DNA of 38,227 nt from a virus. Shown piece after piece: positions 1 to 38,227 of the stretch; position 1 is the first letter of the stretch; each line of letters starts with the position of its first letter. Below the pieces are notes generated by a model, which was not told the origin of the DNA, made no database searches, and saw only the letters and a program-made list of their open reading frames with translations. The DNA lies in IMG/VR virus record IMGVR_UViG_3300033150_001056, positions 1 to 38,227 of that record; one strand, written 5' to 3'. The translations under genes and the position numbers were made by a program.

Positions 1-1
1 A

Positions 2-121
2 GAAGAATTAGATATACCAGCATATATTAGAAAAGGAGTTAAATTGAATGATGAGGATATTCACGATTGGGCAGAAATGCACGGAGCAAGACAAAATGAA
101 GATGGAGAATGGGAAGTATAG
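2..121 (+). CDS. 3' end of an upstream gene with an FtsZ-tail-like peptide
   Basis: The frame is open from the window edge and closes with TAG at 119-121, leaving 39 residues. They begin EELDIPAYIRKG, which resembles the conserved C-terminal peptide of bacterial FtsZ (LDIPAFLRK in E. coli), the segment that docks on FtsA, ZipA and other division proteins. Here 27 more, mostly acidic residues follow, whereas in FtsZ the peptide lies close to the end. The rest of the gene is outside the window, so its identity cannot be settled, and so short a match could be chance. Confidence 0.55.
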   Translation, partial: EELDIPAYIRKGVKLNDEDIHDWAEMHGARQNEDGEWEV

Positions 122-156
122 TTCTTTAACAATTTAAAAAGGTCGGACTAATTAAA

Positions 157-216
157 AATGAGATGCAGTGATGGAGCTACCAGTTTGGGGCATCTCATTC
201 TGGTAGCTCCATCACT
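157..216 (+). other. Interleaved inverted repeats (A-B-loop-A'-B') in a gene leader
   Basis: Segment A (157-166, AATGAGATGC) and segment B (167-183, AGTGATGGAGCTACCAG) are followed by TTTGGG (184-189), then the exact reverse complement of A (190-199) and of B (200-216). The complementary partners come in the same order as the originals, not mirrored, so the two stems (10 and 17 bp) cross as in a pseudoknot or compete as alternative hairpins. With no linkers, both full stems cannot form together in a simple H-type pseudoknot. The element lies between an AAAGGTCG motif (138-145) and the likely start codon at 227, which suggests translational control. An ATG at 158 falls inside it. Confidence 0.8.
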
Positions 217-226
217 TGCTAAAAAT

Positions 227-637
227 ATGGCTTATTTTCAAGTAAAACATAAAAACAAAAAACGATGGCAGCAGATTGATAGGTATCAATTATTTGAGGA
301 CTTGTTTGAGCATTATCAGAATATAGAGAAAGCAGAGAGAACAATCGAAGATATTGAGAAAGGAGAAGTTATAAAAATATCAAAAAGGATATATAGGAGA
401 GACCCGAAAGAATTAAGAATATGTAGTTATTTGAATTTTATTCAAAAGAAACTAAGAGAAAGACAAAAGGATTGGGAAGAATATGTTAAGAAACATAATG
501 ATGGAACACTTGATTTAAAATGGATTGAAGAGAAATTTCCAGAAATTGTGAAAATACTTGGAAAATTGAAACGTGAAGATGTTTGGAAATATGGTTATAT
601 TCCAGCTGCCATCGTGTTTGGAAGATTTATGAAATAG
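227..637 (+). CDS. Hypothetical protein, 136 aa
   Basis: I do not recognise this protein. It is rich in Lys and Glu, with a probable helical middle (residues 25-90) and an aromatic C-terminus ending VFGRFMK. I chose the ATG at 227 because it has the A-rich leader AAAAATATGG seen before many genes here. The in-frame ATG at 158 would put 23 residues through the inverted-repeat element at 157-216. The AAAGGTCG motif begins 89 nt upstream of 227, longer than usual because the structured element sits between. No Shine-Dalgarno sequence is evident. Confidence 0.6.
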   Translation: MAYFQVKHKNKKRWQQIDRYQLFEDLFEHYQNIEKAERTIEDIEKGEVIKISKRIYRRDPKELRICSYLNFIQKKLRERQKDWEEYVKKHNDGTLDLKWIEEKFPEIVKILGKLKREDVWKYGYIPAAIVFGRFMK

Positions 638-735
638 GCGTAAAGCCCCCGCTCTCTCGTCCTCTCCCACGGGTATATGTAGTAGAGGGCAATGGAAAAT
701 AAAGGTCGCAGCAATCAATTAAACTAATTAAATCT

Positions 736-903
736 ATGGCAAAAAAAGATTGGAGAAAATTTAAAAAAGGAGATTTGGTATATGTATTTGGAATGGCGAA
801 GGAGGGCGTTATGGATTATATTCCAGCATTCGTGTATGAAACCCAAACCCAGAAAGATATTGTTCAGATTTATGCGTTTGGATTGTTTGAGTTGCTTGGA
901 TAG
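736..903 (+). CDS. Small hypothetical protein, 55 aa, possibly the 5' half of a frameshifted gene
   Basis: It starts MAKKDWRKFKKGDLVYVFG, with AAAGGTCG (701-708) 35 nt before the ATG. The product is a small basic then hydrophobic protein ending FELLG at TAG 901-903. Immediately downstream another frame stays open from 891 to 1058 and encodes a soluble-looking segment with no good start until 951. The two may be halves of one protein of about 108 residues separated by a shift near 891-903. Whether this is a real frameshift, a programmed one or a sequence error cannot be decided here. Confidence 0.5.
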   Translation: MAKKDWRKFKKGDLVYVFGMAKEGVMDYIPAFVYETQTQKDIVQIYAFGLFELLG

Positions 904-950
904 AAAGTTGTGAGAAGCTTGGATACGACAGAGATTATGTCCTAAAGAAA

Positions 951-1058
951 ATGCGGGAGTTCAAAGTAGAACCCCCGAAAGAATTGAAGATGAAACTTAT
1001 GAGCGAGGAACAAGTAAATGAGGATACGAAAATACAGGTTTGGGAGATAAGAGCGTAA
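951..1058 (+). CDS. Small ORF, possible C-terminal half of the 736-903 gene
   Basis: From the ATG at 951 this frame gives 35 residues starting MREFKVEPPKELKMKLMSEE and ending WEIRA at TAA 1056-1058. The same frame is open back to 891, just after a TGA at 888-890, and those extra codons read like ordinary protein (AWIESCEKLGYDRDYVLKK). That is why I suspect it belongs to the gene ending at 903. No motif or leader precedes 951. Function unknown. Confidence 0.35.
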   Translation: MREFKVEPPKELKMKLMSEEQVNEDTKIQVWEIRA

Positions 1059-1072
1059 AACCCCTTATTTAT

Positions 1073-1080
1073 AAAGGTCG
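1073..1080 (+). promoter_or_regulatory. AAAGGTCG leader motif (type copy of a recurrent element)
   Basis: AAAGGTCG followed by ATTATAAAC, 36 nt before the start codon at 1109. Perfect 8-mers begin at 138, 701, 1073, 1777, 2505, 2689, 3555, 6525, 9880, 12619, 16589, 16824, 18753, 23391, 26706, 27750, 27882, 28785, 30999 and 31219. The 7-mer AAAGGTC followed by another base begins at 4563, 5380, 10206, 12006, 24054, 28814, 31337, 33884, 37159, 37216 and 37807. Sixteen begin 32-45 nt upstream of a likely start codon. Nearly all are in + orientation; the reverse complement of the full 8-mer was not found by eye. Function unknown: promoter part, protein-binding site or mRNA leader element. Confidence 0.7.
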
Positions 1081-1108
1081 ATTATAAACTAATTAAAAAT
1101 TAAATACT

Positions 1109-1318
1109 ATGAAGAAAATCTGTAAATTATGTTATCGAGAAGTAGATGAAAATCTTATGGCGGGAGCTATCTGTATTACTTGCGCAAATATCTTAGGTAA
1201 AGGGCCGGGTTATTCGGATTATATCAGTCAAGAACAAGCAGAAAAATGGTTTGAAGGATTAGAAGAGAGAAAAAAATCATTAAGAAAAGCAGGAAAATTA
1301 AAAGATGAAGAAATATAA
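1109..1318 (+). CDS. Small zinc-ribbon protein, 69 aa
   Basis: The N-terminal half has two cysteine pairs, CKLC (residues 5-8) and CITC (22-25), spaced as in a small treble-clef or zinc-ribbon fold. The second half is a charged helix, probably coiled (residues 40-69). AAAGGTCG at 1073 lies 36 nt before the ATG. The 3' end overlaps the next gene by 14 nt, suggesting translational coupling. Such zinc proteins are common in phage early regions and usually bind nucleic acid or protein; the exact role is unknown. Confidence 0.65.
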   Translation: MKKICKLCYREVDENLMAGAICITCANILGKGPGYSDYISQEQAEKWFEGLEERKKSLRKAGKLKDEEI

Positions 1319-1778
1319 AATCATGCAAATTTGTATTATCTCATGTGGGAAAAAGAAAATTTGGGATATAAATCCAGTAGCTGAGAAAGTAGCAGCAAAG
1401 GATGCATATATCGGCTTATATTTCAAGACCAACCGCGCTTATGCAGAAAAATTCTTTGATAGATGGTATATCTTATCTGCGAAATATGGATTTCTTAAAC
1501 CTACAACTTTAATTGAAAATTATAATGCTAAATTAGGAAAAAAAAGAACAAATCCAATTACGTTAGATGAATTAACAAAACAAGCAAAAGAAATGATAAG
1601 AGAACTGAGTACAGAATTTGAGATTACAGTACTCGGAGGGAGAATATATAGGGAAATGACTAAGAAAGCTTTTAAAGGATATATCGTCAAAGAATTAGAA
1701 ATCTTAAAAGGAAAAGGTATTGGGAAACAGATAGCTCTTTTACAAAAAGCAATCCGAGATAATATCCCTCTTGCTTAA
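1305..1778 (+). CDS. DUF6884-like protein
   Basis: The sequence carries IISCGKKKIWD near residue 12, AKDAYIGLYFK and WYILSAKYGFLKP, a pattern I associate with the DUF6884 family of phage and archaeal proteins of unknown function. The SC-x-KKK region also loosely recalls the Cys-Lys-Pro motif of archaeosine-synthase-type domains. That would be interesting beside the 7-deazaguanine genes at 11-14 kb, but this link is only inference. Length 157 aa. The start at 1305 overlaps the zinc protein by 14 nt; M7 (1323) is a second candidate. The stop codon overlaps the AAAGGTCG copy at 1777 that serves the next gene. Confidence 0.55.
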   Translation: MKKYKIMQICIISCGKKKIWDINPVAEKVAAKDAYIGLYFKTNRAYAEKFFDRWYILSAKYGFLKPTTLIENYNAKLGKKRTNPITLDELTKQAKEMIRELSTEFEITVLGGRIYREMTKKAFKGYIVKELEILKGKGIGKQIALLQKAIRDNIPLA

Positions 1779-1811
1779 AGGTCGATTATAAACCAATTAA
1801 AAATCAAAAAT

Positions 1812-2465
1812 ATGGCAACAAGAGCTTGTGTAGCAATAAAAAAAGGTAGAAGTTGGAAAGGAGTATACAATCATTGGGATGGATATCCAAGCGGCTTAGG
1901 AAAAGATGTTTGGGATTATTTACATCCGTTAAAGATATTTAGTATTAGCGAGTTATACTTAGAGAAATTTGCCGAGGAATTGTTAAAGTATGATGATTGG
2001 AGAAATTTTTTAAATGGAGGCAGATGTCCTTATTGTGGAAGAGTAGGTTTATCTCAACCACACAGTATCAATGGAAAGATTATTATTGAACCAAAGAAAG
2101 ACATAGAAATAGCAGAGAATATTAAAAAGACTGGATATCCAGACCCAGAATGTAAATATCATAAGCATGATAATTTAGAAGAAATAGAACCAATGACTCC
2201 TAAGAATTCTGACCCGTTGTTTATAGAATGGGTTTATGTGATAAATGTTAAGAAAGTAGAGATGGAGATACTGAAAAGCGTAAGAACTGAAGGATATCAT
2301 TACGGAACCGCTTATGATGGAAGTAAATTTAGAATACCAAATTATACTTGGAAGAAAGTAGCGGAAATTGACCTTAATGGATTAGAACCAGACTGGAATG
2401 AAATAGAAGAGAAAGGATATGAATTATCAGAAAAAATGTATGAGAAATTTGAAAGGTGTGGATAA
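1812..2465 (+). CDS. Phage hypothetical protein with TRACVAI and HWDGYPSGLG motifs, 217 aa
   Basis: It opens MATRACVAIKKG and continues YNHWDGYPSGLGKDVWDYL, a signature of a widespread phage/bacterial family of unknown function whose members start M-x-T-R and carry an H-x-D-x-Y-P-x-G-x-G loop. A zinc-binding insert is likely: CPYCG near residue 71 with a later Cys/His cluster (CKYHKHD). AAAGGTCG at 1777 is 35 nt upstream of the ATG. The 3' end of the coding sequence (from 2442) contributes to a promoter-associated repeat shared with 4494-4528. Confidence 0.6.
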   Translation: MATRACVAIKKGRSWKGVYNHWDGYPSGLGKDVWDYLHPLKIFSISELYLEKFAEELLKYDDWRNFLNGGRCPYCGRVGLSQPHSINGKIIIEPKKDIEIAENIKKTGYPDPECKYHKHDNLEEIEPMTPKNSDPLFIEWVYVINVKKVEMEILKSVRTEGYHYGTAYDGSKFRIPNYTWKKVAEIDLNGLEPDWNEIEEKGYELSEKMYEKFERCG

Positions 2466-2477
2466 CTTTACTTGATT
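2442..2477 (+). repeat. Promoter-associated direct repeat, copy 1
   Basis: This stretch matches 4494-4528 except for one inserted A and one substitution. It contains the core GAAAGGTGTGGATAACTT and ends in the -35 box TTGATT. Copy 1 covers the last codons of the gene at 1812-2465. Since both copies sit at the same place relative to a promoter, the part upstream of -35 is probably a regulator-binding site. Confidence 0.75.
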
Positions 2478-2500
2478 AAGGTTTATAAAAAACTTATAAT
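2472..2500 (+). promoter_or_regulatory. Sigma70-type promoter TTGATT-17-TATAAT
   Basis: TTGATT at 2472-2477, a 17-nt spacer and TATAAT at 2495-2500. The predicted start is near 2507, inside or just before the AAAGGTCG copy at 2505-2512. It would transcribe the genes from 2558 onward (nuclease, winged helix, SSB-like). The same arrangement recurs at 4523-4551, which supports both. Confidence 0.7.
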
Positions 2501-2557
2501 TAAAAAAGGTCGGATAAATAGTAAATTGATAAGTTATCATTAAAAATCTATAAAAAT

Positions 2558-2785
2558 ATGGAAAGAAAAGATTTGGGCACTTGGGATATTAAGCATATTC
2601 AAGACAAGCCTTTTATGGCTTTCGGGTCAATGCTTAATTCCTATGCCGTTATCAATCAAGGAAAAGGAATCAATTCAGATGATTTCTTAAAGGTCGCAGA
2701 CGTTTTCTTTAAGAAAGCAATTGATTATGCAAAAGATAGTTTGATTGGAAATGGAGATAATGGAAAAGAATTAGATTTTAAATAA
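2558..2785 (+). CDS. Small hypothetical protein, 75 aa
   Basis: I do not recognise it. The middle (AFGSMLNSYAVINQGKGINS) and the helix VADVFFKKAIDYAKD suggest a small folded protein. The ATG at 2558 is preceded by TATAAAAATATGG-type leader sequence like those at 9912 and 16627. AAAGGTCG copies lie 53 nt upstream (2505) and inside the gene (2689). It is the first gene after the promoter at 2472-2500 and ends one base before the nuclease gene, so it is probably expressed with it. Confidence 0.55.
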   Translation: MERKDLGTWDIKHIQDKPFMAFGSMLNSYAVINQGKGINSDDFLKVADVFFKKAIDYAKDSLIGNGDNGKELDFK

Positions 2786-2786
2786 T

Positions 2787-3353
2787 ATGAAATTTGATGA
2801 GATATTAGAAAAATACTACAACGAGGATAGAGAAGAACACGAAAGAAAAATAGGAAGATATTGGGCAAGTGATGTTTATGCAATGTTAAAAGGATACTTA
2901 AAACCAGAGGATTTTTTCAAGAAAAAACCAATTGATTTGAAAGGAGCAGGAATGATAGCAACAGGAGAAGCATTTGAAGATAAATTGAAACAAATCTTTG
3001 ATACAGTTGGAATTGATTACGATTACCAAGTAAAGAAAGAGATTCAAATTGATGAAGAGATTGTATTAGTAGTAAAACCAGATTTTATATTTAAGCACGC
3101 AGTATTAGAGACAAAATTTCCGTTCAGGTCATTTCCAATGAATTCAGAAGGAATACCAGAGAGATATTTGTATCAGTTGGAATGTGAATATCGAGCATTT
3201 TACTTACCTGTTTATTTAGGAGTTTTCACGATACCCTTTCATTTGAAAACGATTGAATTTGTTCCAAGTAAAAGAAGATGGAATAAGATTAAGAATACAA
3301 TTAGAGATTTTCATCAAAAATTATGCACAATAAACAAAAACTTACAAAAATAG
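2787..3353 (+). CDS. PD-(D/E)XK nuclease, RecB/Cas4-like
   Basis: Motifs in order: GEAFED (about residue 60), VKPDFIF with the metal-binding Asp (about 93), LETKFP as the E-x-K part (about 108) and YLYQLECEYRAF as the Q-x-x-x-Y helix motif (about 129). That is the order of the Cas4/RecB-type PD-(D/E)XK fold. I see no four-cysteine iron-sulfur cluster, so it is closer to the single-domain RecB nuclease family than to true Cas4. It probably trims DNA ends in phage replication or recombination, next to an SSB-like protein (3587) and far from RusA (10678). Length 188 aa; it overlaps the next gene by 31 nt. Confidence 0.7.
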   Translation: MKFDEILEKYYNEDREEHERKIGRYWASDVYAMLKGYLKPEDFFKKKPIDLKGAGMIATGEAFEDKLKQIFDTVGIDYDYQVKKEIQIDEEIVLVVKPDFIFKHAVLETKFPFRSFPMNSEGIPERYLYQLECEYRAFYLPVYLGVFTIPFHLKTIEFVPSKRRWNKIKNTIRDFHQKLCTINKNLQK

Positions 3354-3556
3354 AAGAGGAAATATGGCAGACTATTCTGGCTTTCTATGAGACATATGAA
3401 GTTATGCCTTTACGAGATGAAATAGCTTCTATTTTGACATTTAAATTGGATAAAAAGATAAGTCCGCAATTAGTTCAGTATTGGTTAAGAAGTATGGAGA
3501 AGAAGGGTTGGATAGAAATAGAGCCGTTAAAAAAGAGAGGGATTAAACTAAAATAA
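3323..3556 (+). CDS. LexA-type winged-helix DNA-binding protein, 77 aa
   Basis: The whole protein fits the LexA N-terminal domain: LTKIEEEIWQTILAFYETY (helix 1), MPLRDEIASIL (helix 2), SPQLVQYWLRSMEKKGWI (recognition helix) and a basic wing KKRGIKL. The peptidase domain is absent, so it cannot self-cleave. It probably acts as a small transcriptional regulator of the phage, and candidate targets are the palindromes at 4477 and 16560. Its start lies inside the nuclease gene (31-nt overlap). AAAGGTCG follows at 3555, overlapping the stop. Confidence 0.6.
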   Translation: MHNKQKLTKIEEEIWQTILAFYETYEVMPLRDEIASILTFKLDKKISPQLVQYWLRSMEKKGWIEIEPLKKRGIKLK

Positions 3557-3586
3557 AGGTCGATTATAAATCAAGTTAAATTAAAT

Positions 3587-4435
3587 ATGGATTTAGATAA
3601 AATTGCTAAATTGACAGGAGAAGATGAAGTAAAACAGGCGCCTCGATATGAATTACCGATTGTAAGATTTAATGGTAATACAGGAAAGTTCTATAAATTA
3701 GTTCCAAAAGATGATGGTAGTCTTGAACAAATTGAATTAGGAGACAAGATTAAAGGGGTTATGTTGAAGGTAAGAAGAAGATTTTCAGCTTTTACTAAAG
3801 ATTATCGCCTTTTTACAAATGAACATAATTCTTGGAAAGATAATGTTATTCTATTTGAAGTAAGAAAAAAAGCGGATGGAACAATAGAAAGAAGAATGAT
3901 TGATTCAGGAAAGATTGGTGAATTGAGAGAAAAATATCCTGAATTAAGAGGAGCAATGAAACAGATTATTTACTTCTTATTGGAACCCGAGAAAGAGATT
4001 GTGAAACTAATTATTAAAGGAAAAGGGCTAAGTAATCTATTTGATTTCTGGAGAGAATTTGATAAGGATGAGCACATCTTTGAATACATTACAGAAATTG
4101 GAGCAAAAGAAGAAGTTAATGAGGCTGGTATGAGATACTATGCTAATACTTTTGGACGTGTTGAAAAAGTAGAAGATTTAGATTTTGTTGTAAAGAAAAT
4201 ACAAGAAGTAGCAGAAAATATACAGAAAGTAGAAGATTACTACAAGGAAGTGGAAGAAGAAGAAATGGAAATAGAAGAAGATGAACAATTAGATATGCCT
4301 AAGAAAGATGATTATATGATTCGAACTGATGACGGAAAAACAATGACTCCAGAAGAGTATTATAGTCAAGATAGACCAGAAGATGATATGCCGATAATTG
4401 AAGAAAAGGAAGATATTGGAGAACCTCCATTTTAA
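3587..4435 (+). CDS. Single-stranded DNA-binding-like protein with acidic tail, 282 aa
   Basis: The last 80 residues are very acidic (EEEEMEIEEDEQLDMPKKDD and onward) and end EDIGEPPF, matching the acidic tail and terminal D-x-x-PF tip with which SSB proteins recruit partners. The first 200 residues are mixed, with strand-rich parts (GKFYKLVPKDDG, IKGVMLKVRRRF) that would fit an OB-fold, but I see no diagnostic SSB motif there. The neighbours (nuclease, replication initiator) fit a replication role. AAAGGTCG (3555) begins 32 nt upstream of the ATG. It might instead be a recombination mediator. Confidence 0.5.
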   Translation: MDLDKIAKLTGEDEVKQAPRYELPIVRFNGNTGKFYKLVPKDDGSLEQIELGDKIKGVMLKVRRRFSAFTKDYRLFTNEHNSWKDNVILFEVRKKADGTIERRMIDSGKIGELREKYPELRGAMKQIIYFLLEPEKEIVKLIIKGKGLSNLFDFWREFDKDEHIFEYITEIGAKEEVNEAGMRYYANTFGRVEKVEDLDFVVKKIQEVAENIQKVEDYYKEVEEEEMEIEEDEQLDMPKKDDYMIRTDDGKTMTPEEYYSQDRPEDDMPIIEEKEDIGEPPF

Positions 4436-4438
4436 AAA

Positions 4439-4475
4439 GGAATGCCTCGCTTTTCCTTGTGGGCGGGGCATATCC
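4439..4475 (+). other. GC-rich hairpin after the SSB-like gene
   Basis: ATGCCTCGC (4442-4450) pairs with GCGGGGCAT (4463-4471) with one G-U pair. Two further G-U pairs can extend it inward, and GGA/TCC extends it outward past a bulged A. There is no U-run on the + side, so it is not an ordinary + strand terminator. On the - strand it is followed by CCTTTTT. It directly precedes the palindrome at 4477-4500. Confidence 0.55.
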
Positions 4476-4476
4476 G

Positions 4477-4500
4477 AATTCTCTAATATATTAGAGAATT
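4477..4500. promoter_or_regulatory. 24-bp perfect palindrome, candidate operator (copy 1)
   Basis: AATTCTCTAATA is followed at once by its reverse complement TATTAGAGAATT. The palindrome ends 22 nt upstream of the -35 box at 4523 and is related to the palindrome at 16560-16589 (arms AATTCT-C/A-TAAT-A/G). Two related two-fold-symmetric sites suggest binding by a dimeric regulator; the winged-helix protein at 3323 is one candidate. Confidence 0.65.
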
Positions 4501-4528
4501 TGAAAGGTGTGGAAAACTTTACTTGATT
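4494..4528 (+). repeat. Promoter-associated direct repeat, copy 2
   Basis: Near-identical to 2442-2477. It overlaps the right arm of the palindrome at 4477-4500 by 7 bases, continues GAAAGGTGTGGAAAACTT and ends with TTGATT of the promoter. Here it is in non-coding DNA, whereas copy 1 is partly coding. Confidence 0.75.
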
Positions 4529-4551
4529 TTGCCCAAAAAAGCATTTAAAAT
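4523..4551 (+). promoter_or_regulatory. Sigma70-type promoter TTGATT-17-TAAAAT
   Basis: TTGATT at 4523-4528, a 17-nt spacer and TAAAAT at 4546-4551, with the same geometry as 2472-2500. The expected start is near 4558, just before AAAGGTC at 4563. It would drive the replication initiator at 4600 and downstream genes. Confidence 0.65.
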
Positions 4552-4599
4552 TAAAATTAGAGAAAGGTCACCTACAAATCCTTACTCCATTGTAACAAA

Positions 4600-5442
4600 A
4601 TGAAAGAAGATGTCAAGAGTTTCAATCGTTCTATCCTAAAATCAAGTAATTATTTGGTAGTTTATAAACCTCTGGCGCAGAAAATAGGACTGCTTGAAAC
4701 CATTCTTTTACAGTATCTAATTGACCAGGAAGAATACTTTGAAAAGAGGGGAGAATTAACAGATAAAGGAGAATTCTATAATACACAAGAAAAAATAGAG
4801 AAAGAAACAACTCTGAACGCTTATTATCAAAGGAAAGTTTTAAAACGATTAAAAGAGTTCAAATTGGTAGAGTATCAGAAAAAAGGATTGCCCGCTAAAT
4901 ACTATTTTAAGGTTAATCACAAGTGCTTAAAAGTTTTAATCACTGATGATGAAGAATTTAAAGGACTATATAATGAACCTAATAATGAAATATCTTTTTC
5001 TATAAAGAAAAAGAGTGAGCGGAAACGCTCACAAGGGGTGAGTAAGAAAAAATTAGAAGAAATCGCTAAACTTACTGGTTTTAAAAAGCCAAGAGAGGAT
5101 ATTGCAATTATTCTGACTTATGCGGACGCTATTGGAAAGAAGTTTAACAATAAAAGAGAAAAAGAAAGTTTTATCAAAAGGAATTTGAAAGCAGCGCAGT
5201 TGCTTAAAGGTTATTCTCTTAAAAAGATTTATGCTTGGTGTCAAATACTACCTTATTTAGGATTAAAGAAATGGACATTAGAAACAGTAGCAAAATTTAT
5301 TGATGAGGACCCGATTAGAATAATTGAGAAATATGTGTCAGAAGATAAATTACATGAAATTTTTGATGAACTTACACAAAAAGGTCTTTTTAAAGAGGTT
5401 AGAATTAACGAATTTGAGGTTGATTTAAAACCTCAATTCTAA
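4600..5442 (+). CDS. Phage replication initiation protein, winged-helix type
   Basis: The N-terminal 120 residues look like the winged-helix domain of phage replisome organisers (lambda O / DnaD-type region): LVVYKPLAQKIGLLETILLQ, then FYNTQEKIEKETTLNAYYQR, a recognition helix and a wing ending PAKYYFKV. A Lys/Ser/Arg-rich linker (about 132-152) joins a helical C-terminal domain that could bind a helicase loader. The linker codons contain a perfect GC-rich inverted repeat at 5015-5032, reminiscent of lambda, whose origin lies inside gene O. AAAGGTC at 4563 is 37 nt upstream of the ATG. Length 280 aa. Confidence 0.6.
   Translation: MKEDVKSFNRSILKSSNYLVVYKPLAQKIGLLETILLQYLIDQEEYFEKRGELTDKGEFYNTQEKIEKETTLNAYYQRKVLKRLKEFKLVEYQKKGLPAKYYFKVNHKCLKVLITDDEEFKGLYNEPNNEISFSIKKKSERKRSQGVSKKKLEEIAKLTGFKKPREDIAIILTYADAIGKKFNNKREKESFIKRNLKAAQLLKGYSLKKIYAWCQILPYLGLKKWTLETVAKFIDEDPIRIIEKYVSEDKLHEIFDELTQKGLFKEVRINEFEVDLKPQF
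5015..5032. other. GC-rich inverted repeat inside the initiator gene, possible origin element
   Basis: GTGAGCG-GAAA-CGCTCAC is a perfect 7-bp inverted repeat with a GAAA loop. It falls in the linker of the replication initiator, next to AT-rich DNA at 4980-5012, and is followed by a second GGTGAG at 5037. As RNA it would be a stable GNRA-loop hairpin; as DNA it could be an initiator-binding site. The origin role is inferred from the lambda O/ori arrangement. Confidence 0.4.
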
Positions 5443-5445
5443 ATT

Positions 5446-5703
5446 ATGAATTCTGTTCCAGCGGTTTATATTGTAGGATTTGTATCTAAAAAACAATTAG
5501 AAAATTCATTAGGTTATATCCCTCTAGAAAAAAGAAGAGGTGGATATCTGGCAGCCCTTACATATGCGTTACCACAATTACAAGGAAAATCTTTTACAAG
5601 AAAAGAAATTGAAAGATATATCCCGCAAGGTTGGCGTTTAGCAAAAAAAGAAGAAATTCAAAAAATTAAACAAAGTAAAAATGAACGATTTAATTTTACC
5701 TAA
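5446..5703 (+). CDS. Hypothetical protein, 85 aa
   Basis: I do not recognise it. It starts hydrophobic (VPAVYIVGFVSKKQLE), has a GGYLAALTYALPQL helix and a basic C-terminal half with RKEIERYIPQGWRLAKKEE. It lies three bases after the initiator stop and overlaps the next gene by 23 nt, so it belongs to the same transcript. AAAGGTC at 5380 is 66 nt upstream, outside the usual window. Confidence 0.55.
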   Translation: MNSVPAVYIVGFVSKKQLENSLGYIPLEKRRGGYLAALTYALPQLQGKSFTRKEIERYIPQGWRLAKKEEIQKIKQSKNERFNFT

Positions 5704-6175
5704 AAAAGAATTAGAAAAACAAGAATGGTTTCAGGCGCTTATTGAAGATTTAAGAGCTATTATTGTTGAAAGAACATTTGAATCTAATTTAGTGCGTCTG
5801 AAAATGAAATGGGAGATTGGAGATAGAATTCTACGAGATTATGAGAATTTTCAAAGATTTGGATATGGAGAAAAAGTTGTAGAAACATTGGCAGAATATC
5901 TTAATATATCCGCATCTCATTTATGGAAAATTATTCAATTTAGAAAGATGTTTCCAACTTGGAAGGATGTAGAAGAAAAATTACCTCTGGGAAAAAATAT
6001 CTCTTGGTATCAGGTTTGCCAGAAAGTTCTACCAAAAACTGATAATGAAAAGAAATTAGAACAAGAAAAAAAGGAGTTACAAGAAAAATGTCCTCACGAG
6101 TTATTGAAATGTAAAATGTGTGGTAAAGAATTTACTTTAACCGAACTTTTACAACAATTTAAAGATGAAATGTAA
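5681..6175 (+). CDS. DUF1016 N-terminal-like protein with a zinc knuckle, 164 aa
   Basis: The stretch WFQALIEDLRAIIVERTFES through MKWEIGDRILRDYENFQRFGYGEKVVETLAEYL resembles the N-terminal helical domain of YhcG/DUF1016 proteins (LKxxWEIG, YGxxVVxxLA). The PD-(D/E)XK nuclease half of that family is missing. Instead the C-terminus has CPHELLKCKMCGKEF, a likely zinc-binding site. It could recognise DNA or partner with another nuclease such as the HNH-like protein that follows with an 11-nt overlap. Function unknown. Confidence 0.5.
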   Translation: MNDLILPKKELEKQEWFQALIEDLRAIIVERTFESNLVRLKMKWEIGDRILRDYENFQRFGYGEKVVETLAEYLNISASHLWKIIQFRKMFPTWKDVEEKLPLGKNISWYQVCQKVLPKTDNEKKLEQEKKELQEKCPHELLKCKMCGKEFTLTELLQQFKDEM

Positions 6176-6416
6176 ATTTTGTAACAAAGAGGCTGTTCAC
6201 TGGCATCATTGTTTTTGGAGAAGCGAGTATTTTGAAAAAGATAGAGATGAAGATTGGAATTTAGTGCCCATCTGTTTTGAACACCATTTCTTAATACATC
6301 ATACTAACAAAGGAAAACATCTTGATAAGTTTTGCAAATTATTTGCTCTTAATAGATATAGAGGTCCGCATAAGGATAAATTAAGAGTAATAATTAAAAG
6401 AAAAAAATATGTCTAA
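6165..6416 (+). CDS. HNH-family small protein, 83 aa
   Basis: CKFC at residues 3-6, then HWHHCFWRSEYF, DEDWNLVPIC and FEHHFLIHH give the Cys, His, Asn and His layout of small phage HNH proteins (beta-beta-alpha-metal nucleases; compare NinG-like proteins). His-His near residue 14 would supply the general base and a metal ligand; Asn in DWNL and the final His cluster complete the motif. Small HNH proteins assist packaging or recombination in some phages. Here it lies in the early module, so recombination is more likely. It overlaps both neighbours. Confidence 0.6.
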   Translation: MKCKFCNKEAVHWHHCFWRSEYFEKDRDEDWNLVPICFEHHFLIHHTNKGKHLDKFCKLFALNRYRGPHKDKLRVIIKRKKYV

Positions 6417-6888
6417 TGATGACCCCTTACCGAAATTCCCAATCTGGATAAAAATCATCTGGACTTTAACATTCTTATCACTCTTAACAGCACTAATACT
6501 TTGCTTAATGGCTCTTAAAAAAACAAAGGTCGAGCCACCAAAAATTGAATACCGCCAAGAACCATTTGTTTATGGCTGGTCAAGCCCTGTAAATCCCGCT
6601 TATAAGACATACGCAGTGGTAACCGCTTATACACCACACGAAACCTGTAAAGGAAAATGTATTACAGCCGCAGGAACAGAGCCACAAGAAGGAAGAACAA
6701 TCGCTTGTCCTTACTGGATACCGCTTCACACCAGAGTAGAAATAGACGGAAAGATATATATCTGTGAAGACCGCACCGCAGAGTGGGTTCAACGAAGAAA
6801 TGGAGATACCTTTGATGTATTTATGAGAGATTACTGGGAAGCACGGCGGTGGGGGAAAAGAATAAAAGAGGTTAAAATTTACCATTAA
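6409..6888 (+). CDS. Membrane-anchored 3D-domain protein, probable peptidoglycan lytic enzyme
   Basis: Residues 12-36 form one transmembrane segment (WIKIIWTLTFLSLLTALILC). The rest matches the 3D domain (named for three conserved aspartates) found in MltA and YabE/Rpf-type cell-wall proteins: AVVTAYTPHE, ITAAGTEPQEGRTIACPYW, IPLHTRVEIDG, YICEDR, GDTFDVFMRD and WGKRIKEVKI. In those families it forms the double-psi barrel that cleaves peptidoglycan. A phage protein of this layout may act in lysis or host-wall remodelling from the membrane. Two extra cysteines (C-x-x-x-C near HETCKGKC) could form a disulfide. Length 159 aa. Confidence 0.65.
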   Translation: MSNDDPLPKFPIWIKIIWTLTFLSLLTALILCLMALKKTKVEPPKIEYRQEPFVYGWSSPVNPAYKTYAVVTAYTPHETCKGKCITAAGTEPQEGRTIACPYWIPLHTRVEIDGKIYICEDRTAEWVQRRNGDTFDVFMRDYWEARRWGKRIKEVKIYH

Positions 6889-6905
6889 CATAGTGAAAAT
6901 TTACT

Positions 6906-7103
6906 ATGGAGGAAGACTCAATAGAGCAATACGAAAAGATAATAGATTTACATAATCGCAATTTCCTTATTGCCCTAAGAGAAAGGGCTTGGGAAGAATC
7001 AAGAATAGAAGGATTAAATGAATTATGGAAAAAAGCATATGAAGAATTGGCTCAATCAGCAAATGTTTTAGATGCTTTCATAGCAAGAACTGAAATTAAG
7101 TAA
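6906..7103 (+). CDS. Small helical hypothetical protein, 65 aa
   Basis: No family recognised. It is almost entirely predicted helix and acidic (EEDSIEQYEKIIDLHNRN, WEESRIEGLNELWKKAYEEL). The start ATGGAGGAAG at 6906 follows a short AT leader. The gene ends where the GC-rich structured region at 7108-7210 begins. Confidence 0.5.
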   Translation: MEEDSIEQYEKIIDLHNRNFLIALRERAWEESRIEGLNELWKKAYEELAQSANVLDAFIARTEIK

Positions 7104-7107
7104 TAAT

Positions 7108-7210
7108 GCTGGTGGGCGTCGGTAGCGGGAAACAGCCAGCCCCCATAAAGTGCTGGATACTGCCCTTGAATGCTCGGTTTAGGAATCAAAACCCGCCGAG
7201 AGCCAGCACT
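7108..7210 (+). other. GC-rich structured region with four alternating complementary segments
   Basis: GCTGG (7108-7112), CCAGC (7136-7140), GCTGG (7152-7156) and CCAGC (7203-7207) alternate, so pairings 1:2 plus 3:4 compete with 2:3, as in attenuators. The 3:4 helix is strongest, AGTGCTGG (7149-7156) with CCAGCACT (7203-7210), and encloses CTCGG/CCGAG (7173-7177 with 7196-7200). The region is clearly GC-richer than its surroundings and precedes the ATG at 7227 by 16 nt. There is no U-run, so any effect is more likely on translation than on termination. Confidence 0.5.
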
Positions 7211-7226
7211 GAAATTAGATAAAACT

Positions 7227-7418
7227 ATGAAGAAAGAAAAGAAAATTGATTATAAGTGGTTTGGTAAACTTTCTGATTTGGCGGATTTTTTAAATAAAAT
7301 TGGAAAAGAAAGAATAGTTCAAATAATTTCTGATAAAACTTATTTCTTAGATAAGCGGGAATGTGGAGGATATAAATTAGGAGAGGATGAAAGATGGATA
7401 GTATTTTATGAAAAATAA
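7227..7418 (+). CDS. Small hypothetical protein, 63 aa
   Basis: It reads MKKEKKIDYKWFGKLSDLAD and ends RWIVFYEK; a basic N-terminus is followed by a small globular segment with one Cys. I chose 7227 because it follows an AT-rich stretch (AAAACTATGAAG). The in-frame ATG at 7170 lies inside the GC-rich structured region and would add 19 residues. No function recognised. Confidence 0.5.
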   Translation: MKKEKKIDYKWFGKLSDLADFLNKIGKERIVQIISDKTYFLDKRECGGYKLGEDERWIVFYEK

Positions 7419-7467
7419 AAAATTTGAAAGATATAAACAACAACAATGGCTAAAAGAAAACCTATGA
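7408..7467 (+). pseudogene. 19-codon remnant sharing the 3' end of the gene at 8002-8349
   Basis: ATG at 7408 opens a frame encoding MKNKKFERYKQQQWLKENL. Its last ten residues equal the C-terminus of the protein at 8002-8349, and the shared DNA continues past the stop (7435-7469 equals 8317-8351). It looks like the scar of a deletion or recombination between two small-gene cassettes. A nested frame at 7446-7496 (MAKRKPMTQNPTKKTK) carries the matching start of the next cassette, also cut short. Confidence 0.5.
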
Positions 7468-7469
7468 CC
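7435..7469 (+). repeat. 35-bp perfect direct repeat, copy 1 (copy 2 at 8317-8351)
   Basis: Both copies read through the end of one small gene and the ATG of the next, with core CAATGGCTAAAAGAAAACC. A second pair of direct repeats spans gene junctions at 7484-7510 and 7707-7733 (27 bp identical, with core AAATAAAACCTATGACTAAA). Repeats located at gene junctions would let homologous recombination delete or duplicate whole genes. Confidence 0.85.
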
Positions 7470-7501
7470 CAAAACCCAACCAAAAAAACTAAATAAAACC
7501 T

Positions 7502-7732
7502 ATGACTAAAGAACAAAAGAAAACAATTAAAAAAGAGAGAATATACGAAATTTGCAAAGAAGAGGTGGGTAGGTTATATGTGATGCTGTGTGATAAGAAT
7601 TTAGCCGAAACTCAGGTTAAAGAAATTAGACCATTGTTAGAATTTATAAGCGAAAGAATTACTTGGCGAGTTTTGGAGCTGTTAAATCAGCATTATGCCA
7701 ATTCCCAAAAACTAAATAAAACCTATGACTAA
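7502..7732 (+). CDS. Small cassette protein with the MTKEQKKTIK start, 76 aa
   Basis: The first ten residues are the shared start module seen in several following genes; the rest (ERIYEICKEEVGRLYVMLCD, then ETQVKEIRPLLEFISERITW) is unique and helical. Its 5' junction (7484-7510) is repeated before the next gene at 7707-7733. It overlaps that gene by 8 nt. Function unknown. Confidence 0.55.
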   Translation: MTKEQKKTIKKERIYEICKEEVGRLYVMLCDKNLAETQVKEIRPLLEFISERITWRVLELLNQHYANSQKLNKTYD

Positions 7733-8030
7733 AAAACAAAACAAAACAATTAAAGAGGAGATAGAAAGGGAAATAGAACAGTTAAAAAGGCGAGATGAGG
7801 AAAGAAGAGAAGAGTTCGCTAAAGCCCTTGGTTGGTATGATTATAGTGGCGGAAGACCAGAACCTATTTTGCCTTCGTGGGAACAGATATTTGTTGAGAT
7901 AGGAAAATTATTAGACAAACAAAAATTTTATGATTATTGTATTGCCGAATTGGAAAATATTAAATTTCGCATTAAGAAATTAGAATTAAGACAGAAAAAT
8001 TATGACCAAGAGGGCAAAGAAAACAATTGA
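7725..8030 (+). CDS. Small cassette protein with the MTKKQNKTIK start, 101 aa
   Basis: The shared start module is followed by a highly charged helix (EEIEREIEQLKRRDEERREE), a short globular part (ALGWYDYSGGRPEPILPSW) and a C-terminal helix. It overlaps the next gene by 29 nt. No family recognised; not similar to its neighbours beyond the first ten residues. Confidence 0.55.
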   Translation: MTKKQNKTIKEEIEREIEQLKRRDEERREEFAKALGWYDYSGGRPEPILPSWEQIFVEIGKLLDKQKFYDYCIAELENIKFRIKKLELRQKNYDQEGKENN

Positions 8031-8349
8031 AGAAGAAATAGAAGAAGTAATAGATGCCCTTATTAAAGATGTCCATTATGAACACACTTACCCTGCCCAT
8101 ACCGCTTATTATCAGTTAGATTTTGATAAATTAAGGAATGCTCTCAAAGAGTTTAGTCAAAAGTTACTCCAACGCTTTATAGAGGAGACAAAATTGAAAA
8201 AGAGGATTTATGAAAAGGAAATAGAAGAGTTTAAAATAGATAACTCAACCATTGAGGGAGAGTTTTTTGAACGATTTTTAGATGGCTATAATCAAGCCTT
8301 ACAAAATATTAACCAAAAACAACAACAATGGCTAAAAGAAAACCTATGA
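8002..8349 (+). CDS. Small cassette protein with the MTKRAKKTIE start, 115 aa
   Basis: Mostly helical, with the sequence HYEHTYPAHTAYYQLDFDKL in the first third. The C-terminus QKQQQWLKENL is the one duplicated in the remnant at 7408-7467. The stop TGA (8347-8349) overlaps the ATG (8346) that I take as the start of the next gene, a classic ATGA coupling. Function unknown. Confidence 0.55.
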   Translation: MTKRAKKTIEEEIEEVIDALIKDVHYEHTYPAHTAYYQLDFDKLRNALKEFSQKLLQRFIEETKLKKRIYEKEIEEFKIDNSTIEGEFFERFLDGYNQALQNINQKQQQWLKENL

Positions 8350-8558
8350 CCAAAAAACAAAAGAAAACCGAAAAAGGAATTTTATACGGAAAATGGAAGA
8401 TTGATAAAATGCTCAAACCAAATGAAAGTCTTGAGGTAGTATTTGATTTTGTTTACGGAAACAAACCAAAGGATAAGAGGTTTGATTGGGGATTGGAAAA
8501 AGTTACGCTTAAAAGTGTTCGGAAGGTATCTTTTCCGAGTAGAAAATTAAAAAAGTGA
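8346..8558 (+). CDS. Small cassette protein with the MTKKQKKTEK start, 70 aa
   Basis: I take the ATG at 8346 rather than the in-frame ATG at 8328: it gives the shared start MTKKQKKTEKG and overlaps the previous stop by four bases. The body is a small, probably beta-rich protein (LYGKWKIDKMLKPNESLEVV, VTLKSVRKVSFPSRKLKK). The 35-bp repeat copy 2 covers the junction. No function recognised. Confidence 0.5.
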   Translation: MTKKQKKTEKGILYGKWKIDKMLKPNESLEVVFDFVYGNKPKDKRFDWGLEKVTLKSVRKVSFPSRKLKK

Positions 8559-8566
8559 ACGGAAAT

Positions 8567-8833
8567 ATGGCTAAAGAACAAAAGAAAACAATTAAGAGGT
8601 GGAAAGTAGAATTAAGATGTCGGGGATGCGGGAAACTTATAAATGAAACCAAACTAATAAAAGATAAAGAATTAGCCGAAAAGATTTATCGTGATGCTTT
8701 AATAAATCCCTTAATTGGTTGGTGCTGGGAGTGCGATAGAAAACCATTTCCAAAGATAATTGAAATTTATGACCAAACCAACTCAAAAACTAACCAAAAA
8801 AAACTAACCGAAGCCCATGAAAAAAGAAAATAA
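8567..8833 (+). CDS. Small zinc-binding cassette protein, 88 aa
   Basis: The ATG at 8567 gives the shared start MAKEQKKTIK; a GTG four codons earlier (8555) is possible but less like its neighbours. The unique part has CRGCGK and CWECDRKP about 33 residues apart, a four-cysteine zinc ribbon. The tail is basic. It overlaps the following gene by 17 nt. Confidence 0.55.
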   Translation: MAKEQKKTIKRWKVELRCRGCGKLINETKLIKDKELAEKIYRDALINPLIGWCWECDRKPFPKIIEIYDQTNSKTNQKKLTEAHEKRK

Positions 8834-9119
8834 AACATTAAAAAACTTAATAGATGAGATGGTGGAAAAAATCGAAGAAGATTGCTATCACTTTTTAATC
8901 CTTTTATCTCCGCAAGATAAAGAAGACCTAATGAATCATATCCGCCAATCCCTTATCCGAGTAGCGAAAGAGACGACGAAGGCAATGGATATGAGAAAAA
9001 AGATTAGCGAAATATATAGCGACGAAGAAAAAAGTAATGATTATTTTTACGGGTGGGACGATGCTAATAATTATTTACAAACCAAACTTAAGCAATTCTT
9101 AGGAAAGTATTATGGCTAA
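8817..9119 (+). CDS. Small helical cassette protein, 100 aa
   Basis: It begins MKKENKTLKNLIDEM, a diverged form of the shared start. The rest is helical and acidic, with LLSPQDKEDLMNHIRQSLIR and a C-terminal YFYGWDDANNYLQTKLKQFL. It overlaps the next gene by 8 nt. No family recognised. Confidence 0.5.
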   Translation: MKKENKTLKNLIDEMVEKIEEDCYHFLILLSPQDKEDLMNHIRQSLIRVAKETTKAMDMRKKISEIYSDEEKSNDYFYGWDDANNYLQTKLKQFLGKYYG

Positions 9120-9333
9120 AAAACATTTGAAGAACTACCTTAAACTTAGTCGAATTATTGCGATTTCTCTGTGGATGTTTGCCCTTATATTATTCATTGC
9201 AGGATTAGATGGAATGCTAACTCCCGATTATCCCTATCGTGATGGGGCGATAAGAAATTTAGTTATAAATGTTCCTTTATTTGCCCTAACTGGTTTTCTT
9301 TATTGGTTTTTGCCCAAGTTGTCTGATGAGTAA
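9112..9333 (+). CDS. Small two-helix membrane protein, 73 aa
   Basis: After MAKKHLKNYLKLSR come two hydrophobic segments, about residues 15-36 (IIAISLWMFALILFIAGLDG) and 48-69 (LVINVPLFALTGFLYWFLPK), separated by a short polar loop with Pro and Tyr. The topology would allow a holin or inhibitor role, but nothing in the sequence proves it. It shares only the MAKK start with the neighbouring cassettes. Confidence 0.5.
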   Translation: MAKKHLKNYLKLSRIIAISLWMFALILFIAGLDGMLTPDYPYRDGAIRNLVINVPLFALTGFLYWFLPKLSDE

Positions 9334-9350
9334 AATTCATTATTAAACTT

Positions 9351-9614
9351 ATGGCTAAAAAACAAAAGAAAATTGAAAAAAAAGAACATATTTTTTATGA
9401 AGGTTTTTGTATATTTTGTGGTAAAGCGGATACTTATGAAAATAGAAAGAAGGGATGTATAAGACCTGCAATAATAAAAGAAACAAAATTCGATGTAGTG
9501 AGAATCTTGTGTGAAAACGGATATATAGTTAAATTTGTTGTCCCCGTTTATGAGTATCGATATGAAAGTGGAAAAACAACTCTGGTATATATATTAGAGA
9601 AATCTAAAAATTAA
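9351..9614 (+). CDS. Small cassette protein with the MAKKQKKIEK start, 87 aa
   Basis: The shared start is followed by EHIFYEGFCIFCGKADTYEN, a Cys pair (C-x-x-C) that may bind zinc with later cysteines (CIRP, CENG), then a strand-rich end (YIVKFVVPVYEYRYESGKTT). It stands alone, 17 nt after the previous gene, without overlap. Function unknown. Confidence 0.5.
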   Translation: MAKKQKKIEKKEHIFYEGFCIFCGKADTYENRKKGCIRPAIIKETKFDVVRILCENGYIVKFVVPVYEYRYESGKTTLVYILEKSKN

Positions 9615-9632
9615 CCCGAAATCAAACAACCT

Positions 9633-9800
9633 ATGAAAAAACAAAAGAAAATTGAAATACCACGACCCAGATATCAAATTGAAGTTATGGAGTTTAGAGT
9701 CCAGCGTTTTACTCCAATTATTGAAGGAATTAAAAGACTTTGTGGAATTAAGATAAAAAGAGCTCCAAAAGAAGCGGATGCGGTAATGATTACATTTTAA
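9633..9800 (+). CDS. Small cassette protein with the MKKQKKIEI start, 55 aa
   Basis: This 55-codon frame starts at the ATG in ACCTATGAAA, the same junction context as 7502 and 7725. It opens MKKQKKIEIPRPRYQIEVME and ends ADAVMITF at TAA 9798-9800. Basic with short strands. The start module supports it as a real gene. Function unknown. Confidence 0.45.
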   Translation: MKKQKKIEIPRPRYQIEVMEFRVQRFTPIIEGIKRLCGIKIKRAPKEADAVMITF

Positions 9801-9856
9801 TGAAAGGAGATATTATTGAGTTAGAAAGAGAAAGGAGAATATTTATAGAGTGGTAG
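9800..9856 (+). CDS. Possible 18-residue peptide
   Basis: An ATG overlapping the previous stop (TAATG) opens MKGDIIELERERRIFIEW before TAG at 9854-9856. The coupling is typical of real genes here, but nothing else supports it. It may be a coupling relic rather than a functional peptide. Confidence 0.25.
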   Translation: MKGDIIELERERRIFIEW

Positions 9857-9911
9857 GTAAATTGCTGAGAGAAAAATTAAAAGGTCGAATATAAACCAAA
9901 ATTATAAAAAT

Positions 9912-10064
9912 ATGGTTGGGGAAGAAATACAAACTCCCGAAACTCCGCAGGAAACTCCAGAAGAAGCCGTCGAAGAAACAAAAGAAACCCCAGAAGAGGT
10001 TCAAGAATCTGCTTCTGAGGAAACGCCAGAAGAGGTTGTTGAAACCCCCCAAGAAGGAGAGTAG
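9912..10064 (+). CDS. Glu/Thr/Pro-rich acidic protein, 50 aa
   Basis: The ATG at 9912 has the TATAAAAATATGG-type leader and an AAAGGTCG motif 32 nt upstream (9880). The product is disordered and built of T-P-E-E-like units (QTPETPQETPEEAVEETKE and so on) with no basic domain. It resembles the acidic linker of the protease/scaffold protein (27424). It could be an anti-restriction DNA mimic, an interaction tail or a scaffold helper; none of these is shown. The stop codon abuts the hairpin at 10065-10109. Confidence 0.55.
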   Translation: MVGEEIQTPETPQETPEEAVEETKETPEEVQESASEETPEEVVETPQEGE

Positions 10065-10109
10065 TATCTTGGCTGGTGGGCGGGAACTCCCCGCCTATCA
10101 GTTAAGATA
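10065..10109 (+). other. 20-bp RNA hairpin directly after a stop codon
   Basis: All 20 bases of 10065-10084 pair with 10090-10109 around the loop AACTC, with six GC pairs next to the loop and five G-U pairs. Every wobble has G on the 5' arm and U on the 3' arm of the + strand RNA, so the stem is continuous only as + strand RNA. There is no U-run, so it is not a typical terminator. It sits between the acidic protein and the zinc protein at 10126. Confidence 0.65.
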
Positions 10110-10125
10110 TTAACTCCAAAAATGT

Positions 10126-10293
10126 ATGGATGATGTAAGAATAGAATGTGAAAAATGTGGAAAACTTATTAAAGTGGCTTACGGAATTTTAGCAGAAAAT
10201 AAGAAAAAGGTCTTAAATCTATGCTGGGATTGTTACCAGCAAATAATAAATCAAAATAAAAAAGATGGCAAAAAAAAGAAGTCTCAAAGTTAA
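10126..10293 (+). CDS. Small zinc-finger protein, 55 aa
   Basis: It reads MDDVRIECEKCGKLIKVAYG, then NLCWDCYQQ and a lysine-rich tail; CEKC (8-11) and CWDC (33-36) make a four-cysteine zinc site. The last 29 nt overlap the start of the next gene at 10265. AAAGGTC at 10206 lies in this gene, 59 nt before that start. Its short length and zinc layout suggest a nucleic-acid-binding or adaptor protein. Confidence 0.5.
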   Translation: MDDVRIECEKCGKLIKVAYGILAENKKKVLNLCWDCYQQIINQNKKDGKKKKSQS

Positions 10294-10681
10294 AGCAGAA
10301 GATGTATTAAAACTCCTCATTGATGCAAATAAGAGGTATGAGGAGAATTTTAAGAAATTACAGAATAAAATCAATGAGATTGAGACGAGGCAGAATTTAA
10401 ACAATAGAGAAATAATGAGGACAACAGAGGGGTTGAAGACGGAGCTTAATAATCTATTTGCTTCCTTGAATTCGGTTTTTAAGGAGTTAACAAAAATGGA
10501 CAGGCGTGATGGGAGTAATGTAGAACCCATTTTTCAGTGCGGAGTATTGGTGTTCAACGCAAACAAGACGGGGAGAGAAGTAGATGTAGAGAGATTTAAA
10601 ACAGAGTTAATGGAGTTGATGAAAAAATACGGCATCGGAGCGGTTAATGCCTCTTTCATTTCTGACATCACAAAATTATGA
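10265..10681 (+). CDS. Coiled-coil protein, 138 aa
   Basis: After a basic start MAKKRSLKVKAEDVLKLL, residues 20-80 form a clear heptad-rich coiled coil (EENFKKLQNKINEIETRQNL and onward to VFKELTKMDRR). A small C-terminal domain (EPIFQCGVLVFNANKTGREV) follows. It overlaps rusA by 4 nt (ATGA). Function unknown; the position suggests a replication or recombination accessory protein. Confidence 0.55.
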   Translation: MAKKRSLKVKAEDVLKLLIDANKRYEENFKKLQNKINEIETRQNLNNREIMRTTEGLKTELNNLFASLNSVFKELTKMDRRDGSNVEPIFQCGVLVFNANKTGREVDVERFKTELMELMKKYGIGAVNASFISDITKL

Positions 10682-11028
10682 GCAAAAAGAAAACAAGAAC
10701 AATAAAAGTTACTTTGCCTTTTAGACCTTTAAGTATCAACAAAGCTTGGCAAGGACGAAGATATAAAACCAGAGAATATGATGATTTTATTACAGATTGC
10801 CTTTGGTCTTTACCAAGAAGGAAAATGATTCGGGGGAATGTGGCAGTGATAATAGATTTCTATCTCAAAAGGGCAAAAAATTGTGATGTGGATAATTTTA
10901 TTAAACCTTTACTTGATATTATTGTAAAAAAGGGTTATATTAAAGATGACAGATATGTTTTCTTTTTACAAGCTCAAAAACACTATTCTCAAAATGAAAA
11001 AATTAAAATTAACATTATTCCTTTATGA
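10678..11028 (+). CDS. rusA: RusA-family Holliday junction resolvase
   Basis: The RusA signature is present: LPFRPLSINKAW near the N-terminus, NCDVDNFIKPLLDII with the paired metal-binding aspartates (about residues 63-72), and GYIKDDRYV with the final Asp pair. RusA dimers cut four-way DNA junctions, here probably resolving replication or recombination intermediates before packaging. Length 116 aa, normal for the family. The N-terminus MSKKKTRTIKV also resembles the start module of the small-gene cassettes. It overlaps queD by 4 nt. Confidence 0.85.
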   Translation: MSKKKTRTIKVTLPFRPLSINKAWQGRRYKTREYDDFITDCLWSLPRRKMIRGNVAVIIDFYLKRAKNCDVDNFIKPLLDIIVKKGYIKDDRYVFFLQAQKHYSQNEKIKINIIPL

Positions 11029-11378
11029 GAATAGGTAAAACTTTCACATTTGATGCAGCTCATTTTATTGAAGGACATCCTAAATGTGGTCAGATGCACG
11101 GTCATACTTGGAAACTTAAAGTTATTTTAGAAGGTGAACCAGATAAAAGCGGATTTATTATTGATTTTCACGATTTTAAGAAAATTGTAAATTCGGTTAT
11201 TATACAAGAAGTTGACCATAAATGTTTAAATGATGTTTTTGATTTTACTCCCACTTCTGAAAACATTGTAAGGTGGATTTGGCAAAAATTAGAACCCGTT
11301 TTTACTGCTTACAATATAAAACTCAAAGAAATTAAACTTTACGAAAGCCCAGATTCCTGGGTTTCTTATTATGGATAA
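11025..11378 (+). CDS. queD: QueD, 6-carboxy-5,6,7,8-tetrahydropterin synthase
   Basis: The T-fold enzyme converts dihydroneopterin triphosphate to 6-carboxytetrahydropterin, step 2 of 7-deazaguanine synthesis. Visible features: FDAAHF with zinc ligand His13, catalytic Cys21 in KCGQMHGH with His25 and His27, the conserved DFHDFK segment, VDHKCLND and the substrate-binding Glu in YESPDSW. Length 117 aa, typical. It overlaps rusA by 4 nt and queE by 8 nt, making one tightly coupled operon with queE, folE, queC and dpdA. Confidence 0.9.
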   Translation: MRIGKTFTFDAAHFIEGHPKCGQMHGHTWKLKVILEGEPDKSGFIIDFHDFKKIVNSVIIQEVDHKCLNDVFDFTPTSENIVRWIWQKLEPVFTAYNIKLKEIKLYESPDSWVSYYG

Positions 11379-12069
11379 AAATAAGAAAATTGCAATAAGT
11401 GAGATATTTTTATCAATTCAAGGAGAAGGATTGAGACAGGGAGAACCCACTATTTTTATTAGAACGTTCGGTTGTAATCTGGAATGCGCATACTGTGACA
11501 CTGATTATGCAAAAGAAGGAGAGTTTAAAGTAATGACTATAGATGATATTTTAAAAGAAATTGAATCGTTTAAACCTTATAAAGAAGTCCAGATTACAGG
11601 AGGCGAACCTCTTATTCAAGAAAATATGAGTTACTTAGTAAAAACTCTGATATTGAATGGATACAAGGTTTATATCAATACCAATGGCTCAATTCCTATT
11701 GATGAGATAGTGAAGTTGAGAAATATAGATTCAACAGGTGATTTAAGATTTATGATGGATTATAAAACACCAAGTTCAGGAATGCATGGAAAAATGCTTT
11801 GGAGCAATTTGGAACAATTAACTGAAAAAGACCAATTATTTTTTATCATTTCAGATGAAAGAGATTATGAGTTTGCAAAAAATGTTATTAGTAAGATTGA
11901 AACAAAACCGAAAATTATTTTTAGTCCTGCTTTTCCTGTAAAAGGAAAGTTTAATCCCGAATGGAAGCCAAAAGATTTAGTTAAAAAGGTTTTAGAGGAT
12001 AAATTAAAGGTCAGAATATCAATTCAATTACATAAAATAATATGGAGTCCAGAAACAAGAGGAGTATAG
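11371..12069 (+). CDS. queE: QueE, 7-carboxy-7-deazaguanine synthase (radical SAM)
   Basis: It makes 7-carboxy-7-deazaguanine from carboxytetrahydropterin using a 4Fe-4S cluster and SAM. The cluster motif is C-x3-C-x2-C (Cys35, Cys39, Cys42 in CNLECAYC), preceded by the QueE signature SIQGEG and followed by the SAM-binding ITGGEPLIQ. The C-terminus has the family pattern RISIQLHKIIW. Length 232 aa. The 3' end overlaps folE by 28 nt, and AAAGGTC (12006), inside queE, begins 36 nt before the folE start. Confidence 0.92.
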   Translation: MDKNKKIAISEIFLSIQGEGLRQGEPTIFIRTFGCNLECAYCDTDYAKEGEFKVMTIDDILKEIESFKPYKEVQITGGEPLIQENMSYLVKTLILNGYKVYINTNGSIPIDEIVKLRNIDSTGDLRFMMDYKTPSSGMHGKMLWSNLEQLTEKDQLFFIISDERDYEFAKNVISKIETKPKIIFSPAFPVKGKFNPEWKPKDLVKKVLEDKLKVRISIQLHKIIWSPETRGV

Positions 12070-12635
12070 ATAAAGAAAAACTTTATAAAGCCGCCCAACT
12101 TGTAATTGAAGCATTAGGAGAAGACCCGAAAAGAGAAGGACTTTTAAGAACGCCTGAAAGAGTAGCAAGAGATTGGCCCGAAATGTTTGATGGTTATGGA
12201 AAAACTCCAGAAGAAGTTTTAGATAAGACTTTTGACGCAGAAGGATATGATGAGATGATAATAAGAGAGGAAATTGAAGTGCATTCTTTTTGCGAGCATC
12301 ATATTCTGCCGTTTAGAGGTTATGCTTGGGTAGGTTATATTCCAAAAGATAGAATTGTAGGTTTAGATAAAATTGACAAACTTGTGAAGATGTATGCTCA
12401 CAGGTTACAGAATCAGGAGAGATTAACTTATCAGATAGCAAAAGCAATCTGGGATATTTTAGAACCTTTAGGAGTAATGGTGGTTTTAAAATGTAAACAT
12501 GATTGTATGAGATTAAGAGGAGTTAGGTCAAAAGAGGGTCTAACAACTACCTCTGCTTGTTTTGGTGTTTTTAGAGAAGATGCTAAAGCAAGACAAGAGT
12601 TTTTAGATTTAATTAACAAAAGGTCGGACAAATAA
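12042..12635 (+). CDS. folE: FolE, GTP cyclohydrolase I
   Basis: Step 1 of the pathway, GTP to dihydroneopterin triphosphate. The signature HSFCEHHILPFRG (zinc Cys and His), the substrate loop VGLDKIDKLVKMYAHRLQNQ and the second zinc region CKHDCMRLRGVRSKEG are all present. Length 197 aa, normal. In phages a private FolE raises precursor supply when much DNA is modified. It overlaps queE by 28 nt. AAAGGTCG at 12619, inside its last codons, is 32 nt upstream of queC. Confidence 0.93.
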   Translation: MESRNKRSIDKEKLYKAAQLVIEALGEDPKREGLLRTPERVARDWPEMFDGYGKTPEEVLDKTFDAEGYDEMIIREEIEVHSFCEHHILPFRGYAWVGYIPKDRIVGLDKIDKLVKMYAHRLQNQERLTYQIAKAIWDILEPLGVMVVLKCKHDCMRLRGVRSKEGLTTTSACFGVFREDAKARQEFLDLINKRSDK

Positions 12636-12650
12636 CCAAAAAAAAGAGAT

Positions 12651-13307
12651 ATGAAAAAAGCGGTAGTTATACTATCTGGTGGTCTTGATTCTACTGTTCT
12701 TACTTATTGGCTGAAGAAGATTAAGAAATACAAGTTGTATGCCTTATCTTTTGACTATGGTCAGAGACATAAAAAAGAATTAGAAATGGCAAAAAAGACC
12801 TGTAAGAAATTAGGAATTCCTCATAAGGTAATAAAGTTGAATATCGGGGATATACTGACTAAATCTGCATTGATTGATAATAAAAAGAAACTGCCAGAGG
12901 AACATTATACTTACCAGAATCAGAAAATAACAGTTGTGCCAAATAGGAATATGATAATGTTGTCTCTTGCTGTTGCTTTTGCTGAAAATTTAGACATTAA
13001 AGAGGTTTATTACGCCGCGCACAAGAATGATTACGCTGTTTATCCTGATTGCAGACCAGAATTTGTGAAAGCATTATCAAAAGCAACGCAATTGGGAACA
13101 TATAATAAAGTGAAGGTGATTGCTCCTTTTGTTAACAAATACAAATGGCAACTTGTCAAGATGGGGTATAAAATAGGTGTTCCTTTTAAAGATACTTGGT
13201 CATGTTATAAGGGAGGCAAAAAAGCTTGTGGTAGATGTGCTACCTGTCGAGAACGATTAGAAGCATTTACCAAAAATAATTTAATTGACCCGACAGAATA
13301 CATATGA
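12651..13307 (+). CDS. queC: QueC, preQ0 synthase
   Basis: ATP-dependent conversion of carboxydeazaguanine to preQ0. The PP-loop SGGLDSTV (residues 9-16) binds ATP, and the C-terminal zinc site reads CYKGGKKACGRCATC. Length 218 aa, so there is no fused amidotransferase domain (unlike the Gat-QueC of phages carrying archaeosine-type DNA). The likely product is preQ0 itself. The stop TGA overlaps the dpdA start (ATGA). Confidence 0.92.
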   Translation: MKKAVVILSGGLDSTVLTYWLKKIKKYKLYALSFDYGQRHKKELEMAKKTCKKLGIPHKVIKLNIGDILTKSALIDNKKKLPEEHYTYQNQKITVVPNRNMIMLSLAVAFAENLDIKEVYYAAHKNDYAVYPDCRPEFVKALSKATQLGTYNKVKVIAPFVNKYKWQLVKMGYKIGVPFKDTWSCYKGGKKACGRCATCRERLEAFTKNNLIDPTEYI

Positions 13308-14059
13308 AGTTATACTTCGCTGGTGCAGCAAATCCAGCATCTTATAAGATTCTACGAGAGTACGATATTGACTTATTAGTAAGTTTCTATGATGTACAGA
13401 GAAAAGGTTTAGATTATATACATAGAAAAGTATTTCTGGATAGTGGCGCATTTAGTGCTTTTACACAAAATGTAAAGATTGATATCGATGATTATATCGC
13501 TTTTATCAAGAAGTATCGAGAGAAAATAGAAGTATATGCGAACTTAGATGTGATTGATAATTGGGAAGCAACTTTAAAGAATCAAAAATACATGGAACAA
13601 AAAGGATTGAAACCATTACCAGTGTTTCATTACGGAGAACCTCTGAATCTTCTAAAAAAATTAGTGAAGAAGTACGATTATATCGGACTTGGAGGTTTAG
13701 TGCCTGTTATTCATGAAAAGAAAAAATTAAAGAAATGGCTTGATAACTGTTTTACGATTATTAGGAATAGATGTAAAGTACATGGTTTCGGTATTCATGC
13801 TTTATGGATTCTTGAACGTTATCCTTTTTTCTCGATAGATGCAACAAGTTGGTTACAACCAAGTAGATTTGGACAAATTACGATTTTCAAATATGAAGGA
13901 GCTAAAACTTATAGTAAACAAGACAAGAATGAATTCGGTCTAAAATTAGCGAAGAAAGAACATGATTATTTACTAAAGAAGCAAATTGAGAATTTTATAC
14001 ATCTTCAAAGATATATAACTAAGCTTTGGGAAAAAAGAGGTGTAATATGGAAAGAATAA
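13304..14059 (+). CDS. dpdA: DpdA-like TGT-family enzyme, inserts preQ0 into DNA
   Basis: A short relative of tRNA-guanine transglycosylase of the phage DpdA type: VFLDSGAFSAF (Asp46 in the substrate-recognition loop), IDDYIAFIKKY, NLDVIDNWEATLKNQKYME, VFHYGEPLNLL, YIGLGGLVP, KVHGFGIHAL and the nucleophile-region motif SIDATSWLQPSRFG. These are landmarks of the TIM-barrel transglycosylase, which swaps guanine for preQ0. The lack of a tRNA-binding domain and the linkage to queC and terminase genes favour DNA as the substrate. Length 251 aa. It ends overlapping the next gene by 13 nt. Confidence 0.78.
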   Translation: MKLYFAGAANPASYKILREYDIDLLVSFYDVQRKGLDYIHRKVFLDSGAFSAFTQNVKIDIDDYIAFIKKYREKIEVYANLDVIDNWEATLKNQKYMEQKGLKPLPVFHYGEPLNLLKKLVKKYDYIGLGGLVPVIHEKKKLKKWLDNCFTIIRNRCKVHGFGIHALWILERYPFFSIDATSWLQPSRFGQITIFKYEGAKTYSKQDKNEFGLKLAKKEHDYLLKKQIENFIHLQRYITKLWEKRGVIWKE

Positions 14060-14679
14060 TTGAAAACAATCAAATAGTTGATTTAGATAAGATACAACCA
14101 AATGATTACAATCCAAAACCTGATTTTAGAGAATCAGAAGAATTGAAAATTGAGTTTGAGAAATTAAAAAACGCCTTAAAATATCACGGACAGATTGACC
14201 CTTTAATTGTAAGGGAAATTGGAGAAGAGAAATATGAACTTATCAATGGTTATCATAGATGGCTGGCAATGAAAGAATTAGGTTGGAAAAAAGCAGAAGT
14301 AAAGAATTTGGGCAAAATATCAAGAGAGGAAGCGATTAAAAAGGCACTTACTTTGGAAGAAATAAGAATTCCCTTAGATGTAATTGAGGTTGCAGAATTG
14401 TTAAAGAATTTAAAAGAGGCGGAGGTAGAACTTGAAGGATTACCTTATTTAGAAGAAGAAATAAAAGAGAAAATAGAACTTTTAGAATTTGATTGGGAAA
14501 ATTTTAAAGAAACAGAAGAAGAGGAAAAACCTGATATAACGACTTTAAGCATAAAAGTAACACAAGAACAGAGAAAAATTATTTTAGAAGCAATCAACAA
14601 AGTAATGGAAAAAGAAAAAGTTAAAGAAGGTAGAGCATTGGAACTCATATGCGCTGATTTTCTGGCAGGATACAATTAA
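14047..14679 (+). CDS. ParB/sulfiredoxin-fold protein, 210 aa
   Basis: Residues 10-85 match the ParB-type N-terminal domain: VDLDKIQPNDYNPK, then YHGQIDPLIVREI and the G-x-H-R box in ELINGYHRWLAMKELGW. In phages such domains occur in ParB-like nucleases/CTPases and in regulators near terminase genes. The rest is helical and acidic. The ATG at 14047 is inside the dpdA end; a TTG at 14026 is in frame but less likely. Just upstream of the small terminase gene, it may help DNA recognition or packaging. Confidence 0.65.
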   Translation: MERIIENNQIVDLDKIQPNDYNPKPDFRESEELKIEFEKLKNALKYHGQIDPLIVREIGEEKYELINGYHRWLAMKELGWKKAEVKNLGKISREEAIKKALTLEEIRIPLDVIEVAELLKNLKEAEVELEGLPYLEEEIKEKIELLEFDWENFKETEEEEKPDITTLSIKVTQEQRKIILEAINKVMEKEKVKEGRALELICADFLAGYN

Positions 14680-14690
14680 ACTCGCCAAAA

Positions 14691-15137
14691 ATGCCAAAAA
14701 TCGAGAAAATTATTAAGAAGCAAGAATTTCAAGAATTTATAGAATGGATAAGCCTTCCTGCTTCTATAAGAGAGCCAAAAACTCAAAAAGAATTGGCAAG
14801 CAAACTTGGTATTGATAATGCTACTCTTTCTGATTGGAAAAAAGTAGAAGGATTTTGGGAAGAAGTAAAGAAAAGAAGAAAAAACTGGGTTCAAGAAAAA
14901 ATATCTAACATCCTTCTTGGAGTTTATGGAAAAGCACTAAAAGGAGATGTTAATGCGGCAAAACTTTTGTTAGAGTATGCTGGTGAATTTATTGAGAGAA
15001 AAGAATTCAAACATTATATTGAAGAAGAATTAAGCGAGGAAGAGAAGGAAGAAATTAAGAAAGCATTGGAATATGCCAGAAATCTACAACAAAATAATAG
15101 ACAATCAGAAACTCAGAAAGACGCTGGCAATAAATAG
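14691..15137 (+). CDS. terS: Terminase small subunit
   Basis: A helix-turn-helix TQKELASKLGIDNATLSDWKK near residues 30-50, followed by a helical oligomerisation part (YGKALKGDVNAAKLLLEYAG) and an acidic tail, fits small terminase subunits that bind the packaging site. The position just before the large subunit agrees. It overlaps that gene by 65 nt in another frame, an unusually long overlap for this genome. Confidence 0.8.
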   Translation: MPKIEKIIKKQEFQEFIEWISLPASIREPKTQKELASKLGIDNATLSDWKKVEGFWEEVKKRRKNWVQEKISNILLGVYGKALKGDVNAAKLLLEYAGEFIERKEFKHYIEEELSEEEKEEIKKALEYARNLQQNNRQSETQKDAGNK

Positions 15138-16563
15138 TTATTATTGGTTCTTTCACATTTATTTTGCCAAGTATATCAAGTATCCAACAGGCGATTTTCA
15201 AAAAGAATGGTGTCTTCTGCTTGAAGATTGGAGTAAAAAATTCATAGAAATAATAGGATTTAGAGGAAGTGCGAAGACTACCTACGCAATGCTTGGTTTT
15301 CCAATCTGGGCAATGATAACAGGAAAAAGTCATTATACATTGATTTTATCAGATACCTTTAACCAAGTTAAGGAGCATATTTACAATATAAAAAACGAAT
15401 TAGAAACAAATAAGTTGCTTATTAAAGATTTTGGACCTTTTGAGGGGCAAGAATTATGGACGGCTACAGATATTGTGATTCCGAAATATAATGCAAAGAT
15501 AAGTGCTCGTTCTACGGGGCAAAAAGTAAGAGGAATTCGTTTTAAACAATGGAGACCTCAACTTATTGTTGGAGATGATTTAGAAAATTCTGAAAGCGTA
15601 AGGACAAAAGAACAAAGAGACAAGACATTTAGGTGGTATATTGGAGAAGTAATACCTTGTGGAGATAAAGAGACAAAATATGTGCTTATTGGTAATTTAT
15701 TGCATACAGATTGTTTAATGGCAAAGATTAAGAAACAAATTCAAGAGGGATTAAGGGAAGGAGAAGTTAGAGAATATCCAATTATACAAGGCGATACTAT
15801 TACTTGGTTTGGTAAATTTCCTTCGATAGAAGAAGTAAAAAAGTTAGAGAAAGCGGTAAATGATAGTAGATTATGGCAGAGAGAATACTTGTTAAAATTA
15901 GTTCCTGAAGAAGGACAAGAAGTGAAAGAAGAATGGATTAGATACTATGAAAAACTTCCAGATGATAGTTTAATTATTCAGAAAGGTATTGGAGTTGATT
16001 TGGCGATAAGTAAAAAAGAAACTGCAGATTATACAGCAGCAGTAGCAGGTTTTATTACAAGAGAAGAAAAACCTTTTAAAATTTATATTTTACCTAATCC
16101 TTTAAATGAGAGATTGACAGGCTTTGAGACAACAGAAAGATTAAAATCTTTTAGTCTGGCGATTGGAGATAATATGCCAGCAACATTGTGGGTAGAAGAT
16201 GTTGCTTATCAACATATGCAAATAGAAGCATTAAAGAGAGAAGGATTGCCTGTATATGGAATTAAAACTACTACAGATAAGAGAGCAAGATTAAGAACAG
16301 TCGCAGCATATATTCAAAGCGGAAACATTGTTTTTCCAAAACGAGGATGTGAGGATTTAATAATGCAATTGGTAGGTTTTGGGATAGAAGCACACGATGA
16401 TTTAGTAGACGCTTTTGTTTATTTAGTGCAAGGACTTATTGGAAAACAAAGCGGGTTTTTTTCACTTATTCAGGAAGAAAAAGAAAAAATTAAAGAACAA
16501 AAAGATAGAAAAGGATTGGATTATTTTTATGAATTGTATCGCAAGCAGTATGGAGAGGATTAA
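15073..16563 (+). CDS. terL: Terminase large subunit
   Basis: The packaging motor: Walker A GFRGSAKTT (residues 62-70), Walker B LIVGDDLE, then the RNase H-like nuclease domain with GVDLAISKKETADYTA, WVEDVAYQ and the final HDDLVDAFVYL. Length 496 aa, full size. I kept the ATG at 15073 despite the 65-nt overlap with terS, because the next in-frame Met lies beyond the Walker A motif. Its stop codon is part of the palindrome at 16560-16589. Confidence 0.93.
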   Translation: MPEIYNKIIDNQKLRKTLAINSYYWFFHIYFAKYIKYPTGDFQKEWCLLLEDWSKKFIEIIGFRGSAKTTYAMLGFPIWAMITGKSHYTLILSDTFNQVKEHIYNIKNELETNKLLIKDFGPFEGQELWTATDIVIPKYNAKISARSTGQKVRGIRFKQWRPQLIVGDDLENSESVRTKEQRDKTFRWYIGEVIPCGDKETKYVLIGNLLHTDCLMAKIKKQIQEGLREGEVREYPIIQGDTITWFGKFPSIEEVKKLEKAVNDSRLWQREYLLKLVPEEGQEVKEEWIRYYEKLPDDSLIIQKGIGVDLAISKKETADYTAAVAGFITREEKPFKIYILPNPLNERLTGFETTERLKSFSLAIGDNMPATLWVEDVAYQHMQIEALKREGLPVYGIKTTTDKRARLRTVAAYIQSGNIVFPKRGCEDLIMQLVGFGIEAHDDLVDAFVYLVQGLIGKQSGFFSLIQEEKEKIKEQKDRKGLDYFYELYRKQYGED

Positions 16564-16589
16564 ATTCTATAATGCATTATAGAATTTAA
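16560..16589. promoter_or_regulatory. 30-bp perfect palindrome, candidate operator (copy 2)
   Basis: AAATTCTATAATG and its reverse complement meet at 16574/16575, and the symmetry extends over 30 bases including the terL stop codon. It is related to 4477-4500. AAAGGTCG begins at its last base (16589). As RNA it would be an AU-rich 15-bp hairpin but has no U-run after it, so an operator or RNA-processing role is more likely than termination. Confidence 0.65.
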
Positions 16590-16626
16590 AAGGTCGATTT
16601 TTAAAAAATTAACTTCTTATAAAAAT

Positions 16627-16854
16627 ATGGTTGAAGATATCATTACTCTTATCATTGCTCTTATTTTCGGGTTTATTGTGATGAAAATGGCCGAAAATAG
16701 AGGAAGAAACAAGGTTTTAGGTTTTGTTTTAGGTTTCTTTTTTGGTATTTTAGCTGTTATTGGATACTGGATTGCAGGAAAAAGCAAAAAGAAACAAGAT
16801 GAAGAAATTCAAAAAGTCATTGAAAAGGTCGCAGAGAAAATAAAAACTCAATAA
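16627..16854 (+). CDS. Small two-segment membrane protein, 75 aa
   Basis: Two hydrophobic segments (residues 3-20, TLIIALIFGFIVMKMA, and 29-50, VLGFVLGFFFGILAVIGYWI) are separated by a short basic loop and followed by a charged coiled-coil tail. The G-F-x-x-G-F-F-F-G-I pattern is common in small bacterial membrane proteins of unknown function. A holin is possible, but no lysis enzyme is adjacent. AAAGGTCG copies lie 38 nt upstream (16589) and inside the gene (16824). Confidence 0.55.
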   Translation: MVEDIITLIIALIFGFIVMKMAENRGRNKVLGFVLGFFFGILAVIGYWIAGKSKKKQDEEIQKVIEKVAEKIKTQ

Positions 16855-16855
16855 T

Positions 16856-17866
16856 ATGCCAAAAAAGATTCTGATTACTGGCGGCTGTGGTTTTATTGGT
16901 CACCATATTGTAGAACACTTTTTAAAAAATTCGGATTGGGAGATTTTTGTTATAGATAAGTTAAACTACGCCTCAAGCGGTTTTGATAGATTAAGAGATA
17001 TTAGTGTTTTTGACGAAAAGAGGGTAAAGGTTTTTGCTACTGATTTACAGGAGCCAATTAGTGATGGACTGAAAAAAGAACTGGGAAAAGTGGATTATGT
17101 TCTGAATCTTGCCTCCGAGAGCCACGTTGACAGGTCGATTGAAAATCCCGTGCCATTTATTTTGAATAATGTCAAGTTGGTTTTGAATATGTTGGAATGG
17201 GCAAGAGAAATGAAACCTGTTAAGTTTATCCAATTTTCAACAGATGAGGTTTATGGACCAGCACCAGAGGGAGTAAACTATAAAGAAGGTTCAAGGCATA
17301 ATCCTTCTAATCCTTATTCGGCAAGTAAGGCGGCACAAGAGGATATTTGTAGAGCGTATGCGAATACTTATGGATTGAAGATTGTAATCACTAATACGAT
17401 GAATGTTATAGGAGAGAGACAGCATCCAGAAAAGTTTGTTCCTCTTGTTATTAGAAAGGTTTTGAACGGGGAAAAAGTTTATATCCACGCTGACCCGACC
17501 AAAACGAAGGCTGGTTCAAGATTTTATATCCACGCAAGAAATGTAGCACAGGCGCTCCATTTTATTCTGGAAAAGACAGATGAGTATTTGTGTAAAGAAG
17601 ACGCTGTAAAAGGCGTCTTTAACATTGTTGGAGAAAAAGAAATAGACAACCTAACACTTGCCAAGTTTATTGCTGATGTTGTTGACAAACCGCTTAAATA
17701 CGAATTGGTAGATTTTCATTCAAGCAGACCGGGACACGATTTGAGATATGCTTTAGATGGAAGCAAGCTCAAAAATTACGGATTTGATTATCCTAAAACA
17801 TTTGAAGAAAGTTTAGAAAAAACAATTAAGTGGTATCTCAAAAATCCAAAGTGGTTGGAAATATGA
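16856..17866 (+). CDS. NDP-sugar 4,6-dehydratase (RmlB-like)
   Basis: An extended short-chain dehydrogenase: ILITGGCGFIGHH binds NAD, FSTDEVYG carries the Thr-Asp-Glu set typical of dTDP-glucose 4,6-dehydratases, and YSASK is the Tyr-x3-Lys catalytic pair. LASESHVDRSI is another RmlB landmark. Length 336 aa, normal. It would give a 4-keto-6-deoxy sugar nucleotide, the first step toward deoxysugars such as rhamnose, for the glycosyltransferases that follow. AAAGGTCG at 16824 begins 32 nt upstream of the ATG. Confidence 0.85.
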   Translation: MPKKILITGGCGFIGHHIVEHFLKNSDWEIFVIDKLNYASSGFDRLRDISVFDEKRVKVFATDLQEPISDGLKKELGKVDYVLNLASESHVDRSIENPVPFILNNVKLVLNMLEWAREMKPVKFIQFSTDEVYGPAPEGVNYKEGSRHNPSNPYSASKAAQEDICRAYANTYGLKIVITNTMNVIGERQHPEKFVPLVIRKVLNGEKVYIHADPTKTKAGSRFYIHARNVAQALHFILEKTDEYLCKEDAVKGVFNIVGEKEIDNLTLAKFIADVVDKPLKYELVDFHSSRPGHDLRYALDGSKLKNYGFDYPKTFEESLEKTIKWYLKNPKWLEI

Positions 17867-18795
17867 TAAGTGTTGTTATTAGCATTTTAAACCAATTTAA
17901 AATTGCTGGACTTGCAATTGAGAAACTGATTGAAAATGCGGTTGATAGGATAGAACTTATTCTTATTGATGATGGAAGCGATTATCTTGTTTCCCAATGG
18001 ATTGGATTAAAAGATTTTTTCTACCAATTAGAGGATGTGAAAATTTTAAGGAACGATTATCCGACAGGGAGTTATTATACGATGAAGAAAGGAAACGAAT
18101 TAGCAGAAGGAGATATTGTTGCCTTCTTTCATTCGGATTTGCTTATCTGGGAGAAGGGCTGGGATAGAAGGATTAGAAATGTTTTTGAGGAAAACGAAAA
18201 GGTGGGACTTATTGGATTTATCGGCTCAACCGAGATAGATAGTTGGGGAGGTAGAGGAATAGGGACGATTTCGAATTTTCAAGGTAGAGAATTGGAAGGA
18301 TATAAAGGGAGTGTGGCTGAGATGCACGGAGATAGGGTAACTGGTTTCAGATTAGGAGCGGTAGTAGATGGATGTGCAATGATTTTTAGGAAGAAGTATT
18401 TAGACGAGATTGGTTTTAGAAACGATTTTCCGCCTCATCATTTCTACGATAGATTGCTAAGTTGTCAAGTTTTAGAAAGAGGATATCAAGTTGGAATTCT
18501 TGGAATTGCTTGTGACCATATTTCAGGACAAGTAGTTAATAGCGAAAAGAAATATCATGAGATGGTTGGAAATTGGATGAAAGAGAGATATGGAAGCCCA
18601 GAGGAATGGATGCAAAGGTTTAGCGATTGGTGGGTAAATGATTTGAATCCAAGTAAGGGCATAGTGCCGAATAACAATGATGCTTGGGTGTATATGGAGG
18701 CAGAAAGACAATTTCTAACAGAATACCGAGACCAAAAACATTTTATTCCTTTAAAGGTCGAACCTGATGGAAGAATTATTCATTTATCCTCTTAA
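17863..18795 (+). CDS. Family 2-like glycosyltransferase, 310 aa
   Basis: The N-terminus ISVVISILNQF, the IELILIDDGSDY segment and AFFHSDLLIWEKGW (metal-binding His-Ser-Asp in place of D-x-D) fit the GT-A fold of family 2. A later DGCAMIFRKKYLDEIGFR part is typical of the acceptor side. The start at 17863 overlaps the dehydratase stop (ATGA). Linked with sugar genes, it probably transfers a sugar to a virion or host-surface target. AAAGGTCG (18753) lies near its end. Confidence 0.75.
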   Translation: MISVVISILNQFKIAGLAIEKLIENAVDRIELILIDDGSDYLVSQWIGLKDFFYQLEDVKILRNDYPTGSYYTMKKGNELAEGDIVAFFHSDLLIWEKGWDRRIRNVFEENEKVGLIGFIGSTEIDSWGGRGIGTISNFQGRELEGYKGSVAEMHGDRVTGFRLGAVVDGCAMIFRKKYLDEIGFRNDFPPHHFYDRLLSCQVLERGYQVGILGIACDHISGQVVNSEKKYHEMVGNWMKERYGSPEEWMQRFSDWWVNDLNPSKGIVPNNNDAWVYMEAERQFLTEYRDQKHFIPLKVEPDGRIIHLSS

Positions 18796-19025
18796 TGGAT
18801 TTAGAAAAGGAAATGTCTGAATGGCAAAGAGTTTGGAATTTAGAGGCTGAAATTGCTTATTTAAGAAGAAAAAGTATTGGAGCAAAAAATGAAATCCAGA
18901 GTGCCAACTACGAAAAAGTTATACTTGCAAGACGAAAGGAATTGGAGACCACAAAGGATTTTGTAAAATTCTTAACCGATTACATAAAGCAATGCACAGA
19001 AGCGACGAACCAAAAAAAGGATTAG
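18795..19025 (+). CDS. Small coiled-coil protein, 76 aa
   Basis: All-helical and strongly charged (LEKEMSEWQRVWNLEAEIAY and onward), probably a coiled coil. It starts at a TAATG overlap with the glycosyltransferase and overlaps the next gene by 34 nt. AAAGGTCG (18753) is 42 nt upstream. Function unknown; possibly an adaptor for the sugar cluster. Confidence 0.5.
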   Translation: MDLEKEMSEWQRVWNLEAEIAYLRRKSIGAKNEIQSANYEKVILARRKELETTKDFVKFLTDYIKQCTEATNQKKD

Positions 19026-19417
19026 AACAGAAAGGATTAAAAGTTGCTGTCTCTGGCTACTTTGACCCAATCCATATTGGACATATTAGACATTTTAAAG
19101 AAGCGAAAAAACTGGCTGGAGAAAATGGAAAACTGATTGTTATTTTAAACAATGACAAGCAGGCGATTTTAAAAAAAGGATTTGGTATTAGATATGTGGA
19201 CGAGGTCTTTATTAGCATTGATGAAGATAGGACGGTGTGTAAATCTTTGGAAGCTGTAAAGCCAGACATTTTTGCCAAAGGTGGAGATAGAACGAATAAG
19301 AATACTCCAGAACAAGAGGTTTGTAAGAGGCTTGGAATAAAAGTAGTTTTTGGGGTTGGCGGAGGGAAAATTCAATCAAGTTCTTGGTTAATTGGGAAAA
19401 TAAAAACAAATGGCTAA
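18992..19417 (+). CDS. HIGH-motif nucleotidyltransferase (HldE C-domain/TagD-like)
   Basis: VAVSGYFDPIHIGHIRHFKE shows the HxGH (HIGH) signature of cytidylyl/adenylyltransferases. KGGDRT, EVCKRLGIKVVFG and GKIQSSSWLI match the heptose-1-phosphate adenylyltransferase (HldE C-domain) subgroup better than CTP:glycerol-3-phosphate enzymes. It would activate a sugar or polyol phosphate to a nucleotide form. Length 141 aa. It probably feeds the neighbouring glycosyltransferases. Confidence 0.75.
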   Translation: MHRSDEPKKGLEQKGLKVAVSGYFDPIHIGHIRHFKEAKKLAGENGKLIVILNNDKQAILKKGFGIRYVDEVFISIDEDRTVCKSLEAVKPDIFAKGGDRTNKNTPEQEVCKRLGIKVVFGVGGGKIQSSSWLIGKIKTNG

Positions 19418-19952
19418 TCTGCAGATTCATGAACAATATATAGAATATGTTAAGGAGGCAGTCGCTTTGGTTGGGGAGGAGGCGAAGATTTTAAAAGCAG
19501 ATTGTTTTAACGAAGCAAGGAATGTTTTTCCTGTAGTTCCTTTATATAAAAATGCGATTTGCGTGGAGATAAATCAGGATTTAGTAAATGAAGCAAAAGA
19601 AAGAGGAATAAATGCTGTTTTGGGAGATATTCGTAATTTATTGTTTGAGGACGAATCTTTTGATTTAGTTGTTGATTTATCCACAATTGACCATATTTTG
19701 GAAGTAGAAAAAGTAATCAAGGAGTATAACAGGGTATTGAGACCAAAAGGAATTTTATTGATAGTTTGCTGGTTTAACACAACTGGAAAAATAATAGAAA
19801 CTCGTGATGAATACGGAATGCAGTATTTCTTTCTTTTAGATGATTTCAAAAAGGTATTGTTGAAATTTTTTGATATTATTAACGAGGAGCCGTTACCTCA
19901 AACCAAGAAAAATGAGATATTCTTGTATAAGTTTTTATGTAGAAAAAAATGA
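19410..19952 (+). CDS. Class I SAM-dependent methyltransferase, 180 aa
   Basis: It has the Rossmann order of type-11 methyltransferases: AICVEINQDLVNEAKERG (post-I acidic loop), INAVLGDIRNLLFEDESFDL (motifs II/III), IDHILEVEKVIKEYNRVLRP and GILLIVCWF. The glycine-rich motif I is degraded (AKILKADCFNEAR instead of D-x-G-x-G), so activity is uncertain. A sugar-modifying role is inferred from context. It overlaps both neighbours. Confidence 0.65.
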   Translation: MANLQIHEQYIEYVKEAVALVGEEAKILKADCFNEARNVFPVVPLYKNAICVEINQDLVNEAKERGINAVLGDIRNLLFEDESFDLVVDLSTIDHILEVEKVIKEYNRVLRPKGILLIVCWFNTTGKIIETRDEYGMQYFFLLDDFKKVLLKFFDIINEEPLPQTKKNEIFLYKFLCRKK

Positions 19953-20512
19953 CTTGGGAATATCTACAGACAGAAGAATTAGATTTGAGATTAAAGATTA
20001 TAGCAGCATATCTTAAGGGCAAAACAAAAGATAGAGTGATTGTTGATTTGGATTGTGGAACAGCAAGGTTAATTAAGTTCTTGGAAAAGAATTTCAAACT
20101 TTACTATGGGAACGATGTTAATGAAGAATTTATTGAAATAGCAAGAGGATACGGCATTAAAAATAGCGAATTTGTTGTTTTGCCAGATAATAGAGTTACA
20201 GAAAAGATAAATGAAATAGATATCTTGCTTATGTTGGGATACGGAGCAGGAGAATATGTCAGGAATGATGTAGAATCAGAAACATTGACAGATTCTTTTA
20301 AAAATCTGGTGGTGAAGTTTTCGCCGAAGATAGTAATTGTTGAAGGAATTGATTTGTGGGAAAGAAACTATAAGGCGTATTCTCAGATTAAAAAGTTTCT
20401 AAAAGAGAAAGGGTATCGTTTAGATTACGAGACATATCTTCAGATTGGAGATGTTCAAGATGAGGTGTATAGAAGAAGAATTTTCTTTTTTCAAAAAGAA
20501 TGGAGAAATTAA
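19949..20512 (+). CDS. Second SAM-dependent methyltransferase, 187 aa
   Basis: Motif I VDLDCGTARLIKFLE, followed by YYGNDVNEEFIEIARGYG and IDILLMLGYGAGEYV, fits a class I methyltransferase fold. It follows the previous one with a 4-nt overlap, but the two are not close copies. It probably methylates a sugar or another small group on the glycan made by this cluster; the substrate is unknown. Confidence 0.6.
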   Translation: MTWEYLQTEELDLRLKIIAAYLKGKTKDRVIVDLDCGTARLIKFLEKNFKLYYGNDVNEEFIEIARGYGIKNSEFVVLPDNRVTEKINEIDILLMLGYGAGEYVRNDVESETLTDSFKNLVVKFSPKIVIVEGIDLWERNYKAYSQIKKFLKEKGYRLDYETYLQIGDVQDEVYRRRIFFFQKEWRN

Positions 20513-21267
20513 AGGAAAAATTAAGACAACATAAAATTAAGCTGGTTGTTCTTGATAGCGATGGCGTGACTGTGCCAAGAGGGACGAGGATATTTGAACA
20601 GGAACTTGCAGATAGTTATTTTATAACGATGGAGACAAAGAGAATTAAAAGGGGGTTGGCTGATAAAATCAATCAGTTAAAGAAGAAAATGTGGGTTTGT
20701 ATTTCTTCTGGCAGGGGCTTGCTTTATTTACAATCAATGTATGACAGAATTATTGGCGGGAAATTGATTCTGACTGCTGAAAATGGAAATGTATCATTGT
20801 GGAGAGGATATATTGTTCAGCATTTCTTTTATGACCAGAGATATTTTGAGAAACTGGCAAAGATTAGGAACGAAGTGAAGAACCTGTCTATTAAAGGATT
20901 TGAGCCAAAGCAATTTATTTTGACAATTCACGCAGAGACCGAGATTAAGAAAGTGTATGAGATTGTAAAGAGGTTTGATAGAAAAAAGGAACTGAAAACG
21001 ATGTGGAATGGTGAGGCGTTTGATATTCAGAGGAAAGATGTTTCGAAGGGGTTAGCAATTGAAAAGATTGCAACTGAATTAGGAATTGAGAAACAAGAGA
21101 TTGTTGCAATCGGAGATAGGGTTAATGATAAAGAATTGATAGAAGTGGCTGGGATTGGGATTTCTGCGGATAGCAAGAAATTAAAAGCAGATTATTATTT
21201 GGAGCCAGACCAAGACAAACTACCTGCAGAAAAATTAGTTGATTTACTTTTAGAAATCTATGGTTAG
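20500..21267 (+). CDS. HAD-family phosphatase (type IIB-like)
   Basis: The catalytic motif LVVLDSDGVTVPRG (first Asp as nucleophile), CISSGRGLLYL (motif II), the conserved Lys in DVSKGLAIEKIATELG and the metal-binding IGDRVNDKELI (motif IV) are all in order. A cap domain lies at about residues 85-175. Length 255 aa. Relatives remove phosphate from sugar phosphates; between nucleotidyl- and glycosyltransferases this could clear a sugar-phosphate intermediate. Confidence 0.75.
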   Translation: MEKLKEKLRQHKIKLVVLDSDGVTVPRGTRIFEQELADSYFITMETKRIKRGLADKINQLKKKMWVCISSGRGLLYLQSMYDRIIGGKLILTAENGNVSLWRGYIVQHFFYDQRYFEKLAKIRNEVKNLSIKGFEPKQFILTIHAETEIKKVYEIVKRFDRKKELKTMWNGEAFDIQRKDVSKGLAIEKIATELGIEKQEIVAIGDRVNDKELIEVAGIGISADSKKLKADYYLEPDQDKLPAEKLVDLLLEIYG

Positions 21268-22162
21268 AAAACAAAATGTTATTGCTACCAATTCAGGAAC
21301 TGTTACCACTTCCACTTATCAATGGAAACCGCCAGAACAGAGTATTTTTACTCCCTCGATAGATGCAAAAGTGTTGATAGTAATGCCTGTTATAAATCTT
21401 TGGAGAGAATATACGGAGGCTTGTATTTCAAGTATCAGAAGTAAGAAAAATAGTCTTGCGTTGTTGATTATTGATAATGGCTCGGCAGATGTAACGAAAG
21501 AGGAAGCAGAAAGATTAGCCGAAGAAAGGAGTTGGATTATTTATCACAGGAATGAAGAAAATTGGGGGTGTTCAAAGAGTTGGAATTTTGGAATAAGAAA
21601 GGGGTTTGAGGAAATGGGGGCAGATTATGTGATGATAATTAACAATGATATTTTGTTGCACGAAAACACGATAGATAGACTGGTTGAGAGATTTCAAAAA
21701 GGAGATGAAGATTTGGTAATGGTAACGGCTTTGAATATCAAGGAAGAATGTGATTTTCCAGAAGCAATTTTCTTGAAAGACGACAGGGAAAAAGAAGTGG
21801 TGCCTGAATCAGAAAACCCAGATTTTAGTTGCTTTATGATAAACAAAAAATTGGTTGAGATGGTGGGGGAGTTTGATGAGGGTTTTTCGCCAGCGTATTT
21901 CGAGGACAACGATATGCATTACAGGATTAAGTTGGCAGGATTAAAAGCAATTTGTTATCCGCCTGCAATTTATTACCATTACGGCTCCAGAACGCAGAAT
22001 GACCCAAGATACCCGATGGGGTTGGTTGATGGTTATAAGTTTGAGAGAAATCGAATGTATTTTGTAGATAAATGGGGAGGACCGCCGGGGCAAGAAATTT
22101 TTTTAACTCCTTTTAATGATTCAACTAAAAACATAAAATGGACAAAACAAATGGAAAAATAA
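21260..22162 (+). CDS. Family 2 glycosyltransferase, 300 aa
   Basis: KVLIVMPVINLWREY, LALLIIDNGSAD, RNEENWGCSKSWNFGIR and YVMIINNDILLHENT (metal-binding Asn-Asp) define the GT-A core; AYFEDNDMHYRIKLAG is the typical E-D-x-D acceptor region of this family. The first 35 residues are low-complexity (Thr/Ser/Pro), perhaps a tether. It overlaps the phosphatase by 8 nt and the next glycosyltransferase by 25 nt. Confidence 0.8.
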   Translation: MVRKQNVIATNSGTVTTSTYQWKPPEQSIFTPSIDAKVLIVMPVINLWREYTEACISSIRSKKNSLALLIIDNGSADVTKEEAERLAEERSWIIYHRNEENWGCSKSWNFGIRKGFEEMGADYVMIINNDILLHENTIDRLVERFQKGDEDLVMVTALNIKEECDFPEAIFLKDDREKEVVPESENPDFSCFMINKKLVEMVGEFDEGFSPAYFEDNDMHYRIKLAGLKAICYPPAIYYHYGSRTQNDPRYPMGLVDGYKFERNRMYFVDKWGGPPGQEIFLTPFNDSTKNIKWTKQMEK

Positions 22163-23616
22163 AAGTTTTGGTTTTAGCAGATTCTCCTACCTGTGCCACT
22201 GGTTTCGCTCAGGTGGCAAGAAATATCATTAGAACCTTATGGGAAACTGGGAAATATGAGTTTGATTGGGTAGGAATAAATTTCGATGGTAGTTATTACG
22301 ATAGAGAGAAATATCCTTATAGAATTTACCCTGCTGTAAATGCTCTTGTTCCTTCTGCAGAGTATCACGATTTGTTCGGAAGGCAGTTGTTTTTAGATAT
22401 GCTTGAAAAAGGAGATTATGATTTAGTGTGGATGGTTCAAGATACTTTTATCATTGCTTCTATTGGAAGAAAAATTTTATCGCTCAATAAGAAAAAGCCC
22501 GCGGAGAAAAAATTTAAATGGATTTTCTATTATCCGATTGATGCAAAACCGAAAAGAGATTGGATTGAAAATTCTGTTTTGCTTGCTGATTTCCCTGTTG
22601 CTTATACGAAATATGCTTATAAAGAAAGCATTGAGGCTTATGATAGAGATGACGAAGAAGACAAAATTAGAAGAGAGATTTTACAAAAGAAATTAAAAGT
22701 AATCTATCACGGAGTTGATACTGAAATCTTTAAACCATTACCAAACAAAAAAGAATTGAAGGAAAAATGGTTTGGGAAGGAACTTGCCGATAAGTTTATT
22801 TTTATGAACATCAATAGAAATCAGCCAAGAAAGGATATGTTTAGAAGTTTGTTGGCTTGTAAGAAATTGTTAAAAAGAAGAAAGGAGAAGGGTAGAAATG
22901 ATGTCTATTTCTATTTTCATTGTCATTACGCAGACCAGTCTGGGTTAAATCTCGTTGAGATGGCAAAACAGATAAATTTTATCGCAGGGAAGGAGTGGGG
23001 ATTTCCAAATCCGAGATTGTTTCAACCGAACAAAGGATTTAGTGTTGAAGAGGTTAATGAATTGTATAATGCGGTTGATTGTGTTTTCTCTACAACTCTT
23101 GGAGAAGGTTTTGGGCTTTCAAATATAGAAGCAATGGCAACAAAAACGCCAGTAATTTTTCCTGATAATACTTGTTTAAGAGAATTGATAGAAGGAAAAG
23201 GATTGTTGGTTAATAGCGGTAAAGAATTGATAGTTGTTCCACACGACAACGACAGAGTGAGACCGCTTACAGATGTAGATGATTTAGTTAATAAAATGGA
23301 ATGGCTTTTGGAGAATAAAGATAGCGATATTGTTAAGGGAATGGTTGAGAAGGGATATAAATGGGCTGTAGGTTTGGATTGGAAAGGAGAAAAGGTCGGC
23401 GGAGAATGGATAAAACTTTTTGAAATCGCTTATAAGGAATTATTAAAAGACAGAAAAGCGGCGAAAATAGAACAAGAAACAGATTTTTCAAAACTCAAGA
23501 GAAACGATATATGTCCTGTTTGTTCTATTTTAAAAGGAGAGAAAGTTAAGTTTAAAAATTGTATTCATTATGAAACGGCAAGACAAGGAAAAATCCTCAA
23601 AATTTTCTGGGACTAA
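22138..23616 (+). CDS. GT-B glycosyltransferase (family 4-like) with a cysteine-rich tail, 492 aa
   Basis: The N-terminal Rossmann start KVLVLADSPTCATGFAQVAR and the donor-binding region TTLGEGFGLSNIEAMATKTP (the E-x7-E pattern) identify a GT-B retaining enzyme. The middle FIFMNINRNQPRKDMFRSLL is the linker typical of family 4. The last 30 residues add CPVCSILKGEKVKFKNCIHYE, a possible zinc knuckle not usual in the family. The 3' end overlaps the next zinc protein by 47 nt. Confidence 0.75.
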   Translation: MDKTNGKIKVLVLADSPTCATGFAQVARNIIRTLWETGKYEFDWVGINFDGSYYDREKYPYRIYPAVNALVPSAEYHDLFGRQLFLDMLEKGDYDLVWMVQDTFIIASIGRKILSLNKKKPAEKKFKWIFYYPIDAKPKRDWIENSVLLADFPVAYTKYAYKESIEAYDRDDEEDKIRREILQKKLKVIYHGVDTEIFKPLPNKKELKEKWFGKELADKFIFMNINRNQPRKDMFRSLLACKKLLKRRKEKGRNDVYFYFHCHYADQSGLNLVEMAKQINFIAGKEWGFPNPRLFQPNKGFSVEEVNELYNAVDCVFSTTLGEGFGLSNIEAMATKTPVIFPDNTCLRELIEGKGLLVNSGKELIVVPHDNDRVRPLTDVDDLVNKMEWLLENKDSDIVKGMVEKGYKWAVGLDWKGEKVGGEWIKLFEIAYKELLKDRKAAKIEQETDFSKLKRNDICPVCSILKGEKVKFKNCIHYETARQGKILKIFWD

Positions 23617-23845
23617 AAAACAGATTTGTCCTGTTTGCGGTAAGGAATGGAAATATAGATTGAAAACTTGGACAGATGAAGACGGCTGGCATTGTTTACA
23701 CGATGATGAAATCCATTCCAGTTTTCCTTTGTATTTTACTGGGAGAGAAAAAAAAATGGCTTCCAATCTCCCCAAAAACAAAGTGCTTGTTAAGGGGAGC
23801 GATGGGATAACAAGAATTTGTGAAGTTAAAAAGAAGAAAAAATGA
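23570..23845 (+). CDS. Small zinc protein, 91 aa
   Basis: CPVCGKEWKYR and the HCLHDDEIH region give Cys and His ligands for one metal. The C-terminal 30 residues (MASNLPKNKVLVKGSDGI, then a KKKKK end) form a basic tail, with an internal ATG at 23756 that could start a shorter product. The large overlap (47 nt) with the glycosyltransferase supports coupling. Function unknown. Confidence 0.55.
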   Translation: MKRQDKEKSSKFSGTKKQICPVCGKEWKYRLKTWTDEDGWHCLHDDEIHSSFPLYFTGREKKMASNLPKNKVLVKGSDGITRICEVKKKKK

Positions 23846-24042
23846 AAAAAGAAAAAAAAGATTTCAGGTGTTATAGGTGCAACAGATTATTGGCAAAATA
23901 TACTGACAGAGAATACGAGGTGATTAGTAGTAATAGACAGATGATTTCCATCAGTAGAGATGGTTGCTTTAGTATTACTTGTAAATGTGGAGCAATTACG
24001 ACATTGAGCGGAAATTTAACAATTGTGAGGAGGGGGTCTTGA
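23842..24042 (+). CDS. Com-like zinc-finger protein, 66 aa
   Basis: DFRCYRCNRLLAKYTDREYE followed by FSITCKCGAITTL resembles the phage Com family (RCxxCNRLLA ... I-x-CxCG), which in Mu binds an mRNA stem to allow translation of the mom DNA-modification gene. Two Cys pairs, about 30 residues apart, make the zinc site. The stop TGA overlaps the -35 box of the promoter at 24039-24066, so the next transcription unit starts here. It is a plausible partner of the structured RNA downstream (inference). Confidence 0.6.
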   Translation: MKKEKKDFRCYRCNRLLAKYTDREYEVISSNRQMISISRDGCFSITCKCGAITTLSGNLTIVRRGS

Positions 24043-24066
24043 CAAATTTTTTTAAAGGTCTATAAT
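24039..24066 (+). promoter_or_regulatory. Near-consensus sigma70 promoter TTGACA-16-TATAAT
   Basis: A perfect -35 (24039-24044) and a perfect -10 (24061-24066) are 16 nt apart, making it the strongest promoter I see in the window. AAAGGTC (24054-24060) fills the end of the spacer against the -10 box. The expected start is near 24073, at the first base of the RNA helix described next. Confidence 0.85.
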
Positions 24067-24072
24067 GGAGTA

Positions 24073-24170
24073 AGATAACTGACCACCTTTTGGTGGAGAC
24101 CGCTTACGAAGACGGCTCAGTTATCTACGAGACCTGTTTTTTGGGTCTTTTAGATAATTGAGCCGTTTTT
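24073..24170 (+). ncRNA. Structured RNA: three-way junction leader that competes with a terminator
   Basis: P1 pairs AGATAACTGA (24073-24082) with TCAGTTATCT (24117-24126), 10 perfect base pairs. It encloses P2, CCACC-TTTT-GGTGG (24083-24096), and P3, CCGCTT-ACG-AAGACGG (24100-24115, one bulged A), with linkers of 0, 3 and 1 nt. The 3' strand of P1 and the base of P3 are also the 5' arm of the terminator at 24114-24176, so the two folds exclude each other. This is the logic of a transcription attenuator or riboswitch, but I recognise no known class. It may also be a stand-alone RNA of about 95 nt. Confidence 0.7.
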
Positions 24171-24176
24171 GTTTTT
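24114..24176 (+). terminator. Intrinsic terminator abutting the portal start codon
   Basis: Bases 24114-24127 pair with 24151-24164 (14 bp, one G-U). The top continues, after a 2x2 internal loop, into AGACC/GGTCT (24130-24134 with 24144-24148). The stem is followed by GTTTTTGTTTTT (24165-24176), immediately before the portal ATG at 24177. Termination here would end the transcript at the start codon, so read-through is needed for portal and downstream head genes unless another promoter reads in. Confidence 0.75.
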
Positions 24177-25856
24177 ATGGCATTAAGAGACAGATTTATT
24201 CAATTTCTATTAGGAGATAAGTTAAACCAATTGGAAAACGCCTTAAAAGAAAAAGACGAAATTATTTTAAGGCAAAAAGAGGAATTGGAAAAAAGAGACC
24301 TTCCAATGCATTTTGCAGTTCCGAGACAAGAGGAAAGATTATTCGGGCACGATATTGGGAAATATAGAAAAATAGATTTCAGGGTTTTGAGGGAATTGTC
24401 TGAAAGGTATGATGTCGCAAGGGCTTGTATTAACAGAAGAAAACGGCAGGTTGAGGCAGTAGAGTGGTCTATTCAACCGATAAATCCAAAAGAAGGAGGA
24501 AAATACGAAAAACAAATAAAAGAACTGACCAAGTTTTTTAAGGCGCCGGGTGGAAAATATGCGAGGTTTAGAGAGTTTGTTAATGAAATTGTAGAGGATT
24601 TACTTGTTTTGGATGCTGCAGCAATTTGGAAAGATAAAACGATTGGAGGAAAGCTAACAAAATTGGTAACGGTAGATGCGGCAACAATTAGATTAAGAGT
24701 AATGGAAGATGGGAGCGACCCAGAACCACCAGAACCAGCGTTTGAACAATGGATTAAAGGAAGGAAGGTTGCTCAATTCACAACTGAGGAAATGGATTAT
24801 TTGATGTTGAATCCAAGAAGTAATACTCCTTATGGTTTTGCACCTTTAGAGGCTTTAATACTTGGGGTTGATGCTGCTTTGAGGTCTCAACTTTATAACC
24901 TTTCAATGCTTACCGAAGGAAATATACCAGAAGGATTTTTTGCTCTACCAGAAAGTTGGACACCAGACCAAATAAAAGAATTTCAGGAGTATTTTGATGC
25001 TTTAATTTCTGGTAATCCGAGATTTCAGCAAAGGATTAAATTTGTTCCCGGTGGTAAAGGGGTTGGCTATATTGCAGCCAAGAAACCACAGGATATGAGA
25101 TTTTTGGAATATGAGAAATGGCTTCTCTTAAAAACTTGTGCTTTGTTTGATGTTCCGCCTGAAGAAATTGGTTTTACAGAGGAAATGTCAAGAGCAACAG
25201 CCCAAGTTCAATTCAAAGTAGCCCTGAGGTCTGGACTACTGCCAATTTTACAAGTGCTAAAAGAATTTTTTGATAAAGTTATTCAAGAAGATTTCGGGTA
25301 TGAGGAATTGGAATGGGTATGGACTGGATTGGATGAGAAGGACGAAGAAAGAGAGGCAAAAATAGCAAAGTTAATGATTCCAATGGGAGCAATTAGTGTT
25401 GATGAATGGAGAGCTATGAATGATTTACCGCCTATCGGATTAGGTCATTATATTATGACTGGACAGGGACCGATTCTTGTTGAGGATTTGTTAAGTGGTA
25501 AAAACAAAAAACCAGAAAAAGAAGAGAAGGTTCTTGAGTTAGGAGATGTTGAAAAATTGGAAAAAGAAATAGAGGAGATAGAAAAATGGAGAACAAAAGC
25601 ACTGAACGATGTTAGAAAAAAGAGAAAGTTTAGACCCTTTCAAAGCAATTACATTGAAGAAAACATTAAAAAAATTATTGAGAGCGAATTGTTATTTGCA
25701 AAAAGTAAAGAGGAAGTAAAAAGTATTTTTGATACCATTTTACAAGGATTAAGAAAAGAAAAGATAATGCTTGAGGCAAAATTATTAAAAGAAGATTTGG
25801 ATAATACCTTACAAGAATATGAACACAAAGTTGCTAAAGTTGAGACAAAGGATTGA
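24177..25856 (+). CDS. Portal protein (HK97-like)
   Basis: The body from about residue 55 fits phage portals: YDVARACINRRKRQVEAVEW, a core with YLMLNPRSNTPYGFAPLEAL (N-P-R-S and Y-G-x-x-P), KFVPGGKGVGY, and ALFDVPPEEIGFTEEMSRAT near residue 330, where many portals have a V-P-x-x-x-G segment. The first 45 residues are a predicted coiled coil (LNQLENALKEKDEIILRQKE). Length 559 aa. The ATG directly follows the terminator U-run with no Shine-Dalgarno, so expression probably depends on how the leader RNA folds. It overlaps the next gene by 38 nt. Confidence 0.85.
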   Translation: MALRDRFIQFLLGDKLNQLENALKEKDEIILRQKEELEKRDLPMHFAVPRQEERLFGHDIGKYRKIDFRVLRELSERYDVARACINRRKRQVEAVEWSIQPINPKEGGKYEKQIKELTKFFKAPGGKYARFREFVNEIVEDLLVLDAAAIWKDKTIGGKLTKLVTVDAATIRLRVMEDGSDPEPPEPAFEQWIKGRKVAQFTTEEMDYLMLNPRSNTPYGFAPLEALILGVDAALRSQLYNLSMLTEGNIPEGFFALPESWTPDQIKEFQEYFDALISGNPRFQQRIKFVPGGKGVGYIAAKKPQDMRFLEYEKWLLLKTCALFDVPPEEIGFTEEMSRATAQVQFKVALRSGLLPILQVLKEFFDKVIQEDFGYEELEWVWTGLDEKDEEREAKIAKLMIPMGAISVDEWRAMNDLPPIGLGHYIMTGQGPILVEDLLSGKNKKPEKEEKVLELGDVEKLEKEIEEIEKWRTKALNDVRKKRKFRPFQSNYIEENIKKIIESELLFAKSKEEVKSIFDTILQGLRKEKIMLEAKLLKEDLDNTLQEYEHKVAKVETKD

Positions 25857-26694
25857 TTTGTTCCTTGAGAAAATAGCAAGGACGAGTAGGGAGAATTATA
25901 TTCTTTGGAGTATTGAAAGAAGTAGGAAATATGCGGAGTTTAGAAGAGAGTTTTGGGAAGCGTTTAGTAGGCAGGTTTCGCAGTTTCTCAGAAATAGAGA
26001 AGTATGGAAAAAAATGAATGAGAGAATAGGAAAACAAGAAAAACCCATTTGGACGGATAGAGATACGGAAGAATTGAAAGAAATAATAGAGGAGGAGTTT
26101 AAGAGCTTGGAAGAGTATTTTGGAGCGAATTTGATGGAGTTCTACTTTTATCTTGCTAACAGAGGAGGACAGGCTTTTCTGGATAAGGCGGCGAGAAAGA
26201 GATTGGGAAAGGCAGAGGAATTAGGATTGTTTGTGGTTTTCAATCTTAAAGATGAGGAATTGATTAGATGGTTGAATGATAGGAGACAACTACTCATTAG
26301 AAGCGTTGACAATACTACGAAGGGTTGGTTGTTGAGGCAATTAGTTAAAGGAAAGGAGGAAGGATTAAGCAATTTTGAAATCGCTAACAGAATTAGGGAG
26401 AGAATTCCAGAAACCTTCAAGGGAAGAGCAGAGATGATAGTCAGAACAGAAATGGCAGAAGTTGTCAATGCTATGGAGTTTGAAACAGCGAAGAGAAATG
26501 GAGTTCAGTATAAAACTTGGAGGGCGGCAGGAATGAATATATGTCCAATTTGCCAGATGAATGATGGGGTAACTATTGGGATTAACGGCACTTTTCCATC
26601 TGGACATTTAAGACCGCCTGCTCACCCATATTGTAAATGTCTATTAGATTACGATATACCGCCAGCATTTAGACCGTTTTGGACTGGCGAATAA
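25819..26694 (+). CDS. Head morphogenesis protein (Mu F / SPP1 gp7-like)
   Basis: The C-terminal third has the Mu F landmarks: AEMIVRTEMAEVVNAMEFET, GVQYKTWRAAGMNICPICQM, DGVTI, and RPPAHPYCKCLLDY with the conserved Pro-x-His and Cys residues. The N-terminal part is helical and charged. Length 291 aa. These minor head proteins associate with the portal inside the procapsid. Overlap with the portal gene is usual for this pair. Confidence 0.85.
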   Translation: MNTKLLKLRQRIDLFLEKIARTSRENYILWSIERSRKYAEFRREFWEAFSRQVSQFLRNREVWKKMNERIGKQEKPIWTDRDTEELKEIIEEEFKSLEEYFGANLMEFYFYLANRGGQAFLDKAARKRLGKAEELGLFVVFNLKDEELIRWLNDRRQLLIRSVDNTTKGWLLRQLVKGKEEGLSNFEIANRIRERIPETFKGRAEMIVRTEMAEVVNAMEFETAKRNGVQYKTWRAAGMNICPICQMNDGVTIGINGTFPSGHLRPPAHPYCKCLLDYDIPPAFRPFWTGE

Positions 26695-26759
26695 TTTATT
26701 CTATTAAAGGTCGAGAAAAGTTCATTATAGACGAAAATAGAAGTAAATAAGGCAAAATT

Positions 26760-27413
26760 ATGCCATTACCAAAACCAAAAACAGGAGAAAAACAACAGGA
26801 TTTTATTTCAAGATGTATGAGTAATCCGACAATGAAGAAAGAGTTTCCAGAACAGAAACAGAGGCTCGCTGTTTGTTTTAGCCAATGGAGAAGATTTAGA
26901 GGAAAAATGATTGGAAAATGGAATAAAATGTTAGAGGTTATTAAAAAAGTGGAAAAGATTATTGAAAAACAGAAAAGATTTTATTGTGAGTGTTTAGATT
27001 GTGGTTATAAGATGTGGAGCGATAAACATTGTAGAGATATTAAATGTCCTAAATGCGGTGGTCCAATGAGAAGAGCTGAGAGGTCGGGAGTAGGGAATAA
27101 AAAGATAGAGAAAGCAAAATGGACGAGAGCATATATCAATGATTTGCCAGATGCAGCCTTTGCTCTTATTCTACCTGGCGGACATAAAGACGAAGAAGGA
27201 AAGACAGTGCCAAGAAGTTTAAGGATTTTACCTCATCATAATATGAGTGTTAAAAATCCAAACGAAAATAGTAGCGTTGATATTCCTCATCTGAGAAACG
27301 CATTAGCAAGATTACCTCAAGTAAAAGAAATAACAGAAGCACAAAGAAAAAGAGCATATAACCATTTAGCAAGACACGCAAAAGCACTTCTACCAAGTTG
27401 GAAAGAAGATTAA
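26760..27413 (+). CDS. Head-region protein with a zinc ribbon, 217 aa
   Basis: The N-terminus PLPKPKTGEKQQDFISRCMS is typical of proteins fused to or beside phage head proteases. The middle has a zinc ribbon (CECLDCGYKMW, then IKCPKCGGPM). The C-terminus (LPDAAFALILPGGHKDEEGK, SLRILPHHN, VDIPHLRNALARLPQ, NHLARHAKALLPSW) matches a domain seen in phage head/protease polyproteins of unknown role. AAAGGTCG (26706) begins 54 nt upstream of the ATG. Confidence 0.65.
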   Translation: MPLPKPKTGEKQQDFISRCMSNPTMKKEFPEQKQRLAVCFSQWRRFRGKMIGKWNKMLEVIKKVEKIIEKQKRFYCECLDCGYKMWSDKHCRDIKCPKCGGPMRRAERSGVGNKKIEKAKWTRAYINDLPDAAFALILPGGHKDEEGKTVPRSLRILPHHNMSVKNPNENSSVDIPHLRNALARLPQVKEITEAQRKRAYNHLARHAKALLPSWKED

Positions 27414-27423
27414 ATTTAAAACT

Positions 27424-28770
27424 ATGCTCAAAAACGAAACAAAGTTTTATATACCTTTTGCAAAAGTAGATAAGGACAAAAGAATGGTCTATGGTTATGT
27501 TTCTACTGAGGCAGAGGATACGCAAGGAGAAATTGTAGAAAAAGACGCTTTGAAAAGGGCGTGGCCTGAATATTGGAAATGGAGAAATATCAGAGAAATG
27601 CACCAACCATCTGCCGTAGGTGTTGGTAAGGAATATATGTTTGATGATAAAGGAGTATGGATTGGGGCAAAGATTGTTGATGACAATGCTTGGAAAAAGG
27701 TAAAAGAAGGTGTTTATAAGGGTTTTTCTATTGGCGGAAAAGTTTTAAGAAAGGTCGGCAATAGAATTAAAGAATTATTTTTAAGTGAGATTAGTTTGGT
27801 CGATAGACCAGCTAATCCAGAAGCCGTTTTCACTCTTGTTAAGAGAGATGAAAGCGGCAATTGGATTAGTGATAATCCTCTAAAGGTCGAACAAAAAATT
27901 AAAGATGAATTAGGAACTATGGCAAGAAAAAAACTACAAAAACAAGAAGAAGTTGAACAAAAAGAGGAAGAGGTAAAAGAGGAGGAAGTTGAGGAAACTA
28001 AAGAAGAGGAGGTTGTGGAGACACCAGAGGAAGAAGTTACCGAAGAAACCGCAGAGGAAGAAACAGAAGAGGAAACGAAAGAAGAAGAGACAGAAGAAGA
28101 AACTCCTTCTGAGCAGTCGGCTGAATCTGCTCCTGAAGAGGAAACAGAGGAAGAAGTTAAGGAAGAGCCGACTGCCGAAGGAGAGGAACAGCCTACTGTC
28201 CAGAAGGATGTTGCAGAGGTGGTTGCTTTGAGCGAGGTGGCTGGTAATTTAAGCTTCCTTATTAAAGCATTTAAACAAAATGGAAGGAAGGGTGCGGTTC
28301 TCAAAAGAATGGAGAATGCTTTGAAATATATTTTAGATTGCATTAAAGACGAAGCACAATTAGAAGGAACTGAGAAAATGACGGATAAGGTGTCTTTGGC
28401 AAAAGGCGAAGGGGAGGTTCTCAAAGTTGAAGAAGCACTCTCTAAAGTAGAGGGGCTTGAAAAAGAAATTGCCTCTCTAAAAGAGAGAGTGGAAAAAATT
28501 GAGAATCAACCCAGAGCTCAAAGACCACAGGCATCTTATCTTGTAGAAAAAGGTGTTGGAACGGGGGAGGAGGTTAAGAAACCAGAGGAATTGAAAGAAG
28601 AACTTAAAAAGATAGAAGAAGAAATTAACGAGGCTTGGGAGGAAGCCAAAAAGGTAATGAAATCAGGAGACCCAGAGAAAGAAGCGAAAATGGAAGCAAA
28701 ATTGAACCAGTTGAGAGAGAAATATGTTCAGAAAAAGCTTGAGTTGAGAAAGGCAGTGTATGGATATTAA
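27424..28770 (+). CDS. Prohead protease (XkdF-like) fused to an acidic scaffold-like region
   Basis: Residues 1-150 resemble XkdF-type serine proteases: MVYGYVSTEAEDTQGEIVEK, catalytic His in REMHQPSAVGVGKEY and the Ser motif YKGFSIGGKVLRK, followed by LSEISLVDRPANPEA. Residues 166-260 are extremely Glu-rich. Residues 270-448 are coiled-coil (KVEGLEKEIASLKERVEKIE and onward), as expected of an internal scaffold. An in-frame ATG at 27919 may make the scaffold part separately. Length 448 aa. It precedes the capsid gene, the usual order. Confidence 0.8.
   Translation: MLKNETKFYIPFAKVDKDKRMVYGYVSTEAEDTQGEIVEKDALKRAWPEYWKWRNIREMHQPSAVGVGKEYMFDDKGVWIGAKIVDDNAWKKVKEGVYKGFSIGGKVLRKVGNRIKELFLSEISLVDRPANPEAVFTLVKRDESGNWISDNPLKVEQKIKDELGTMARKKLQKQEEVEQKEEEVKEEEVEETKEEEVVETPEEEVTEETAEEETEEETKEEETEEETPSEQSAESAPEEETEEEVKEEPTAEGEEQPTVQKDVAEVVALSEVAGNLSFLIKAFKQNGRKGAVLKRMENALKYILDCIKDEAQLEGTEKMTDKVSLAKGEGEVLKVEEALSKVEGLEKEIASLKERVEKIENQPRAQRPQASYLVEKGVGTGEEVKKPEELKEELKKIEEEINEAWEEAKKVMKSGDPEKEAKMEAKLNQLREKYVQKKLELRKAVYGY
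27882..27889 (+). promoter_or_regulatory. AAAGGTCG motif inside the protease gene, 37 nt before an internal start
   Basis: This copy is in the middle of a coding region, yet its distance to the internal ATG at 27919 equals the typical motif-to-start distance in this genome. Together they suggest that the motif marks gene starts and that 27919 is a real one. Confidence 0.5.
27919..28770 (+). CDS. Nested in-frame scaffold protein, candidate
   Basis: Starting at Met166 of the protease gene this gives 283 residues, MARKKLQKQEEVEQ..., like the MA(K/R)KK starts of many genes here. AGGA lies just upstream (27912-27915). The product would hold only the acidic and coiled-coil parts, matching lambda, where scaffold Nu3 is translated from inside protease gene C. 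No direct proof; proteolysis of the full-length product could give a similar fragment. Confidence 0.5.
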   Translation: MARKKLQKQEEVEQKEEEVKEEEVEETKEEEVVETPEEEVTEETAEEETEEETKEEETEEETPSEQSAESAPEEETEEEVKEEPTAEGEEQPTVQKDVAEVVALSEVAGNLSFLIKAFKQNGRKGAVLKRMENALKYILDCIKDEAQLEGTEKMTDKVSLAKGEGEVLKVEEALSKVEGLEKEIASLKERVEKIENQPRAQRPQASYLVEKGVGTGEEVKKPEELKEELKKIEEEINEAWEEAKKVMKSGDPEKEAKMEAKLNQLREKYVQKKLELRKAVYGY

Positions 28771-28829
28771 ACCTCCTTCTCTTTAAAGGTCGTTGAAATA
28801 AATCAAAAAAATTAAAGGTCTCGGTTACT

Positions 28830-29849
28830 ATGGAAACACAAAAACTTGTAGATGCTGAAACTGTTAAAACATTATTGAGCAACAAGGATACGCTTGAGAT
28901 GGTTGCTGAGGCGATTAGGAAGGCTACGGTCACGACTGGCACTTACACTTTCTCTCCAAGCACTCGTTCCATCTTTGTTGCGGAGAATTTGGACCCAGTT
29001 GTCAAATTGATTGTCCCTACAGCTACTCCGATTAGGAGTTTATTGCCAAGAAAAAAAGGTAGAGGACAGGCGGCGGCTTGGAAGAAAATGACCTCCAAGC
29101 TTGACCCATCCGCCACTGGCACTGGGAAAACTCCTTTCTTCGCAGATGGTGGAACTCCGCAGGAAACTACCCACACATTTTCGGTAGTAACTGCGGCTTA
29201 CAAATTACTTGGAAGAAAGTTAAGTGTTGGTTTGTTACACGTTGCCGCTTCAAAAGATTATTTACCTGTTGAGGACGAATTGACTCGAATTAAAACTCTT
29301 GAAGTAATGTTGGCAGAGGAATGGGCAATTATCAACGCTGATAGTGATGCTGATAGCAATGCCTTTGATGGCTTGCTAAAACAGATTACTACTAACAGCG
29401 GAACTGCCTCTCTGTTAACTGCTTCAGGAGTTGGAGTGTATGATGAGACAATCTTCAAAGCAGGAGGTGTTGCTACCCACTTGTTCGTTAGCCCAAGACA
29501 AAGCAGGGCATTGAGCGATGAGTTGCAAGCATCTGGTTCAATTCAGAGAATTATTGTCTCTGACCAAGGTGCTGCAACCGCCAACTTGAGGGTTTCCTCA
29601 ATTGTAAGCCCTGCAACTGGACAGACAATTGATATTGTTGTGTCCAGATATATGGGTGCTTGGGCTATCTTGGGTGCAATTAAATCTCCTGCTGGAGAGA
29701 ACTATGTAGAGATGGAAGACTTGATTCCTCTTGTAAAACTTGATGTTCCAGTGACTACTTTTGCAAAAGATAGCTTTGTGGTTGAGGCAACCGTCTTGAA
29801 ACTGATTGCAGAGCCATACTTCTATAAGATTGGCGGATTGGCTACATAA
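28830..29849 (+). CDS. Major capsid protein (HK97 fold)
   Basis: Position after protease/scaffold, length 339 aa and sequence fit: TRSIFVAENLDPVVKLIVPT and PIRSLLPRKKGRGQAAAWKK in the N-arm and E-loop area, VTAAYKLLGRKLSV, EEWAIINADSDADSNAFDGL and a strand-rich P/A domain ending VPVTTFAKDSFVVEATVLKL. Codon use is less AT-biased than in neighbouring genes, as expected for the most expressed protein. AAAGGTC copies lie at 28785 and 28814 (45 and 16 nt upstream). No separate delta domain is obvious. Confidence 0.82.
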   Translation: METQKLVDAETVKTLLSNKDTLEMVAEAIRKATVTTGTYTFSPSTRSIFVAENLDPVVKLIVPTATPIRSLLPRKKGRGQAAAWKKMTSKLDPSATGTGKTPFFADGGTPQETTHTFSVVTAAYKLLGRKLSVGLLHVAASKDYLPVEDELTRIKTLEVMLAEEWAIINADSDADSNAFDGLLKQITTNSGTASLLTASGVGVYDETIFKAGGVATHLFVSPRQSRALSDELQASGSIQRIIVSDQGAATANLRVSSIVSPATGQTIDIVVSRYMGAWAILGAIKSPAGENYVEMEDLIPLVKLDVPVTTFAKDSFVVEATVLKLIAEPYFYKIGGLAT

Positions 29850-29871
29850 AATTAACAAGTTTTCCTTGTGG

Positions 29872-29933
29872 CTTGCCTACCGTCTCCAACCCGTTGCCCT
29901 CCGAGGGATTGGAGCGGTAGGAGGGCAGGTAAG
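29872..29933 (+). other. Predicted pseudoknotted RNA between the capsid and glycosyltransferase genes
   Basis: CTTGCC (29872-29877) pairs with GGTAAG (29928-29933). Inside, TACCG (29878-29882) pairs with CGGTA (29915-29919), and CTCCAA (29884-29889) with TTGGAG (29909-29914). The loop contains GCCCTCC (29896-29902), exactly complementary to GGAGGGC (29920-29926) outside the stem, giving a pseudoknot; a local CCCT-CCG-AGGG hairpin is the alternative. The region is GC-rich in an AT-rich genome. The GGAGG it can sequester lies about 17 nt before the ATG at 29941, which suggests translational control. Confidence 0.6.
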
Positions 29934-29940
29934 TAAAGAT

Positions 29941-31053
29941 ATGAGAATACTGAACATTGTCAACAATTACGATAGTTTTAATGGGTGTTTGGCTTATAGG
30001 GTTTTATGGCCGTTGAGAGAATTAGGAAAAAGAGGATATGAAGCAAAAATGATAATCGTTAGTAGGAGTTCTAAAATAGACGAAGAGACAATAGATTGGT
30101 GTGATGTTGTAGTGTTTAATTGGGGGTATGATGAAAATAAAATTGGAATGGTCAAAGAGATATTTTTGAGAGCGAAGTTAAAAGGAAAAGGAATAATCTA
30201 TCAGATGGACGATGATTTAGAAGGAGTAATGGAGGGACACCCGATAAAAGAAAAAATAGATGATGTAAGAGATATAATCAGATTTCTGGCACAGGAGAGC
30301 GATGCAATGGTTGTAACAACGGAAGATTTGAAAGAAATTGTCAAGAGGAGATATGGAAGTAAGAATATAGAAGTTGTGCCAAATGCCCTGCCCCTTGAAA
30401 AATTTAACGAAAGAGAAAGAAAAAGTGAAAGATTAAAAATTGGCTGGAGTGGTGGTCATACTCATTTAAGAGATTTATTGATTGTTACGGATGTAATTCA
30501 GGAATTACAAAAAAAGTATGATTTTGATTTCGTTGTTCAGGGAATTACCCTTCAGCCATTAGATAGTTACGCCTTTGCGTTGGAGGATATAAGGAAGAAA
30601 GGATTGTTGGAGAAGAGAAGAGAGAATTATGCGGTGGCTGTTAGAAAATTATTGGAAGAGTGTAAGAAAATAAAGAATTTTGAGCATATTCCCTTTTATC
30701 CAGTTGAGATGTTCCCAGAAATTTTGAGAAAGGCGGATTTAGATATAGGAATTTGCCCATTGGAGGAGCATAGTTTTAACGAAGGAAAGTCATGTGTTAA
30801 GTTTTACGAATATGCGGCAGTCGGAACAGTGACTATTGCGTCAGATGTAATTCCTTACAAGAGAGAGGTGAATTATAGAGCAAAGAATACAAAAGAGGAT
30901 TGGTATGAGAAATTGGAGAAATTGATTGTTGATAATGAGTTTAGAGAGAGGATATTAGAAGAACAGAGAAAATTTGTCTTTGAAAACCGAGACCTTAAAA
31001 AGGTCGTAAGTGATTGGGAAAATGTTTTCAAAAAATATGTTCAACAAACTTAA
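29941..31053 (+). CDS. GT-B-like glycosyltransferase in the structural module, 370 aa
   Basis: I chose the ATG at 29941 (MRILNIVNNYDSFNGCLAYR); an earlier in-frame start at 29806 would overlap the capsid gene and run through the structured RNA. IIYQMDDDLEGV, VVPNALPLEKFNE, LKIGWSGGHTHLRDL and CVKFYEYAAVGTVTIASDV fit GT-B transferases of family 4 type. A sugar transferase between capsid and tail genes is unusual and suggests that virion proteins are glycosylated. AAAGGTCG (30999) sits in a short GACCTT-AAA-AAGGTC inverted repeat near its end. Confidence 0.7.
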   Translation: MRILNIVNNYDSFNGCLAYRVLWPLRELGKRGYEAKMIIVSRSSKIDEETIDWCDVVVFNWGYDENKIGMVKEIFLRAKLKGKGIIYQMDDDLEGVMEGHPIKEKIDDVRDIIRFLAQESDAMVVTTEDLKEIVKRRYGSKNIEVVPNALPLEKFNERERKSERLKIGWSGGHTHLRDLLIVTDVIQELQKKYDFDFVVQGITLQPLDSYAFALEDIRKKGLLEKRRENYAVAVRKLLEECKKIKNFEHIPFYPVEMFPEILRKADLDIGICPLEEHSFNEGKSCVKFYEYAAVGTVTIASDVIPYKREVNYRAKNTKEDWYEKLEKLIVDNEFRERILEEQRKFVFENRDLKKVVSDWENVFKKYVQQT

Positions 31054-31252
31054 AAAACTTTTTTCAAAAACTGGAAAAATTAAAATAGCTGGAAAGGCTA
31101 AGGCGGGAGTTAAGAAAGCGGAAATTAAAGCAAGGGTATATAGAGCAAGTGAGGGGAAATGGTATGATTTAGGGACAATAGCAACTTACAAACGAGGATT
31201 TCTTTATAATCTATTCTTAAAGGTCGGCAAAATCAAAAAACTAATTAAGTAA
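31022..31252 (+). CDS. Small basic protein, 76 aa
   Basis: Very rich in Lys, Ala and Gly (KLKKLFSKTGKIKIAGKAKA and onward), with one aromatic segment (GKWYDLGTIATYKRGFLYNL). It may bind DNA or an acidic surface. The ATG at 31022 overlaps the glycosyltransferase; a GTG at 31010 is in frame. AAAGGTCG at 30999 is 23 nt upstream, and another copy at 31219 serves the next gene. Confidence 0.5.
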   Translation: MFSKNMFNKLKKLFSKTGKIKIAGKAKAGVKKAEIKARVYRASEGKWYDLGTIATYKRGFLYNLFLKVGKIKKLIK

Positions 31253-31256
31253 AATT

Positions 31257-31442
31257 ATGGCAGGGATAAAACAAGACAGAAATCAACCAGATGTGTCAGA
31301 AAAAAGGCTTAAAGAGCTTGGCATATTAAAAGTTTTAAAGGTCTCTATTTCTGACGATGGGGTAAGCTATCTCGTCTTAACAGAAGATGGCGAGAAAAAG
31401 TTTATCCCTGAGTCAGAATTACTTGGCATTGAAGAACAATAA
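31257..31442 (+). CDS. Small hypothetical protein, 61 aa
   Basis: A short soluble protein (MAGIKQDRNQPDVSEKRLKE, then VSISDDGVSYLVLTEDGEKK) with probable beta-hairpin character. AAAGGTCG at 31219 is 38 nt upstream of the ATG. It lies in the virion region and may be a structural accessory. No family recognised. Confidence 0.5.
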   Translation: MAGIKQDRNQPDVSEKRLKELGILKVLKVSISDDGVSYLVLTEDGEKKFIPESELLGIEEQ

Positions 31443-31462
31443 TTAACAATTAAATTAAAACT

Positions 31463-31822
31463 ATGGCAACAGTTCTTACACAGTCTGGTGAAGAATGGCT
31501 TGTCGATAAAATAGATGAACAAGTCCAAACAACTGGTGATTGGATTGCTTGGGGAACTGGAACTGGAACCGCCAGCAAATCTGATACTGATTTGTTCGGA
31601 CCGACATCAGAAGCAAGGGTGCAGGGAACAAGAAGCAAACCAGCGGCTGACAAGATAAGATGGGTTGGAACTTTAACTGCTGATGGGACGAAAACTATTA
31701 GAGAGGCTGGAAACTTTACTGCCTCGTCTGGAGGAACTTTGATTGTTCACGGAGATTTTGACCCTATTGACTTACAAGCAGGAGACCAGATTGAATTTAC
31801 GATTGATTTAGAGATAACTTAA
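31463..31822 (+). CDS. Probable virion structural protein, 119 aa
   Basis: TQSGEEWLVDKIDEQVQTTG and DWIAWGTGTGTASKSDTDLF, then a strand-rich half ending DQIEFTIDLEIT, match a small family of phage structural proteins seen near tail or fibre genes. I cannot name it more closely. The codon pattern resembles the capsid gene, suggesting high expression. Confidence 0.55.
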   Translation: MATVLTQSGEEWLVDKIDEQVQTTGDWIAWGTGTGTASKSDTDLFGPTSEARVQGTRSKPAADKIRWVGTLTADGTKTIREAGNFTASSGGTLIVHGDFDPIDLQAGDQIEFTIDLEIT

Positions 31823-31874
31823 AAATGGGCACGATGAAATAGTTTGAAAATGGTGCCTATCGTTGTAAGATTAT

Positions 31875-33902
31875 ATGGCAATAGACCCAGTCAAAAATTT
31901 TGCTAAGGTTACAGTATCGCAAGGATACGATAGCCTTGCAATATCGATTACTTTGAACACCGGAGACGGAGACAAACTCCCAGACCCAGCAACGGATGGG
32001 GAGTTCAATTTAGTTTGGTGGAATTACACAGATTATAAAGACCCTGCGGATGACCCCAATGTAGAAATTGTAAGAGTTACTGCTAAAAGTGGGGATACTT
32101 TGACTATTACAAGAGGACAAGAGGGAACGACTCCGCAAGACCATAACATAACAGGAAAGACTTATAAGATGGTTTTGGCTCCGACCAAGAAATTTAGAGA
32201 TGATATAAAGAGCTATGTGGATACATCTGTTGCTGCGGCTGTGTTGAATTTGTTTTTGAGCGATAATAGTGCTGATATCGGTGGCTATTATTATATGTAT
32301 GAAAGCGAAACTGAAGAAGCGTTGAGCGAACTGACAAGTCCTGCTTTGGCGGCTGGAAATGACCAATTGCTATGGTCTTTTGTGACTGCCAGCGGGGTGC
32401 CCAATCTTGATTTCTTGTCTCTCGGTATTTATACAGCAACTTTATACTTGAGAAAATCTGGACAGAAGACAGTCAATATCTATTGGAAATTGTTTAAGAG
32501 GGCGCCAGATGGAACAGAGACGGAATTGATGACCAGTGAATTAAGTTCTGATTTGACGGATACATTGACGCAATATCTTTTGTCGTCAAGCGAGAATAAT
32601 GATATAGATATTGACCCAACTGATAGATTGGTATTGAAAATTTATGCTAATGTATCTGGAACTGGGACAAACCCAACAGTTACTATTTCAATGGAAGGAG
32701 AGTATGATAGCCGAATTGGTATAATGGTAGCAAGTAGCGCTTTCAAAAACATTTTTGTTCCTTATGAAGGAGCAACTCGAGATGTAGATTTGGGAAGTTA
32801 TGGGTTAGCTACTAATAGTTTGACAATTGGAAGCCTTGATGGTGTCTTAAAGGCGTCTTCTGGTGTTGTTAGCGGAGGTGCTGAATTGAACGATTTAGCG
32901 GATGTTTCTATTTCTTCTCCAATAGCAGGACAAATTTTAAGGTGTGATGGAGCGAACTGGGTGAATACCTCTGATTTGTTTATAGATGCAGACGGCAAGA
33001 TTGGTATTGGGACAACAGAGCCGAGTAAAAAGTTGGATATCTCAACTACCACTGACTGGGATGGTTTAAGAGTTTCAGGAAGCTTAAATACTCAGTTAAT
33101 ATTTCAATCAGGTGCTGGCTATTTAGCACAAATGGCGTATTACCAAGGTGAAACAACAAGGTTTTCTCAAGGAGTGAATCCTGATGGAACTCTATTTTAC
33201 TTTGACAGGTTTGATGATACAGGAGCTTGGGTAGGGACCGCTCTTGCTATTAGAAGGTCTAACGGCAACGTCGGCATCGGGACGACGAGTCCGGGGGCGA
33301 AGTTGGATGTTGTTGGTAATATTAATGCCTCTGGCACACTTACTTTAGGCACGCCTTTAGGGGCAGCTTATGGTGGAACAGGGCTTGATACCTCAGCCTT
33401 AACAGGTATTCCAAAAGTAACATCAGGAACTTGGTCAGTAGATGCTGGATTAAATGATTTAGGAGATGTTTCAATTTCATCTCCTTCAGGTGGACAGGGT
33501 TTAATTTATAATTCTACTACAGGAAAGTGGGAGAATAAGGATGATATAAATTCTATTACTTTTGTTATTGATGGAGGTGGTTCTGCAATTGAAACTGGTG
33601 AGAAGGGGCATTTAAGAATCCCTTTTGACTGCGAAATTCAAAGTGTTGCTCTATTGGCTGACCAATCGGGTTCTATACAGATTGATATTTGGAAAGATAC
33701 TTACGCTAACTTCCCGCCAACAAGTGCTGATAGTATTTGTGGTGGGAATAAGCCAGCAATTTCATCGGCTCAAAAATACGAAGATACAACATTATCTGGT
33801 TGGACCAAAACGATAAATGCTGGTGATGTTTTGGCTTTTAATGTAGATAGTTGCGACACAATCACAAGGGTAACTATTGCTCTAAAGGTCAAAAAGATAT
33901 AA
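31875..33902 (+). CDS. Tail-fibre or receptor-binding-like protein, 675 aa
   Basis: The N-terminal 130 residues (ISITLNTGDGDKLPDPATDG, VEIVRVTAKSGDTLTITRGQ) form an attachment-type domain found in phage tail proteins. From about residue 315 the protein has fibre repeats: LNDLADVSISSPIAGQIL and LNDLGDVSISSPSGGQGL, plus two IGIGTTEPSKKLDIS / VGIGTTSPGAKLDVV motifs common in phage fibres and adhesins, and a GGTGLDTSAL motif. The C-terminal 120 residues may be a receptor domain. A GC-rich patch lies at 33255-33306. Confidence 0.75.
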   Translation: MAIDPVKNFAKVTVSQGYDSLAISITLNTGDGDKLPDPATDGEFNLVWWNYTDYKDPADDPNVEIVRVTAKSGDTLTITRGQEGTTPQDHNITGKTYKMVLAPTKKFRDDIKSYVDTSVAAAVLNLFLSDNSADIGGYYYMYESETEEALSELTSPALAAGNDQLLWSFVTASGVPNLDFLSLGIYTATLYLRKSGQKTVNIYWKLFKRAPDGTETELMTSELSSDLTDTLTQYLLSSSENNDIDIDPTDRLVLKIYANVSGTGTNPTVTISMEGEYDSRIGIMVASSAFKNIFVPYEGATRDVDLGSYGLATNSLTIGSLDGVLKASSGVVSGGAELNDLADVSISSPIAGQILRCDGANWVNTSDLFIDADGKIGIGTTEPSKKLDISTTTDWDGLRVSGSLNTQLIFQSGAGYLAQMAYYQGETTRFSQGVNPDGTLFYFDRFDDTGAWVGTALAIRRSNGNVGIGTTSPGAKLDVVGNINASGTLTLGTPLGAAYGGTGLDTSALTGIPKVTSGTWSVDAGLNDLGDVSISSPSGGQGLIYNSTTGKWENKDDINSITFVIDGGGSAIETGEKGHLRIPFDCEIQSVALLADQSGSIQIDIWKDTYANFPPTSADSICGGNKPAISSAQKYEDTTLSGWTKTINAGDVLAFNVDSCDTITRVTIALKVKKI

Positions 33903-33920
33903 TTAACCTAAAAAAAATTT

Positions 33921-34343
33921 ATGGCTAAAGAATTAAGAGCATTACTTATAGAATGGGACCCCAAAACGGGCAAAAGAGCAGGAGGTATTGACCCCAATGA
34001 CCCGAAACTTCAATGTTATGGCTGGCAAAATATGGACGTAGAACCAGCCTTAGAAATAAGACTGGTAGAGGATGATAGAGATTTATCTCAATATGAAGGA
34101 GTAGAAGGAGTAACTATTTTGATTGGAAAAGATGCAATCAATGAAGCGATTAAAAATTATATGCCAGAGCAGGAAGTGTATTCGGTTGGTGATGAGGCTT
34201 TATTTAGGGTTTCTTTGGAAGAGAAAAAGATTTCTCTTGACCAATTCAAAGGAAAGAAGCCTCAAGAAATTCTAAAGGATTTGCACGAGAATAAGGGGGT
34301 TGCGGGGATTGTCAAGAGAAAAAGATATGAATTATTAAAATAA
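33921..34343 (+). CDS. Hypothetical virion-region protein, 140 aa
   Basis: The N-terminal half (LLIEWDPKTGKRAGGIDPND, LQCYGWQNMDVEPALEIRLV) may be a small beta domain; the C-terminal half is helical (LDQFKGKKPQEILKDLHENK). AAAGGTC (33884) lies 37 nt upstream of the ATG. No family recognised; the position suggests a tail or fibre accessory. Confidence 0.5.
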   Translation: MAKELRALLIEWDPKTGKRAGGIDPNDPKLQCYGWQNMDVEPALEIRLVEDDRDLSQYEGVEGVTILIGKDAINEAIKNYMPEQEVYSVGDEALFRVSLEEKKISLDQFKGKKPQEILKDLHENKGVAGIVKRKRYELLK

Positions 34344-34351
34344 CCTGAACT

Positions 34352-35017
34352 ATGGCTTTTGGAGATGTATTAAGAGAAGCTAGTCCTTCAAGTAGTCCTT
34401 CTGGAATAGGAGGAGACGCTAACACTATTTGGTATTGTGATAGTTATATAGACAAGATTTACGAACTCTCTACTACTGACTTCTCAGTGGTAAGAGGGAA
34501 GAGCAGTCCTTCAACTCGGCCATTTGGCATAGGAGGAGACTCTAACACTATTTGGCATTGTGATGCTGATGATGACAGGGTTTATGAACTTTCTACTTCT
34601 GACTTCTCAGTAGTAAGGCGGGCTAGTAGTCCTTCGGATATTCCTTTTGGTATAGGAGGAGACTCTAACACTATTTGGCATTGTGATAATTATACAGACA
34701 AGGTTTATGAACTTTCTACTACTAATTTTTCAGTAGTGAGAGAGGCTAGCAGTCCTTCAACTTGGACTAGTGGCATAGGAGGAGACTCTAACACTATCTG
34801 GCATTGTGATGCTGGTACAGACAAGGTTTATGAACTCTCTACTACCGACTTCTCAGTAATAAGAGAGGCTAGCAGTCCTTCAACTTATACTAGTGGCATA
34901 GGAGGAGACTCTAACACTATTTGGCATTGTGATACCGACGCTGAAAAGGTTTATGAATTAGATGCGGCAGCAGTGCCACCAGGTCCACCACCAATATCAT
35001 CTGGTTATATTTTTTAA
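34352..35017 (+). CDS. Five-blade repeat protein, propeller-like, 221 aa
   Basis: Five 41-residue repeats with the backbone SSPS-x3-GIGGDSNTIWHCD-x3-DKVYELSTTDFSVVREA cover almost the whole protein. The alternation of short strands with D and W/Y positions resembles beta-propeller blades (NHL/YVTN-like), but five blades would be few for one ring. Two short windows vary between copies, the three to four residues after SSPS and after HCD, while the rest is nearly constant. A Pro-rich C-terminus (VPPGPPPISSGYIF) may be a tether. Located among fibre genes, it is a good receptor-binding candidate. Confidence 0.65.
   Translation: MAFGDVLREASPSSSPSGIGGDANTIWYCDSYIDKIYELSTTDFSVVRGKSSPSTRPFGIGGDSNTIWHCDADDDRVYELSTSDFSVVRRASSPSDIPFGIGGDSNTIWHCDNYTDKVYELSTTNFSVVREASSPSTWTSGIGGDSNTIWHCDAGTDKVYELSTTDFSVIREASSPSTYTSGIGGDSNTIWHCDTDAEKVYELDAAAVPPGPPPISSGYIF
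34379..34960 (+). repeat. Tandem repeat, 123-bp unit, about 4.7 copies
   Basis: The unit begins near AGTCCTTC and contains ATAGGAGGAGACTCTAACAC in most copies. Copies are nearly identical at DNA level, including third-codon positions, which indicates recent amplification or gene conversion. Copy number may therefore vary between related phages. Confidence 0.85.
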
Positions 35018-35021
35018 AAAT

Positions 35022-35351
35022 ATGAAAACTAAAACTATACAACTAAATAAAAAGGTTGTCAATATATATGGGGAGCAGGCTCTCTGGCAACCTTCACCTG
35101 ATAAGAAACCCCAACCTTTGATTTACAAAGATGTATTTTTAGAGTTATTACCTAACTCTCAGAGGAGAGGAAAAGAGGCTGTTGAATGTTGGGATTTGGC
35201 ATTAAAGATTAAGAATGCGAAAAGTAAGATAGAATTAACGGATGAAGAATTTGGGATTTTACGAAAGGTTGTTGAAGAAAATCCTTTTGGAAGATTTAAA
35301 CCTTGGGTAATAGCCCAGATATTGAAATATCTTAATTCATTAAGAAGATAA
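35022..35351 (+). CDS. Hypothetical protein, 109 aa
   Basis: The ATG at 35022 (leader AAAAATATGAAA) is preferred; an earlier in-frame start would overlap the repeat gene. N-terminal strands (KTIQLNKKVVNIYGEQALW) are followed by helices with LELLPNSQRRGKEAVECWDL and ELTDEEFGILRKVVEENPFG. It may be a tail-assembly or chaperone-type protein, but no family is recognised. Confidence 0.5.
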   Translation: MKTKTIQLNKKVVNIYGEQALWQPSPDKKPQPLIYKDVFLELLPNSQRRGKEAVECWDLALKIKNAKSKIELTDEEFGILRKVVEENPFGRFKPWVIAQILKYLNSLRR

Positions 35352-35355
35352 AAAT

Positions 35356-37233
35356 ATGTATGGTTCTTATTCTTATGGTTCGGCAAGTTATGGAGGGGGG
35401 GTTGAAACTATAAGAAGTTTCTCGCAGACATTAGCCGCAACAGCTCAATCATCGGCTTTGTTAAGCACTACTTCGAAATTTATCAGAAGTTTGATTGTTA
35501 CGGCGGTAGGTAGTGTATCTGTTCTAAAAACGAGTTTATTTAAAAGAATATTGAGCGTCGTAGAGTTGTCAATCGTATCGCTGAATACTTTGAGTAAGTT
35601 TTTCAGAGCTTTGTCAGTTACCATAACAAGTGTTCCTTATATCAGTATAGCGAAGAAACTTTTCAGGAGTTTGTCTGTGGTGATGACAGGTATTGCAAGT
35701 ATGACACTGGGTAAATTTTTCCGAAGAATATTGAGCGTGATTGGAAGTAGCGTGACGACTTTAACTACTCGAGTAAAACATTTTATCAGTTTGAGTGTGA
35801 CGGAAGTTTCGTCTGCAATTATAAACACTGTAAGTAAGCTTTTCAGAACTTTATCTGCTGTAGTAAGTGGAGTTTCGGTTATAAGCTTGACGAGGAAGTT
35901 TTTTAGAACATTGACGGTGACAAGTATAAGTTCAGTCAGTATTGTAGCAGCAAGGCTTTTTAAAAGAACATTAAGTGTGGTTATGAGTAGTGTTGCAACT
36001 TTATTAAGAATAGCAACGCATTACGTGGAGATGATTGCTATTGCTGTTTGTAATGTTTCATTAAGCATCGCCAAGTTCTTTTACAGAGTTTTATCAGTCG
36101 TTGAGAGTGCTATTGTTTCGATTAAATACGGATTGTTTAAGTTAAAGACCCTAAGTGTTGTTAGTAGTTCGATTGTTACTTTAGGAACAACGGCTAAGAG
36201 ATTTATAAGTTTATCTGTCACAGAAATTAGCAATGTTACGCTTTCTGTTGTAAAAAGTTTCTCTAAATTGTTATCAGTTGCAATGGTTTCTGTGGTTTCG
36301 CTGGTGAAAATGGTTAAGAAGATGTTGTCTGTAAGTGTGGTCAGTGTTGCTACTATGAGCGTATTTAAGAGTTTGTTTAGAAGTTTATCTGTTGTCGTGT
36401 CGTCTATTGCTAATATAAAGATAAGCGTGTCCCTAAGTAGGGCACTGTCCGTTACTGCGAATACAATTGCGACTCTCACGAGTAGATTCGGTAAGAGCGT
36501 AGTTATGTCAGTGATAGAGGTATCTTCTGTAACTCTTTCACGAGCTGCAAGGCTGTATAGAACATTATCAGTAAGTGTTGCTTCTGTAGTTTCTTTAAGC
36601 AGGTTTGGTAAATTTTTCAGAAGTTTAAATGCGTATATTGTTTCGGTTGTAAGCATAAATGTTAAAAGGTTTTTGCAACGGACTATCAGTGTTAGTGCTA
36701 TATGCGTTGTTTCGTTGACGAGGTTATTACGGCGCACAGTTAATCTGGTTGTATCGTCTGTAGTATCTGTTAGTATCCTGAAAAAGTTGCGCAAAACACT
36801 ACACGCCACCGCTGTTAGTTCTGCTGTGATAAGTTCTGTTCAGAAATTGTTTAGAACTTTATCTACAGGCGTTGTATCAGTTGTTACTCTCAACACTGTA
36901 ATAAGGTTCTTTGAAGCATTAAGCGCAAGCGTATCATCAGTAGTCTCTTTGGTAAAGAGTAGATTATTCGAAAGACAGATAAATGTAGTAACAAGTAGCA
37001 TACCATCTATAGGCAGGAGGATATATAAAAAGATTGTTTTGTCTGTTAGTGTTGCGGGAAGTGCTACTATTGGACTTACGAAATATCTTTTTAGGACTTT
37101 AAACGTAACTGCTGTTACATTAGCTTCTATTATCGTTGGTTTCTTGGAAAAAATACCAAAAGGTCTGAGGAAAATTTTACCTTATCGGTCTCGTGATTTC
37201 AGACCGCCACAAATAAAAGGTCCGTTTGAATAA
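35356..37233 (+). CDS. Large repeat protein built of about 29 twenty-residue units, 625 aa
   Basis: The N-terminus MYGSYSYGSASYGGGVE is of a type seen on phage structural proteins. From about residue 20 to 595 the sequence repeats every 20 residues with the pattern K-x-F-R-x-L-S-V-x-x-x-S-S-V-x-S-L-x-x-x. It is very rich in Ser, Val, Leu and Arg/Lys and almost free of Asp/Glu, hence strongly basic. The C-terminal 30 residues (FLEKIPKGLRKILPYRSRDF and onward) differ. The regular pattern suggests a beta-solenoid or a long fibre shaft. The position between fibre and connector genes fits a virion protein. I know no family for the repeat. Confidence 0.7.
   Translation: MYGSYSYGSASYGGGVETIRSFSQTLAATAQSSALLSTTSKFIRSLIVTAVGSVSVLKTSLFKRILSVVELSIVSLNTLSKFFRALSVTITSVPYISIAKKLFRSLSVVMTGIASMTLGKFFRRILSVIGSSVTTLTTRVKHFISLSVTEVSSAIINTVSKLFRTLSAVVSGVSVISLTRKFFRTLTVTSISSVSIVAARLFKRTLSVVMSSVATLLRIATHYVEMIAIAVCNVSLSIAKFFYRVLSVVESAIVSIKYGLFKLKTLSVVSSSIVTLGTTAKRFISLSVTEISNVTLSVVKSFSKLLSVAMVSVVSLVKMVKKMLSVSVVSVATMSVFKSLFRSLSVVVSSIANIKISVSLSRALSVTANTIATLTSRFGKSVVMSVIEVSSVTLSRAARLYRTLSVSVASVVSLSRFGKFFRSLNAYIVSVVSINVKRFLQRTISVSAICVVSLTRLLRRTVNLVVSSVVSVSILKKLRKTLHATAVSSAVISSVQKLFRTLSTGVVSVVTLNTVIRFFEALSASVSSVVSLVKSRLFERQINVVTSSIPSIGRRIYKKIVLSVSVAGSATIGLTKYLFRTLNVTAVTLASIIVGFLEKIPKGLRKILPYRSRDFRPPQIKGPFE
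35413..37140 (+). repeat. Diverged 60-bp coding repeat, about 29 units
   Basis: The repeat is clear at protein level (period 20) but diverged at DNA level, unlike the near-identical units at 34379-34960. Codon choice in this gene is also different from its neighbours, with many TCG, ACG, GCG and AGC codons. Confidence 0.75.
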
Positions 37234-37234
37234 T

Positions 37235-37846
37235 ATGAACTATATTTCAGTTGACGAATTTAAAAATTGGAACCCCGAAATGGATTTTTCAGTATATGGA
37301 AGCGTAACTATTTCGGGAATGATAAGTAGAGCCTCAAAATGGGTTGATGGCTATCTTGGGTATGATTTACAGATTGAAGATATAACAGATGAAAAAGCAG
37401 AGACGATTATTAGTCCTGATGGAGATATTTTAATCTTTCCGAGGAAGTTTCCAATTCATTCAGTTTCAAAATTGGAGATATTTTTAGGGACATACAGCAC
37501 GGAATTGAGTTTGCAGGATAGCAATGGAAACAATAAGTATGTTATCCCGTCAAATCAAAGATATGTTCTTTATCCTTATTACGCAATCAATATAGAAGGA
37601 AAAATGAGATTGAGGAAATACTTTACAAAGATATCTTATAGGGCTGGATATGAGACGATTCCAGATGATATTAAGGATGCGGTGAATTTGATTACAAAAG
37701 ATATTTTTAATAGGCAAACGAATCCGATGTTATTGAGTTCTACCAGTCAAGGTGGAATTACGATGAGTTTTAGAGGTGGAGAAGAATCAGATTACATTAA
37801 ACAAGCAAAGGTCATTTTAGATAGGTATAAAAGAAGAATAGGATAA
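37235..37846 (+). CDS. Head-tail connector protein (gp6-like)
   Basis: MNYISVDEFKNWNPEMDFSV, ISGMISRASKWVDGYLGYDL, a strand-rich middle (DILIFPRKFPIHSVSKLEIF) and IPDDIKDAVNLITKDIFNRQ match the gp6/gp15-type adaptor family that sits under the portal. The ATG at 37235 is used; a TTG nine bases earlier is possible. Length 203 aa. AAAGGTC copies lie 19 nt (37216) and 76 nt (37159) upstream. Confidence 0.65.
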   Translation: MNYISVDEFKNWNPEMDFSVYGSVTISGMISRASKWVDGYLGYDLQIEDITDEKAETIISPDGDILIFPRKFPIHSVSKLEIFLGTYSTELSLQDSNGNNKYVIPSNQRYVLYPYYAINIEGKMRLRKYFTKISYRAGYETIPDDIKDAVNLITKDIFNRQTNPMLLSSTSQGGITMSFRGGEESDYIKQAKVILDRYKRRIG

Positions 37847-37847
37847 G

Positions 37848-38186
37848 ATGGCTGGAGATTGGATAATCTACAAAAAAGATGCAATGTTAAGGAGGTTAAA
37901 TCCTGATTCGGCTGATGTAGATAAGGAAGGATATGTAACGATTATCAGTAATTTTAAAATTAGTTTGCAACCTGCTGGACCAGAATATCAGATGTTTTAT
38001 GAAGGTGGTGCTGGGAAGGTATATACTGGATTGACAACGCAAAGCGGAATTCGGATTAGTGATATGGTGGTTTTGTCTGGAACAGCAACTTTTTCTGGCA
38101 TTAAAACATTCGTTAGAGGGATTGAGGAATGGTCTGGTCCAATGGGAACTTATTACAGATTAGTATTAGTAGAACCTAATGAGTAA
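37848..38186 (+). CDS. Probable head closure or tail completion protein, 112 aa
   Basis: A small beta-rich protein (DWIIYKKDAMLRRLNPDSAD, GLTTQSGIRISDMVVLSGTA, YYRLVLVEPNE) directly after the connector, where head-closure proteins are found. It starts one base after the previous stop, with AAAGGTC (37807) 41 nt upstream. The assignment rests mainly on position and size. Confidence 0.5.
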   Translation: MAGDWIIYKKDAMLRRLNPDSADVDKEGYVTIISNFKISLQPAGPEYQMFYEGGAGKVYTGLTTQSGIRISDMVVLSGTATFSGIKTFVRGIEEWSGPMGTYYRLVLVEPNE

Positions 38187-38191
38187 AAAAT

Positions 38192-38227
38192 ATGATTGAG
38201 ATAAAAATCAAAGGAGACAAAGAAATA
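38192..38227 (+). CDS. Start of a downstream gene, possibly HK97 gp10-like
   Basis: The ATG at 38192 follows AAAAAAT and gives MIEIKIKGDKEI before the window ends. HK97 gp10-type tail-completion proteins often begin with a short strand of this kind followed by Gly, and they follow closure genes, but twelve residues are too few for a firm call. Confidence 0.4.
   Translation, partial: MIEIKIKGDKEI

Follow-up and report, generated by a model that had tools for sequence, protein, structure and literature searches.

The packaging RNA of phage phi29 is a three-way-junction RNA encoded by a phage. In protein-stabilised antitermination, small hairpins that are bound by a protein exclude an intrinsic terminator located before the controlled operon (PMC3369936). 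In lambdoid phages, the strong promoter pR' is followed by a short leader and the terminator tR' before the late genes, and this terminator is opened by the phage factor Q (PMC6606751). The put RNA of phage HK022 consists of two hairpins near a phage promoter and suppresses termination (PMC9378689). The Com protein of phage Mu is described as acting on translation. By binding to the loop of a hairpin, it opens a helix at the start codon of mom; the motif obtained by selection is CC(N)2-3GAG within a loop, in which the GA is essential (PMC6483171).

The element described here lies directly before the portal gene of a virus whose record of 38,227 nt (34.8% G+C) was analysed as a whole; this entire stretch is called the window, and all coordinates refer to it. 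The features of the locus are compiled in Table 1.

Table 1. Features of the portal-upstream region, with window coordinates and supporting evidence
Feature	Position	Strand	Evidence
Com-like zinc-ribbon ORF (66 aa, CxxCxRLL...CKCG), candidate effector	23842..24042	+	ORF; PF10122, phrog_6417 and Com profile matches
Sigma-70-type promoter TTGACA-16-TATAAT	24039..24066	+	Sole perfect match in window; TTGACA at the same place in 10/10 copies
Leader RNA (putative switch), predicted transcript from about 24073 to U-tract	24073..24176	+	Covariance hit 24073-24126, 36.6 bits; fold z -12.1 (24073-24176)
P1 5' strand AGATAACTGA	24073..24082	+	9/10 P1 pairs with both-side changes in relatives; 91% of cells paired
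Hairpin P2 CCACC-TTTT-GGTGG	24083..24096	+	Covariation in 5/5 modelled pairs; 100% of cells paired
Hairpin P3 G(A)CCG-[CTTACGAAGA]-CGGC	24098..24116	+	100% of cells paired; both-side changes in 2/4 pairs
P1 3' strand TCAGTTATCT, common to terminator 5' arm	24117..24126	+	Three-strand covariation
Terminator 5' arm (holds P3 3' strand and P1 3' strand)	24112..24127	+	Fold -35.1 kcal/mol; conserved, covarying
Terminator inner hairpin	24129..24149	+	Folding
Terminator 3' arm, near copy of P1 5' strand	24151..24166	+	Folding; conserved, covarying
U-tract TTTTTGTTTTT, ends at portal start codon	24166..24176	+	Sequence; directly before portal ATG in 10/10 copies
Portal gene, first of head operon, presumed target	24177..25856	+	PF04860 E 1.6e-30; phrog_2662 portal

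Gene order and genomic setting

The large terminase gene (15073-16563, Terminase_6C) is followed by about 7 kb of sugar and glycosyltransferase genes ending with a GT4 glycosyltransferase (22138-23616), a gene for a 91-aa zinc protein (23570-23845), the Com-like ORF, the RNA element, and the portal gene, after which a MuF-like protein, a prohead protease and an SU10-like capsid protein are encoded. The sugar genes in the terminase-portal interval (16856-23616) comprise an epimerase, a cytidylyltransferase, a HAD phosphatase, and several glycosyltransferases, and a further glycosyltransferase (29806-31053) is encoded directly after the capsid gene. All close relatives have kept the 91-aa zinc protein (ICPVCGK...) upstream of the portal, even where the Com-like gene and the RNA are missing. 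Shine-Dalgarno motifs are almost absent before the genes of the window, genome-wide, despite the sigma-70 consensus promoter described below; since the motif is nearly missing across the phage genes, its lack before the portal gene is nothing special.

A complete-looking 7-deazaguanine pathway is encoded at 11025-14059. It consists of QueD (11025-11378), a QueE-like radical SAM protein (11371-12069), the GTP cyclohydrolase FolE (12042-12635), and QueC (12651-13307), and is followed by a weak match to the transglycosylase DpdA (13304-14059, E 0.0007, far under the cut-off). These genes suggest that the phage DNA may be modified. Near the left end (167-216) lies a perfect inverted repeat of 17 bp, and a very strong hairpin is located at about 10050-10110 (-46 kcal/mol, scanned as 10021-10120); in both cases no clear U-tract follows. 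A 20-kb contig from another sample encodes a capsid protein that is 100% identical to that of the window (L105:22-1038); this contig starts at the capsid gene, so that the portal region lies outside it. The genome bin that contains one relative, L086, comprises about 0.7 Mb, and the listed relatives of this bin have 0.3-1.0 Mb. The size of this bin hints at very small bacteria as hosts, and the phage contig may be misbinned.

Promoter and start of the predicted leader

The promoter before the portal gene had been described as the only perfect TTGACA...TATAAT pair, and this was confirmed by a scan of both strands of the window. Its -35 element (24039-24044) and -10 element (24061-24066) are separated by a 16-nt spacer and give the only 12/12 match, with 0.04 such matches expected by chance per shuffled window. 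Transcription is predicted to start at 24073, the first base of P1, 7 nt past the -10 element, and the RNA from this promoter would have a length of about 100 nt. P1 starts about 7-10 nt past the -10 box in most of the ten copies known.

Two mutually exclusive folds

In the first fold, a perfect 10-bp helix, P1, encloses the hairpins P2 and P3 to form a three-way junction with linkers of 0, 1, and 0 nt. The consensus of P3 is R(A)CYG-loop-CRGY, in which the bulged A (24099) is invariant, and the P3 loop reads C..GA in nine of the ten copies, the exception being L007 with UUAAA. P2 varies among the copies in sequence, length, and loop. While the helix of the preliminary description (24073-24082/24117-24126) held, the two hairpins that it was said to enclose are supported across relatives and ambiguous in the window alone, where the junction (-21.2 kcal/mol) nearly ties with an alternative interior fold (-21.8 kcal/mol). 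Because these two folds differ by 0.6 kcal/mol in single-sequence folding, P3 rests on the relatives. The alternative, which was favoured in the first minimum-energy fold, was set aside, as the comparison with relatives decides for the junction.

The second fold is a terminator hairpin that reuses the 3' strands of P3 and P1. A stem of 14 bp (24114-24127/24151-24164) had been noted correctly; folded alone, it extends to 16 bp (24112-24127/24151-24166) with an additional 8-bp inner stem and reaches -35.1 kcal/mol with a z-score of -10.3. The U-tract ends at the portal ATG (24177), as had been noted for the window, and it lies within a few nucleotides of this codon in all ten copies. Among the 100-nt segments scanned on both strands, none folds as strongly as this region (-52.6 kcal/mol vs a mean of -12.9, sd 6.3). 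In simulated growing transcripts, the junction forms first and the terminator after its 3' arm is made, and the terminator is more stable than the junction in all seven copies tested. By eye, the shared strand looked similar to boxA (GCTC); this was dropped, as these bases vary among the relatives.

A competing helix pair of equal length occurs in 10 of 1000 shuffles when the window sequence only is considered, and the mutual exclusion alone is only modestly surprising. Because chance competing helices reach this frequency in one sequence, the comparative evidence is decisive.

Conservation in related phages

Portal scans of viral contigs led to L004, L005, L006, and L078 (60-63% portal identity), L007 (53%), and L008 (49%). 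A capsid scan added L109 and L126, and a glycosyltransferase scan added L129, which is identical to L130 over the region. Together with the window, these nine further sequences make up ten distinct copies, every one of which lies directly before the portal ATG. A covariance model was built from L005, L006, L078, L007, and L008, with the window left out. It recovered all five unused copies, namely L004 (47.8 bits), L126 (41.7), the window (36.6), L109 (35.9), and L129 (33.1), and its match in the window covers exactly 24073-24126. The sole other hit over about 1.1 Mb in all had an E-value of 4.5. The model found nothing in the L086 genome bin and 196 surrounding genomes, a weak result as phages may be missing from bins. 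A scan with a pattern of the core DNA gave 37 matches, of which L004 and L006 are real; the others were ascribed to chance and are mostly located in G+C-rich contigs without promoter or structure.

For the junction, 95.2% of 187 cells are paired in the ten sequences, and 16 of 19 pairs have changed on both sides; this pairing score was reached in none of 500 shuffles, and sliding the partners abolishes the pairing. For the base of the terminator, nine sequences were compared; 88.9% of the cells are paired, and 7 of 10 pairs have changed on both sides, the arms having been joined and the register chosen by hand. The preliminary description had proposed a covariance model of homologous portal-upstream regions as a check and had named homologues lacking paired substitutions in either P1 or the terminator stem as evidence against the element. 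Compensatory changes are present in both competing stems, and the element survived this comparison.

Both folds were compared position by position in a table, made by hand, that lists for ten positions the junction partner, the shared base, and the terminator partner. The middle pair of P3 reads C-G-C across the three strands in five phages, U-A-U in three (L007, L008, L129), and U-G-C in two, and another position reads U-A-U, A-U-A, and G-C-G among the copies. Altogether, 15 cells are changed in all three strands with both folds kept, compared to 1.6 expected, a number reached in none of 2000 shuffles that leave shared ancestry in. Such changes, which preserve two helices at once, would be hard to explain without selection on both folds. 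The mutual exclusion of helix and terminator claimed for the window was retained in this comparison, as the ten sequences keep both helices.

The Rfam scan suggested in the preliminary description gave no family at cut-off in Rfam 15, and the matches below threshold, mostly microRNA families that fit any long hairpin, were judged to be chance. A search of the phage database gave no DNA similar to the element. A text search of the literature found no description of such an element, a weak absence as the search covered open-licence papers only. The element is rated as a new RNA family and as a new form of protein-controlled antitermination.

The Com-like zinc-ribbon protein

The Com-like gene directly upstream, which had been overlooked in the preliminary description, ends with its stop codon within the -35 box. 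The window ORF matches PF10122 (Com) with 16.0 bits and E 0.008, under the cut-off of 22.9, and four of nine members match at E <=0.1. Matches to phrog_6417 ('translational regulator') have E-values of 0.0006-0.001. A comparison of the Com-like profile with six Com proteins resulted in a probability of 95.5%, whereas the control, the other zinc protein of the same phages, gave 3%. The N-terminal knuckle and flank of the Com family (RCxxCxRLLxx...EI) are present, with RC..C.RLL and E invariant in nine members. The second knuckle is CKCG (CxC) in all copies versus CPRC (CxxC) in Com and is located about 20 residues further on. The Com-like protein had no match in the phage database, a scan with its alignment returned already known contigs only, and its AlphaFold model (pLDDT 74) had no usable PDB match. 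In the six Com phages compared, com precedes its presumed client, mom or an adenine methylase. In Moraxella phage Mcat3, an unannotated com (L093:2501-2743) lies before a D12-type adenine methylase.

The Com-like gene is found in all ten phages with the RNA and in none of three close relatives without it. These relatives, L112 (60% portal identity), L009 and L086 (49%), have kept the glycosyltransferase, the other zinc gene, and the portal, and have neither the ORF nor the RNA. In a portal tree calculated with L129 left out, they are scattered, corresponding to four changes, three of which are forced by well-supported branches. This co-loss points to a module rather than to a mechanism and is weak evidence for joint action, because neighbours can go in a single deletion. 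In L112 (2840-2885), the gene order is the same without Com-like gene, promoter, RNA, and terminator, and a short ORF (MIKSEEVK) may be a remnant of com.

P3 is proposed as the binding site of the Com-like protein, which is the best candidate and the likely effector. In nine copies, the P3 loop takes the form C-N(2-7)-GA, which agrees in part with the hairpin-loop target of Mu Com; its closing pair is G-C, not C-G as in the Mu site, and its length differs. The score for PF10122 below cut-off, the CxC knuckle, the differences in closing pair and length from the Mu site, and the UUAAA loop of L007 speak against the Com-like protein as effector. As an alternative explanation, the GA of the loop could be kept through pairing with the first U residues in the terminator.

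Proposed mechanism and alternative explanations

As in attenuators, the locus contains two mutually exclusive RNA structures, one of which is an intrinsic terminator, and both are conserved. It probably functions as a promoter-proximal transcription attenuator that gates the head operon and is opened by a factor holding P3 and the junction, for which the Com-like protein would be the foremost candidate. The promoter sequence, the two folds, their joint conservation, and the linkage to the Com-like gene were established by the analysis; transcription, termination, the default state, and binding of the Com-like protein are inferred as follows. The near-consensus promoter would give rise to a leader RNA, the emerging P1, P2, and P3 of which would fold as a three-way junction. 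On arrival of the 3' arm, the more stable terminator hairpin would capture the strand formed by the 3' parts of P3 and P1, and polymerase would halt at the U-tract, either ahead of the portal start codon or on reaching it, so that the default state would be off. A trans-acting factor on P3 and the junction, most likely the zinc-ribbon protein from the directly upstream gene, would occupy the shared strand, block the terminator, and allow transcription of the head genes. The rearrangement would also free the RNA beside the portal AUG, and translation may be gated as well. It is conceivable, and somewhat short of an even chance, that a zinc protein of the Com family has shifted from the translation of DNA-modification genes to the control of termination and switches a whole virion-assembly operon via a junction RNA.

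The structural evidence for a switch stands without the Com-like protein, and the same attenuator might respond to another effector, such as a different phage or host protein, a small molecule bound at the junction, for which P2 and P3 with their tiny linkers could make a pocket, or the speed of polymerase, with the Com-like protein engaged elsewhere. This explanation is rather unlikely in view of the co-occurrence of Com-like gene and RNA (10/10 vs 0/3), the kinship of the protein to an RNA-binding family, and the C..GA loop; moreover, no riboswitch model matches the element. That Com is known for translation and not for termination (PMC6483171) argues against the proposed attenuator and for a translational switch as in Mu com-mom, in which the hairpin would mainly block or free translation of the portal gene and termination would be incomplete or minor. 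The end of the hairpin about 10 nt upstream of the AUG is consistent with this, as is the near absence of Shine-Dalgarno motifs, by which local openness may decide initiation. However, each copy consists of a long stem and an immediate U-tract, the signature of an intrinsic terminator, and a dedicated promoter is present, which makes a mainly translational switch improbable.

The preliminary description had left the choice between a switch gating the head operon and a stand-alone or phi29-like packaging RNA. The switch is favoured by the promoter, helices, and position kept in ten phages; the other part of this choice is disfavoured. A stand-alone small RNA of about 100 nt that acts in trans, in packaging or on host or phage mRNAs, would account for a promoter starting at P1 and for a terminator of its own, and the location next to the portal gene agrees with the phi29 packaging RNA, likewise a three-way junction. 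Yet a 5' domain in competition with the RNA's own terminator would be superfluous in an RNA that acts in trans, and this competition is kept by changes in three strands. The RNA is also missing in relatives of the same portal family, lacks conservation outside P3 and hence a constant segment for target pairing, and has no Rfam match, so that we regard this explanation as very improbable. Packaging RNA, a DNA packaging site, and ends of a mobile element were rejected because the changes compensate at the RNA level in three strands.

Comparison with known systems

The attenuator proposed here resembles the antitermination systems of the ANTAR proteins NasR and EutV, with their dual hairpin, and of BglG/LicT with the RAT sequence in that leader hairpins and a terminator are mutually exclusive. 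It differs from these systems, which serve host metabolism and depend on ANTAR or CAT domains, in its closed three-way junction, its association with a phage head operon, and its zinc-ribbon gene. The adjacent protein is a zinc ribbon, no gene for an ANTAR or CAT protein was seen next to the element, and the bglG-cis-reg model scored 19.9 bits compared to a cut-off of 80. With the phi29 packaging RNA, the element shares the three-way junction and the adjoining portal gene, whereas it has no Rfam match, an ordinary Terminase_6C, relatives of the same portal family in which the RNA is missing, and a conserved overlap with a terminator.

The Mu com-mom leader is similar in combining a small zinc protein, a partly matching hairpin loop (C-N-GA), and a competing helix where the gene after com begins (PMC6483171). 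In contrast to Mu, the target here is the portal and not a DNA-modification gene, a promoter and an intrinsic terminator lie between com and target, and the knuckle reads CKCG. If the proposed mechanism is true, the role of Com proteins, described as activating the translation of a DNA-modification gene, would be extended to antitermination. Protein and RNA would form a compact pair that is testable in a laboratory strain, and the switch would open one of the few ways to study gene control in phages whose bacterial hosts are uncultured.

In its position and layout before late genes, the element corresponds to lambdoid pR'-tR'. Unlike Q, which binds DNA and modifies polymerase, the RNA fold itself would exclude the terminator. 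By the tests made, the element is not a member of the ANTAR/LicT or lambda late-terminator systems. As judged from its description, HK022 put likewise has two hairpins close to a phage promoter; put needs no overlap with a terminator and acts over kilobases through polymerase, whereas the overlap is conserved here. If true, the element would represent a new class among the switches of phage late genes and have an RNA family of its own, and this switch would be unlike lambda Q or put in that one strand picks which of two covarying folds forms at the start codon of the portal gene.
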